DNA of 64,000 bases from Lampris incognitus (lineage: Eukaryota; Chordata; Actinopteri; Lampriformes; Lampridae), in contig NC_079224.1 of assembly GCF_029633865.1 (NCBI RefSeq), forward strand, positions 22,959,177-23,023,176. The letters are read 5' to 3'. Position numbers and translations under genes: made by a program. Shown here piece by piece: positions 1 to 64,000 of this stretch. Every line of letters starts with the position of its first letter. Position 1 is the first letter of the stretch. Below the pieces are notes generated by a model, which had not been told where the DNA came from, did no database searches, and saw nothing but the letters and a program-made list of their open reading frames with translations.

Positions 1-454
1 ACCCCAGTTCTTTCTTCACTGAAGTGTCGCTGTCCGTTCCAGTGTGTGCATTGTGTTTCCAGTCCCAGCCTCACTGCAGGGGGAATCGTACACAGTGGGT
101 TAATCAATAACGGTTGTGTCTGGTAGCAAACCCCCTGCAGGTGTGCTGTTGATGTTGCAGAGCCACTCCAGGCTCTCTGCCTGGAGCAGAAACAAACAAA
201 AAAACCACACCCCACGGCCACAATGTAGCAAAACTGAAATTTCAGCAACGTGCTCAGGTCAAACTCAGTGTGTGCATGTGTACATACACATATCTGCATG
301 TATGCCTGCTTGTGTGTGTGTGACCAACCATGTGTGTGGTTGTGTAAATGGAGATGTCTGTCTCTTTGTCTCCTTGTCTGTCTGTGTGGGTGTAGCTGTA
401 ATGACTCTGCAGCTCAACACAACATGTCCCAGGATATCAATGCCAACCCCCCAC

Positions 455-458
<4 letters not shown>

Positions 459-492
<34 letters not shown>
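459..492 (+). repeat. (CA)n microsatellite next to the Eph exon acceptor
   Basis: About 17 CA units end roughly 40 bp before the 3' splice site of the exon at 533. Intronic CA repeats close to splice sites can act as hnRNP L binding sites; a role here is inference. Confidence 0.9.
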
Positions 493-493
<1 letters not shown>

Positions 494-532
494 GAAGTAA
501 AACGCAAACTGCCCCCCTCTGTGTCTGAGCAG

Positions 533-682
533 GGAGGAAAGATCCCTATCCGATGGACGGCACCGGAGGCCATTGCCTTCAGGAAGTTTACGTCCGCCAG
601 TGATGTGTGGAGCTATGGCATCGTCATGTGGGAGGTGGTTTCCTATGGAGAGAGGCCATACTGGGACATGAGCAACCAGGAT
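533..682 (+). CDS. ephb3: Eph receptor kinase-domain exon (EPHB3-type), internal exon
   Basis: This exon encodes 50 residues of an Eph receptor tyrosine kinase, a membrane receptor for ephrins that phosphorylates tyrosines in cell-contact signalling. It begins [19 protein letters not shown], containing the APE motif of kinase subdomain VIII, and continues with [12 protein letters not shown] (subdomain IX) and ends in MSNQD. The acceptor is ctgagcag/GG and the donor GAT/gtgagt, giving exactly 150 nt, the usual size of this Eph exon. Earlier exons (ectodomain, membrane segment, start of the kinase) lie left of the window. A (CA)n tract ends about 40 bp before the acceptor. The Eph assignment is very sure. 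The EPHB3 subtype rests mainly on the next exon, and the fish a/b paralogue cannot be told. Confidence 0.95.
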
Positions 683-955
683 GTGAGTTAATTCCCTGTT
701 CACCAGACAGACAGACTTATAGACAAGCAATGACAAGACACAACGGACAGACATGGCGCACAAACATACTGACACAAACATACTGACATGTTGTACCCAC
801 ACACAAACACAAGCAGCAGCAGACTTAAACATTCATAAACACACCCAGACAGACCTCTGTGTCTAAGCTAGGGGCTGACAGAGATTTCCTCCTGAGCCAA
901 ACTGTAGATTTTCAGACTGCCAGGCTTGTTTTTTATGCATGTCCACCCTGTAGGT

Positions 956-1388
956 CCCCCCCCCTTTTCTCTCCAATTGTATCCGACCAATTACCCCACT
1001 CTTCCAAGCCATCCCAGTCACTGCTCCACCCCCTCTGCCAGTCCGGGGAGGGCTGCAAAGTACCACATGCCTCCTCTGATACACGTGGAGTCGCCAGCTA
1101 CTTCTTTTCACCTGACATTGAGGAGTTTCACCAGGGGGATGTGGCGCATGGGAGGATCACGTTACCTCCCCCAGTTCCCCCTCCCCCCCAGAACAGGCGC
1201 CCCGACCAACCAGAGGTGCTAGTGCAGCGACCAGGACACATACCCACATCCTGATTCCCACCTGCAGACACGGCCAATTGTGTCTGTAGGGACGCCCGAC
1301 CAGGCCAGAGGTAACACGGGGATTCAAACCAGCAATCCCCGTGTTGGTAGGGAATAGGAATAGACTGCCTCTCTGCCCAGACATGCGC
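956..1388 (-). repeat. tRNA-derived SINE (SINE-A), copy 1, with target-site duplication
   Basis: This is one of eight copies in the window of a roughly 430-bp family. Read on the minus strand it has a tRNA-like head with a B-box (GGTTCGAATCC in good copies, here degenerate), a body with GTGTCTGCAGGTGGGAA and CACTAGCGCC, and an end of TAATTGG..ACAATTGGAGAGAAAAG. It is flanked by ccctgtaggt at 946-955 and 1389-1398, a 10-bp target-site duplication (outer bases may be shared with the element). It lies in an Eph intron. I do not assign a published family name. Confidence 0.88.
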
Positions 1389-2377
1389 CCCTGTAGGTGC
1401 TTTTAGTCCAGCTGTTTACCTGTGTTTTTATTTTTTACTTAACCTGCTCTGTATAAACCAATACTGTACGGAGCTCACACAATAATATATACACGGATAC
1501 ACACACACAAATACACAGAAACACAGGCTTGGGGGGGGCTTTTTGTTTATTTATTTATTTATTTATTTTAACATATGTTGTTAGCTGAAGGCTATTTCCA
1601 AACCACAGACGTTGTGACAACAGCAGTGACTTTGTTGAAGAGAAAGAAGTCTCGGCTCCTCCTTACCTAGCACAGTATAAAGCCAGTATGGGTACTTCCA
1701 TTTCACTCCCCATGGAGCATCCTCGCCGTATTGCACGCCAAATGACAGTTGCAATGCTGATGGCAATAAAGCAAAGGAGCTGGAATAAAATAATGCCAGT
1801 ATCACACGCGTAGAGTCTCGCCAACCGCATTCACGAGCTGCCGTGAATGAAGCAAAGTACCTGTCTTTTATTGTTCCCAAGGTCCTTTGTGCCGTAGTCA
1901 TTGTTTAATGAGCAATAGAGCCGACAAACGACGACCATAAACAGGTGCATGCAGAATAAAAGTGTACCGTGAGAATCAAAGAATGAGCAGCACGTGAAGA
2001 TGAACGCTGCCAGTATGATTTATCGTTTCCCTAATGGCCGTTTCCTCGGTTGCAATGAGTCAAAACTCTCACACGACGTATGGATGGATGATAACGCACT
2101 TCTGTGAATTGTCTGAGAGCGCAAGCATATGCCAGGGAAAATTGAATCCACAAGCAAAGATTTCACGCATCCTCCCGTCAGCTCTTGTTTGATATCAACA
2201 AGAGGGTGTGTGGGGGTGATTTCCACTGGGGGGAATCCATGTTAAAATGCATGCACTGCACGTTGCTGTAATGTACTTTGGATTAAAAGTACCCCATAAC
2301 ATACTGTATGGGAAGCCCTGGCTTATGAAGATGAGGTTTAGAGTACTTCTATTAGCAGTGTCTATATATATATATAT

Positions 2378-2794
2378 CCCCCCCTCCTTTTCTCCCCAAT
2401 TGTATCCAGCCAATTACCCCACTCGTCCGAGCTGTCCCGGTCACTGCTCCAGCCCCTCTTCCAATCCAGGGAGGGCTGCAGACTACCACATGCCTCCTCC
2501 GATACATGTGGAGTCGCCAGCTGCTTCTTTTCACCTGACAGTGAGGAGTTTCACCAGGGGGACATGGCATGTGGGAGGATCACGCTATTCCCCCAGTCCC
2601 CCCTCTGCCCTGAACAGGTGCCCCGAGCAACCAGAGGAGGCGCTAGTGCAGCAACCAGGACACATACCCACATCTGGCTTTGCACCCGCAGACACGGCCA
2701 ATTGTGTCTGTAGGGACGCCCGACCAAGTTGGAGGTAACGCGGGGATTCGAACCGGCGATCTCCGTGTTGGTAGGGAATGCCACCCGACACCCC
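2378..2794 (-). repeat. tRNA-derived SINE (SINE-A), copy 2
   Basis: Nearly full-length minus-strand copy in the same Eph intron as copy 1, with a clear B-box (ggggattcgaaccgg in plus orientation, 2742-2756). It is preceded by a short (TA)n. No convincing target-site duplication was found. Confidence 0.85.
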
Positions 2795-3015
2795 TAGATG
2801 AGAAAAATTCTCGTGACACTACCCAAGTATATAATATTTAAAAAAAGTCTTGAAATCAATAATCTTTATCAAGTAATCCTTCAATCCATTAGGGACAACA
2901 TGTGAAACATGCACAATAAGTAGAGCAGAAATGTGGAAATTACTATTTGAATGCATGACACGGAGACTTTTTGCATTTAAGACTGATTAGATGACGGCTT
3001 TGCTCGTCTTGTCAG

Positions 3016-3209
3016 GTGATGACGGCAGTGGAGCAGGACTACAGGCTGCCCCCACCCATGGACTGTCCCATGGTGCTCCACCAGCTGATGCTGGAGTGCT
3101 GGGTGAAGGAGCGAAACTTAAGGCCCAAGTTCTGTCGCATCGTAGGCACCCTGGACAAGCTGCTCCGCAACGCTGCCAGCCTCAAGATGGTCACCAGCAC
3201 CTACTCGGG
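3016..3209 (+). CDS. ephb3: Eph receptor kinase C-lobe exon (EPHB3-type)
   Basis: The exon encodes the end of the kinase domain: [18 protein letters not shown], then [19 protein letters not shown] and [12 protein letters not shown]. The acceptor is cttgtcag/GTG and the donor TCGGG/gtgagt. Its 194 nt is the canonical length for this Eph exon. It joins the upstream exon in phase 0 (NQD/V) and ends with two bases of a glycine codon. Among Eph paralogues the combination [16 protein letters not shown]-(K/R)-(E/D)-RNLRPKF and [11 protein letters not shown] fits EPHB3 best from what I know of the family. It is less like EPHB1 and EPHB2, which have CWQK. The normal next exon (start of the SAM domain) is not found in the following intron. 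Confidence 0.93.
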
Positions 3210-4118
3210 GTGAGTGGACGCTCAGAAATGCTTTCTATCTCACTCATGTTTAGTTTTTGTTTTTTTCACCCTGTTTGTGTGTGTGTGGGGGTGGGGGGGG
3301 GTGAGAGGAGAGATGACTGTTGTAGTTTTTTACGGAATAGGACACTGACATTGTTGACACTAAGAGTAGCCCTGGCTAATGGCTAATCTTAATGGTTGGC
3401 GATGTTCAGAGTGACCGTCTTGCATGATGCTGCTTGTTGGCCTTGCACTGATGAGATATTTATATTCTTTTTTTTTAATGCAGATCATATTTGATGCTTT
3501 TAGAGAGGCCTAGTGAAAAAGTACCAACCACGTCGGAGCAACTCTAAATAAGCAAACTTCCATTTCTTATGCTCAAGGTGCACATTTTTACAAACATGTT
3601 TGATGTGTATTTTATAACTTCATCATCCACACAACAATATAATTGGGTTAGAAGGAAGGCTCCAGCTCCAAAGTGATGTATAATGCACAAAAGCAGGCGA
3701 CTCCAACTGTGCAAGAGGTTCCAATTTTCCCATCGAAACAAAAGGTAGAATTCATACATAGAGCATCCGGGTCCTCTGCCAGCTCCTTGGCTCACAGTTT
3801 AACTACAATTATGCCCCAAGGGCAATTCCTATGCCAAGACTGGAGCTCAGTGAAGCTAATTGCGTGTGGAAACGCGACGGCTGACCTAGGTTTAATTCCC
3901 TGTACACTTGGCTGGATCCGGAAAGTAGGTGATAGGACACACAGCAGCCAGAGTTGCTGATGTGTAAAAGCAGGGGGTGATGGAGTGTAAGTAATAAGCG
4001 AGATTGAGGAGAAGCTAAAAGAGAGGAATGTGTTTAATTAGGTTGCTAATGAGCTTTTTAGTGCATCAGGGGAGGGCACACCCTGTACTCAGATGGACAA
4101 GTGGGAGCGAGGGTGTTC

Positions 4119-4121
<3 letters not shown>

Positions 4122-4202
<81 letters not shown>
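4122..4202 (+). repeat. (GT)n microsatellite, about 40 units
   Basis: Pure GT dinucleotide tract in the last Eph intron, followed by an interrupted GT-rich tail to about 4280. The apparent Cys-Val ORFs here are artefacts of the repeat. Confidence 0.98.
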
Positions 4203-4204
<2 letters not shown>

Positions 4205-4382
4205 TTGTGCATATACAAATGCACATGTTGGTGCCTGTGCACTTGCATGTGCATGTTTGTTTGAGTGTGTGTGTGTGCCTGCATGCAATGCTATGTGTCC
4301 TTGTATGTGGCTGATGTGCAAATGATTAATTTATGGCCTCATCTCTATGCGACAGCATGGATGGATGGAGGAAGAGGAGAAA

Positions 4383-4539
<157 letters not shown>

Positions 4540-5241
4540 CATGTCAACAGTGCATTATTTGCTGTGTGTCTCCCAAGCAGACGTTTGTGTTTTTGTGGGT
4601 GCAGAGCTGTGGTTTTCGATGTAGTGTACACATGTGTATTCCTGCCATTTCTCACCCACCACTGGATGCTCAGTGATGCTGGGGCAGATAATGGAGGAAG
4701 GAGAGGATATGAGATGCACCGATATCTCCTGGGTATCTTCAGGCAAGAGGGTCGCAAAGACAAGGACACGGGGCATAATGCAAAGGACATTGAGACACTC
4801 CAGCACTCTTGCCAAGATAGCAGAGATGAATGCTTGACTTTTATTTAAAACCCCAATATGATAAATGGAGCTAGCCAAGTGGTTGCATTTGACTTTGTAA
4901 ATACTATATAGTCTGTAGGGGGAGTCACTGTTGGCTTCATATTCCATGGTCTATGTCAGCACTTTTGCTTTTGTAGTTATTGTGTTGTATTTTATATTAA
5001 TTTATCCTCTTTATTGTCCTCTAATTCAGCTCCCCACCCGGAATTTTGAGATCTACAGACGATACGCAAACACACTCACTCATCTGCTGCACAGGTTTTG
5101 TTTCAGAAGGGTTTTTGTTTTCTGTGCGGTGTCAGATCAGAATTCCACCTATGTCCGTTGGATTGACGTGAGATGTGGCCCGTCTTTGTTGTTTAACTGG
5201 CTCTGAACCCGCAGGTGACCTGTGTGTCTCTGTGCCGGCAG

Positions 5242-5353
5242 GGACCTGCTGCAGGTCGGAGGGACGCTGCCGGGCCACCACAGGAAAAGTCCGGACACCA
5301 GTCAGGAAATCATCCGACAACAGATGAGCCAAACTCTCCCCATCCGAGTGTGA
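5242..5353 (+). CDS. ephb3: Eph receptor terminal exon: SAM-domain end and PDZ ligand
   Basis: After the acceptor gtgccggcag the exon supplies one base completing a codon and then 36 residues and TGA. It starts DLLQVGGTLPGH, matching the DLLR-IGVTLAGH segment at the end of Eph SAM domains. It ends SQTLPIRV, matching the QTLPVQV tail of EPHB3 with a C-terminal hydrophobic-x-valine PDZ-binding motif. The middle (HRKSPDTSQEIIRQQ) is more diverged than usual; most Eph proteins have a GHQKKI-type sequence here. The exon starts in the phase left open by the exon ending at 3209, so the two could be spliced directly. Whether a SAM-start exon lies between them is the open question (see findings). Confidence 0.88.
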
Positions 5354-6370
5354 GCCAACTTAAAGCAAGCTAAGAAGCAAACCACAGCATTTTGAATATA
5401 AACTACCTACAAACTCTTATATGGAGAGCCAGATGTATTAAAAAAAAAGAAAAAAAAGAAAAAAGGAGTTTCCTGCTACAGAGAAAAGCCTTTTGGATAT
5501 TTCTTTTGGCGAGCACATGGAGATTTTATTGTCTGGGGAAAGAGAACTTGCCATTGAAGTGTGTGTGTTCATTATTTGACAGTTGTGGATTTGTGAAGTC
5601 CCTCTTGCCCCTCCTCAGGTTGTGTTTGCATGTCTGCATGTGTTTTCTGCTGGTTTGGAAGAAACTCTTCCCTAGTAATATCACCCCCCCCCACCCTTCC
5701 CCCTTACTTACCCGTTCGCTTTGACCGTGAATGGGAGAGACCATCTCAGAGATGATAGACCTCAGCGTCTGGTATTGAACAGCAGCGCCGAGAGCACAGG
5801 GACTCCTGCTGGACATGTCCGACCAAGAGAAGGAAACATCTGATGGCTTGTGCTTCAGAACCAGCTCTGCTCTTTCTTTTGCCGTTTTGCTTTTTAGAGG
5901 AAAGAAAAAAACAAAACAAAAACGAATGAACAAAGAGAAAAAAACTGTTTATCCATTCCCTTTTTAATGTTGTCTTCCATATATTCCTTATATCGTACGG
6001 TTTCTCTGCCTACTCTGCTTAACTGGGATTTTACAGAGACGTAATTGACGGGACATCGTGCAGGACACATCATGTGTATGCCAGACGACAAAAGGACAAA
6101 CATTCCACATCCCTGTGGCTTTGTTGGCATTTGCCAAATGGACATTAGGGCTATTATTTTTATTCATGTTTTTATTTCATTTGTAATGTTCTGAATGCCA
6201 TGTTACTATAATCTATTATTGCTGCGAAAGACTTCCTCTGTGTTTTAATTGACAGTTTATCAGGCCTTCTGGGTTTTTCCCCCCATAATGCTACCCCCCG
6301 CCCCCATATTGAGAAAGTAGACAGTTATGAATGAACGAGAGGGAATAATTCTGTCCAGGCAGAATAAATC
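5354..6370 (+). other. Probable 3' UTR of the Eph receptor gene
   Basis: The sequence after the TGA has no repeat signature for about 1 kb and is AT-rich. An AATAAA at 6363-6368 is a possible polyadenylation signal. The true 3' end is not determined; transcript data would be needed. Confidence 0.4.
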
Positions 6371-8690
6371 ATTCAAAACACTGAGGCGACTCTACGAAGA
6401 CTGATATCTGCCATTTTTCAAATGGTAGCTGACCGTGGTTTTTTGGTGTATAGTGGAATTACTCCGGCAGATCAATGGGAATTAAAAAGGTCACAATCAA
6501 GATGACAGCGTACGACATTTATAATGACCTGACCTACAAACATTAATGTAGTGCAAATCATTCACTGCTTAATTTTGCGCTCAACATTTTTTTTTTGCAA
6601 AACGCCAACTCTCAGTGCAGTATCTATTTAAAAAGACTGCCTGTGTATGTACACATACATACATATATATATATATTATATATATATTTCTGTGAGACCA
6701 ATCTGCCCTTCGCTCACAACTATTCGACCTGACTTCGGCCTCATCCATGACCCTTATTGTTTATATGCTTGTTTGTTTATTGCTGAGAAGCAAGCAAATG
6801 GAAAATTACGGTTTAATGGTCATTGCAAAGATACAAATGACACGCCACAATGAAAGAAAAAAATGTGTGTCCATTAAAGCAGACCCCTTTTTTTCTTTTT
6901 TTCCTGTGCAATTAAAATTGTATTAAGTTGTAAAACGATAAAGTAAACTAGAACAAAAAATAAGCGGCTTTCTTTCAATATTTTTACGATAATTATATGC
7001 AAATAAATTATTAAACCGATATGTGGTATTGTCTTTGATGTCTCCATGAGTTCACCAGGCTGAATTTCCACGTCTCTTTTCCAGCCGAGGGATGAAAAAG
7101 AGGGGAATAGCCTGTGTGTTTTTTTATTTCCTCAGTCAGAATATCACAGCAGCTGTGGCTGGACTCATTAAAGTTTAAGATTTTCAAAGGCTGGTCCATA
7201 CAGCCTGCCAATTAGTGAGACCAAGGCAACCGTGTTTGGGACTTCTGCCCCTGTTGTCGGAGGCGCTTTAAGATGGCGGGGTTAAACTGGCCGCACACCA
7301 AATGTGAGGGTTGTTTGGCTTTAATCCGTCAGTCACGAGGACCCAGGACTGATGGTGTCTTGTGCTGCATCCTCTGCATCCTCTGCAGGATGGGCACGCC
7401 AGCTCAGTGCAAAAGGACATCAGGAGCATGGAGATGGAAAAACCAACATGTGTGCACAGAAAGTTATTTCGTGTACTGTTGCTGGGTTTTACATGTACAT
7501 GTGTGTGTGTGCAGATCTTTTTTTTCAATCACGTGTTTCTTTTACCTTTTCAAGTCCTACATACTTCCTTGTCTTATAATTTACTGATTAAAATTTTGTA
7601 ATCCTTCATCCCTGACCCTATCACAGCAACATTCCCTGGAAAAAAAAATCACTGCTGCCCTTTCAGGCATAATGAAAAATGACATTGAATCTACCTGAAG
7701 ATATCTCATTACCATATTACAGACTGGTAAGTGATGAAAAATTAACTGAGACAGTTCAGCCATAGATTTTAATGAGCAGCTTTGGCAGAGTTAAAAACGG
7801 AGGAGGCCGAGGCAAGCCGACATTCAATTTTGGGGCAGTTTGTTTCCTGCTTACTAGTTGCTCATCGATGACCAGACAGACGCTCAGCAACTCAATGTCA
7901 AACCGCTACGTCATTGCAGTGATCCCTATGATTACTGTGAGATTAACAACCGCTAGGCTGTTACGCTAGATGTGCATAATCACACGCCAATGTCAGCCAA
8001 AACAGGGCAGACGGGGGGGGGGGGACAAAACACAAACACTTTCCATCTCATACATCCATAACTAGACATGCACATATATACATGGACACATAGACATGAA
8101 TGTACACACATGCACACACACATAAACTTCTTAAGTGTACACGCATGAACTTGGAGATCTGGTGGATTGACAGTGATTTGTCAGATTTAGCTGTTTCTAC
8201 TCGTGTACCCCCTCTGAATGCATCCGTCAGTTCTCTTCCAAGCTCAAAGCACTCATTTGCCATCCTGTCCAAAGCAAGTTTAATGCCTCCAATTACAGGG
8301 GGTCTGCAAGCAGGCGGATTTGGAGCGAGGAGGCTTGGCAGGAGAGTTTGCTATGCATCAGGGCCTTTTAACAGAGCAGTGATTTGCTGCTGGTGGCGGC
8401 GTAGCTGCCTGTGCAGGCTTATCAATGGAAAACTACCCTCTTGGTGAAATGCACCAGTACTCTGCTGCACATCTGAAGAGAGACACCAAAATATCAGGCT
8501 TTGAACTAACCGCTCAATTCGATCTTCTGTTTCTCAAATCAGTATGAAGGAAACCCCCGCATCCATGGACCGCAAGCTCAAATGAAAATCAAAGTCTCTT
8601 CAGAAAAGATGGGGCTATGTGATGTGAGCTCCATTTTGAATCAAAAAGCATTTTAAGTCTATGAACGGTGTCATGTTGTCATGACAACCC
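6371..8690. other. No gene recognised; non-coding, low repeat content
   Basis: AT-rich unique-looking sequence with a short (AT)n near 6660-6690 and a poly-G run near 8016. ORFs up to 115 codons occur on both strands but none has a recognisable domain, codon bias or splice context. Confidence 0.6.
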
Positions 8691-9289
8691 GGGATGGAGA
8701 CATAACATTACACCTTAGGTAGTGGCACTATCAACCGGGACACGTTAATGCCCCTTGATATATGCACCCTGTCTTAATGACTGTGGACCTGTTGCGTTGA
8801 CCTCGGTGATAATGAAATGCTTTGAAAAATTAGTTAAGATGCACATAAATCTCAACATTCCTGCCAACCTTGAGCCGCTACAGTTCGCTTATCAGTATAG
8901 ATGTGTGGAAGATGCTGTGTTATTGGCTCCGCATACTGTGTTAAAACACCGTGAAGGAGAAAAACACCTATGTCAGAATGTTGTTTATTGACTATAGCAC
9001 TGCGTTTAATACCTTTGTACCATCTAAATCCGTGTTAAAGTTTAGGGATCTTGGTCTTTGTAATTCTGTATGTGGTTATATGACTTTCGGAAAGGCAAAC
9101 CTCAGGCAGTGAGAGCAGATACCAGCAACTCATCTACCATAGTTCTGCACACAGGAGCACCGCAGGGTTGTTGACTTAGTCCCTTACTCTACAGTCTGTT
9201 CACACATGACTGTGTTGCCAAATATCCTAACAGTACAGTGAAATTTGCAAATGACACCACAGTAATTGGACTGATAAATAACAACAGTG

Positions 9290-9739
9290 GGACATCTGGG
9301 TAGTGTGGCGATCTATTCCGTTGCCTACCAACACGGGGATCGTCAGTTCAAATCCTCGTGTTACCTCCGGCTTGGTCAGGCGTCCCTACAGACACAATTG
9401 GCCGTGTCTGCAGGTGGGAAGCCGGATGTGGGTATGTGTCCTGGTCGCTGCACTAGCGCCTCTCTGGTTGGTCGGGGCGCCTGTTCGGGGTGGAGGGGGA
9501 ACTGGGGGGAATAGCTTGATCCTCCCACACGCTACGTCCCCCTGGTGAAACTCCTCACTGTCAGGTGAAAAGAAGCGGTTGACAACTCCACATGTATCTG
9601 AGGAGGCATGTGGTAGTCTGCAGCCCTCCCCGGATCGGCAGAGGGGGTGGAGCAGTGACCGGCGCGGCTCGGGAAGAGAGGGGTAATTGGCCGGATACAA
9701 TTTGGGAGAAAAAGGGAGGGAGAAAATTCAACAAAAAAA
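9290..9739 (+). repeat. SINE-A copy 3 inserted in the LINE
   Basis: Plus-strand, near full-length. It is flanked by aacagtg at 9283-9289 and 9740-9746, a target-site duplication. LINE reverse-transcriptase sequence stops on the left and resumes on the right, so the SINE is younger than the LINE. Confidence 0.88.
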
Positions 9740-9989
9740 AACAGTGAAGATGCCAGTAGGAAGGAGGTGAGGAACCTATCCATATGGTGTCACGAGTTCA
9801 ACCTCCCTAAATGTTGAGAAAACAAAAGAGATAATAGTGGATTTTAGGAAGTCCAAAACAGTTCAGACACCAGTTTACGTCAACAATGTCCCTGTTGAAA
9901 ATGTGAAGAACTTCAGATTTTTAGCCATTCAGATCTCAGACTCCCTCTCCTGGTCTGTAAACACCAGTTGTGTCATTAAGAAGGCACAA

Positions 9990-10440
9990 CAGAATCCAAA
10001 TCCGGTTTATTGGCCATATAGGTTTGCATACAAATGGAATTTGACTCGGGTTTCATGGTTCTCTCAGTGTACTTAACATAGAATAACAACACTACAACAC
10101 AACAATCTTCAATATACACAAGGATTGACTTATTCGGGCGAAATAAGAGGTGGGTAAAGTGCAATGGTGCAGAGAATATATCAGAGATGCTGGAATAGAT
10201 GTTAGCAGGTTACTTACATACATGCCTGAGTTAGACGGACATGACAGAGTGTACCAGTATATGTACAATGTATAGTATAGTGCAGTATATACAAAATGGT
10301 TGGATTTATTTGACAGTGTTAAGCGTTCATTTGAATGACAACCTGCAGAAAGAAACTGTTTTTATATCTGGTTGTTTTGGGGTACCGTGCTCTGTAGCGC
10401 CTACCAGAGGGGAGGAGTTGGAACAGATTGTGACCAAGGT
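9990..10440 (+). repeat. Unclassified interspersed repeat inside the LINE
   Basis: It starts tttattggccatatagg and later has gtgcaatggtgcagag, and near 10380 ggggtaccgtgctctgtag, then accagaggggaggag. LINE homology is absent over this stretch and resumes after 10755. It reads like a widespread fish repeat but I could not name it or define its ends. Confidence 0.5.
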
Positions 10441-10450
10441 GTAAATGGTA

Positions 10451-10731
10451 AAGAAATGATAAATGGACTGCGTTTATATAGTGCTTTTCTAATCTACCGA
10501 CCACTCAAAGTGCTTTACAGTGTACGCCTCACATTCAACCATTCACACACACATTCACACACTGATGGCGAAGGATGCCGTGCAAGGTGCCAACCTGCTC
10601 ATCAGCAGCAGTTAAGGGTTCAGTGTCTTGTTCAAGGACACTTCAACATGCTCTCCACAGAAGCCGGAAATCGAACCAGTGACCTTTTGATTACTAGACG
10701 ACCCGCTCTACTTCCTGAGCCATGCCACCCC
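10451..10731 (-). repeat. Second tRNA-derived SINE family (SINE-B)
   Basis: On the minus strand the right end reads like a tRNA: GGCTCAGGAAGTAGAGCGGG (A-box region), then ACTGGTTCGATTTCCGG (B-box). The body is the common fish sequence containing aagtgctttacagtg and cacacacattcacacactga. Only one copy is present in this window. It sits within the LINE at 8.7-11.3 kb. Confidence 0.8.
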
Positions 10732-11344
10732 GCACATGTGGTGGGTCTGCAGTGATGTTGCCTGCAGAGACTTTATTTTCTGAGATGTCTTGAAAAATTC
10801 AGGATGTTCACAAAAACCCTGGTCAATTTCTATCAGACCACCATAGAGAGTGTCCTTACTGGAAGCATACTGCTGTGGTTTGGCCACCTGGCTGAACAGG
10901 ACCACAAACAACTGAGAAGGATAGTAAAAACAGCCTCAACCATCATAGGAGCAGCGCTGCCACAGTTTCAGGACATGTACACCACCCGTTGCAGAAGAAG
11001 GCCTTAAGTATGATGGAGGACACCATCCACCCATCACATTATGGTCTGCTCTCCATCCTTCCCTCAAGACAATGCTTACAGAGCATCAGAGCTCCAACCA
11101 AGCTGCCTCAAAGACAGTTTTTACCCCCAGCCGGTCAGAATAATGACCAGTAGGCACCTTATACAACTTTAATTGATTTATCATTTTGTGGGATTTCTGA
11201 TGTATTGTTTTTGTTATTATTTATTATTTCCTTATATATAGATTTAAGGGCTGAGAGAGCCAGGTCATATGCTTCTCATTGCATTTGAAGGTACATGGTA
11301 CTTTGTATATGCATATGACAAGAAAGTGAAATTTGAACTTGAGA

Positions 11345-12515
11345 ACATAATGAAAATCTGTCATGCGTAGTTGTTTTGCATGACAAGGTTGTCAATGCGA
11401 TGCTACAGTTTCTGATCATAGTTTGCCCAAAACTTTTTAGATTAATGTACTTTACATAGTTCCCGATGCTTCAACATCCAAAAGATCTCTGCTGACTGGA
11501 TTGATCGTCATTTCGAGGACTTTCCCTGGTAATTGATGTTTTTTTCTTAATTTTCAATCAGGTTTGGAGTTTATATATATAATATGTTGCAACATCGATG
11601 CCCTTCTTAAAATCATAATTAGCAGCATAATCTGTTGGATTGCTCCGAACGTACACGTGGAGGTAAACAGACACATCGTCTAGGTCACAGACAATAATCA
11701 AACTACTTTTATTTAAATAATCATCGATTATTTGTACCCATCACCCCACAGTGTGTGAGTGTTTTTTCCATTAGTTCACACATAACTTAACCGTTTCATA
11801 ATAATGTTCAGTATTTGTTTGTGGAAGGTTTCTAGTTCACATACTTCCACTTTTAACATATTTCAGAGTGATGCACTGGAAATAACAAATGATTAATTTT
11901 TTTCCTTCTCCTTTCCAACTATATTCTTATACTCCCAACTGCTGGATTACATTTTCTTTTTCTTTTTTTTTTGTTTTGTTTTGTTTTGTTTTGTTTTGTT
12001 ACCAGAGTACTGCATTCGTGTAAATGATGACCCGTCATCTTTCAAACCTAGCATTTTATTAACAAATTTCTCTCAAGCTGTACATTGACTATCTCTTAAA
12101 GCAGCTGTGCTGTTTCCAGCAGTTCCAACACCAGTGAAAGAGATAAACGCGCAACATCTAACAGAAACACTCAATTTCCCCCTCAGACGATGTGTTCACA
12201 CTTAATTTAAACTTCGGCAACACTGATACAAGCGCAGACAGACAGACGCATGTATGCACGGGCGCACACACATACTCATGCATACACACATGCACACCCG
12301 CATGCACACATGCACACATACACTGGTAACCATCTGTCTGACATTTATCTTGTTTAGCACAATGCTTTCCAAATTTCTCTCACCTCCCACTTTCTCTGTC
12401 ATGAATGTCGTCGGTGTTTGAAGGATGATTAGCATGCTAATCAGAATGCTGATTAACATGACAGTGCACTTTGTGCTCGCTTAGGCATCTAACCCCTCCA
12501 CAATGGAAAGATCAG
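11345..12515. other. No gene recognised; AT-rich with a (TTTTG)n run
   Basis: A (TTTTG)n tract lies at about 11970-12000, and a CA-rich imperfect stretch at 12255-12320. No coding signature was seen. Confidence 0.6.
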
Positions 12516-12517
12516 CG

Positions 12518-12625
<108 letters not shown>

Positions 12626-12664
12626 TCCATTAAAAGGCCTCTCGTACCACACCACTGATTAGCG

Positions 12665-13045
12665 GCTATAAGTCGAGCATACCGACCACTTCACCTCACC
12701 GAGTTGCTCCACTACCAAACTCCTCCCCGCAGTTTTCGCTCCTCTGACGTCAACCTCCTGTCTCCACCACACAGGACCAAGCACCGGACCTGGGGCGACA
12801 GAGCCTTCTGCATAGCTGCCCCCTACCTCTGGACCCCCCCCCCTCCCCGAAACACATCAGAGACTGCACCGGTCTGTCTACGTTCACATCATTAATCAAA
12901 CTCCACTCTTCAGAACTGCTTTTAATGTGTTTAATGTTGTGTGTCATATGTTTTGGTATATTGCTTTTATGTCAATTTTATCTTATGTAAAGTGTCCTTG
13001 AGCACCCTGAAAAGCACTCTATGAATAAAAATATATTATTATTGT
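12665..13045 (+). mobile_element. 5'-truncated LINE 3' end
   Basis: The translation includes WGDRAFCIAAPYLWTPPP (near 12790-12840), matching the GDRAF..AAP..WN segment typical of the C-terminus of fish LINE reverse transcriptases. A 3' tail follows with aaagtgtccttgagcaccc and gaataaaaatatattattatt. Everything upstream of the last ~60 residues is missing, as is usual for target-primed insertion. Confidence 0.7.
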
Positions 13046-13521
13046 TTTTATAATTAGCTGCCAATGCAACACCCCCCCCTCCTCCGTCAGCACATTGTTT
13101 CTGTTCCAGTCGGTGCTGCCGCCAGTGACTCTGGGCCACAGCCACTCACAGTTTGAGGGGAATTAATAGGGAGGGATCAGGCACTGCGGTCAGCAATGAG
13201 ACAAGGGAGACAGGTATCAGGGGAGCCGTGGAGGGATGAGGGATCGGAGATAAATCACTCTTGGCTGTGGTTGTGACGCTTTGCTGTTTAAATTGGAGGC
13301 TGATAACCATGCCTCGCAGGGGTGAGGAGGAGACATTTTACTGCAGAGGCATGTGTATGTGTTAAGTAAGAGATGTCATGCCAGCAATGTGACAATATTT
13401 TGTGTCATCCAATGGCTGTATCGACATGTACACAATGATGCAACGCCAGTGGCTACCCTGATGCTGGTAATATCAAGGTAGCCTACTACACTCCCGTGGG
13501 GTGGTGATGTGTGTGTCTTCC

Positions 13522-14250
13522 TCAAGCTCGGGTCATATACCTGAGGCCTGGGAGTTTGAGGGTTCTGCGCAGCATCTTAGCTGTTCCTAGGACTGCACTC
13601 TTCTGGACAGAGACCTCCGATGTTGTTCCTGGAATCTGCTGGAGCCACTCCCCCAGTTTGGGAGTCACAGCCCCTAGTGCTCCTATTACCACTGGGACTA
13701 CTGTGGATTTCACCTTCCACATCAGATCTAGTTCTTCCTTCTGCCCTTGGTATTTCTCTAGCTTCTCATGCTCTTTCTTCCTGATGCCGCTGTCGCTCAG
13801 GATTGCTACATTGATAACTATCGCTGTCTTCTGTTCCTTGGTCGACCACCACAATGTCTGGTTGGTTAGCCAGCACCTGCTTGTCAGTCTGGAAACTGGA
13901 GTCCCATAGGATCTTAGCTCTGCCATTCTCAACCACCTTTGGCTGTGTCTCCCATCTTGACTTGGGGACTTCCAGTCTGTCTTCAGTACAGATGTTCCGG
14001 TACACTATCCCAGCCACTTGGTTATGCCTTTCAGTGTATATTTTCCCAGCTAGCATTTTACACCCTGCTACTAAGTGCTGGACTATCTCAGTGGCAGCTT
14101 TGCACAGCCTGCATCTTGGGTCTTGTCTGGTGTGGTAGACCCCTGCCTCAATTGATCTGGTCCTGAGTGCCTGTTCTTGTGCTGCTATGATCAGAGCCCC
14201 TGGTCTGTCCTTCAGTCCAGCCTTTTCTAGCTACTAGTAGGATTTCTTGA
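13522..14250 (-). mobile_element. C-terminus of a LINE with restriction-enzyme-like endonuclease (R2/NeSL-like)
   Basis: Two overlapping minus-strand frames give a protein end. The first has CRLCKAATEIVQHLVAGC (a zinc-knuckle-like CxxC..H..C, near 14070-14120), then RHNQVAGIVYRN and LANQPDIVVVD (near 13850), the PD..D core of a restriction-like nuclease. A frameshift near 13840 moves to the second frame with IRKKEHEKLEKYQG, VVPVVIGALGAVTPKLGEWL and KSAVLGTAKMLRRTLKLPGL. This order is that of RLE-bearing LINEs, whose endonuclease lies after the reverse transcriptase. The reverse transcriptase itself is absent, so this is a truncated, frameshifted remnant. Confidence 0.78.
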
Positions 14251-14374
14251 TATCAGCCACGTCTTCTATCTATCGATGGTACATCCCATGGAGGGGCTTG
14301 ATCTTCCTTAATGTCTCCTCTTCTTCTTCTATTTCTGTCTTCACTCTTTCACTCACGGAATTGATGGAGTGATA

Positions 14375-14377
<3 letters not shown>

Positions 14378-14463
<86 letters not shown>
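14378..14463 (+). repeat. (GT)n microsatellite
   Basis: About 86 bp of pure GT just beyond the LINE fragment. Confidence 0.98.
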
Positions 14464-14464
<1 letters not shown>

Positions 14465-14466
<2 letters not shown>

Positions 14467-15650
14467 CTGAAGTGATCAACAAATCCACACATCAAATTTA
14501 GCAAACAGATCTCCATATGCATCAGATTATTTGTTGCATGTTCAAAAATGAGTAGGAGGAAGTATATACTTATTTTGCCCTACCCCTTCTCACCTAGTCA
14601 AGTTAATTCAGCTACTATACATTTCAAATTCAAATCCCACTGTACTGTATGCTTCAAATATATTTATTTAAAATAACAGCAAAATAATAATAACTTGAAT
14701 CATTGGATTTTATATATATATATATACATAGCTACACGTGGGTTGTGATTCTTGTGCGCATTCAACACACTGTTTGTTGCTCCAGGCAGAAAAACACAAG
14801 CAACATCACCAGCAAAACGTCGCTCAACTTAACCAAACTTGAATAAATGTGATGATGATACATAGTACATGTTCTGACTGGTTCCTATCAATGTGAATTA
14901 TATCCCGACACATCGCTGTGGCTACCTACTTCCACATTTTTGCACCATAATATTTACAAAATGTTCTTTAAATGGATCCTACCTTACATTAATGCCCTAA
15001 CTGCATTACGGATGCATTTTTCTGTCCACGTTGAAATTGGCCATTGTGACTTTCCTCTTTGGTTCTCAAATGTAGCCATTAGCACAATAAAGTGGTTAAT
15101 ATCATCAAACGAGAGCATATCTAGACTGAGGGGGAAATAACTTTTCAGTGCAACATCTCCAGAGAAGCAGATGTGGCCATCAGCCGGTGTTTGAAAGCAG
15201 GCAGAATGATGGACACCATGTCACAAGAGGGGCCAGCAGAGATCCTCAGCATGCATATGAATAGTCTGAGAAGAAAGGGCAGATTATGCAATTATATATT
15301 TGCAGATAAGATAGAAAGGTTTAGGTCCCACAAAACTGCTTGAATCACAAATCCCAAGTGAGGGGGGGGGGAGGCAATAAAGAAGGTGAGGAAGAAATAG
15401 TCTTTAGGCCTTAAAGTAAACTTAGTCAGGGTATTTGATGCCCTGGTCTCCAAGCAGATGTCTCTCGTTGGGAAAGAAAAGAAGAGTTGACCAAAGGGAT
15501 TGCAGGATCCCAAGCTTAACAATATGAATCTTTTTCTAAATCTGACAAGTGTCTGCAGTTCATTGGCGCAGATAGTGCCGCCATGAAACCAGACACAGCT
15601 TTGAGAGCTTGTCTTCAAAAGGTTTTTTGTTTTTTTGTGGCTGGTGGGGC
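14465..15650. other. No gene recognised
   Basis: AT-rich sequence with a short (TA)n near 14710. No coding or element signature was seen on either strand. Confidence 0.55.
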
Positions 15651-15654
15651 ATAT

Positions 15655-16515
15655 TCAGGGATCAGGAAACAGGAACACTTGATTCGTCATTTTATTCATG
15701 TACTTGCGTACATGAAATGAAACGAAATATAATTTCCCCTCGTCCACAGCAGTGCAACACAAAGACAAAAAACACATATCCAAAAACTACAAGAACTACA
15801 AGAACACACATATCCAAACTAACACATATATCCAAACTAAACAAAAAAAAAAAGAAAAAAAAACACTGTCCAAGGGAACGAACGCCAGCCAGGATGACTG
15901 TCTGAACTGCTGGTCTGCACGGGCTAGCAGTTAGCTTAGCCTGCCCCGCTTCCATGTCCTGTCAGACCGCCCTCGGTGATTCCTCTTTGAGTGCAGCTCT
16001 GCACAGGGCCATGATCCTTGCGCCCATTGAATGCAGCAGACCAAGCTCCCTCAGCCGATCCAACATCAGCTCTACCAGCCAGACACCCTTGACACACCTC
16101 CCCACATGCCACATGATGACACCAAAAACACAATCAACGCCAGGCAAGGCCGCCGCCTGACTGCCCTCGGTGTTATTGGAACTGCCGGTCTGCACGGGCT
16201 AGCAGTTAGCTTGGCCTGGCCCGCTTCTGCGTCCTGTCAGATGCCTTCGGTGTTACCTCCTCGGGCGCAGCATCGGGCAGGGCTGTGATCCCTGGGCCCA
16301 CGGGATGAGCAGACCAAGCTCTCCCAGCCGATCCAACGCCAGCTCTCCCAGCCATCAAATGAAGACACAAACTTAGACGCAGATGTGGACAAAGACACTG
16401 AATGGACGGTACTGGGTGAGGCCGCTGCAAAGGTGAATTTGCACCGCCATCTTCCCACATCGGTACTGGGTGAGGCCGCTACAAAGGTGAATTCATGCCG
16501 CCATCTTCCCACACC
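15655..16515 (-). mobile_element. LINE-like or composite retroelement with AAGATGGCGGC head, dimeric head copy
   Basis: Read on the minus strand it starts GTGTGGGAAGATGGCGGC. The head of 54 bp is present twice in tandem (16408-16461 and 16462-16515). A GC-richer body repeats modules ending in gctagcccgtgcagacc (twice). The tail is TG-rich and contains gtgttgcactgctgtgg, ending with gaataaaatgacgaatc. The same head, body and tail occur once on the plus strand at 40.7-41.3 kb. No reverse transcriptase is present, so it looks like a head-to-tail deleted or non-autonomous element. AAGATGGC is the core of YY1-type sites found at the 5' end of mammalian L1; the analogy is mine. Confidence 0.65.
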
Positions 16516-16915
16516 ATATTGTCAACAAGGCAGTGAGTACTGAGAGGGCTGGCATGGCTTCAGAGGCTGACTTTACAAGTTAGAGAGCTGATCAGTTTGC
16601 TGATAAAATGAGGAGAGACAACAATAGAGAAACATTTCCTAGCCATTTGAAGATGTGGAGGAACTGGCACATCACAATCTCTCACTCTGTCACAAGGGCC
16701 CGCCATGTCGGGGATGCAGCGATGGAGTGATAGGTGTCACCGGCAATTTGTGTTGTCTGAGGTGTTTTGTCGACTCACGATGTTCAGAGGCAAGAGCATC
16801 AGTAATAATTGAAGCAAACATACTGGAGTAACATTAAATGGAGACGTTCACTGAGTTCAGCAAAATCTGTCTCACTGATCACACAGACACATGCCAGGAT
16901 ATGCACACGCACGTG

Positions 16916-16947
<32 letters not shown>

Positions 16948-19580
16948 GAATTTTTAGCAGATTCTTATCGCCTGAAACTACCTGTATATTTGAAATAAAT
17001 GGCCTGCCAAGTATTTGATGGGCTGGCTAGAAATCCCACATGCTTATACCGCCTCGGCTGCTTTCAAGTAATCATCCCCATGGTAACACCTGACACCAGC
17101 TATTCATCACGCAACCCATATAAACTCCAACATATTCACATCAAGTCGCATATTTAACTTTTAAAGCACACAGCTGACATATAGCCATAGATAGTTTGGC
17201 CATCGCCAGAGCACAATGCAATTAAATTTAAACCTCCTTGTTATCCTGTCAGCATAAATACACATCACCGCGTTAACGTGTGCATAAACATGTGTCCATG
17301 TGGTTGCGTATTCTCATGTGCATCTGTGTGTGTGAGTGCATGCATGTGTGAGTGAGTGCAAGCATGTCCGTGTGCGTTGGCTTGTGTGTGTATCATGTTG
17401 CATTAAGTGTTTTCATTGACTGACATTAAATGACTTTAATTGATTCTAATGTGACTGCTGCTGCGGGACAGGAATGAGGAAAAGGATCTCGACTCTCAGA
17501 TGTAGACAGCTGATCAAAATGTCTAATTCATACTGGCAGGGACAGCACACAGTGTCAGTGAAGTGACATTTACCTCGGTGAATGAATATTCAGGAATCAG
17601 AGCCGCAATGATCATCAGCAAAGGAAGAAAAGTACTATGTTGGCTATGACTTGAGCTAGATTATGATGCTAATATAAACAACTAGTAATTCTTTATTTCT
17701 CTCACTCAGTGCGTTTCCACCATCTGTCAGTGAAACTGATGTTTCTCACCAAAGGCTTGTGACAGTAGCCATATAGATAAGGTGCTCCGGATTAAAGGAA
17801 GGAGTTTCAAGGTGGGGGGGATGGTTCCCATATCTGGGATGGTCACACACATCTTTTCATCACCTCTTCATATCTTGTTGGCAGGCAGGCATCGAAATCT
17901 GATGCTGTACCTTTTTTCTACAATAATAAAACCTTTGTAGGATGTTCTTACATCAGACAAGAAAAAGTTCTGTTCTTTAAAGGGTCAGTCCACTCAAAAC
18001 CCAATCCTGCTGTTTTCCCTTTACATTGCAAGAAGGCATTAGCAGACATTGCTAACGCTATATTAGTGCATGGTAGCCAGAGGTTTCTGGCCTCTCAGCT
18101 GCGGAGAATGAGTTAGTGTGTGATAGCTGGGGAAGACTGGTCCAGACCAGACTTTCAGTCGGTGGAGAATAGCTCCCTCTCATCCAGTGTGAGTGTAACG
18201 GAGGTTTTGTAAGGTACATCCTGAAATCCTCAAGGTTTAATGTCTCCATCAAAAAGAGATCAAAAGCTGGGGATTAAAGCAACATAACAGGGGGAAGTGT
18301 TGAGAGCGGTCTTCACTAAACTTGACTGCGCTTTTGATACCCTCTGCCTCTGCCAAACTGTAACCGTGGCAACGGGGATAAGGGTGGGGAGGTGGGATGC
18401 GCGGCATTGATAAGAGTGCGTGAAGGGATGAAGGGGATGATAGATCATTTCAGAGAAGTCTGACCCTCCTGCCAAACGGCCGCCGTTTTGCCTGGTAAAT
18501 TAATACAGTTCAATATATAGATTGTGTGCAGGGATTGACAGTTTCAGACCCTTTCTCTCGTGGGGACAACGTAACACATATCACAAGAAACGGTGTTAAC
18601 TTCAGACACTGGCCAGGATACTTTCACACCATAAATGTTTGTGACAGTGGGTCTATTCTTCAAGGCCTTTAGGACTGAGTCAGTGTGCCCGGCTGTACCT
18701 CTCTCTTGGAAAAAAAGTGTGCAGGAATCATGCTTACCATGGCTTTAACCCAAATTTGCCATGGCTCCACAATAATGGGTGTCATACATCAGTTGTGACT
18801 ACAGTAATTGGTCTAGTTTGCAAGAGGACAGGGATCACATAAGGCAACAAATAAAATATCAGCTCTTATTATGGCCTAATTAGATGCAATTCTACGATGT
18901 GAAAGTGATTTTGAGTAAACAAGACTGGAAATAATAGTTACCAGCTTCAGAACGCCACTGGGGATGCTTTATTTTCTCTCTCCCACTCTGAACCAAACAC
19001 AGAGGACAGAGAGCGAGAGAGAGAGAGAGAGAGCAAGAGAGAGAATGAGTGGGGGGGGGGGTGAGGTGGAGAGATGTAGAGACAGAAAGAGTGAGTTAGG
19101 GAACAAGGGAGAAAGAGAGAGAGAGCAAAAGAGAGCAACTTAGAAGGGCCGCAAGCCTGCCTCAGGGGCAGCAAGCCAGATACAGCTTATGATTTGACAA
19201 ACAACATTAGTTTTTGCACCAGTGATTCAGGCAGAGTGTACTCAATTAGGAAAAATGGACACTAATTGAGCCCCAGCTGTATGTAAAAAGATGTGAATCT
19301 CCAAGCACACATCCACCCAAGAGCTCCAAATCTCTCTGATCCTTTTCTCCTCCCTGAGCTCCCTCTGTTCTTTTACGAAGCCTGGCAGCTTGTTAGCACA
19401 CTGGGAGATTTGTAAGGATAATGAAACATAGGGAAAAGACGGGGAGTTTTGGTGCAGCGGAGAGAGATTTCATGCTAACTCTTTGGCTAAGCACCATATT
19501 TTTCAGTGTGTTTTCAAAGCCCACTCTGCATGATATGTGTTAAAGGCTCCTGTTTTATGACTCTGACAACTCTACATGTG
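16516..19580. other. No gene recognised; short (CA)n and (GA)n tracts only
   Basis: (CA)n lies at about 16920-16948 and GA-rich sequence at 19010-19130. The rest appears unique. ORFs are short and without recognisable domains. Confidence 0.55.
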
Positions 19581-19589
19581 TGCACTGTT

Positions 19590-20975
19590 TAAATCCAGCA
19601 ACATTTTTTAAAATACTGGGGTCCCACAGGGCTGTGTCTTGTCACCCGTCCTCTTCTCTATATGCACAAAGGAAATCACCTGCAATAGCAACAGACTCAC
19701 TTTTTAAATACGCCAATGACATGGCCTTGGTTGCCTGGCCACATACAGGCAGTATGTGGACACCATGGTCGTCTGGTTCCAGGAGAGTTCCCTACTGAAC
19801 ATCAGTAAGACCAAAGCACTGTGTTGTGGGGGGCACTGGGCACCTTACACCCCACACCCTCTCTCTAGACCAGGTGGTGGAATGGGTCGAGATCTTTAAG
19901 TAACTGAGCACAGAGATCAACCACCACCTGTCCTTCACACAATATGCAGACAGGGTCCAGGATGTCCGGGTGGTGTGGCGGTCTATTCCATTGCTTACCA
20001 ACATGTGGATCGTATGTTCGAATCCCTGTGTTACCTCCGGTTTGGTCGGGCGTCCCTACAGACACAATTTGATGTGGGTATGTGTCGTGGTCGCTGCACT
20101 ATCGCCTTCTCTGGTCAGTCGGGGCGCCTGTTTGGGGGGGGTGGTGAACTGGAGGGAATAGCATGCTCCTCCTACGTGCTATGTCCCCCTGGTGAAACTC
20201 CTCACTGTCAGGTGAAAAGAAGCAGCTGGCAACTCCACATGTATCGGAGGAGGCATGTGGTAGTCTGCAGCCCTCCCCGGATCGGCAGAGGGGGTGGAGC
20301 AGCGACTGGGATGGCTCAGAGGAGTGAGGTAATTGCTGGATACAACTGGGGAGAAAAGGGGGATGGGGCATGCAGACGGGGCCCACAAAAAGGTCCAACA
20401 GCGCAATTTCTCCTGAGGAGGCTGACAAGTTTTAATGTCAGACGGGACATTTCAACAGCAGTATACTCGTCGAATCAGTCATCACGTTCACCATTGCATC
20501 CTGGTACAATTTCCCCACAGAGAAAAGCAAGAGAAAACTCACAAGAATCATCAAGCATGCAACCAGAATCACTGGCACCACTCAAACCCAACTCTCAGAC
20601 CTTTACAGTAACATAGTAAAAAGAAAGGCAGACTACATCGTTAAGGACTCTTCACACCCCCTTCACCACCCCTTTCAGCTACTCTCATTAGGCAGACGCT
20701 TCAGAGCACCTCTGGCCAAACAGAGAACTTACAAAGACTCTTTCATTCCCAATTCAATATCCATTTTAAACAAGGCCAAACAGACTGTCACTACCTTTTA
20801 ATGCAGCTTTGCACACATGCTCCTATTTATTCATGGCATCGTTTGTGTTTTAATGCAGTTTTATGTGAGTCTTTCATGGATGTGTGCTTTCATGTTCTTT
20901 GTGAGCCCTTCACCTGAGACAATTTTCTATCAGTATGTGATAGACAATAAAGGTTTTTTTTTATCTTGAATCTAA
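19590..20975 (+). mobile_element. LINE 3' half, split by a SINE
   Basis: The left part encodes GVPQGCVLSPVLFS, then FKYANDMALV (near 19615-19735; the catalytic ADD box reads AND) and LLNISKTKALCCGG. After the SINE the right part gives NFLLRRLTSFNVR in one frame and IKHATRITGTTQTQLSDLYSN in another, then a 3' UTR ending caataaagg plus a T-run near 20960. Frameshifts are present, so it is inactive. It is 5'-truncated at about 19590. Confidence 0.82.
19960..20369 (+). repeat. SINE-A copy 4 inserted in a LINE
   Basis: It is flanked by atgcagacagggtcca (19944-19959) and atgcagacggggccca (20370-20385), a 16-bp target-site duplication with two differences. LINE sequence continues on both sides. Confidence 0.88.
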
Positions 20976-20979
20976 AGTC

Positions 20980-22260
20980 ACAACTATAAAAAAGATATTC
21001 AAAAGTGAGATTTTCTGAACAGTTTTGAGTTTTAAGTTAGAAATCAAGCTGACAGGTTTCTCTGGGTGAACCAGTTCACATCTGCTGGTATTATTGAGCA
21101 TGCATCAAGACATTTACTGGTATGTCGAAATTTTTTCACACTAATTTTGAAGCATATCAATTTTTTAAATGCTAAATGCAAATGTGATCACTTTGATTTG
21201 ATTTGATTTTTATTTTTTTATTTTTTTGCTGTTTATCTTGTCATCAATGAGGTTTAATGGACCTATGCCATAGTGGAATAACGTAACCCACACGGCCAAA
21301 GCCCATGACCATGGATGAGGGTTACTCGGGCCAGTAGATTTCTTTTGGCAGGCGGCTCACGTGTACTGTACTCTACTTGTTCACAATGCTGTGAAGGAGG
21401 ACTCAAGGAGGTCATTTCATTTTTTTATTCCTCCAAAGCTTTGTACCACTTCATTTGCAAAGCAGCATGTTTAGGTAGCTTAAACTTCACCTCAGCCGTG
21501 ACACATGTCTTTGTGAAGCTGTTAATATACTGCTTTTAAACAAAGCTGTTAGCCTAATTATCATTTGGGATTGCCTGATTTAAAACTGCTTCACTAGTCC
21601 TCCCCTCTCACCTCCATGCCAACAGCCACACATACCTCTAGCATCCATGGTGGCCAAAATAATGAACAACATTTCTGCCAAACATTTTTATATATGACCC
21701 CAAGAGGAACAGGACATTAACTGCTTAATTATTATTTTCCTCATTATACTTTAAATTTCTCAGCCATTCAAGTTGTTTCCCTGTTTTTCCCATTACTTAT
21801 GTATTTTGTAAATAAAAATGCTTGCGCCCCTGTGCACGGGTGCCACACACAAGACAACACATATCAAGTAGATTTATACTACGATAAAATGAAGGACCAT
21901 GTTTTGAAAATGCTGCAGCTTTCATTTGGAGAAAGCAGCATGGGGTATGTGTAAAGTAACAACTCATCTTCACTGGAATTTACTTCTTAAAAACATTTTT
22001 TTTTAAAATGTAACTTCTTAACAGCAAAATTGAGGTCTTAGGAATCTGCACACTGTCATCAGTTTGCAGTTTGTGTAAACATCATGCAGCCTTAGCATCC
22101 AAAAAGTCATCAACATGATGAATCCAATTTAGGTATGTTACGCCGCCATTCAAATCACTGGCGACAAGCAACGCTAACCAGTTTATCAAGGACCATGCTC
22201 ATTCACTCAAAGGCCAGTATGAGCCACTCATCAGAATGAAGATTTATTTTTTCTTTGGAT
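20980..22260. other. No gene recognised
   Basis: AT-rich sequence with homopolymer T runs. Nothing beyond short random ORFs was seen. Confidence 0.55.
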
Positions 22261-22406
22261 TTTTCCCCCTTTTTCTCCCCAGTTGTACCCGGCCAATTAC
22301 CCCACTCTTCCAAGCCGTCCCAGTAGCTGCTCCACCTCCTCTGCCGATCCGGGGGGGGGCTGCAGACTACTACATGTCTCCTCCAATACATGTGGAATTG
22401 CCAGCC
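22261..22406 (-). repeat. SINE-A copy 5, 3' fragment
   Basis: Only the tail third of the SINE is present; the homology stops at ccagcc (22406). It lies 50 bp before the Tc1 element. Confidence 0.8.
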
Positions 22407-22455
22407 AACAACTTGCTATCCAACAGTCATCACACTGTCTAACAGTGATGACATA

Positions 22456-24073
22456 CACTACCGTTCAAAAGTTTGGGATCACATTGAAATGTCCATATTT
22501 TTGAAGGAAAAGCACTGTACTTTTCAATGAAGATAACTTTAAACTAGTCTTAACTTTAAAGAAATACACTCTATACATTGCTAATGTGGTAAATGACTAT
22601 TCTAGCTGCAAATGTCTGGTTTTTGGTGCAATATCTACATAGGTGTATAGAGGCCCATTTCAAGCAACTATCACTCCAGGGTTCTAATGGTACAATGTGT
22701 TTGCTCATTGGCTCAGAAGGCTAATTGATGATTAGAAAACCCTTGTGCAATCACGTTCACACATCTGAAAACAGTTTAGCTCGTTACAGAAGCTACAAAA
22801 CTGACCTTCCTTTGAGCAGATTGAGTTTCTGGAGCATCACATTTGTGGGGTCAATTAAACGCTCAAAATGGCCAGAAAAAGAGAACTTTCATCTGAAACT
22901 CGACAGTCTATTCTTGTTCTTAGAAATGAAGGCTATTCCATGCGAGAAATTGCTAAGAAATTGAAGATTTCCTACACTGGTGTGTACTACTCCCTTCAGA
23001 GGACAGCACAAACAGGCTCTAACCAGAGTAGAAAAAGAAGTGGGAGGCCGCGTTGCACAACTGAGCAAGAAGATAAGTACTTTAGAGTCTCTAGTTTGAG
23101 AAACAGACGCCTCACAGGTCCCCAACTGGCATCTTCATTAAATAGTACCCGCAAAACACCAGTGTCAACATCTACAGTGAAGAGGCGGCTGCGGGATTCT
23201 GGGCTTCAGGGCAGAGTGGCAAAGAAAAAGCCATATCTGAGACTGACCAATAAAAGAAAAAGATTAAGATGGGCAAAAGAACACAGACATTGGACAGAGG
23301 AAGACTGGAAAAAAGTGTTGTGGACGGATGAATCCAAGTTTGAGGTGTTTGGATCACAAAGAAGAACGTTTGTGAGACGCAGAACAAATGAAAAGATGCT
23401 GGAAGAATGCCTGACGCCATCTGTTAAGCATGGTGGAGGTAATGTGATGGTCTGGGGTTGCTTTGGTGCTGGTAAGGTGGGAGATTTGTACAGGGTAAAA
23501 GGGATTCTGAATAAGGAAGGCTATCACTCCATTTTGCAACGCCATGCCATACCCAGTGGACAGCGCTTGATTGGAGCCAATTTCATCCTACAACAGGACA
23601 ATGACCCTAAACACACCTCCAAATTGTGCAAGAACTATTTAGAGCAGAAGCAGGCAGCTGGTATTCTATCGGTAATGGAGTGGCCAGCGCAGTCACCAGA
23701 TCTGAACCCCATTGAGCTGTTGTGGGAGCAGCTTGACCGTATGGTACGCAAGAAGTGCCCATCCAACCAATCCAACTTGTGGGAGCTGCTTCTGGAAGCG
23801 TGGGGTGCAATTTCTCCAGATTACCTCAACAAATTAACAGCTAGAATGCCAAAGTTCTGCAATGCTGTAATTGCTGCAAATGGAGGATCCTTTGACGAAA
23901 GCAAAGTTTGATGTAAAAAAAATCTTATTTCAAATACAAATCATTATTTCTAACCTTGTCAATGTCTTGACTCTATTTTCTATTCATTTCACAACATATG
24001 GTGGTGAATAAGTGTGACTTTTCATGGAAAACACAAAATTGTTTGGGTGATCCCAAACTTTTGAACGGTAGTG
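22456..24073 (+). mobile_element. Complete Tc1/mariner transposon, 1618 bp
   Basis: Both ends carry the inverted terminus cactaccgttcaaaagtttg, which reads as its reverse complement at the right end. TA dinucleotides flank the element at 22454-22455 and 24074-24075, the target duplication expected of Tc1 elements. The single ORF is complete and undamaged. The inner part of each end is not a long perfect repeat: the right end has further sequence (cccaaacaatttt on the other strand) not seen at the left. The same family gives the two fold-back derivatives at 51.2 and 52.5 kb. Confidence 0.97.
22868..23911 (+). CDS. Tc1-like transposase, intact, DD38E
   Basis: 347-residue transposase, the usual length for Tc1 enzymes, with no stop or frameshift. 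Residues 1-50 form a paired-type helix-turn-helix (SSETRQSILVLRNEGYSMRE, then IAKKLKISYTGVYYSL). A GRPR AT-hook-like motif lies at 59-62 and a second helix-turn-helix (TGPQLASSLN..VSTSTVKRRL) at 83-108. The catalytic triad is D154 (LWTDESKFEVFG), D244 (LQQDNDPKHTSK) and E283 (SPDLNPIELLW). There are 38 residues between the second D and the E, not the 34 of Sleeping Beauty-type enzymes. The enzyme should cut and paste the element at TA sites. The ATG at 22868 is the first in frame and lies 410 bp inside the left end. Confidence 0.96.
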   Translation: MARKRELSSETRQSILVLRNEGYSMREIAKKLKISYTGVYYSLQRTAQTGSNQSRKRSGRPRCTTEQEDKYFRVSSLRNRRLTGPQLASSLNSTRKTPVSTSTVKRRLRDSGLQGRVAKKKPYLRLTNKRKRLRWAKEHRHWTEEDWKKVLWTDESKFEVFGSQRRTFVRRRTNEKMLEECLTPSVKHGGGNVMVWGCFGAGKVGDLYRVKGILNKEGYHSILQRHAIPSGQRLIGANFILQQDNDPKHTSKLCKNYLEQKQAAGILSVMEWPAQSPDLNPIELLWEQLDRMVRKKCPSNQSNLWELLLEAWGAISPDYLNKLTARMPKFCNAVIAANGGSFDESKV

Positions 24074-24089
24074 TATGTACCTCATCAAA

Positions 24090-24800
24090 TCCAGCCCAAA
24101 CCACCGTCAAGGCCCAAAAGAACTACATGCACATTCTTTAATTTGATGGTGAACAAGAAAAACATCAAGACACATATTCAAAGACGTCACTTATCATCAA
24201 CTACAGATATAACAGCAAATCACCATCTTCCATCTCGAAGCATAGACTGTAATAATGGCATTTTCAGAAGAACTTTTCCTGGACCATACACGTATACATG
24301 TACAGAAATGCACCTGGGGGGGGGGGGGGACAATCAAGTGAGCTGTGAGCTAGAGCAATGCAAACGGGCTTCCAAATTTTCCAGAAGAAGTGGCTTGATG
24401 GAGTTTCAGCGCATCCATGTGAAATCAGTATCATACTGTCCTATTTCATCCGAGCCAGACATCACACTTAAGGAAGAAGTTCTGTCAGATATGGTAAGAG
24501 GAAAGTGGATTTCTGACAACGCGAAGAAAATGTCTCTCACTATAAAGCAAAAAGCAGAGTCTAAGAGCTGCCCACTAAGTAAAGTGATCACATTTGGCAA
24601 TGGAACATCGAAAATATGTGTCAGTACTAGAAACATGCACCTCATATTATTCTCAGTTAGGGAGAGTAACTGTGTTTTGACAGTAGAACAGTTACTTGGC
24701 ACTGCCCATGCTCTAAGTCAAGGAATTCCTGTCCTCATAAGTCCATTGCAAAATGGCACTTGAACCAGACCCGACCTGAACTTTTCTGAAAAGTCAGAAG
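24090..24800 (+). pseudogene. Zinc-finger-like ORF remnant of unknown family
   Basis: An open frame of about 225 codons begins in the Tc1 right end (24071) and runs to 24763. The part outside the transposon includes KKNIKTHIQRRHLSSTTDIT (a degenerate C2H2-like H..H end; the cysteine pair reads C..F) and SYCPISSEPDITLKEEVLSD. It also has KWISDNAKKMSLTIKQKAES. Frame changes after about 24590 suggest decay. One frame continues into the 18-bp minisatellite as an AAEALE-type repeat. It looks like a pseudogene or a transposon-borne ORF. I do not recognise its function. Confidence 0.4.
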
Positions 24801-24815
24801 TACAGACAGTGGCGT

Positions 24816-25110
24816 TGTGGGCTGCAGAGGCGCTGGAGGCTGCAGTGGCGCTGGAGGGTGCACAGGCGCTGAAGGGTGCGGAGGCACTGGAGGGTGCGGA
24901 GGCGTTGGAGGCTGCGGAGGCGTTGTAGGCTGTGGAGGCGCTAGAGGCTGCAGAGGTGATGGAGGATGCACAGGTGCTGGACGATACAGAGGCACTGGAG
25001 GCTGCAGAGGTGATGGAGGGTGCAGAAGCACTGGAGGATGCATAGGCATTGGAGGCTGAGGAGGTGATTGAGGGTGCAGAGGTGATGGAGGGTGCAGAGG
25101 ATGCGGAGGC
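24816..25110 (+). repeat. 18-bp minisatellite, about 16 units
   Basis: Imperfect tandem units of the type ggcgctggaggctgcaga. The unit is a multiple of three, so the frames stay partly open and translate as Ala/Glu/Leu-rich (ALEAAEALE), Gly/Cys-rich, or on the other strand Pro-rich repeats. The ALEAAE frame has at least two stops. Confidence 0.88.
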
Positions 25111-25139
25111 ACAGGGACCTGATGACAGGTCAGCTAACC

Positions 25140-25527
25140 AGGGGTTCCCAAACTTTTCCATGCCAAGGCCCCCCAAATAGCATTAGCTTCTGGCCAGGGC
25201 CCCCCTTTCTGCAAGATGTCTTTAAAAACCCATTGACAATACTACGGCAAATGTTAAAAAGAAGGGAAAAAAACCCTATGTTAATGCAATAATAATGACA
25301 TTTATACTTCAAATTTTAATCCTTCCATCATATTGAATATTTCTGTTTTTCATTATAAGCCTGTTTTGTTATAAAATATATTTGATCATAATATACATAA
25401 TAATTCAATTTATTTTAAAAAAACATTTTTAGCATTTTCCCTCATCTTCCGTCCAATGTGCTGAGGCCCCCTTGGCGTCCCCTGGCGGCCCCCTACGGGG
25501 CCGCGGCCCTCACTTTGAAAACCACTG
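25140..25527. mobile_element. Non-autonomous hAT-like element, 388 bp
   Basis: It is flanked by agctaacc at 25132-25139 and 25528-25535, a perfect 8-bp duplication typical of hAT transposons. The ends read aggggttcccaaacttt and, inverted, agtggttttcaaagtg. The interior is AT-rich with no ORF. Confidence 0.8.
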
Positions 25528-25921
25528 AGCTAACCCACACTTCTACACATAACGGGGAAAAAAAATTTCAGGGTTATAGTCCTTGCAAAATAGCAGCAGT
25601 GATAATGGTGGCTTTTGGCACATCCACCGTGCCATCTGTATCTTCTGTACCCTAAAAACTACTCATCCATACTCTATTCTTAAGGCAATGTTCAAAATTA
25701 AAACTGTATACAAATTAATGTTGGAATAAAATGCTTAACGTTACTAGTGAACAATCTGTACATTTTACAAAATCTGCAAGATTTATGTAAACAGACAAAT
25801 ACCTCCATGTTTAACAGCTGACTTTTCATGGGTCTGCATATGTGCCACAACATACGCATACTCTCCCATTTTGCTGCAGAACTGGCATTTGTAATTTGGG
25901 CCTTCACGAATGGGCTTTGCC

Positions 25922-26050
25922 CTGTGATGGCCTGGCGGCCTGTCCGGCGTGTCTCCCCGCCTGCCGCCTAGTGACTGCTGGAATGGGCTCCAGTATCCCT
26001 GTGACCCTGAGAGTAGGATAAGTGGTTAAGATAATGGATGGATGGATGGA
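25922..26050 (+). repeat. V-SINE-like 3' fragment
   Basis: It contains gtgatggcctggcggcctgtcc, gtgaccctgaga, taggataagtgg and a (GGAT)n tail, the same 3' end as the full copy at 32489-32894. The tRNA head and central domain are missing. Confidence 0.8.
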
Positions 26051-26337
26051 CAAATGGGTTTTTGAAAGATACCTTTCCCTACAAACTGTTGGGTGACGCA
26101 GGAAGCAAATGCAATGCTAGGTTCGTATTTGTGCACACATTAACATTTCATCAAAAACACTTTACAACACTTTCCAAAAGAGTCACACTCCCTTGCACAT
26201 TTATGATTCAGGAGACCATGCAATTCAGTCACCTCAGCAACAAAGCACAGACCTACACAACTTCAACGTAACTAATGAGACAAAATAAATGAAATCACCT
26301 GTGCTGGTGGACAAGACCTTTGGAATACCGGTATGGT

Positions 26338-26660
26338 ACATTTTCAAGTTCAACTTCAAGTTCAAGTACTTTATTTGTCACATGCACAGAAATGCAAGGT
26401 AAAACATGTAGTGAAATGAGGAGGGGTACTCCGTCTGTCATTGTGTGAAGACACAGACCTAGATAAAAGAAAAAGATCAGTACATTTTTTTCCTCTTTTT
26501 TATAAGTCAAAATAAACAATAAATTTAAAAAAACTAGCTGTCTCAAGTATGTGGAAGGTCATATAGTATGTTGAGGGTTCTTATGGCCTGTGTATAGAAG
26601 CTTCTATGCAGAGAAAAGGGGGGGGGGGTAAAATTTCTGAGAAATTGCAGTGAAAAGGGG
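26338..26660. repeat. Unclassified fish repeat fragment
   Basis: It begins with a (TTCAAG)-like run, ttcaagttcaacttcaag, then tactttatttgtcacatgc. The end is not defined. Two poly-G runs follow (26619 and 26659). Confidence 0.4.
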
Positions 26661-26796
26661 GGGGAGATAACATTTCTTTGGGCTTCTTTGTTTTGTTTTT
26701 TCTCTTTTTTTATATACATTTTCTTTGGTATGAATTCAAACCTCTGAACATTCTCTGCAATATTATTCTGGGGCAAACCCTAATTAATAGTAGAGC

Positions 26797-27221
26797 CAGG
26801 GCCGCCCAGAAGGGGGGAAAAGGGAAAAGCTTTCTGGGTCCGGTTGCTGGGGGGGGGGGGGGGCATGGAGCCCAGCAATATTAAAATTCATCATAAATAT
26901 AAGTTATGATAATGTCAAACCCCCCACCCTAACCTGCCATTGAGCGTAAACTGGCTAAACAGATAGACATTAAAGACATTATAAAGGATTTTGCATCCAG
27001 TAAGACAAGGAAGATGAAGCCATATGGTAAGACATTGCATTTTCTACTAAGAAACTTGTAGTGTAAGCATAACAGATCTTTACTGACTTTGGTTTAAAAA
27101 GTTATATTATGGTGTGTGTGTGTGTGTGTGCGTGCGTGCGTGCGTGTGCGTGCGTGCGTGTGCGTGTGCGTGTGTGTGTGCATTAGGTCTGTGGGCCCAG
27201 CCATTTCTATGGGCGGGCCTG
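26797..27221. mobile_element. Probable non-autonomous hAT-like element
   Basis: The left end cagggccgcccaga and the inverted right end caggcccgcccata match at 12 of 14 bases. The 8-bp flanks agtagagc and accagagc agree at 6 of 8. The interior holds poly-G and a (GT/GC)n tract at 27111-27181. No ORF is present. Confidence 0.5.
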
Positions 27222-28810
27222 ACCAGAGCCTTTTGGGCTGTAATTAAACAAAGAGACAACTAGAGAAAAAGGGAAATGAGAAAAAAGATAGAGGGCAAAA
27301 GAGAAAAAGAGGTGTCTGCATGTGTGCGTATTTATGTATTTAAGTCAGTGTGTATGTGTACAATCTGCGTACGTGCTCGTGGAGAATGGATGAATATGGA
27401 ATACTTTATTCAGTGTTACTTTTCACGTGATAATTTATTATCCAAGATCGGTCATGATCATTTATCATTCATGATCAATGTTCAGCGAAACAAACTGACT
27501 CACACTGAGATCAGGTGTTTCGTATTACAGCCACATTCCCACTGAATCGTCCAGTAACAAGTAGGATGCCCCCTTGTACAAAAAGTAGGACATAATATGA
27601 GGTAAAACAGATATTATCTTAATACACCTCACAGCCACTCCTTCGGAGGACAGAACCTTCAGTTTTCAGTCATCCTTTAACGTGATCTAGGACTGAATGT
27701 GATACAGTCTTGCATATCACATTGCTGTGAATGGAGGAGTGGGAAGCAGGTATAAAAGAATTATCTTTCTTTTGTAGTCTTTTAACCATGTGTTGACCTT
27801 TATTTGCCTTAATTTGATGCCCTCAACCCAACAGTAGATTCCAGTTGGTGTTCTATGATGAGCATCATTTCCAAGGCCAATGAACTTCTGGCCTGATAGT
27901 CAGGTTGGCAAAGTAAGGGCGATGCAGTTTTCATTAAGGACGTTAAGTAGCTGGTGAATACAGCGAATACAGGGACGTAATCTAATTCCCAAAGGTACAT
28001 TTCAGGACTTAATTTTTTAAAGATTCCATGCACATTACAAAGCTGTTCGGCAAGGCTGAGACAAGCTGAACATTCATAAGAAAACATGGATATTGAATTA
28101 AAGGGAAAGGGTACAGCTGATTTGATTAGAAAAGGGATTTTGGCCAGCACGGACCTGATTGGCTTGTTTTGTCTGTGTTCCGCCCTTCCAATGCCATGTG
28201 ATGTTTAACTAAGCCAAACCTATGGCCGTCACATCTGCCACAAATGATCCTTGCCGTCAAGGTCGTCCTGAGAAATCGGGCCGTTGCTGCAGCAGTGGCA
28301 GTACCCGCATAGATATAAGCACAAAACAGTTAGGGAGAAGAGAAGATAACAAAACAATAGATAGTCACACCAGCTGAACATTCGTAAAAGAGAGACAAAA
28401 TCGATAAAAATGTAAAAAAAGAAAAAAAGAAAAAAAAGCTAACATTGTGCACAGTCACAAAGGAACACCCTCCTCAAATTTAAAGGTTAAAATGAATGTG
28501 CTGAAGGACAACACTGACTGCCTTCAATAAAAAAAAAAGCAAATATATGGAGATGTGCAAATACTTGTAGCAATGCATGGCCGAGAGCGAGATTATGAGC
28601 GAGAGTATGAATAACAATGTGGGAATGGATATGAATAGAAAATTGCTTGCACACTGATATCAAACAAAAGGAATGTCCACACTGAGGTTTATGGATGCAA
28701 ACATCTTCTCAATTATTTAATGGTCCATAATGTTGTTACAAAACAAAAGTGCCACCAAAAAAGTATGAGGTGAGAAAAGAAAGAAACGTTTTGATAACCT
28801 CAGTGTGGAC
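27222..28810. other. No gene recognised
   Basis: AT-rich sequence with A-rich runs near 28415-28435 and 28529. ORFs are short and without recognisable domains. Confidence 0.5.
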
Positions 28811-28811
28811 A

Positions 28812-29235
28812 CTCAAGTCAGGTCAAGTCAATTTTATTAGTGTAGCCCAATATCACAAATTACAAATTTGCCTCAGGGGGCTTTACAGAAATACAACATC
28901 CTCTCCTTAGACCCTCACATCAGATAAAGAACAACTCCCAAAAAACAACAACAAAAAAAACCTTTAACAGGGAGTAAAAATAGGGAGAAACCTCAGGGAG
29001 AGCAGAGGAGAGATCTCTCTCCCAAGACGGACAGGTGTGCAATGGATGTTGTGTGTACAGAACAAAACACAACTTACAGAATACAACATTGACAGAGGAT
29101 AACAGGATTATAATGAAATATATGCAGAATATGATGAGGGGGGATGCCAAGCAGTGTCCAGATGCCACCGGAACAGACCAGGACCTGAACCACGCAACCA
29201 TCGTCACCATGTAGACCTGACAGGAGGACAGACAG
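28812..29235 (-). repeat. 3' end of a LINE or related retroelement with (TGACTT)n tail
   Basis: On the minus strand the sequence ends gatattgggctacactaat then aaaattgacttgacctga. A second copy of this tail, plus strand, lies at 30598-30700. The body includes a poly-A/G stretch and gggagagagatctctcctc. It is a common fish 3' end; the parent was not identified. Confidence 0.65.
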
Positions 29236-29239
29236 ACTA

Positions 29240-29622
29240 CATGTGCACATGGGGGAGATTCACATCACACCATTCACATACATGGGAGAAGAGAAAGAAG
29301 ACGACCTCATTCAGAGAGAGAGAAAAGACGTGAGAGAAGAAAACAGTTGGAATAGTCAATCACAGAAAGGTGAATCAGTTCATCTTGGCACATTTAGTGG
29401 GAGAAACGTTTCAACACTCATCTAAGTGACCTCTTCAGTCTCAACTAACTGCAGGTATCCCCACTCTTATAAACAATACAGTGGCATAGCAACTGAAAAC
29501 AACGATCAGTTTAGAATAGTCAATTATCTATATAATCTCATTGGCAGAACAGTGCTTGGTAAATTCACTGAGACAGAAAAAGACCCACCATGCAGTATAG
29601 GTTGTGAAGTATGAAGGCAACT
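29240..29622. repeat. Unclassified repeat with aacgtttcaacactcatct
   Basis: The stretch between two retroelement pieces contains aacgtttcaacactcatct and aagtgacctcttcagtctc, which I recall as parts of a widespread fish retroelement. The family is not established from this sequence. Confidence 0.4.
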
Positions 29623-30597
29623 AATCTTAGGTTAAGGCTGAAAGATGAGTTTTGAATTTAAAGGACTCAACAGACTCTGATTGTCTGATGGCAGCAGGCA
29701 GGTTATTCCACAAGAATGGGGCCAGGTAGGAATAGGCCCTGCCACCAGGTGATTTCTTTTTAACATTGGGCACTCACAGGAGCCCTGTGTTTTGAGTGGA
29801 CAGCTCGAGATGGAATACACAGGAGACCAGACAGGTACGTATGATGGGGCAAGCCCATTTAGGATTTTATAAGTTAGCAGAAGCACCGTGAAGTTTGATC
29901 TAACATGGATAGGAAGCCAATGAAGGGAGGCAAAAATTGGTGTAATATGGTCAAATTTTCTAGTTTTAGTTAGGATTCTCTGCAGCATTTTAACCATCTG
30001 AAGACTTTAAGTAATAGCGTGTGGCCAACCTGAAAACAGAGCATTACAGTAAACAAGTCTGGATGCCACAATAATGTATTAGAGTCTCTGAGTCAGCCAT
30101 GGACAGGGAAGACTGAATATTAGTTATGTTACATACGTGAAAAAAGCTGGTCTTGGTGATTTATTCAATGTGCTTATCAAAGGAAAGGCTGGGATCAACC
30201 ATAACACAAAGATTTTTGCCTGCCACACTTTGTGAAATCACTGAGTTGTTGATCGTTATTTTTACTTGATCAAATTGGTGTCTGTGTCTAGCAGGGCCAA
30301 CAACCAGCATCTCAGTTTTATTCAAATCGAAAAGCAGGAAATTTAGAGAGATCCAATTTTTCACAGCAGCCAAGCAGGCCTCTAAAATAGTCATTTGAGT
30401 ATGATCATCAGCCCTTATAGAAACATACAGCTGAGTATCATCCGCATAGCAATGGAAATGTATTCCATGACTGCATATAATTTGGCCAAGAGGTGAAATA
30501 TAAAGAGAGAAAAGTAGAGAGCCAAGAACTGAGCCCTGGGGTACACCATATTTAACTTCAGAGAATTTCAATGTAATATTATAGCAGACACACTGTG

Positions 30598-30700
30598 GTC
30601 TAAGGACAGGATGTTGTGTTGCTGTAAAGCCCACTGGGGCAAAATTGTAATTTGTGATATTGGGCTATACAAATAAAATTGACTTGACTTGACTTGACTT
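30598..30700 (+). repeat. Short retroelement tail inserted in the LINE
   Basis: It contains ggtctaaggacaggatgttg and gatattgggctatac, with a (TGACTT)n tail. It interrupts the minus-strand LINE between its SYLPGR and KYGVPQGS segments. It is of the same family as 28812-29235 but much shorter. Confidence 0.7.
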
Positions 30701-31577
30701 CTTCCAGGTAAGTAGGACTTAAGCCAAGAGAAAGCTAAGCCAGAGACACGAAAATTATAATTTATTCTGTCTAATAGTATACAATGATCAGTGGTGGGAA
30801 AGGCTACACTGAGGTCCATTAGTAGAAGCACAGAGGTGGGATCAGCGTCCATAGCGAGTAGAAGATTGTTAACCACTCTGGTTAGAGCATTTTCAGTGGA
30901 GTGACAGGCACTGGGAGCTGATTGAAAAGGTTTATATAGATAGTATTCTTCTTTATGGTTTGAAAGTTTTTGATACACAACTCTCTTTAGTACTTTAGAA
31001 AAGAATGAAAGATTAGAGACTGGTCGATAGTTATTAAGAGACCCTGGATCGAGGTGCAGTTTCTGAAGTAGAGGTTTGACCACAGCTGTCTTGAAACTGT
31101 TGGGAACAGTGCCAATAGTAATTGAATTAACTATGTGTAGCATTGTATGTCCCAGGAAAGCCCAAAGGTATTTAAAAAGTTTTGCTGGTAAAGGGTCAAG
31201 TAGGCAAGTAATTGGTTTAGAACAGGGGTCTCAAACTACTGGCCCGTGAAGCAGTTTTATTCAGCCCACGCTATGTTTTAGATTTATTAAGAGATCCAGA
31301 CCACATATCCATTTTGCGTACTACTTTCATGTTGTTGTTGTTGTGGGGTTTTTTTGTTAGTTTCTGTGCTTCTAGTTCTAAGTACTCAGTTAAGATTAGT
31401 TGTAAGGCCAGTTGCAGATGACGTAGCCTAGTCAGTTTTGCAGCACTCTCTCCCACACACACACACTGTACCCAGGCAACACGAGTACATAAACCCAGTA
31501 GGCTAGCCCACTGCAAAGTATCTCACGTGAGCTTGCTAATGTAAATTGTTGTCACTACTTGTAGATGTTTTGTAAAA

Positions 31578-32684
31578 ATGTCACTTTCAAAAGCCAGAAG
31601 AAAAGTTAACCAGGAGCACTGACAGTTCCAAGAGAAATGGACATGTGGCTACTTCTTCACTGAATCTAATGCGTCCAAAATTTGTTTAATTTGCAAGGGA
31701 AAAGTTGCCATCCTGACGGATTTCAATCTGAAGCAACATTACACAACTAAACATGCAGAGGAGTATGATCGGTTCAAAGGCGAGGAGAGGGAGAGAAAGG
31801 CAGCACACTTTCAAAAAAGTATGTCCTGTCAGCAAAACTTTTTTCACAAAGCCAAAAAAAAGACTGATGCAGCTGTCAAAGCTAGCTATGTGGTAAGCGA
31901 GGCTGTAGCGAAGGCTGGTAAGCCATTTATGGAGGGAAAGTTTCTGAGATACTGCATGCTGCAGGTAGCGAATATCTTTTGCCTGGAGAAGGCATCTTTA
32001 TTCGGAAACGTCAGTCTCAGCCCAAATACAATGGCAGAACGGATCAGCGAATTGTCAGGTGACATTTACAGACAGTTGTGCAATAAAGCAAATGATTTCA
32101 CGCACTATTCTTTGGCACACGATGAAAGCACAGATGTAAATGAAAATGCCCAGCTCGCTATATTTGTAAGGGGTATCAGTGACCGTTTTGAGTTAACCGA
32201 AGAATTGCTAACTTTATATCCAGTGCCGGGAAAGACTACAGCCAAAGATATATGTCAGGTGCTGTGCAATGCAATTGAGAATGCTGGTTTACCCTAGAAT
32301 AAATCGGCTGGAATAACCACTGATCATGCCCCATCAATGACAGGAAGAAAAAAATGGGCTTGTAGCACTGATTCAAAGAAAACTGGAGGAAGAGAATGTA
32401 GATCCCACAATTGCATTGCACTGTATCATTCGCCAGCAGGTACTCTGCAGCAAATGCTTGAAATTTGACAGTGTTATGACTGTTGTGGGGCGGCACGGTG
32501 GTGCAGTGGTTAGCGCAGTCACCTCACAGCAAGAAGGTCCTGAGTTCGAGCCCTGGGTCCCAGGTTGTCCTCTGTGTGGAGTTTGCATGTTCCCCCTGTG
32601 TCTGCATGGGTTTCCTCTGGGTGCTCCAGTCCAAAGACATGTAGGTCACGCAAATAAGCCATACTAAATTGCCCCTAGGTGTGA

Positions 32685-32782
<98 letters not shown>

Positions 32783-33880
32783 GTGTGTGTGTGTGTGATG
32801 GCCTGGCAGCCTGTCCAGGGTGTCTCCCCTCCAGCATCCCCATGACCCTGAGTGCAGGATAAGCAGTTTGGATAATGGATGGATGGATGGATGGATGACT
32901 GTTGTGGTGAAATGCATTAATTACATCAGATCAAGAGGTTTAAAACACTGTCAGTTCTGTGTGTTTCTGGAGGAAATAGATGCAACATATGGATGCGTTG
33001 TACTTCACAGAAGTGCACTTGTTGAACAGGGGCAGTGTCCTGAAAAGGTTTTTTGAATTGAGGGAGGCGATCAGATAATTCATGAAAGAAGGCAGGCCAC
33101 ATGTTCCTGAGCTTGATGATCCCAAATGGCTCATGGATTTAGCTTTCTTAGTTGATACCACACAGGCACTTAACACTCTTAATTTAAAACTGCAGGGGCC
33201 AGACTAACTTGTCACTGTAGCATTTGATAGCGTGAAAAGCTTCTCTGTGAAACTCAGAACATGGAAAACACAGCTCACAAAAAAAGATTTGCCTCTTCCC
33301 AACTTGCCAGTCAATTATTGATGATGGTGCCAGAGTCAATGCTGATGAGTATGTAACTTCCACTGACAATCTGCAGCAGGAGTTTGAGCATGGCTTTTCT
33401 GATTTTAAGACTCACAGCACCACTTTCCAGTTGTTTGTAGACCCCTTCTCCTTTGACATGGACAGTGCTCCAAGCACATTTCAAATAGAGCTCAGAGACT
33501 TGCAGTGCAACACTGAGCTCAAGGCAAAGTTCAGAGGGGCACAAGGAAAGCAGGAGATGCTTGGACAGTTTCTCAGAGCGCTTCCCAAAACATTCCCACA
33601 GTTGTCCAAACCGTTCAGGCAGGTCATGTGTCTTTTCAGCAGCACTTAGCTGTGTGAGAAACTCTTCTCAACTATGAATGTTAATAAATCAAAGCATAGG
33701 TCCAGACTGATCAATGAACATCTCCAGGTTGTCCTCAGGGTGTCCACTGCCCTGAAAGCAAATGTAGCTCACTTGTGTCAGCAGATGAAGTGCCAGGTTT
33801 CTGGCAAGAAGCAAGCTAAATATGTAGGCTTAGGCCAGGTGACACTATATATACAAAGTTACTTTTTCATGTGAAAACTC
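31578..33880 (+). pseudogene. hAT transposase pseudogene (BED finger plus catalytic and dimerisation parts)
   Basis: Reading starts at ATG 31578 (MSLSKARRKVNQEH) and meets TGA at 31620. The same frame then continues with ICLICKGKVAILTDFNLKQH and TKHAEEY, a BED-type finger with C..C..H..H. A 159-codon open stretch (31821-32297) includes YSLAHDESTDVNENAQLAIF. It ends in TAG; beyond that are AGITTDHAPSMTGRK and IALHCIIRQQVLCSK (32300-32455). After the SINE the homology resumes with KCINYIRSRGLKHCQF (about 32913). The C-terminus at 33670-33760 has MNVNKSKHRSRLINEHLQ, the hAT dimerisation region. The pieces resemble the transposase fused in vertebrate GTF2IRD2 and ZBED5. It cannot make active enzyme. 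Confidence 0.82.
32489..32894 (+). repeat. V-SINE-like (DANA/Mermaid type) element with internal (GT)n
   Basis: The head is ggcggcacggtggtgcag and tggttagcgcagtcacctc, with the B-box gagttcgagccc. The conserved central domain follows: gtggagtttgcatgttcccc and tccaaagacatgtaggtc. The end is a (GGAT)n tail. Perfect 13-bp flanks atgactgttgtgg at 32476-32488 and 32895-32907 mark a clean target-site duplication inside the hAT transposase. The element holds about 113 bp of GT repeat (32685-32797). Confidence 0.93.
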
Positions 33881-35134
33881 TAAAAAAAATGTGAAATGTC
33901 AAGGTTGCATAGTCGAACAGTTTTTTCTTCATTCCTATTGTACTGGCCCTCCTCCATAAAACCACCTTTCAAGTGGCCCCCAGGTAATTTAAGTTTGAGA
34001 TCCCCGGATTAGAAGCTGACACGAGTTTAGTCAAAGTATCAAGAGAGAAAGTCTCAAAAACTGTAATAACAGGGACTATCGGTGACTCATGTATTGATAT
34101 GAATTTGGTAAGACAGGATCTGCAGGAGTAGAAACTCTTTTTGTTTATGATCTCATCAACCTTAATGCAGAAAAAGTCTAGAAACTCATGGGCCGTGAAT
34201 GGTGAGCAGCTAATAGATGGCTGCTTTTAGTAAATTTAGCTGGCAACAGCGTCAAAGAGAAATCTGGGATTATGTTTATTAGTATTCTTTAAGCAAGAGG
34301 GATACACTGCTTTCACAGCAAATAAAGCACGCTTGTATTTCAATAAACACTCATGCAACTGTAGCCGGGTGGTAAATCTGTTAAATATGTTAAATGATTT
34401 TCCACTTAAATTTAGTATAGTTTAACTGTTAATATATGTAATTGTTACACTGTCAAGCCATGTAAAATGTCATTTGATGTATTTAAATTGTGAAGCAGAT
34501 TGTGAGTGTATTTTTATAGTTTTGGTTGTCGTTGCATGTTTTGACCAGTAAGTGGCAGTGTTGCGGACTTTTATTGTAACTCCGTGCAAGTTATCCAAGT
34601 GCATCTTGGGCACGCTTTCTGCAAGTTATCCAAGTGCATCTTGGGTATTCTTTCTTTTTTCTTGTGTGAACCACCTGAAGATTGCGGTGTGACGGTGCTC
34701 TGACTCCGTAGTAAGTAGGTGTAAATATCTTGTGAAATATACCTGTAACATTATTCCAAACAATATTGTATGTCGGTAATTTGACACTATGGTTTGATTT
34801 AGACGCTACTGGAGTTGATGTTCGGTGATTTTGGGCGCGAGCCGTCGACCACTGTTCGCCATTGCAGGCATGACAAGGTAATGTTGGCGTGCATAAAGCC
34901 ACACCATGCCATTGTATTTGGGTAGTAAGGGAGATGTAAAGGTTTTATATGCATTTTAATTCTGTTTAAAGGTAACTGACAGAGTGAGAAGTTGCGCAAT
35001 CTTCAGGAAGTTCCACATGTCTTTGTTAAACCCTGTTTAACATACATAGTCCACTGCCGTATTTTGCACCGTATTTTGTATTTTGTACTTATTATTTTCC
35101 TTTTAAAATCTTTTCTGTTAAACTTGCCACATCT

Positions 35135-35989
35135 GTGAACATTTATGAGCTGTTTGCTCGAAAGACACAGGAATTTATGCACTCAGTAAAACGATCTGCA
35201 TTCGAAGGTTCAAACAATAAAATTAAAGCTACAAGAACCCTGGAAGTAATTGTGTCCTGTGATTTATACTCTTACCTGAGCAATGCATTTGGGGAAAAGC
35301 GCAGTTCCACACAGCTTTTGCAGACCTTTTACAACCGTAACCAAACTGATGGAGAAGACCTCCGTGACTACTCCCATGCACTATCCCAGATTTTGAGCTC
35401 TGTAGTGAAACAGTCCACAGATGTAATACCTAATGAGAAAACTGTGCTCAGAGACCGGTTTATTGAGGGTTTAAGAGAAGCAGCACTCAGGCGTGAACTC
35501 AGGAAAATGGTTAGGGACAAACCAGAGAGCAGTCTTCTAGATGTGAGGAACGAGGCCCTCCTGTGGGAGATGGAGGACAGCAGGTCTCATCGTCCCAGGG
35601 TCATAAAGAGCAACCAAGTTACATCAGAGGTTCCAGAAACCCAGTGCTCTACTATTAAAACAAACAATGACCAAGGTACTGCATTAAATGATGTTCGGAG
35701 AGCAGTAGCCCATCAGGAAAAACAGCTAGCAGAGTTAGGCAAAACACTCGCTGATCTAGCCTTTGCTGTAGGTGAACTGAGTAAGCGCAGCACTCAACGG
35801 ACATTCCTGGAGCCCAAGCCACGACCTAGACCCCAGCCAAAGTTCACACCAGATGGTCAGCCTATCTGTTTCAAGTGTAGAGGCATAGGTCACATTGCAA
35901 GAAAATGCCCACAGGCCAGAGGGGGTCAAGGGGACGCAACACCTAGTTCTTCTGTAGTGCAGGAAAACTCGCACCCTCAGTTGTCATGA
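35135..35989 (+). pseudogene. gag-like ORF of the LTR element, 5'-truncated
   Basis: The frame gives a capsid-like region rich in charged helices (AFGEKRSSTQLLQTFYNRNQ) and a CCHC zinc knuckle CFKCRGIGHIARKC near 35865-35910, used to bind RNA in retroelement Gag. The first ~40 codons are LTR sequence joined by a deletion, so the normal N-terminus is gone; no convincing ATG start is present. The stop TGA (35987-35989) overlaps the ATG of the next frame (ATGA at 35986). Confidence 0.75.
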
Positions 35990-38131
35990 GCCACACAACT
36001 CGAGGGGAGGAAGCTGGCTCACCAAAAGAGACACCAGACAGAAGCAGGATCTTAGAGTGTGCAGTCAGAGAATGTAAAACTGTTGAGGTGAAACTACGAG
36101 GTGTTAGTGTCCTGCTTACTTGACACTGGTAGCCAGGTCAGTACAATTTCTGAGAGTTTTTTCAGGGAACACCTGTCAGTGAAAGGCAAAGACATTCACC
36201 CGGCATTTGAGTGGTTAAAGATCACTGCAGCTAATGGATTAGACATACCCTATATGGGCTATGTGGAGCTTGATGTAGAAGCCATGGGTCTGACTATCCC
36301 AGAGCGAGGTTTTCTGATGGTTAAAGATTCTGAACACTCTTCCTCTGTTCCAGGTCTAATAGGGATGAACATTGTCAAAAAATGCAGAGAGCTAGTACAC
36401 ACTGAGTTTGACACCACACTGCAGGAGAGGTTTGACTCAAACTGGAGAGAGGCTTTTAATCATCTTCATGCAGTACATGCAACAGACAGACTCTCTTTCG
36501 CTAGGGTAGCTGGTAAGGATGTAGTCCATATACCTGCTTCATCTGCTGCTACAGTTATGGCTAGGGGACTCAGGACCGTGAGTGAGGATGGTTCTTTTTT
36601 GTTGCTGGAGTCTGTGGGTGTCCCCATTCCTGGAGGTTTGGTTGTTGTGCCTACTTTGGTTTCATCGAGCAATCACATTTTTCCAGTCCGAGTCATGAAC
36701 ATGTCTGATGAAGATATCTGGCTAGGGCCACGGACTAGGCTAGGGGTTTTGACTCAGGTAGACTGTGTGAAAAGTGATGAGCTTTGTGAGGTACAGTTCC
36801 AGAGAATCTCAGCAGACATTGAACAAGTGAGTATCAGTGAACACCCTGAAACACCGACAGATGTGCAGGAAATTCTCGGCAAGCTCAATTTTTGTGGTAG
36901 CCCAGAACAGCAAGCACAGCTAACTTTGTTACTGGAGAAGTACTCTTTTGTGTTTGCAACAGAAGATGAAGATCTAGGCCACACTGACAAAGTACAACAT
37001 GAGATCCATCTGACAGATGACATACCTGTAACACAGCCATACAGACGAATCCCACCCACACAGTACAGTGAAGTCAGGGAACATATTGGCAAGCTGCTAA
37101 AAAAAGGGGTCATTCAAGAAAGCTCCAGTGCTTATGCTTCGCCCATACTACTAGTGAGAAAGGCAGATGGTAGTCTGAGGCTATGTGTCGATTACAGGAA
37201 ACTCAACTCAAAGACAAGACGTGATGCATTCCCGCTCCCGAGAATTGATGAGAGTTTTGATGCGCTGAGAGGGGCAAAGTTCTTTTCGACCATAGATCTG
37301 GCAAGTGGATACCACCAGGTAGCTATGCATGAGAGAGATCGGACTAAGACTGCATTTACTACACCGTTTGGTCTGTATGAGTATGTGAGAATGCCTTTTG
37401 GTGTTTGTAACGGTCCAGCTACATTTCAGAGACTTATGCAAGTTACTATGAATGATCTCATTTTTCAGATACTCCTGGTCTACCTAGATGACATCTTGGT
37501 TTTTTCAGAGACATTTGAGCAGCATTTGGAGAGACTTGAGAGTGTGGTTAAGAGACTGGCATAGACGGGCCTTAAGGTGAAGTTGCAGAAGTGTGCTTTT
37601 CTACAGCAGTCCGTAAAGTTTTTGGGTCATCAGGTGTCAGCAGAAGGTATAGGAACTGACCCCTCCAAGGTATCTGCTGTTAAGAACTGGAAGGTGCCAA
37701 CCACTGCCAAAGAGCTGCAGTCGTCCTTGGGTTTCTGTAGTTACTACAGGAGATTCATTCGAGGCTTCTCACAGATTGCCGGGCCACTGCATGACCTAGT
37801 CAACAAATGTTCAGGTGTGAAGAAAACAGGGAAACTAGGTCACCAGTTTTGTAATATGTGGACACCAGAGTGTGACTCTTCCTTTGAGCAGTTAAAGGAA
37901 AAACTTACCTCTGCTCCCATTTTGGGTTTTGCCGACTTCACACAACCATTCGTAGTTGAGCAGATGTGGGTAGCGCAACTGTCTGTTTTTGATTTCGAGG
38001 TTAAGTACCGTCCTGGTTGCAGTAATGCCGCCGCAGATGCTCTCTCTAGGCAGGAGTTTGCAGGGGAGCCTGAAACAGACCCTGACTCGGATTTTGACAA
38101 CTGTATCGCTGTGTGTAACCTGATTTATTAG
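35986..38131 (+). pseudogene. pol remnant: protease, reverse transcriptase, RNase H scar
   Basis: A frame starting at the ATGA overlap (35986) runs to about 36120, where a frameshift moves to the frame of 36101-37564. Visible are LLDTGSQVSTI (aspartic protease), KKGVIQESSSAYASPILLV, LCVDYRKLNSKTRRDAFPLP, FFSTIDLASGYHQV, MPFGVCNGPATFQRLM and YLDDILVFS (reverse transcriptase active site). An in-frame TAG at 37562 interrupts it; the same frame continues with CAFLQQSVKFLGHQV and LGFCSYYRRFIRGFSQIAGP. RNase H has an internal deletion: FADFTQPFVVE runs straight into the YRPGCSNAAADALSR segment. There is no integrase. It cannot mobilise on its own. Confidence 0.82.
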
Positions 38132-38388
38132 CTGTTTGCTCGAAAGACACAGGAATTTATGCACTCAGTAAAATGATCTGCATTCGAAGGTTCAAACAAT
38201 AAAATTAAAGCTACAAGAACCCCGGAAGTAATTGTGTCCTGTGTGGTATCTAATTCCACGGGCTACATAATAATAGGTAAAAAACTTCCAGTTTTGATTT
38301 TTGCCATTTACTTTCCAGTCTCCTACAGGCCTGCTTATGAGAACGTGTCTCGTCATTAAACCAGGGTGTAGGTCTCTTAAGTCACCTA

Positions 38389-38558
38389 CATTGGTGTTGC
38401 CAGGTCATTTTGCCGGGGGCTTAAACCCTGGATGTTTTGAGTGTAGTTTTAAATTTAAGCCCATGTGAAGCCCGACAAAAAATGTAACGTGTGTGAATGT
38501 CCGATAGTCTTCATAACATAACAGCCTGTCACAATAAATGCAGGTCTCTAAACTAACT

Positions 38559-38615
<57 letters not shown>

Positions 38616-39017
38616 TAAAAGAGCAATTAATATTTCAATAAACTAATGTTAACATAAATACGTTTAATTTTTTTTCCCCCAGTTTTGTACTGTAGCATGT
38701 CAATAAATGTTTAATGATGGCAGTTGCGAAGTATTCTGCTTCTGCTGAATATTAATACAAATGACTAACTACTAATATTTTTAACATCACAATTCATAAT
38801 TAATCTGGAGAGCGAACAACAGTTTTTGAGGTACACATTTCAATTTTTCACTGATTAAGATATGTACTTTGAACATAAATAAGGTGCCATAGTGTATAAA
38901 AAAGCATCAAAATAGAGCTTGTTTATCAAAAACATTTCCAGGGGAGGATCCCCCCGGACCCCCCTACAGAAGTCCAGGCTAAGCCCCAAATGTCCTCAAA
39001 TCCTGGAAACGCCCTTG
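38389..39017. mobile_element. Non-autonomous hAT-like element, 629 bp
   Basis: It has perfect 8-bp flanks gtcaccta (38381-38388, 39018-39025). The left end cattggtgttgccagg and inverted right end caagggcgtttccagg match at 12 of 16. It contains (GT)n at 38561-38613 and no ORF. LINE reading continues across the duplication, apart from one stop. Confidence 0.75.
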
Positions 39018-39025
39018 GTCACCTA

Positions 39026-39660
39026 GCTCTGATAGTGAGAGGTGCAACTGAATCGGGGAGACTAGAGAGGGCCACAATTAAGTCACTAGTGAAATTTTAA
39101 ACAATCAGTCTCTACAGTGAAAGGAGCCCAGTCTTCAGGGAGCTGCTGGCCAAATTAAGCTACAGCGGATGGACCGATGTGGTGAGTGGCAATTACATCT
39201 GTGCCGACACTAACAAGACAGGCCAATGATGCTTCACATTTAATGAGAAAATGATCTGACACAGCAGATATGGTTGGCAAGACGTTCAGATCAGAAACAG
39301 CCAAACCAAATCAACCATTCCTTTTGTTTGATATCAGTGTGCAAGCAATTTTCTATATCTTATCTCATATGCATTTGGCTCACGCCCTTGTTTTAAAAGA
39401 CCCAGTTTTCTTTGGACTGGTTGACAAGAGCGCAAACTATTTTCCTATTTTTTTAATGGATATGAATAAACATTCCTGCTAATGTGCATAGTAACATCGT
39501 TGATGTTCCCATCTTCAGAATTAGAGATGGCATTTGTAGATATCCATTTGTAGATACACATAGTAAACACACACATATGCATTTTACAGGTATTCCCAAA
39601 GCCACAGCTGGAGAGATGCATGCTGGTATGTACTACAGCTATGTCCAGTTAGCAGTGGTA
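39026..39660. other. LINE remnant to about 39075, then nothing recognised
   Basis: After the last LINE-like residues near 39075 the sequence is unclassified and AT-rich. Confidence 0.45.
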
Positions 39661-39664
39661 GCAA

Positions 39665-39835
39665 AACCAGGTCCAGAAAGTAAAAGTGTGACTCGTTGAT
39701 GTCCTCCACCCATGTATTAAATCAGATGATTTAATTCCCCTACCTGGCTGAAGAGTTGTGTTGATTACAATCAGCTGGTGTAGTACTTGGGTGGAACAAA
39801 TACATGGTTTGGACTTTTACTTTCTGGACCTGGTT
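39665..39835. mobile_element. 171-bp MITE with perfect 23-bp terminal inverted repeats
   Basis: The left end (39665-39687) begins aaccaggtccagaaagtaaa and the right end (39813-39835) is its exact reverse complement. The interior of about 125 bp has no ORF. No target-site duplication longer than 2 bp was recognised, so the superfamily is not assigned. Confidence 0.8.
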
Positions 39836-40719
39836 CATCCCCCTCTTACAGTTAGTGCAGATATGTACCACAGATATGCAAAGTAGATATCTGGATTATC
39901 ATGAAATGGCCTCGGTTATCAACCAGTTGCTATGCATAAAACTGATTTCTGACCTTTGGGAATGTGAACAAGTTCACTCCACTTGTATCTTTCAAGCTCA
40001 ATAAGACTATGCTTTTCCAATTTCACTAAACAGATTTGTATTATACGTTGCTTCTCTTTCAACTGAACAGTTTTGAGCTAACCCATCTGAACTGACATAT
40101 AGGCTCACCATTCAGACTAAAAGTTTCACAAGTTAAAGTTTGTGAAAAGTTTTACCACTACATTAAAGTAGTTTTACAAGATAATTAACCACTGGAGGAT
40201 AGCAACCGTTTGAGTAGATATGCTGGCAGAATGAGGAGGACAGAGATTATTGTTTTAAGAAAGCATTGATAAAATATTTATTTATATTCACAAGTAAATT
40301 GAACATCAATCCTCCAAAAGTTAGAAATAAAAATGAAAGCTTGAAACAACTACACAATTAGAAACATTAACTTTTTAATATAACTAGTACAAGGTTTAAC
40401 AATCATCCTGTTACCGATATGTATTTCTGTAAGACATAAACACAGAGGCAAAAGGTGGACATCAAAGGTAGTACATAACAAGAATCAAAATTCAAGGTAA
40501 AAAGCGAAATGATTTTTGCCGTAACCTGTTGCTTTAAACAGCGTGCAAAATTAATCTCTCCACAAAGGGAAACTCAGCTTTATAGTCATCATTCATTATA
40601 CTAAATTACAGTATACAGGATTCGAATGACAAAAGTCCACCTCTAAAAGATTAGTTTGATTACAAAGCAGTCATATTCAAAATGGATACAAACATGCGGT
40701 CATTATTGATCTTATTTGT
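39836..40719. other. No gene recognised; AT-rich
   Basis: Unique-looking AT-rich sequence without coding or repeat signature. Confidence 0.5.
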
Positions 40720-40721
40720 GT

Positions 40722-41325
40722 GGGAAGTGTGGGAAGATGGCGGCGTGAACTCACGTTTGCGGCGGCCTCACCCAGTAGCGACTATGCAGTGTCTTTTCCA
40801 CGTCTATGTCTGCGTCTAAGTTCGTGTCATCATGTGACGTTTTTATTTTTATCATCGATTTCATTTAATGGCTGGCAGAACTGGCATTGGATCGGCTGGG
40901 AGAGCTTGGTCTGCTGCGTCCTGTGGGCCCAGGGACCACGGTCCTGCCCGGAGCGGCCCCCGAAGAGGAAACACCGAAGGCGGTCTGACAGGACGCGGAA
41001 CTGGGGCAGGCTAAGCTAACTGCTAGCCCATGCAGACCGGTAGTTCCGTCATCCTGGCTGGCCTTCGTTATCTGGACAATGGAATTTTTGGACTGTGTTG
41101 CACTGGGTGGATTGTGATTTTATTAAACATTTGTGGGGGGGTTTTTTTGTTTGCTTTGTTCTTTTTGTTTTTGTATGTTTTTGGTGGTGTTGTTTTTAGG
41201 GAGTTTTGGATATGTTTTTGTCTTTTGTGTTGCACTGCTGTGGCCTGGGGTAAACTAAATTTCATTTCTTTTGTGTACGTAGTACACGAGATGAAATGAC
41301 AAATAAATTGTTCCTGATTCCTGAT
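40722..41325 (+). mobile_element. Retroelement with AAGATGGCGGC head, single-head copy
   Basis: The head gtgtgggaagatggcggcgt is followed by the same GC-rich body (gctaactgctagccc, cctggctggcctt) and TG-rich tail (gtgttgcactgctgtggcc) as at 15.66-16.51 kb. The end is gaaatgacaaataaattgtt. No coding capacity remains. Comparing the two copies defines the element. Confidence 0.65.
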
Positions 41326-42097
41326 TACTGCCACCATCGGTATGCAGAAAATGTCGATCCAGACATAAAAGTTTAAGGTCCCCGTCTCTATGTGAATACA
41401 TCTGTCTTCTTTGTCAACTACTTTTTTTTCCGTCCTTAGAAAACCATTTACAGTTCTGCAGGAAGAGTGTGTCGTCATGGTAACACATGTTTCATATGTG
41501 TAAGAGGCTAAAGAGAGAGCTGACACTCAGGTCAAACAACAAGAATCACTTTTAGGCAGCTCAGATTTATTTTCCTGCCAAAATCTAAATCCTCTGTGAT
41601 CCATCTGTGGTTCAGATGGATCATGGAGGATCTCGCTGATGATGTCCTCCACAGTCGTCCTGGATTCTGGGAAGGCTCCAGCTCCCGAGGAGGGTCCTGT
41701 GACTCTGTTTTAATGTTTGATTTGTTCATCTTCCTCTTTTGCTTCTTGTCTCATCCTCTTTAATTTCCTTCTCAGTACGAGACAAATCAACTGTTCTGTT
41801 TCTAAATATGAGACGTATCCAAGGTCTGTGAGGAGATACCTTCAGCTTGCCCGCTGCTAATACAGGAACTGTTGCTCGGGAACAAGGAGGTCGGTCTACT
41901 ACTCACAACCTCCATAACAGTATGCAAACATGCACCTCAGTGATTCAAAATGGAGCTGTCAAGTGATTTAGCAGTTACACAGAAGACGGGTGGTAATCAA
42001 GTGACAGATAAATATTTTTCATTTAACTGTCATATGGCATTTTTAAATTGTAATCCAAATCACTAAGTTGGATGTCAACATACAAGATCTATTTGAA

Positions 42098-42199
<102 letters not shown>

Positions 42200-44172
42200 T
42201 ATCATAGGCGGAAAGAAGGCTAACCCACCCTGTGACTGTATGAGATGCTCTGATACAAACTAATATTTATTTAGAGGATCCTCGTTTTGAACAAGAAACG
42301 CATTAAAGAGGTAATTATTTTGCTTAAAACCTCTGCTGTGTCCAGACTTATAAACCAGCAGCCATGCAAATGCATATCATGGGGGGGGGGGAGCTGCACT
42401 CTCAAGGTTTTGCATCAAAATATATCTTATACTCTTCGTTGATCCAACAATTTCTCTTTTGGGGTACTGGCAAAGCTATCTTTAATATAGTTTCACCTGT
42501 GTCTGTCATGATGAATTTATGCTTAACCATTACTGTTCAATTAATTTAACTGAACTGAAAATATGCCCTGAGGGTCAGAAACGTAAAATAACACAGCAAG
42601 GTCAGTATTTACTCTGGAGTTGGCATTGTAAGGCTCATCTTAGCACCAGTGTCTCCAATTACTACAGACCACCGGGCTGTTGGCTCTTCCTTAATAGCAT
42701 TCTCCATAGCTGACACTGTTCATTTAATGTAATGAGAGACTACAAGATATGAATAAAGGTATGCATATGATTTTGTACAAGGGCTGAAAAATGAAATGTG
42801 CCTCAGCGCTGACTTCAAACAAGGCGAAATTAACAGCACTAGAAATTATGTGGCTTTAAACCAGACATCTGTCCCACACACACACACACACGCAATGGGG
42901 CTGGTACTGTAGAGGGATGCCTGGGTGCCAAGAAGCTTCTCTCTATGTCTGTGCCAACTTATTTGTCACTGTGGCCTCATTGACCATAAGAAGAGCCAAC
43001 CACTCAGCCTAATGGAATGGTCATCTGTCGGTCCATCTCATGACTTGCAGCTAAAACATTCTGACCAAGAACATCAGTGGGTGGTGGACGAAGAGGAGGA
43101 GGAGGAGGAGAGAGTAGAGTGAAACCAAATCCCTCTCCGAATTTGATCATCGCTGTTAACACCGTAAAGTCACCTTAGGTTTATTGGCTGTCCACTTGCA
43201 GGCAGACTAAAGAGGGGCTCAGTCTCCCTGGAAGCCTGTCTGGTTCTTTAACTGCCTGACCTTCCAGTGGTTTTTATAGACCGGCGGAGCATTTTAATAG
43301 GCTTTAAGATTCTCCACTACACCAGCAAAGATCTAAGAACTGATGTGACCTGACCGTCGGAAATCAAAATCAGCTATTTAACCATAATATGGTTGACATG
43401 TTTCCGTTGTGAAAGCAGCTATCTGTATCAAATAATTCTCTCCATCTTTGGTGCAGAGCCAAACTGACCCCACTCCATGCAGCTAGAGTACATTGTAGAG
43501 CCGCCATGTAGTAGGAGCCCGCATATCAACAGCATAATGCAACTGAAATGGGACGCATGCGCTGGTGATAGACATGCCCACCCAGAATAATGGCTGAGGC
43601 TGTGAAGAGGCTCGGAGCAAAAGAGCAACTGACGAGTGGTGAAAGAATGAACAATAAAGACATGGGGACATAGACTGACCGAGAGAAAGAAAGAAAAAAA
43701 AAGAAAGAAAATGTAAACAAATCTCTTGAAAAGCCCACTAACTCCCAGGCAGAGAGACTGTCACACACTCACAGCTGTAGTTTATCTTTTAATTAACATC
43801 TTATACAACAACACCCCTCCCATTAATAATGCAATGGCAATATGCTTCAATATCCATGGCAGATGAAATGAGGTAATTAGAGGTGGAAATGTTACAAGCA
43901 CATGCATGCCTAGCTTGTGCGCAGCATATAATATAGCACATTTGTTCAGAAGAAGAATGGATCCACCCAAAGAATGCCGTGAGAAAGGGAAAGCAGCTGA
44001 GTCCCAGTGTGACGGTGGTCACTGGGGGGGGGGGGCAGAGGGGCAGCATTTTGCATCTTAGGTGAACAAATGGGTGACAAATGATGGCAAATTGGAGTGA
44101 AGGCCTCCTGCTGAGCTATGATCTGCCAACTGGAATCACAATAGTGCAGAGGTGCTAGTTCAGGAGAATACA

Positions 44173-44227
<55 letters not shown>

Positions 44228-45050
44228 CAATGTTATTGAAATGTAATAGCTGAGGGGGAATGGCCCTGCAAGTCTTTTCCACAAACAATAGAATAAGGGC
44301 ATGGATGCTGGAGAAAGGAGCCAAAGCCATTTGAAGAGACACAGACAACACACATAAATGCACAAAGGCTCGCTGACAATCTAATCCAATGTTTCACATG
44401 AAAGACTTAGCCAGGCCTCCGCTGAGTGCTAAAACAGCGCATGGCCTAATCCTATAAATCTATATGATCGCGACAGATGGAAAGTAAGTTTGCTGTCCCC
44501 CTGCTTCTGCCCCGGAGTCATGGGAAAAAAATCTCCACACCTCTCAGTCTATCCTGCTACCCAGCTTCCACGGAATTCTTTGCGGAAACTCAGTGAAGCT
44601 CAACAATAGGCGGAGAAATGGCAGCCGCAACACATGGAGTCACAAATAGATTCTGTGGGCCAGCTCCAGCCATGTACAAAAGTGGTATTTGGTTTAATTG
44701 GCCAGATATAACAAAGATTTTAATTTCCCCCGAGAGCCGTGTTGCAAACTTTTGTTTTTACACCGCACCGAAGAGAGAGAGCCGCGCTTGGTGCCAAGAA
44801 TTTACAATGCTCTTTCCCACTGGCGATATGTTTTTCCTCAGAGGCCTTCACAGATAACTCTATTGGATTAATTATGCACATGTTTGACTATCAACCCCTT
44901 TAAAGGGATCTCTTCCTCGTCTCCAGAACTTTCTTTGTCCTCGCCCTGTCTCATGGCACAGAGGACATACACTTATACAGTAGCTTTTATGCTGTCTCCC
45001 TTTCTGCCAACTCTCACTCCTTACTTTCTCTCTCTTCATTACTTTATCTG

Positions 45051-45082
<32 letters not shown>

Positions 45083-45980
45083 ACCCCCCTTCCTTTTCCC
45101 TGTCTTCCACACAGACAGGGCATTGTGTGCGGGCACAGATGAGATTTGCATGCATGTTAGGCTGGATTACACACGCAGGCTCTGGGAACCTGGACCCCTG
45201 TGGTCTCTGCTTCTATGTCGTAGGCCATGACTAGCAAGCTTTCCTTTAAGTTCACAACTTCAAACAGATTTCACAGCTTAATTGGCTGAAGAACGTACAA
45301 CATCTGAGGTTGCATTGTTTAGATATGGAGTCCAGCAGGTGTCCCTGGTGGCTCTTAGCTGGCCCAGGACATGTCCTGCGAGTCATTCCCTCTCTTCCCA
45401 TCCTGTATATCCTGTCCTTCTCACTGTCCTATCTGACAGGCTGAAAACGGACAAAATATAAGACCTGGAAAAGAAAGAACATGGAGTGGATTTTGCGAGA
45501 TGATGCAGAGCTTCTGGGTTTTCAGCTGTATCTCCTCAACATTGCAACCTGTTGTCTAATCTCTCATCTACTAGTTTTGAGATATCGTACTTTGAAAGCT
45601 GAATGTGTATGAAAAGGTTAATCCCCTAATTGATGTGTGTAATAAGTAGCTTAATCCTTGAACTGAAGATGCTGTATCTGAGCGAGTGGAGATAATAGAT
45701 AAGGGCAGCAAATCTCCTTAAAGACTATCTGTAGGACTGAAGAGCAGCGCTAGCAGTTATGAAATGTCTAAAATTTACTCTTGGAACTCACACTAAATGT
45801 AAGACCAAGACTAAAAATATTCTGGAGTTAGTTATGAGGCTTCCTACACGTACTCCCAGATAGGCGTGGGACCTTTGAGAGAACCAGAAAAATGCAACAA
45901 ATCCAATAGCATTGATTTAGGTCCTTCATAAACAGCCATCCTTACAATAATAAATCAAACGTTAATTGCCTTAACATTGC
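42200..45980. other. No gene recognised; scattered simple repeats
   Basis: Simple repeats: (CA)n at 42877-42892, (GAG)n at 43091-43110, poly-G at 44023, (CA)n at 44175-44225 and (CT)n at 45050-45082. An 80-codon ORF at 44618 has no recognisable domain. Otherwise it appears unique. Confidence 0.5.
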
Positions 45981-45984
45981 CTCC

Positions 45985-46400
45985 ACAATCTCCCACCACT
46001 CAAAGAGAAGTAACCCGGAAACAAGCCGCCTTCATGCAAGTTGCAGCATTTCGTTGATTTGTGGGTGCTATGGATGGAGCACATATCAAGATAATCGCCC
46101 GTGTGAACGAGGATGCATTTTTGAACTGCAAGCAATACCACAGCACAAATATTCACAATTGCGATGGGCGTAAATTATTTGATTATCGATATATAGTTGC
46201 CAGATGGCTTGGGTACATGACTAAAGGGTGCTTGGTAAAAGAGGTTTCGTGCTTTCGCTTGACCGCAATCATGTATCCTCCTGGACACCACTTGCTATCC
46301 CCAAAAGTCCACGAAATATGGGTGTGCAGTCACACTGCACCGAAAACCACAATAATACATCATCATCACGTCGCTTTGCAGCTCAAAGCGTCGTGAAATA
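45985..46400 (+). pseudogene. PIF/Harbinger transposase remnant
   Basis: In frames interrupted by a TGA and frame changes the translation gives REVTRKQAAFMQVAAFR, then VGAMDGAHIKIIA, NEDAFLNCKQYHS and IVARWLGY, followed by PPGHHLL in another frame. GA-DG-HI-I-AP and RK-YHS-N are signature segments of HARBI1-like nucleases. Only the middle of the catalytic domain is present and terminal repeats were not found. Confidence 0.72.
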
Positions 46401-46419
46401 CTGGTGTCATAGTTTTCTT

Positions 46420-48155
46420 AGAACAACTTTTACTCTTATGAGCGTGTGTGTGTGTGTGTGTGTGTGTGGAAGGCTTTATAACGTACTCCCTTGTCCTACT
46501 CTGAAGGCGGAGAAATTTAAATCCTAGCCATACTTTCAGCACAGTCGGTGGGACTAATTCTGCTTAATGAGGCCCACTGTATATGTCCGTAGTGTCGACT
46601 TCGTGCAACATTTGCAGACAAGTCTAAATGGTTTGATTATTTTTATGAATAACAAGTGGTCATTATTTAACAGCTTTTCCAAGTCAAAGCTGTCCCAAAT
46701 CTCCAAATTTAAGATAATTGGAAAACTGTAGTCTTGCACAAGCACATTTTTGTGAGAGGTGGGTGTCTGCATGCATGCATTAATGTGTGTTTGTAGGTAT
46801 GTGTGGGTCATGCTGCAATTGAGATATAAGCCTGCTTATCATCCATCTGGATATAGTGCATTTGTTGAAAATGAGCTGCGCTGAAGGGCCCACAAACAGA
46901 TAATAATATTTCATTTTAAGACATATCTTTGCCATTACATTTATTTATATGAGCATTAAAGTAAGTCATCAAACGCTGTCTTCTTTAAACAGCTAAACTC
47001 TGCGGTGCCTCCCAGCTCAACAGGATAATAAATGAGAGTTAGTATTGATCCTTGGCTGACCTCCTATGTGGTACTCATCATTTTATAATATCCTCCATGC
47101 TTTCTGCTAATGAGATCAATGATCTCCTGCAGATATTCCACAGATGACCTTAACACAGTCAGGGAACAAGTGTGACAAAACACATACCTCTATGCAAAAC
47201 TGGTGTAGGACAGTGGAAAAACAAAGAAAAAAACAGCACCTAATCAAGTGGGAGATGAGAATGTCATTAAATGTGTATCATCTCTCAGCAGCCTGGGTTA
47301 AATGGCTTTTGATCTGTGAGGGTTTTTTTTTTTTTGCGTTATTGCGTTTTCATGGTGAAGATGCGATCATCTTGTATAGATGGTGATGCACAGTAAGGAA
47401 TGGGAAGGCATGTCAAATGCAGTCAGAGGGGTTGCAATTTCTAATTTCCCTCCTGTTAGAAGCCAGACCAGGCTGCATCAACCCATGACTAACGTTTGGA
47501 AAATGAGGCGGTAGTTTGAATACCAATAGATTCCAATTTCATAGCACTCCTCACTTTACCTAAGAGGTGTGCTGATGTCGCTATCATCTGCAAGCTATGA
47601 AATATGGACTAATATTGCCTCACCCTGGAACAACACAGGCTGATGAGAGTATTTTCTGTCTACTTTAAGGACCTCAAAATGCCTCCGCCATCCTTGCCCC
47701 TTGCTCCCTGACTGCTGTAAAAACTCTTTACAAAGCAACACAAGATAACTAAGTATTTTCCGCTACACAAATGGGCTTCCTAATTGTCTGAATATATTTT
47801 CTTTGCTAATGCAATGGACCTCAATCACTCAGCCTAGCCTCTTTAAACTCGGTGCTCAAGCACGCGTATTTGGTTTATCAAGTTGCAGATATGAGCGCGG
47901 GGGTGGAGGGTTGGCGTGGGTGGAGGCAATTGAGTCAATGTGTCTGAGGCAATGCCAGCCACACAGAATACCAAAATAAATAAATAAATACAGGGACAAG
48001 AGCTATACCGTTGTATGACAAATACATAAGGGGCTATTTGAAAAGCAGTAGCGACCACCGCAGCCCCAGGGCCTTGGCCTCACACACACGGTTGATGATG
48101 AACTCATTTGCTGCTTGATCAACTCATTTGCTCTCCCAACCTCGAGCCGTGCTTC
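46420..48155. other. No gene recognised
   Basis: A short (GT)n at 46442-46468. The remainder is unclassified AT-rich sequence. Confidence 0.5.
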
Positions 48156-48158
48156 TTC

Positions 48159-48561
48159 TTTTTTTTTTTGCCCCAATTGCATTTGGCCAATTACCCCTCT
48201 CTTCCGAAAGGGGTAATCCGGGGAGGGCTGCAGACTACCACATGACTCCTCCGATACATGTGGTGTCGCCAGCTGTTTCTTTTCACCTGACAGGGAGGGG
48301 TTTCGTCAGGGGCACGTAGCGCGTGGGAGGATCCCGCTATCCCCCCCCCCACCTTCCCCCTCCCCCCTGACCGACCAGAGGAGGTGCTAGTGCAGCAACC
48401 AGGATACGTACCCACATCCGGCTTCCCACCCGCAGACACCAGACATGGCCAGTTGTGTCTGTAGGGACGCCCGACCAAGCCGGAGGTGACACGGGGATTT
48501 GAACCGGCGATCCCCATGTTGGTAGGCAATGGAATAGACCACTACACTACCCTGACGCCCC
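48159..48561 (-). repeat. SINE-A copy 6
   Basis: Minus-strand copy with a clear B-box (ggggatttgaaccgg in plus orientation, 48492-48506) and the head ending acgcccct. There is a small internal deletion near 48208, where the gtggagcagtgaccgg part is lost. Confidence 0.85.
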
Positions 48562-50180
48562 TAGCCAAGTTCCTGAAGCTAAATATATTTGGGATGTACA
48601 TCTTTGACTCAAGCAGCTTGCAAAAAAAAAGGGAGGGGAGGGATTGATCACAAAAAGTGATTAATATTTGTCGATACCAAATCATGAGCACGCTTCGGCT
48701 CCTCTCTGCTCTGCAACATTCACCTCACGTCTCTTGTCACCTCATTAGCAGCTTGTCCAGATATCACATTAAGTTGTGGATTCAAGCTCTTATTCATCTA
48801 TTTGTGCCTGTTCACAGGCTTAAGCCTTTGAATTAGATAATAGATCACTCTAATATCGTCGATCACAACTTTATCGTTCTTTATGACAAGCGATGCCTCT
48901 ATCTCACCCACGCACTCAGTATTCAGTAATACTCCATTTGTATTTTGGCTCCGACATACTTGGTGAAATCCAACTGTTGGATATTTACAAGGCAGCGACG
49001 CCAACAGTTAAAAAGCATATCCTTGCCCAAGCTTGCTGGGAAACAATATTCTGTAGCTAGTCCCAACCACTGACATGTATTTCACAGATCTTCTGCAACA
49101 GATAGTCTCAACAGAGGAAATGAAACCCTGAACAAATACGTTCTCGCAAAATGAAATCTCTTTATGAATGCATCTTGAGGACACATATTTCCGTGTGAAA
49201 TACGGACAGCAACCGGACATGAATTATGGAATGACGGTAGCTGGCCTGATTCCCCACCCCCACATTTTTCATCTGACTTTAACTCATCTATCATCTACGG
49301 TCCATTAACAACCATCCCCAGTCTAGCTAATACCATGGAGAAGAGAGGAGCTGTACACTCTGCCCCCCAGTTGCCAGTAAGATAATTGTTATGCATTTGC
49401 TCCAGTCAGATGATATGCCGTTTTCCTTTCCTTCCAATTACCTTTATCTTTGTCAGATGACAGATTCAATTTACCGTTAAAGGTGGCTGATTAAAAAAAA
49501 AAGAAAAAAGAAGTGAATAACACTGATGTGCCAAGTCTAAACACTTAAACTTTAACATGACCCTGGTGATACTGAATGTTATGCTGAAGAAAATATTCAA
49601 CTAAAGCTGAATATCTTTAGAAAAATAGCCTCGGGTTAACTTTTATGCACTAAAACAGGGTGGAATTCAAATTCCTTGCAAAAAAAACCCTACTTGATTC
49701 ATGCCCACCCATATTATGAAGACAGCCATAACTCAATAATCCATCATGTGATTTTTGACGCGAGACTACTCCGTTGCCAATGTAAATGAAATCCCTGTAG
49801 CAACATTACAATAATGGAAAGTAAATTATTTCGCAACTCAAGGGGATGCATAACTGCATTTAAACGACCCATTGCATTGATTATCAGCACTGGTTTGCTG
49901 GGAGAAATTCCAGTTCCTACGGTGGGAAAAAGACAAACTCATCCACCATTCGAAAGAGACAATTGTCGTCTCCGTCATCAAATGCTGTTTGTGTGCACCT
50001 TCTTAGTTTTGTACAACTTGCGCTTGTCAGGGTGAGTGACTTTCCCGGATTGTTGGCCTTTCTGGTTGTGTGTTGCCTGCATATGGAGCCCCCCCCCCCC
50101 CCCCCCCGGAGTCGGCTGAGAGAAAAAAAAAGTCCCATGTGTAATTCTGTATTCTCAGTTTAGAAATCGCACAGATTTAT
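48562..50180. other. No gene recognised
   Basis: Unclassified AT-rich sequence with A-runs and a poly-C run at 50090-50107. Confidence 0.5.
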
Positions 50181-50182
50181 AA

Positions 50183-50670
<488 letters not shown>

Positions 50671-50763
50671 TACAATAATATTCAATAACTTCACTCTTAT
50701 ACGGTGTAGCGTCCCCAAAGTCACTTCACACATCAGTGGTCTCCTGTTGGTTATACTACAACA

Positions 50764-51055
50764 CTCTTCTTTCGGCTTGTTCTCTATTTCTTAGGGGTCA
50801 CCACAGCAGATTTTATAGTTTCCATCGCTATCCTGTGAGGGCAGTGGCAGTTGTTGTTAACCCGGGTCTCAACCAATCCAGTAGTGGGCCTCGACCTATC
50901 CGGTATGGTCTTGTCAATCCGCATAATCCTTTGGCAAAGTTTTATGCCGGATGCTGTACCTGGCACAACCACTAACCCTACGGATGAGGGCATAGGTAAA
51001 GTGCTGGATGACATCCCAGTATTCATGGACTTGCGCCCATGCCTGTCGCCAAGAT
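50764..51055 (+). repeat. Unclassified interspersed repeat (ctttcggcttgttc head)
   Basis: It starts ttctttcggcttgttctc and contains aggggtcaccacagcag, then tttggcaaagttttatgccg and gatgctgtacctggcac. I recall this as a common fish repeat but cannot assign a family. It abuts the 25-bp minisatellite. Confidence 0.5.
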
Positions 51056-51214
51056 CTGCACATATATAAGGATAAATATTCTGCACATGTATAAGGATAA
51101 ATATTCTGCACATATATAAGGATAAATATTCTGCACATATATAAGGATAAATATTCTGCACATATATAAGGATAAATATTCTGCACATATATAAGAATAA
51201 ATATTCTGCACATA
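51056..51214 (+). repeat. 25-bp minisatellite, left part
   Basis: Six full units of ctgcacatatataaggataa plus atatt, then nine bases of a seventh. Units 2 and 6 carry single-base variants (catgtataagg, ataagaataa). The array continues after the first fold-back element (52412-52488) in register. Confidence 0.95.
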
Positions 51215-52411
51215 CACTACCGTTCAAAAGTTTGGGATCACCCAAACAATTTCGTGTTTTCCATGAAAAGTCACACTTATTCACCACCATATGTTGTGAA
51301 ATGAATAGAAAATAGAGTCAAGACATTGACAAGGTTAGAAATAATGATTTGTATTTGAAATAAGATTTTTTTTACATCAAACTTTGCTTTCGTCAAAGAA
51401 TCCACCATTTGCAGCAATTACAGCATTGCAGACCTTTGGCATTCTAGCTGTTAATTTGTTGAGGTAATCTGGAGAAATTGCACCCCACGCTTCCAGAAGC
51501 AGCTCCCACAAGTTGGATTGGTTGGATGGGCACTTCTTTGAGCAGATTGAGTTTCTGGAGCATCACATTTGTGGGGTCAATTAAACGCTGAAAATGGCCA
51601 GAAAAAGAGAACTTTCATCTGAAACTCGACAGTCTATTCTTGTTCTTAGAAATGAAGGCTATTCCATGCGAGAAATTGCTAAGAAATTGAAGATTTCCTA
51701 CACCGGTGTGTACTACTCCCTTCAGAGGACAGCACAAACAGGCTCTAACAGGTACTATTTAATGAAGATGCCAGTTGGGGACCTGTGAGGCGTCTGTTTC
51801 TCAAACTAGAGACTCTAATGTACTTATCTTCTTGCTCAGTTGTGCAACGCGGCCTCCCACTTCTTTTTCTACTCTGGTTAGAGCCTGTTTGTGCTGTCCT
51901 CTGAAGGGAGTAGTACACACCGGTGTAGGAAATCTTCAATTTCTTAGCAATTTCTCGCATGGAATAGCCTTCATTTCTAAGAACAAGAATAGACTGTCGA
52001 GTTTCAGATGAAAGTTCTCTTTTTCTGGCCATTTTCAGCGTTTAATTGACCCCACAAATGTGATGCTCCAGAAACTCAATCTGCTCAAAGAAGTGCCCAT
52101 CCAACCAATCCAACTTGTGGGAGCTGCTTCTGGAAGCGTGGGGTGCAATTTCTCCAGATTACTTCAACAAATTAACAGCTAGAATGCCAAAGGTCTGCAA
52201 TGCTGTAATTGCTGCAAATGGAGGATTCTTTGACGAAAGCAAAGTTTGATGTAAAAAAAATCTTATTTCAAATACAAATCATTATTTCTAACCTTGTCAA
52301 TGTCTTGACTCTATTTTCTATTCATTTCACAACATATGGTGGTGAATAAGTGTGACTTTTCATGGAAAACACAAAATTGTTTGGGTGATCCCAAACTTTT
52401 GAACGGTAGTG
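51215..52411. mobile_element. Fold-back Tc1 derivative, copy 1 (1197 bp palindrome)
   Basis: It has the same termini as the Tc1 at 22456 and TA flanks at 51213-51214 and 52412-52413. Arms of 535 bp (51215-51749 and 51877-52411) are inverted and nearly identical, with a 127-bp loop. Each arm is the Tc1 right end (equivalent to 24073 back to about 23752, including the last transposase codons) fused to the region before and at the transposase start (about 22811-23023). The join has a 3-bp microhomology (CTT). The left arm encodes transposase residues 1-51 and the right arm plus loop, on the minus strand, residues 1-93. No catalytic residue is encoded. Confidence 0.95.
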
Positions 52412-52488
52412 TATATAAGGATAAATATTCTGCACATATATAAGAATAAATATTCTGCACATATATAAGGATAAATATTCTGCACATA
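52412..52488 (+). repeat. 25-bp minisatellite, middle part
   Basis: 77 bp: the remainder of the unit interrupted by copy 1, two full units and the start of the next. It separates the two fold-back elements. Confidence 0.93.
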
Positions 52489-53685
52489 CACTACCGTTCA
52501 AAAGTTTGGGATCACCCAAACAATTTTGTGTTTTCCATGAAAAGTCACACTTATTCACCACCATATGTTGTGAAATGAATAGAAAATAGAGTCAAGACAT
52601 TGACAAGGTTAGAAATAATGATTTGTATTTGAAATAAGATTTTTTTTACATCAAACTTTGCTTTCGTCAAAGAATCCTCCATTTGCAGCAATTACAGCAT
52701 TGCAGACCTTTGGCATTCTAGCTGTTAATTTGTTGAGGTAATCTGGAGAAATTGCACCCCACGCTTCCAGAAGCAGCTCCCACACGTTGGATTGGTTGGA
52801 TGGGCACTTCTTTGAGCAGATTGAGTTTCTGGAGCATCACATTTGTGGGGTCAATTAAACGCTCAAAATGGCCAGAAAAAGAGAACTTTCATCTGAAACT
52901 CGACAGTCTATTCTTGTTCTTAGAAATGAAGGCTATTCCATGCGAGAAATTGCTAAGAAATTGAAGATTTCCTACACCGGTGTGTACTACTCCCTTCAGA
53001 GGACAGCACAAACAGGCTCTAATAGGTACTATTTAATGAAGATGCCAGTTGGGGACCTGTGAGGCGTCTGTTTCTCAAACTAGAGACTCTAATGTACTTA
53101 TCTTCTTGCTCAGTTGTGCAACACGGCCTCCCACTTCTTTTTCTACTCTGGTTAGAGCCTGTTTGTGCTGTCCTCTGAAGGGAGTAGTACACACCGGTGT
53201 AGGAAATCTTCAATTTCTTAGCAATTTCTCGCATGGAATAGCCTTCATTTCTAAGAACAAGAATAGACTGTCGAGTTTCAGATGAAAGTTCTCTTTTTCT
53301 GGCCATTTTGAGCGTTTAATTGACCCCACAAATGTGATGCTCCAGAAACTCAATCTGCTCAAAGAAGTGCCCATCCAACCAATCCAACTTGTGGGAGCTG
53401 CTTCTGGAAGCGTGGGGTGCAATTTCTCCAGATTACCTCAACAAATTAACAGCTAGAATGCCAAAGGTCTGCAATGCTGTAATTGCTGCAAATGGAGGAT
53501 TCTTTGACGAAAGCAAAATTTGATGTAAAAAAAATCTTATTTCAAATACAAATCATTATTTCTAACCTTGTCAATGTCTTGACTCTATTTTCTATTCATT
53601 TCACAACATATGGTGGTGAATAAGTGTGACTTTTCATGGAAAACACAAAATTGTTTGGGTGATCCCAAACTTTTGAATGGTAGTG
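52489..53685. mobile_element. Fold-back Tc1 derivative, copy 2 (1197 bp palindrome)
   Basis: Same length and architecture as copy 1, differing at only a handful of positions (for example aacgctcaaaatgg in place of aacgctgaaaatgg, and gaatggtag at the right end). TA flanks lie at 52487-52488 and 53686-53687. Arms are 52489-53023 and 53151-53685, with the loop between. The right flank leaves the minisatellite after a few bases, so this copy sits at the array's end. Confidence 0.95.
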
Positions 53686-53689
53686 TATA

Positions 53690-54240
53690 TTCATCTACTA
53701 CAGAGTGCACAAAGAGAGAACAAGAGAAACTACACAGCGTGAAGGTAGTATCTCTTTTCGCTTTTGCACCTTTTAGATGGTCCCTGCGCACCTGTCTCAC
53801 AGCCGGCTGGACATCCGTCCAGCTCGGAGGACGGCTCGTTTTGGTGAAAATTAGGTTGTAGCTCGTTCCTTACAACTGGTTGTGTTTTAACGAGTTGCTG
53901 ATCCTGGAAGTGTGCATCTGTGAATGAGCGCATCATGGAAGAGCACGGATTATGAATCTGAGAGCATGGTTTCTAAGCCAAGAGTACAGCTCTACACATG
54001 GGACTTTTTCCTCAGCTGACCCCAGGGGGGCTCCGTACTGTTGTGGGGGAGGGGGGACCTCTGTCTGGTTCAGTCATCAATCTGAGCACCGATCTGTATA
54101 AATTACTCATGAAAAACACGAGGGACTTCAATTGTTTTATCTAATATCCTGGTGCCAAATACATATAAAAAGGGGTAAAGCGGGAAAACCCTTGTAAATA
54201 TTTTTTGTTCTTTTTAATGACGCCCATGGGCTAAAGTTAA
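53690..54240. other. No gene recognised
   Basis: Unclassified sequence with a poly-G run near 54045. No coding signature. Confidence 0.5.
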
Positions 54241-54243
54241 TCG

Positions 54244-54446
54244 AAGCTCTTTTTAAAGGGACAGCCCACCCCAAAATCAAAGAAATACATGTTTTTCCTC
54301 TTACCCTTAGTGTTATTTATCCATCTCGGTGGTTTTGTTGGCCTTCTCTCGAACACGGTGGAGCTGGATGGCACTCGGCTTGTGTTGGTTGCTCAAAAAT
54401 GGCAAAAAAATAAATTCGGAAAAACTCAACAACGATGTCTCGTTTT
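54244..54446 (+). repeat. Unclassified fish repeat, cut by SINE-A
   Basis: It begins aaagggacagcccacccc and includes gagctggatggcactcggc. It stops at the SINE inserted at 54447. The right half was not found after the SINE, so the insertion accompanies a deletion or the repeat ends there. Confidence 0.45.
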
Positions 54447-54876
54447 GGGGGCGTCCGGATGGCGTGGCGGGCTATTCCGTTGCCTACCAACACGGGGATC
54501 ACCGGTTCGAATCCCCATGTTACCTCCTGCTTGGTCGGGGGTCCCTACAGACACAATTGGCCGTGTCTGCGGGTGGGAAGCCGGTGTCCTCGTCGCTGCA
54601 CTAGCGCCTCCTCTGGTCTGTCGGAGCACCTGTTCAGGGGGGGAGGAGGAACTGGGTGGGGGGGATAGCGTGATCCTCCCACGCGCTACGTCCCCCTGGC
54701 GAAACTCCTCACTGTCAGGCGAAAAGAAGCGGCTGGTGACTCCACATGTACTAGAGGGGGCATGTCTGCAGCCCTCCCCGGATCGGCAGAGGGGGGTGGA
54801 GCGGCGACCGGAAAGGCTCGGAAGAGTGGGGTAATTGACCAAGTACAATTGGGGAGAAAAGGGGGAGGGAAAAATA
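54447..54876 (+). repeat. SINE-A copy 7, best-preserved tRNA head
   Basis: Plus-strand, near complete. It has the head ggcgtccggatggcgtgg, the B-box ggttcgaatcc at 54504-54514 and the tail ggggagaaaaggggg. A short part of the middle (the ggatgtgggtatgt region) is missing. Confidence 0.87.
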
Positions 54877-54879
54877 GAA

Positions 54880-56270
54880 TAAATGAACAAGACCGTGTGC
54901 TGGTATGGTGTAGCTTGTTATAACGTGCAGCAGAGCAGCGCGTTTCGCTGTGGTTTGTGTCTACGCCTGACAGATGACAGCAGCTAGTAGGCCTACATCA
55001 TGGTAATTACTACTAAAGCAAGTGCAATAAAGGCGATTTTGTGACAACCATCACCTTTTGGTGATAGTCACTTAATTCGGGCACCCACAGGCAAAAACCC
55101 AAATCTGCGCCTCGCCTTCCTGCCTATGTGGCGCATCCCGCCCGCGCCTGGTCAGCGGTTCGCGTCGCGTTCGCGTAACTAAAGCGTCATCTTATCGGCC
55201 TGTCATATCGGCATTCCGGGCCGGTGCCGATATTTCATTTTAAAGCCTTCATCGGCTGATACCGATGACGTGCCGAGATCACCGTGCTTTGGAATCATAA
55301 AGTACGCTAGGAAGTAAACTTTTAACTTCGACCCCATTCTTTAATACACCGTTATCTCTTAAAATGTCAAGTACCTTGAATACGCTGATCAGGGCATGAA
55401 ACATATTGTGTCCTGAAGTCTCGGAGATTAGGATTTCCATTTCAGGGCAAAGCCGCCTGGAAAGCCAAACACTGCATGCTGAGAGTGGAAAATGTGTAAA
55501 GGTTGCTTGGTCTTATCTGCCGTTATAGGAAAAACACTGAGAGTTTCTTAAGACCATGGTCACTGGCACAAGGGAGGGGATCTGTACAGTCCCTTGATGT
55601 TTCTTTGAACCGTCGCTTCAGGCGTTCAGCTCAGATGTGCGGCACACAGCACCTCCTAGAGGAGAGGACGCGCTCCAGCAGACGACAGCCAAGCAGAGCA
55701 GAGCAGAGCAGAGCAGAGCAGTCTCACACTGATAAGATTTGATTCATGAATGTTGGCGGTCACACTTTTAGTCACTCCTCTCACAGTGACCACACAACAA
55801 CCAGAAATGAAGCAGCAATGTTTAATCTTGCTTTCGTTTGGAAACCTTTCAGTTGTACAGTCGGTGTGAAAGGATGGGTTTTAACAGTGTCAGCCTCGTC
55901 TAGAAGTTCAGTTTTGTTTTTGTTTTTGGTTTGTTTGTTTATTTTTTATATATACATCTGGTGATAAAAACACATCACCACGAAATTACAAATAAATATA
56001 AGGGCATCTGCAAACCTTTCTTCTCTTGGACCCCCTTCAACCCATCAGCCGCGCTAGCATGGAGTTTGTCAAGATCTGGGAATCTGGGACTACACTGTAA
56101 TTCAGCTAAAAACACAGTTAAAAAGCTACCACTGCCTTTCACCTTCGAAGGTACTGGTGTCCAAATTAAATCCGAGACCAATGGTGCCCCCTTGTGTAAA
56201 ACTGAAATGAACACCAGTTCGTCGTACACACACAGAGATAACGGTTCTGCAGAAAACAGCCAAAATCAAC
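54880..56270. other. No gene recognised; one short tandem repeat and a cggc-rich repeat
   Basis: A GC-rich segment at 55080-55290 (tatcggcctgtcatatcggc and relatives) looks like a known fish interspersed repeat but was not classified. A (GCAGA)n run lies at 55692-55720. Confidence 0.45.
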
Positions 56271-56274
56271 TGTG

Positions 56275-57190
56275 AAATGTTTGAGTGTGCAGGGGGCACA
56301 AAGAGGAGCTTCTGTCAGAAAAGTGGGAAGAATCTGAAGTTTGGCTGACGTTCAGGGTGCCAGGCCAACAACCTCTCCCAGAACGCCAAGGAGTTTGCTG
56401 GGGGACTTGGGAAAGACACAGGGAAAGACCCACACCCTTCTCACTGCCAGCGGGGTCCCAGTAGAGATGGTGAGCAGCTTCGGGTACATCAGAGTTCAAT
56501 TCAGTTTACTGTCATTAAAAACAATGTGCAGGCACATGTTAAAAATGAAATGAGGGATCACTGAGGACCTAGCATGGACACTACACGGACACTTTGGTGA
56601 AAAAGGCGAGGCAGCATCTTTATCACCTCAGGCAACTGATGAAGTTCAGCGTCTCCCCACAGATCCACAAAACCTTTTATTCTGATGCCACTGAGAGCAT
56701 CCTGGCAGGGTGCCTCACCGCCTGGTATGGGAACCGTACCTCTCAAGACCAAAAAACCCTGCAGAGAATGGTAGGGCTGGCTGAGCATACCACCGCGTTC
56801 ACACCCACCCTCCTACAGGACTTATACACCAGGCAGACCAGGGCTAGAAGGATTATCATGGATCCCCATCATCCAAATAACAGACTGTTTCAGGCAGACA
56901 CCTCTGCGGCCACAAGGCCAACACAGAGAGACTCAGAAGGAGTTTCTTCCCCCGGGTTATAAGGATACTTAACACAACATAACAATGAGATTTGTAATAC
57001 CACTGCCACTTTTACCACTTTACCACTTTGCCTCTGACACTTTCCAGACACTTTGCTGATTCAGTCTATTTCCACACTTGTACTTGTATTGCATAGCATC
57101 TGCACATTATATCTACTACTACTACTTTCGGCTGCTCATTATATAAATAACTGCACATTTGTATATATATATATATATATACCTTATATG

Positions 57191-57259
<69 letters not shown>

Positions 57260-57495
57260 TCTGTATAGTCCCTGGATATTTTTTTAACTGTTTTGTTTTT
57301 TATTTTACTGTGTTTCATTGTATTATTATTGTAGTCTCATTATTTTAGTCTCATTTTATTATTTTTATTATTATTGTTGTTCCATTTCTTTTGTTGCACA
57401 GTTTCGGAGTTTGCCAAAAATCATTTCACTGCTTATTGTTCTTGTGCATGAAGTATATGTGACAAATAAACCTTGAAGAAAACTTGAATCTTGAA
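56275..57495 (+). mobile_element. LINE 3' end, decayed
   Basis: The 122-codon frame at 56594 reads VKKARQHLYHLRQLMKF, TESILAGCLTAWYGN and LLQDLYTRQTRARRII, the C-terminal part of a fish LINE reverse transcriptase. A TTACC-rich and AT-rich 3' UTR follows, with (TA)n and (CA)n at 57163-57258, ending gtgacaaataaaccttgaag. A short AT-rich insert (about 56490-56555) interrupts the frame upstream. Confidence 0.78.
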
Positions 57496-57770
57496 GTTTA
57501 AGAGTGCATTATACCAATATTTGTATTCCGCACTGGTGCAGTTTCCTCTGCAGTGAATGTCGATTTTCTTTAAGTTGAAGGCTATTTCCTCCTCTTTCTT
57601 CATCGTGTATATAACCGCCGCTGTGATACACTTTGATTGGCAGCAGCTCTACCCTCCACTGTATGAGCCCTGGGTGCTCTGCACTGCCCTGGGCTCAGTC
57701 AGATGGCTGTAGGATAAAACCATCATTACCTGGGAAAAGCAACAACAACAACAACAACAACACATCATCA

Positions 57771-57998
57771 CTACAAAGATCGCCTCCCTTCGGACATGTG
57801 TGTCTGCATAAGAGTTTTTGAAGGCCGCTTGCTGGGAGCTAGCGCTTTCTCATTCTGGTCTTGTGAAAAGATGTGCTCACTAAAAACAATGTCAGCGGGT
57901 TCTAACGGAGATGGTATGTATGCAGAGACCCCTCGGGCCGGGACATGATCTCCTTCATGCCCATCATTTGACATATCTACCATTATTGGGGATAGTAG
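57771..57998 (-). CDS. Possible last exon of the MFS transporter
   Basis: After the acceptor aaactctgcag a phase-0 frame of 75 residues runs to a stop (LLSPIMVDMSND.. to MSEGRRSL). It would extend the exon at 58227-58357 as a hydrophilic cytosolic tail. Phase and order fit, but the polypyrimidine tract is weak and the residues match nothing I know. A chance frame is as likely. Confidence 0.3.
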   Translation of the reverse strand, partial: LLSPIMVDMSNDGHEGDHVPARGVSAYIPSPLEPADIVFSEHIFSQDQNEKALAPSKRPSKTLMQTHMSEGRRSL

Positions 57999-58226
57999 CT
58001 GCAGAGTTTAACATGTACCGAAAACAAATTCCAACATCCTTGGTCATGTGACTAATAAAACAATCTAATCTAATCTAACCTAATCTAATCTAAGTATCAA
58101 TTTAAGTAACAGCTATACATTTAAATACATCTTAATTTCTTCGCTTTGTTTGGTGCATTTTCGTACCTTCAATGTGCTTCTGACAACATATCCAAAACGT
58201 GTGAAATGAGTATGTGTACTACTTAC

Positions 58227-58357
58227 TGTGATCATGGCGAGAAGAGCCAGCATCACGCCCAGCATCACGTACAAGTTATTAGTCAATCCTCCAGCCCATA
58301 AAGGCCCCAGGATGGTGGCCAGACCTCCAATCGACCGTCTCACACCTTGACTGAACC
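58227..58357 (-). CDS. MFSD8-like transporter exon, last membrane helices
   Basis: Flanked by acceptor gctgaag/GG and donor ACA/gtaagt, 131 nt. It encodes GFSQGVRRSIGGLATILGPL, then WAGGLTNNLYVMLGVMLALL and AMIT: a conserved loop and two hydrophobic helices of a major-facilitator protein. The preceding exon ends in phase 1 (one G of the glycine), which this exon completes. MFS proteins move small molecules across membranes with 12 helices; MFSD8 (CLN7) is lysosomal. Substrate and location of this relative are not known from the sequence. Confidence 0.85.
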
Positions 58358-58481
58358 CTTCAGCAAGATACAGAGACACAGGTATTCGAAGGAATGCCAC
58401 GTTATGTCTTCCATCTACTTTCATTTACTCTTTTTCTCACTCTCGAATCCACAAACATTGAGAAAGGTGAGGTGAACTCAC

Positions 58482-58604
58482 CCTGTGTTTTCTCTGCTGT
58501 GACTTTGGAGAACAGGGACACCTGAGACACGGCCACGAAGGGAAGCCCCAGCAGCTGCAGGAACACCCCAGTAATGAATGCTATCATCTCCCACCTATAG
58601 CCAC
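58482..58604 (-). CDS. MFSD8-like transporter exon
   Basis: Acceptor ctcccccag/GT and donor CAGG/gtgagt, 123 nt, phase 1 to phase 1. It encodes YRWEMIAFITGVFLQLLGLP, then FVAVSQVSLFSKVTAEKTQ: a membrane helix and the loop after it. The join to the downstream exon gives KTQGFSQGVRR, a sensible continuous loop. Together with its neighbours it forms the C-terminal half of an MFS protein. Confidence 0.87.
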
Positions 58605-58700
58605 CTGGGGGAGTTGGAAAAGTTACATTTAGAATGTAATCTGTAACATATAATTACCAGTTACTTATCAAAAATTCTGGTTGGTATTACAATGCATCTG

Positions 58701-58986
58701 CCCCCCCCCTTTTTTTTTCTCCCAAATTGCGCCTGGCCAATTACCCCACTCTTCCGAGCCATAACAGTCGGCGCTCCACCCCCTCTGCCGATCCGGGGAG
58801 GGCTGCAGACTACCACGTCTCCTCCAATACATGTGGAGTCGCCAGCTGCTTCTTTTCACCTGACAGTGAGGAGTTTCGCCAGGGTGACATAGCGCGTGGG
58901 AGTATCACGCTATCCCCCCCCCCCCCCCCGAACAGGCGCCCCGACCGACCAAAGGAGGCGCTAGTGCCACGCTACCTGGACGCCCC
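58701..58986 (-). repeat. SINE-A copy 8, internally deleted
   Basis: The tail and body are present and the sequence then jumps from ggcgctagtg to the extreme head (ctacctggacgcccct), losing the tRNA-like B-box part. It lies in the transporter intron. Confidence 0.8.
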
Positions 58987-59671
58987 TCAACGCAGCTGTC
59001 TGACTGCATTTAGCCATGTAATTGGGTTACTTTAAGCTAGTTCGGGATTAATTTAGCTTTGTATTGAAAATAAAGCAAAACGGGAACATTTTCCATTGCA
59101 TACTCCAGTATGCAGTGCAATTTAAAAACCTTTTCTATCAACATCTACCCTAATTTTATGCCCTTAATTTGAGTGTGTATACAATCTCTCACTGTTGTGA
59201 TGTAATTGTACCTTTCATATGTGTTTCTGAGTAGTCCAAAAAATAAACTTCTGTTTTTCTTACACAGGTAACTGGAAACCTATTGTGTTTTGTTTTGTTT
59301 TGTTTTTCCCAGTAACTGTCACAGCCACATGATAAGTTTACTACAAACCTTTTCCATTGTATTCAGTTACTGCCCTATCCTGCCCCCGTGGAAAGGAACA
59401 ACTATTCAACGCTCTATTTGCAGCACCTGCCAGCCGGAACCATGATGTTAAATGTAACAAGCAGACACCCCGGGGCCAATGTGTGCATGAGATCGTATTT
59501 GTGTGAATGGTGTCCTGCTGGCCTGTCGATGCTGAATGACACTTTAAGGAGCACACCTGGTTCACCCAAAGCTCAGCCCGACGTGACTCTGCTGTTTCAC
59601 ACCGACACATGCCAGTCAGTCCCCCCACAAGACTCAGCTTCTCTTAGTGCCAGACAAAGGCTTGGACTGAC

Positions 59672-59773
<102 letters not shown>

Positions 59774-59813
59774 CAGGTTTTTCTATCCTAAACATTTTTT
59801 TACATGTTTTTAA

Positions 59814-61515
59814 TTGCTTAGCACAATTATTAACTGCTCTCTTCAGGCAGATGCATTTCCTGCAGCGCTTAAGACAGCTGTCATTAAACCACTTCTGAAG
59901 AAGAGCAACCTTGATGTGACAGCCATTGCCTGTTGGCAATGGCTGTTGACAATGACGACAGGCCCATCTCCAACTTATCGTTCCTCAGCAAAATACTTGA
60001 AAAAACAGGTTATTCTCAAGTTAATAACTATTTAATATCTAACAACCTTCTAGCCATTTATCAGTCAGGTTTTTGATCTCACCATAGCACAGAAACAGCA
60101 CTTATCAAAGTTATGAACGATCTGCATGTGAACACAGATTCTAAAAAAATATCTGTTCTTGCTCCTGGATCTCAGCGCCGCCTTCAACACTGTTGATCAT
60201 GATATTTTGCCAGAGAGAGTAGAAAAATGGGTTGGCCTCTCTGGCCTGGTTCTCAACTGGTTTAGAACATACCTTCAGGACAGGCAGTTCTTTGTGTCTA
60301 TTGGAGACTTTTTCTCAGACAAAGTGGGTATAATGTGTGGGGTACCCCAAGGGTCTATTCTTGGACCATTACTATTTAATCTCTACATGCCTCCTACTCA
60401 CACATGTTAAACAGAAACACAAAATAAATTACCATAATTATGCAGATGATTCGCAACTCTATATATCCCTATCTCCCGGTGACATAGCTCCCATACATTC
60501 CCTAACCCAGGTTATTGATGATATTAATCTATGAATATCAGAGAACTTTTTACAATTGAACAAAGACAAGACAGAAATACTTATTTTTGGTGCAAAGACT
60601 CAGACAGAATTGCAGCTCATCTCAGCTCTCTGTCTCTGGAGTGTAAAAGTGAAGCTAGAAATCTCAGTCTAATCATAGACAGTGATCTAAATTTTAAGAG
60701 CCACATCAATCATCACACAAGATCAGCCTTCTACCATCTTATAAAATGTTCGAAACTAAGGGGCTTTCTATCAAAATTGGACTGTCAGAAATGAATCCAT
60801 GCATTTATAACAAGTAGACTAGAGTCTAGTCTACTTGTTATAAATGCATGGATAGTCTAGTCACTAGACTACTGTAATGGACTATTCACCAGCCTCCCAA
60901 AATCAGTTGTGCACCATCTACAGTTAATTCAAAACGCGGCAGCTTGTGTTCTCACAGGAACTAAAAAGTATGAACACATTACACCTGTTCTTAGAGCTCC
61001 GCATTGGCTCCCCGTCAAAACTAGAACCAATTTTAAAATTCTGTTACTTGTATACAAAGCGCTAAATGGCCTTGCAGCACACTATACAAAAGACATGTTA
61101 ATTCCTTATAAACCAGCAAGAATGCTCAGGTCCAATGGCAGTGTTCTTTTAACCATCCCTCATGCTAGGTCTAGAACAGGGGAAGCTGCATTTTGTATTT
61201 ACGCCCCAAGTAGATGGAACGCCCTGTCTGAGGACCTGAAAGAGGCCCCCACTTTGGACACATTTAAAAGTGGGCTAAAAACATTACTTTTCAAAACAGC
61301 CTACAGCTAAGTTTTTGGTGTGTGTCTGTGTGTTTTGTATATTTTGATATTTGTATATTCTTCACTAACACCTGCTGATATGCATATTTATTTTCTGTAT
61401 TTGCACTTTTATGGCTGAGTTGCAATTGTATTGTCATTTTATGTAAAGCACATTGTGTTGCCCTGTGTATGAAATGTGCTATATAAATAAAGTTTGACTT
61501 GACTTGACTTGACTT
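59814..61515 (+). mobile_element. LINE in the transporter intron, opposite orientation
   Basis: Pieces in order are FPAALKTAVIKPLLKKSNLD (59845), ALLDLSAAFNTVDHDILPER (60160), GVPQGSILGPLLFNLYMP (60340) and YADDSQLYISLSPGD (60435). SEARNLSLIIDSDLNFKSHI follows (60650), then LQLIQNAAACVLTGTKKYEH and ITPVLRAPHWLPVKTRTNFK (60915-61030). The end is aaataaagtttgacttgact with a (TGACT)-type tail. The ADD box is intact; stops and frameshifts show it is inactive. A 55-bp palindrome lies at 60797-60851. Confidence 0.83.
60797..60851. repeat. Perfect 25-bp inverted repeat with 5-bp loop inside the LINE
   Basis: The left arm begins ccatgcatttataacaagta (60797-60821), the loop is gagtc and the right arm (60827-60851) is the exact reverse complement. 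It lies where the LINE should encode a single copy of IHAFITSRL-type residues, so it is an inverted duplication of LINE sequence. Confidence 0.95.
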
Positions 61516-61599
61516 GACATTTGGTCCCTATTATGATAGGAAAACCTGAAACAACCTACCTTGTGTGGACATTTTATGGGTCCCATGAGAAAAATAGTC

Positions 61600-61712
61600 T
61601 ATTCTAGGGTTAGGACTTAGTTTTAGGGTTAAGTTTAGAATCAGGATTAGGTTAAGGTTAGGGTAAGAGTTAAGGTTAGACATGTAGTTATGATGGTTAA
61701 GGCTAGGGTTAA
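61600..61712. repeat. Degenerate TTAGGG-like repeat
   Basis: Repeated (a)gggttaag and gttaggg units of irregular spacing (agggttaggac, ttttagggttaag, aaggttagggtaag, ggctagggttaag). They are too imperfect to be a recent telomere insertion. Confidence 0.6.
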
Positions 61713-61766
61713 GGGCTTGGGAATCAATGTAGTCAATGAGGTGTCTCCACAAGTACAGGGTGACAT

Positions 61767-61767
<1 letters not shown>

Positions 61768-61828
<61 letters not shown>
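61768..61828 (+). repeat. (GT)n microsatellite near the transporter donor site
   Basis: About 60 bp. On the gene's strand it is a CA repeat beginning about 30 bp after the 5' splice site of the exon at 61860-62073. Confidence 0.97.
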
Positions 61829-61830
<2 letters not shown>

Positions 61831-61859
61831 TGAGCACGACCACATACATAATGTCTTAC

Positions 61860-62073
61860 CTTGGGGGTTGGTGAGGAAGATAAGGCACCAGATACAGGCA
61901 GTGCAGCAAATGACCAGGCCCACGGCTAGCACAGCGCGGTCCGCCACCTTCCTACTCAGCCAGCGCACAAAGAAGAAGCCCAGGATGACCTCCACGCCAC
62001 ACAGGCTGTACATCAGGCTGTTCCCTAGTTCGCCAAAGCTGAAGTAGCGCTGCGTCAGAGGGGTCACCATGGT
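61860..62073 (-). CDS. MFSD8-like transporter exon with two membrane helices
   Basis: Acceptor cttccaccag/ACC and donor CAAG/gtaaga, 214 nt, phase 0 to phase 1. It begins TMVTPLTQRYFSFGELGNSL, then MYSLCGVEVILGFFFVRWLS (helix), RKVADR, AVLAVGLVICCTACIWCLIF (helix) and LTNPQ. The V-TPLT and short basic loop between helices are what MFSD8-like proteins show in their second half. It joins the next exon at a split glycine codon. Assignment to the MFSD8-like group is from memory of the family; a specific fish paralogue is not claimed. Confidence 0.88.
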
Positions 62074-62932
62074 CTGGTGGAAGGGGTTGTGGTGAGATAA
62101 TTTGTCAGTTAGATCACCGAGTCAGTTTCCGTAATCTTGGGGTGAGGAAGAATGCGCCAGATATGGGTGCCTTTCAATCATTATACGATTTAAGGGGTTC
62201 AGATCATTGGTAATCAATGTATAATTTAAAAAAACAGTGAAGTCTTTTAATATTCTTTTCTTTTCTTTTTTTTACAAACCAGATCTGTTACATGGCTGCT
62301 GAGTCACTGCACCACAACTTTATCTCCCTAAGAATGAAATGAGATGTTTGGTCTACCAGCTTCAAATTGAATAGATGTGGTCTCCTACAATATTTCTAAA
62401 GGTTGCATTTAATAAAACAAAACAAGAGATGATTTCATTTGTCCGAAGGGAAATCATCACATTGATTTGTTCTTTTCCTTAAAATGAGGCAAAGTAAGTC
62501 ACTCCCCTAAGGTAATACCACTTGATAGTAGAAAAATCTTGAAACAGACTTCTGACTTCTCAGTCCAACAACTGAGATGTTTTCTTACATATTTTTGCAG
62601 TTTGTTGTGCTTATCTGACCAAAAAAAAAAGGCGGGGGGTTTAAGACTCAATACAAGACAAAAAGAGATTATAAGGTGGACATTTGTTGCAGAGCACAGT
62701 CTGAAGAATGAAACGGTGTTAATCACAGATGGGGTGCGATTTAAGGTGACTATTGTGTGTTTCTCATGCTGTTATTTCACTTCTGGCATTGACAAATATA
62801 TGTACTTTTGCGTGTCTCCTCAAGGTCGAGTTCAACTCGACACAGTGTACAAAACTCAGGGCGCGTTGTGTGACGTTGTGTGAAATGTTTGGGAGCTCGG
62901 GCTTGATGGATCTCTATGGAAGCTGCACCCAC

Positions 62933-63006
62933 CTCCAGCGCCGTCTGGTTGAAGAGAGTGATGAACTGAGCCGTGAGGAGAACCACCACCTCCTCCCTCA
63001 GGAACT
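62933..63006 (-). CDS. MFSD8-like transporter exon, start of second half
   Basis: Acceptor cccctctgcag/AG and donor GAG/gtgggt, 74 nt. After two bases completing a glutamate codon it encodes FLREEVVVLLTAQFITLFNQ and TALE, one hydrophobic helix, and joins the next exon in phase 0 as TALE/TMVTPL. Exons for the N-terminal half lie right of the window or in large introns; none was recognised in 63.0-64.0 kb. Confidence 0.82.
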
Positions 63007-63567
63007 CTGCAGAGGGGAGGAGGTGCAAGACAGAGAGAGAAGGAGGGGTGGGAGGGAGTCAGCTGAGACATATGGATGTTTTCCAGGTTTCAAAAACGCT
63101 AAATCATACAGGTATTGCTTGTTTTGTTTCTGCCTGAGAACCTCGGCCACAATGAAAAAGGCACCGTTGAAGTGAAATGAAGGCTGCAGCCAGCTTCAAG
63201 GGTTCTTCCCCCTCCAGAAAGAATCTGGCAGGATCAATAATGCAGAGGTGAGAACATCTCGGCCTTACATGCAACCCTACATAGTGGAGCTTCACAGTGT
63301 TTTGAGTTAAGCTCCAGTTTTCCCCCAGTCCCCGCTTTTCTGACTCTCCCTCAAAAATGGAGAAGAATCAATGAAACGAATGTTGTTGACCATATTATAA
63401 ATTCTGTTTCTAAAAAAAAAAAAGATAAAAAATTTCTAAAAAAAAAAAACCCAACCAACCACAGCAGAGTCAATAAGAGGGAAGTCTGTGATCCATCCCT
63501 CTGCCACATCTTCAAAGAGTGGGAGAATCAATAAGAAGGCTGCACACACATACAGAGAGATGAGCTA

Positions 63568-63850
63568 GAGACAGACAGACAGACAGACAGGCAGACAGAC
63601 AGGCAGACGGGCAGACAGACAGACGGAAATGCAGACAGACAGGTGGATGACAGATGGAGAGACAAACAGGTGAACAGGCAGACAGACAGGCAGACGGGCA
63701 GATGGACGTACAGATAGACAGGTGGATGGACAGACAGACAGACGGGCAGGCAGGCAGACGGGCAGAGAGACAGGTAGACAGACAGACAGGTTGACAAACA
63801 AACAGACAGACGGACGGATGGACGAACAGATAGACAGACAGACAGAGAAA
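63568..63850 (+). repeat. (GACA/GGCA)n tetranucleotide region
   Basis: About 280 bp built from cagacagacaggcagac-type units with point variants. On the minus strand it translates as CLSVCLS, which is an artefact. Confidence 0.93.
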
Positions 63851-63979
63851 CAGAGATGAGAGAGAACATTTGCTGAGGGGGGAGGATAGCAGGAGGTGCC
63901 GAAATGCTCGATCAATAGCAGCCTGCAAATCACCATTTGCACCACATGTAAACTTCACACTAATTCAGTTGGACAAGAA

Positions 63980-64000
63980 GTGTGTGTGTGTGTGTGTGTG
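63980..64000 (+). repeat. (GT)n microsatellite running off the window
   Basis: The GT tract starts near 63980 and is cut by the window end. Confidence 0.95.

Follow-up and report, generated by a model that had tools for sequence, protein, structure and literature searches.

Palindromic transposons are known, but usually without a parent or a history. Tc6 of C. elegans is palindromic and TA-flanked with Tc1-related termini, the arms of Drosophila FB elements are built of internal short tandem repeats, and MITEs are by convention short, usually under about 600 bp. By anatomy, the closest precedent for the elements described here is Mu killer of maize, whose two ends both derive from one MuDR end according to the sections of its description drawn on here (PMC3440606). 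Within the Tc1-type Bari family, short- and long-TIR versions are found, for which decay from long to short has been proposed (excerpts of PMC4877112). In vitro, Mos1 with two right ends transposed 26-fold better than the natural arrangement (PMC4505599, in part). Intruder (DD38E/IT) elements, in the portions of the paper used, are 1.5-1.7 kb long, with transposases of 341-379 aa, short or long TIRs and a GRPR motif (PMC7731502); neither 'palindrom' nor 'MITE' appears in the main text of that paper. Among the matches listed from the open-access literature, no title or abstract opening describes a palindromic Tc1 family in fish.

We analyzed a 64,000-nucleotide stretch of Lampris incognitus DNA (the window), which lies on the contig labelled C17 of a 1.48-Gb assembly in 537 contigs. 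Two neighboring palindromes, E1 and E2 (Table 1), very probably belong to a non-autonomous palindromic family, recently amplified in one burst and mobilized in trans, that derives from a DD38E (Intruder-type) Tc1/mariner element. A sequence-only reading of the window had described two 1197-bp palindromes, about 1% apart, with 535-bp inverted arms around 127-bp loops, and these dimensions were confirmed; E1 and E2 differ at 10 of 1197 positions (0.84%). Arm-versus-arm mismatches number 3/535 in E1 and 4/535 in E2, whose fourth mismatch falls on the final base of the arm. The arms make up 1070 of the 1197 bp of each element, a proportion typical of Foldback-type elements, and the FB-like internal tandem repeats that were also looked for did not appear: the only direct repeats of at least 20 bp in 50800-54200 were the outside 25-bp array and the E1 and E2 copies themselves.

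Table 1. Positions of the elements, their parts and associated features in the window.
Feature	Position	Strand	Remark
Full-length parent element	22456-24073	+	1618 bp; 27-bp TIRs; TA flanks
Parent transposase	22868-23911	+	347 aa; D154/D244/E283 (DD38E); HTH_Tnp_Tc3_2 and DDE_3 domains
25-bp tandem array receiving E1	51055-51214		continues at 52412-52488 between E1 and E2
E1, palindromic element	51215-52411	+	1197 bp
E1 left arm	51215-51749	+	reverse complement of parent right end, then parent 22806-~23022
E1 CTT microhomology	51536-51538	+	right-end/transposase-start join; mirror copy at 52088-52090; position read off the letters
E1 loop	51750-51876	+	127 bp; reverse complement of parent ~23024-23149
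E1 right arm	51877-52411	+	
64-aa frame	51594-51788 (E1)	+	N-terminal HTH of transposase; same length in E2 (52868-53062)
95-aa frame	51745-52032 (E1)	-	N-terminal HTH, GRPR motif onward; E2 (53019-53306) reads GRPC
E2, palindromic element	52489-53685	+	1197 bp
E2 left arm	52489-53023	+	last base mismatched to right arm
E2 loop	53024-53150	+	127 bp
E2 right arm	53151-53685	+	
TA target duplications, E1	51213-51214; 52412-52413		
TA target duplications, E2	52487-52488; 53686-53687		
Dispersed repeat copies	957-1381; 2377-2779; 9295-9721; 19965-20361; 48216-48561; 54464-54875; 58714-58981		

The same reading had proposed that the right end of a Tc1 element was fused through CTT to the start of the transposase, and alignment to the parent bears this out. 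Each arm follows the reverse complement of the parent from 24073 to about 23750, passes through a 3-bp CTT overlap common to both sources, and then runs from 22806 to about 23022, the second part holding the transposase start. The right half of the palindrome continues through parent 23149, which makes the loop parent ~23024-23149 reversed; one base at the centre joint matches neither source. On either side, E1 and E2 terminate in the right end of the parent Tc1-type element, and both palindromes have TA flanks on both sides.

The complete parent that had been placed at 22.46 kb was recovered with an intact 347-aa frame, and its 27-bp TIRs are identical at both ends, with divergence from base 28 on. 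It has the hallmarks of the Tc1/mariner superfamily, namely an HTH plus DDE/D transposase (PF01498, 3.2e-17; PF13358, 1.5e-11), TA target duplication and short TIRs. The family name 'Tc1' given earlier holds at this level only: strict DD34E/Tc1 membership was rejected, as 38 residues, not 34, separate the second D from the E, the catalytic spacing of Intruder DD38E/IT. With this spacing, a GRPR motif, a length of 1.6 kb, a 347-aa product, short TIRs and a TA target, the parent resembles Intruder as described in part of PMC7731502, and assignment to the Intruder (DD38E) type is the best reading of its sequence. Of 10 parent loci with flanks listed, among them the window parent, 9 have a TA on both sides; the other, L038, is missing 3 bases at its end. 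The 347-aa frame is present in 9/10 further parent loci, one of these nine being without the right end. The best protein match of the transposase is 98% identical, and named matches include Serrasalmus rhombeus (94% over 97%), Astyanax mexicanus (88%) and Oncorhynchus mykiss (86%). The parasitic nematode Cylicocyclus nassatus also has a record that matches this fish-type transposase at 88% identity, which may reflect horizontal transfer or contamination.

To estimate family size, we counted junctions across the assembly. A 24-mer over the CTT junction, with at most one mismatch, occurs at 5,714 + 5,706 = 11,420 places, against 0 + 0 for the reversed control, which excludes chance for this junction, and the centre junction occurs at 2,931 + 2,906 = 5,837 places (control, 0 + 0). 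By arithmetic the two counts correspond to ~5,700 to 5,840 palindromes, ~7 Mb or 0.47% of the assembly, a figure that tolerates one mismatch at most and misses older copies. The sequence-only reading had named a lack of other copies as evidence against itself, and that outcome is excluded by these thousands. Exact right ends number 6,941 + 6,888. The parent's undeleted right breakpoint was found 3,076 times (forms with two right ends, described below, included) and its intact left breakpoint 2,983 times, which puts the undeleted parent at ~3,000 copies, outnumbered by the palindromes. The palindrome junction had 0 matches in the viral contigs searched.

Individual copies were compared in a sample of 57 palindromes, a biased one, made up of 24 from a search that skips common words (cut from the 46 matches of an arm query) and 33 from exact junction matches at the start of C1. 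The 33 were drawn from 50 loci, L042-L091, in which some elements are repeated; L058, L066, L074 and L087, having no long palindrome match, were excluded. One of the first 24 is missing 100 bases at its start, beside N. In 57/57 palindromes the two arm junctions and the centre junction are present within 2 mismatches, and 90 of the 100 junction places listed on C1 fall into plus/minus pairs, with 42/45 pairs spaced at exactly 547 bp. Palindromes are hard to assemble, and one of the 57 borders a run of N, so we considered whether they are assembly artefacts or the product of repeated de novo folding of parents. This is scarcely credible: the sampled palindromes have the same junctions, yet different flanks and substitutions, and independent folding would not reuse the same breakpoints.

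With no full transposase, TIRs in common with a parent in the same genome and multiplied copies, the palindrome qualifies as a MITE or non-autonomous element in the broad sense, where the parent's autonomy is taken from its intact frame; at 1197 bp it exceeds the narrow MITE size. Like MITEs, including those related to Bari (PMC4877112, in part), it is TIR-bounded, multiplied and kin to an autonomous parent. Unlike them, it is nearly all arm, both of its ends come from one parental end, and its long identical ends arose from a short-TIR parent.

The claim that the palindromic form itself had moved is supported by the thousands of copies, their TA flanks and, in the sample, mostly unrelated flanking sequence. 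A TA was found on both sides of 53/57 palindromes. Of the four misses, one has N on one side, two have one altered flank, and one was read two bases off; this last copy, among the 33, was matched from base 3 and is counted as a miss though a TA adjoins it. This count loses some weight because 20/57 palindromes adjoin (TA)n runs, where a TA on either side is to be expected anyway. At the 53 sites the preferred target is AYA-TA-TRT; 96% of them have A at -3 and 92% have T at +4. Comparison of 150-bp flanks found many shared 25-mers only for a trio on C12 and for E1/E2, and four other pairs shared 1 to 9. Two sets of three palindromes are identical over 1197 bp and occupy different sites. Transposase from intact relatives would be the agent mobilizing the palindrome in trans.

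Some loci depart from simple dispersal. The C12 trio (31854029, 31859344 and 31864659) consists of palindromes 5,315 bp apart, neighbors having 126 flanking 25-mers in common, and is probably a larger tandem or segmental duplication carrying the element. At L031 a parent and a palindrome lie ~9 bp apart, and at L038 several parent and palindrome pieces are adjacent; these may be insertion hot spots in TA-rich stretches.

Within the 25-bp repeat, E1 and E2 are inserted at the same TA. When the flanks of E1 are joined the array is restored, and when those of E2 are joined it is restored up to its right edge. The pair could represent one insertion, tandemly duplicated with three 25-bp units, as the 1274-bp tandem unit, the shared TA and the same loop orientation would suggest. 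We rejected this possibility as quite unlikely. E1 and E2 are 0.84% apart, a difference equalled or exceeded by 13% of pairs among the 57 palindromes, and their nearest relatives among the 56 other sampled palindromes are separate, a copy on C6 for E1 (0.17%) and copies on C16 and C1 for E2 (0.50%). No departure from the consensus is common to both, and the TA that both use is the preferred target motif. From these comparisons, E1 and E2 are most likely independent insertions at the same preferred TA, not sisters. Under uniform insertion, ~30 pairs within 1.3 kb are expected genome-wide.

To place the amplification in time, we examined divergence among copies. The 57 sampled palindromes have a mean pairwise difference of 0.58%, and the 33 from C1 differ by 0.54% on average from each other and by 0.28% from their consensus. 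Substitutions per palindrome among the 33 have a mean of 3.3 and a variance of 2.3, a near-Poisson spread that points to a star-like burst. At substitution rates of 3e-9 to 1e-8 per site per year, the palindrome burst dates to ~0.3-0.9 million years. The mean difference among eleven parents, picked for their match to E1, is 0.56%. Their consensus departs from that of the palindromes only at arm sites 39 and 376 and at a single centre-joint base; judged by these sequences, parent and palindrome appear to be of similar age. Four substitutions are common to 7/24 of the first-sampled palindromes, a subfamily that contains both sets of identical copies.

The two arm sites also bear on exchange between copies. 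At sites 39 and 376 all four left/right arm combinations occur among the 57 palindromes, a pattern that probably reflects sequence exchange between arms or between copies. Because site 376 (G/C) is variable in parents as well as palindromes, the exchange has no one evident partner. Gene conversion that keeps the arms of an element alike was unsupported, the within-element difference (0.556%) being close to that between elements (0.560%; n = 33).

One of the loci without a long palindrome match, L074, holds a third form. It begins with the reverse complement of the right end, has the same CTT junction, and continues as the parent from position 351 onward, with a 347-aa frame; the right-end 29-mer bounds it on both sides (C1:8323890 and 8325447), for a length of 1586 bp. 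We refer to this arrangement as R-R. Two further candidates, placed by coordinates as are all R-R copies beyond L074, have the same 939-bp spacing from the junction to the undeleted right breakpoint. Gene-bearing R-R elements are less common than L-R parents, at 3/32 listed parent places below C1:16.38 Mb (95% interval 2-25%). Of 98 parent right breakpoints on C1 below ~39.6 Mb (2 of the 100 listed lie beyond the left-breakpoint list and were excluded), 88 are 820-960 bp from a left breakpoint and 10 have none at that distance; 5 such right-breakpoint-only places fall within the range of the junction list, and 3 of these are R-R. Conversely, 12/100 left breakpoints are without the right one, which indicates that other forms exist. 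Deriving the R-R number from the counts failed, as doubling the centre count gives 11,674, more than the 11,420 junctions counted, presumably through mismatches. The palindromic and R-R forms are derivatives beyond what the portions of PMC7731502 drawn on here describe for Intruder.

Because both palindrome arms carry the same junction, the junction would have come first, and by sequence the R-R form is the simplest precursor of the palindrome. It could instead be a later recombinant of parent and palindrome: recombination within the 217 bp common to the two would yield exactly the R-R product, and the variation of site 376 in both also leaves room for this origin. With the R-R form as precursor, an inverted right-end copy would first have taken the place of the left end (parent 1-350) by way of the 3-bp CTT microhomology, in a product that can keep the whole transposase gene. 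Next, a fold-back (template-switch) event within this junction-bearing form would have added an inverted copy of its first ~535 bp, with parent ~569-694 remaining as the loop. Transposase made by intact relatives would recognize the two identical right ends and move the element by cut-and-paste into A(T/C)A-TA-T(A/G)T sites, after which copies would have risen to >5,000 in one star-like burst. We infer the order of these steps, the repair mechanism and any advantage of two right ends. A short-TIR element seems here to have acquired long identical ends in a single step.

The use of two copies of one end is a likeness to the laboratory Mos1 construct, engineered there and natural here (PMC4505599, in part). 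Since gene-bearing R-R elements are rare, the excess of palindromes over parents is not accounted for by two right ends alone. Their success would require something more, such as shorter length, a fold that unites the ends, or luck at the start of the burst.

The shape of the palindrome raises the question of its effect on the parent. Read-through transcripts of palindromes in or near genes would give 535-bp double-stranded RNA, and small RNAs made from it could repress the parent, as proposed for Mu killer. The predicted fold of E1 RNA is one long hairpin (-1025.1 kcal/mol), and the arms cover both ends of the transposase gene, with the first ~155 and last ~162 coding bases. E1 and E2 also have the anatomy of Mu killer, with both terminal repeats from one element end and an inverted duplication of transposase sequence, as given in the relevant sections of PMC3440606. 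That precedent is one Mutator-element locus in a plant, compared with a Tc1-type family of >5,000 copies here, and antisense transcripts that start inside Mu killer are said to disprove read-through, leaving a hairpin contribution possible (PMC3440606, in part). Moreover, the burst took place with palindromes present: diversity is similar in the 11 parents (0.56%) and the 33 palindromes (0.54%), so the palindrome did not stop it, and silencing could be a by-product rather than a cause of spread. On the folding model, silencing of the parent by hairpin RNA is possible, but a hairpin-RNA silencer is an unlikely explanation for the family.

The encoded fragments offer a different kind of repression. 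The P-element KP is a truncated repressor, and there are comparable cases in other DNA transposons. Similarly, the two N-terminal DNA-binding fragments of 64 and 95 aa, read from opposite strands, could act as dominant negatives by occupying transposon ends or poisoning the transposase. Each of the two frames scores above the cut-off of the HTH model PF13936, and 46/57 palindromes keep both. At 0.28% divergence, however, most frames would survive without selection, and the palindromes spread instead of being suppressed, which makes a dominant-negative role very unlikely. In a further scenario, which we regard as doubtful, the palindrome was favored by two preferred right ends united by its fold and at the same time seeded double-stranded RNA against the transposase, giving a self-limiting burst. 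If true, the most successful form of the element would also shut the family down.

In this genome, unlike in Tc6 and Foldback-type elements, the parent, both junctions and an R-R relative occur together: a parent that appears intact, an R-R element whose transposase frame is intact and >5,000 low-divergence palindromes are linked by one junction. The system allows a direct test of how a short-TIR element gains long identical ends, and of two copies of one end against the natural pair in nature, as was done for Mos1 in vitro. It also allows a test of the vertebrate response, by small RNAs or editing, to thousands of insertions able to give 535-bp double-stranded RNA, and forms a natural test of the spread of a hairpin-shaped transposon and its possible silencing of the parent.

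The window contains other repeats and probable coding sequence. A dispersed repeat of ~300-400 bp is present in both orientations, its copies (Table 1) ~79-88% alike, with no match to the Tc1 elements in the same comparison. A bacterial-code tRNA scan of 45000-64000 gave 0 predictions. Three open frames resemble, by eye, other mobile elements: an LTR-retroelement gag/polymerase (35135-38131, +), a LINE-type reverse transcriptase (30161-31143, -) and a hAT-type transposase (31821-32297, +). Near the ends of the window are two probable host-gene exons, one at 61534-62070 (-) with a major-facilitator match below the cut-off (19.7 of 33.4 bits) and one at 116-688 (+) matching protein tyrosine kinase (PF07714, 2.5e-21).
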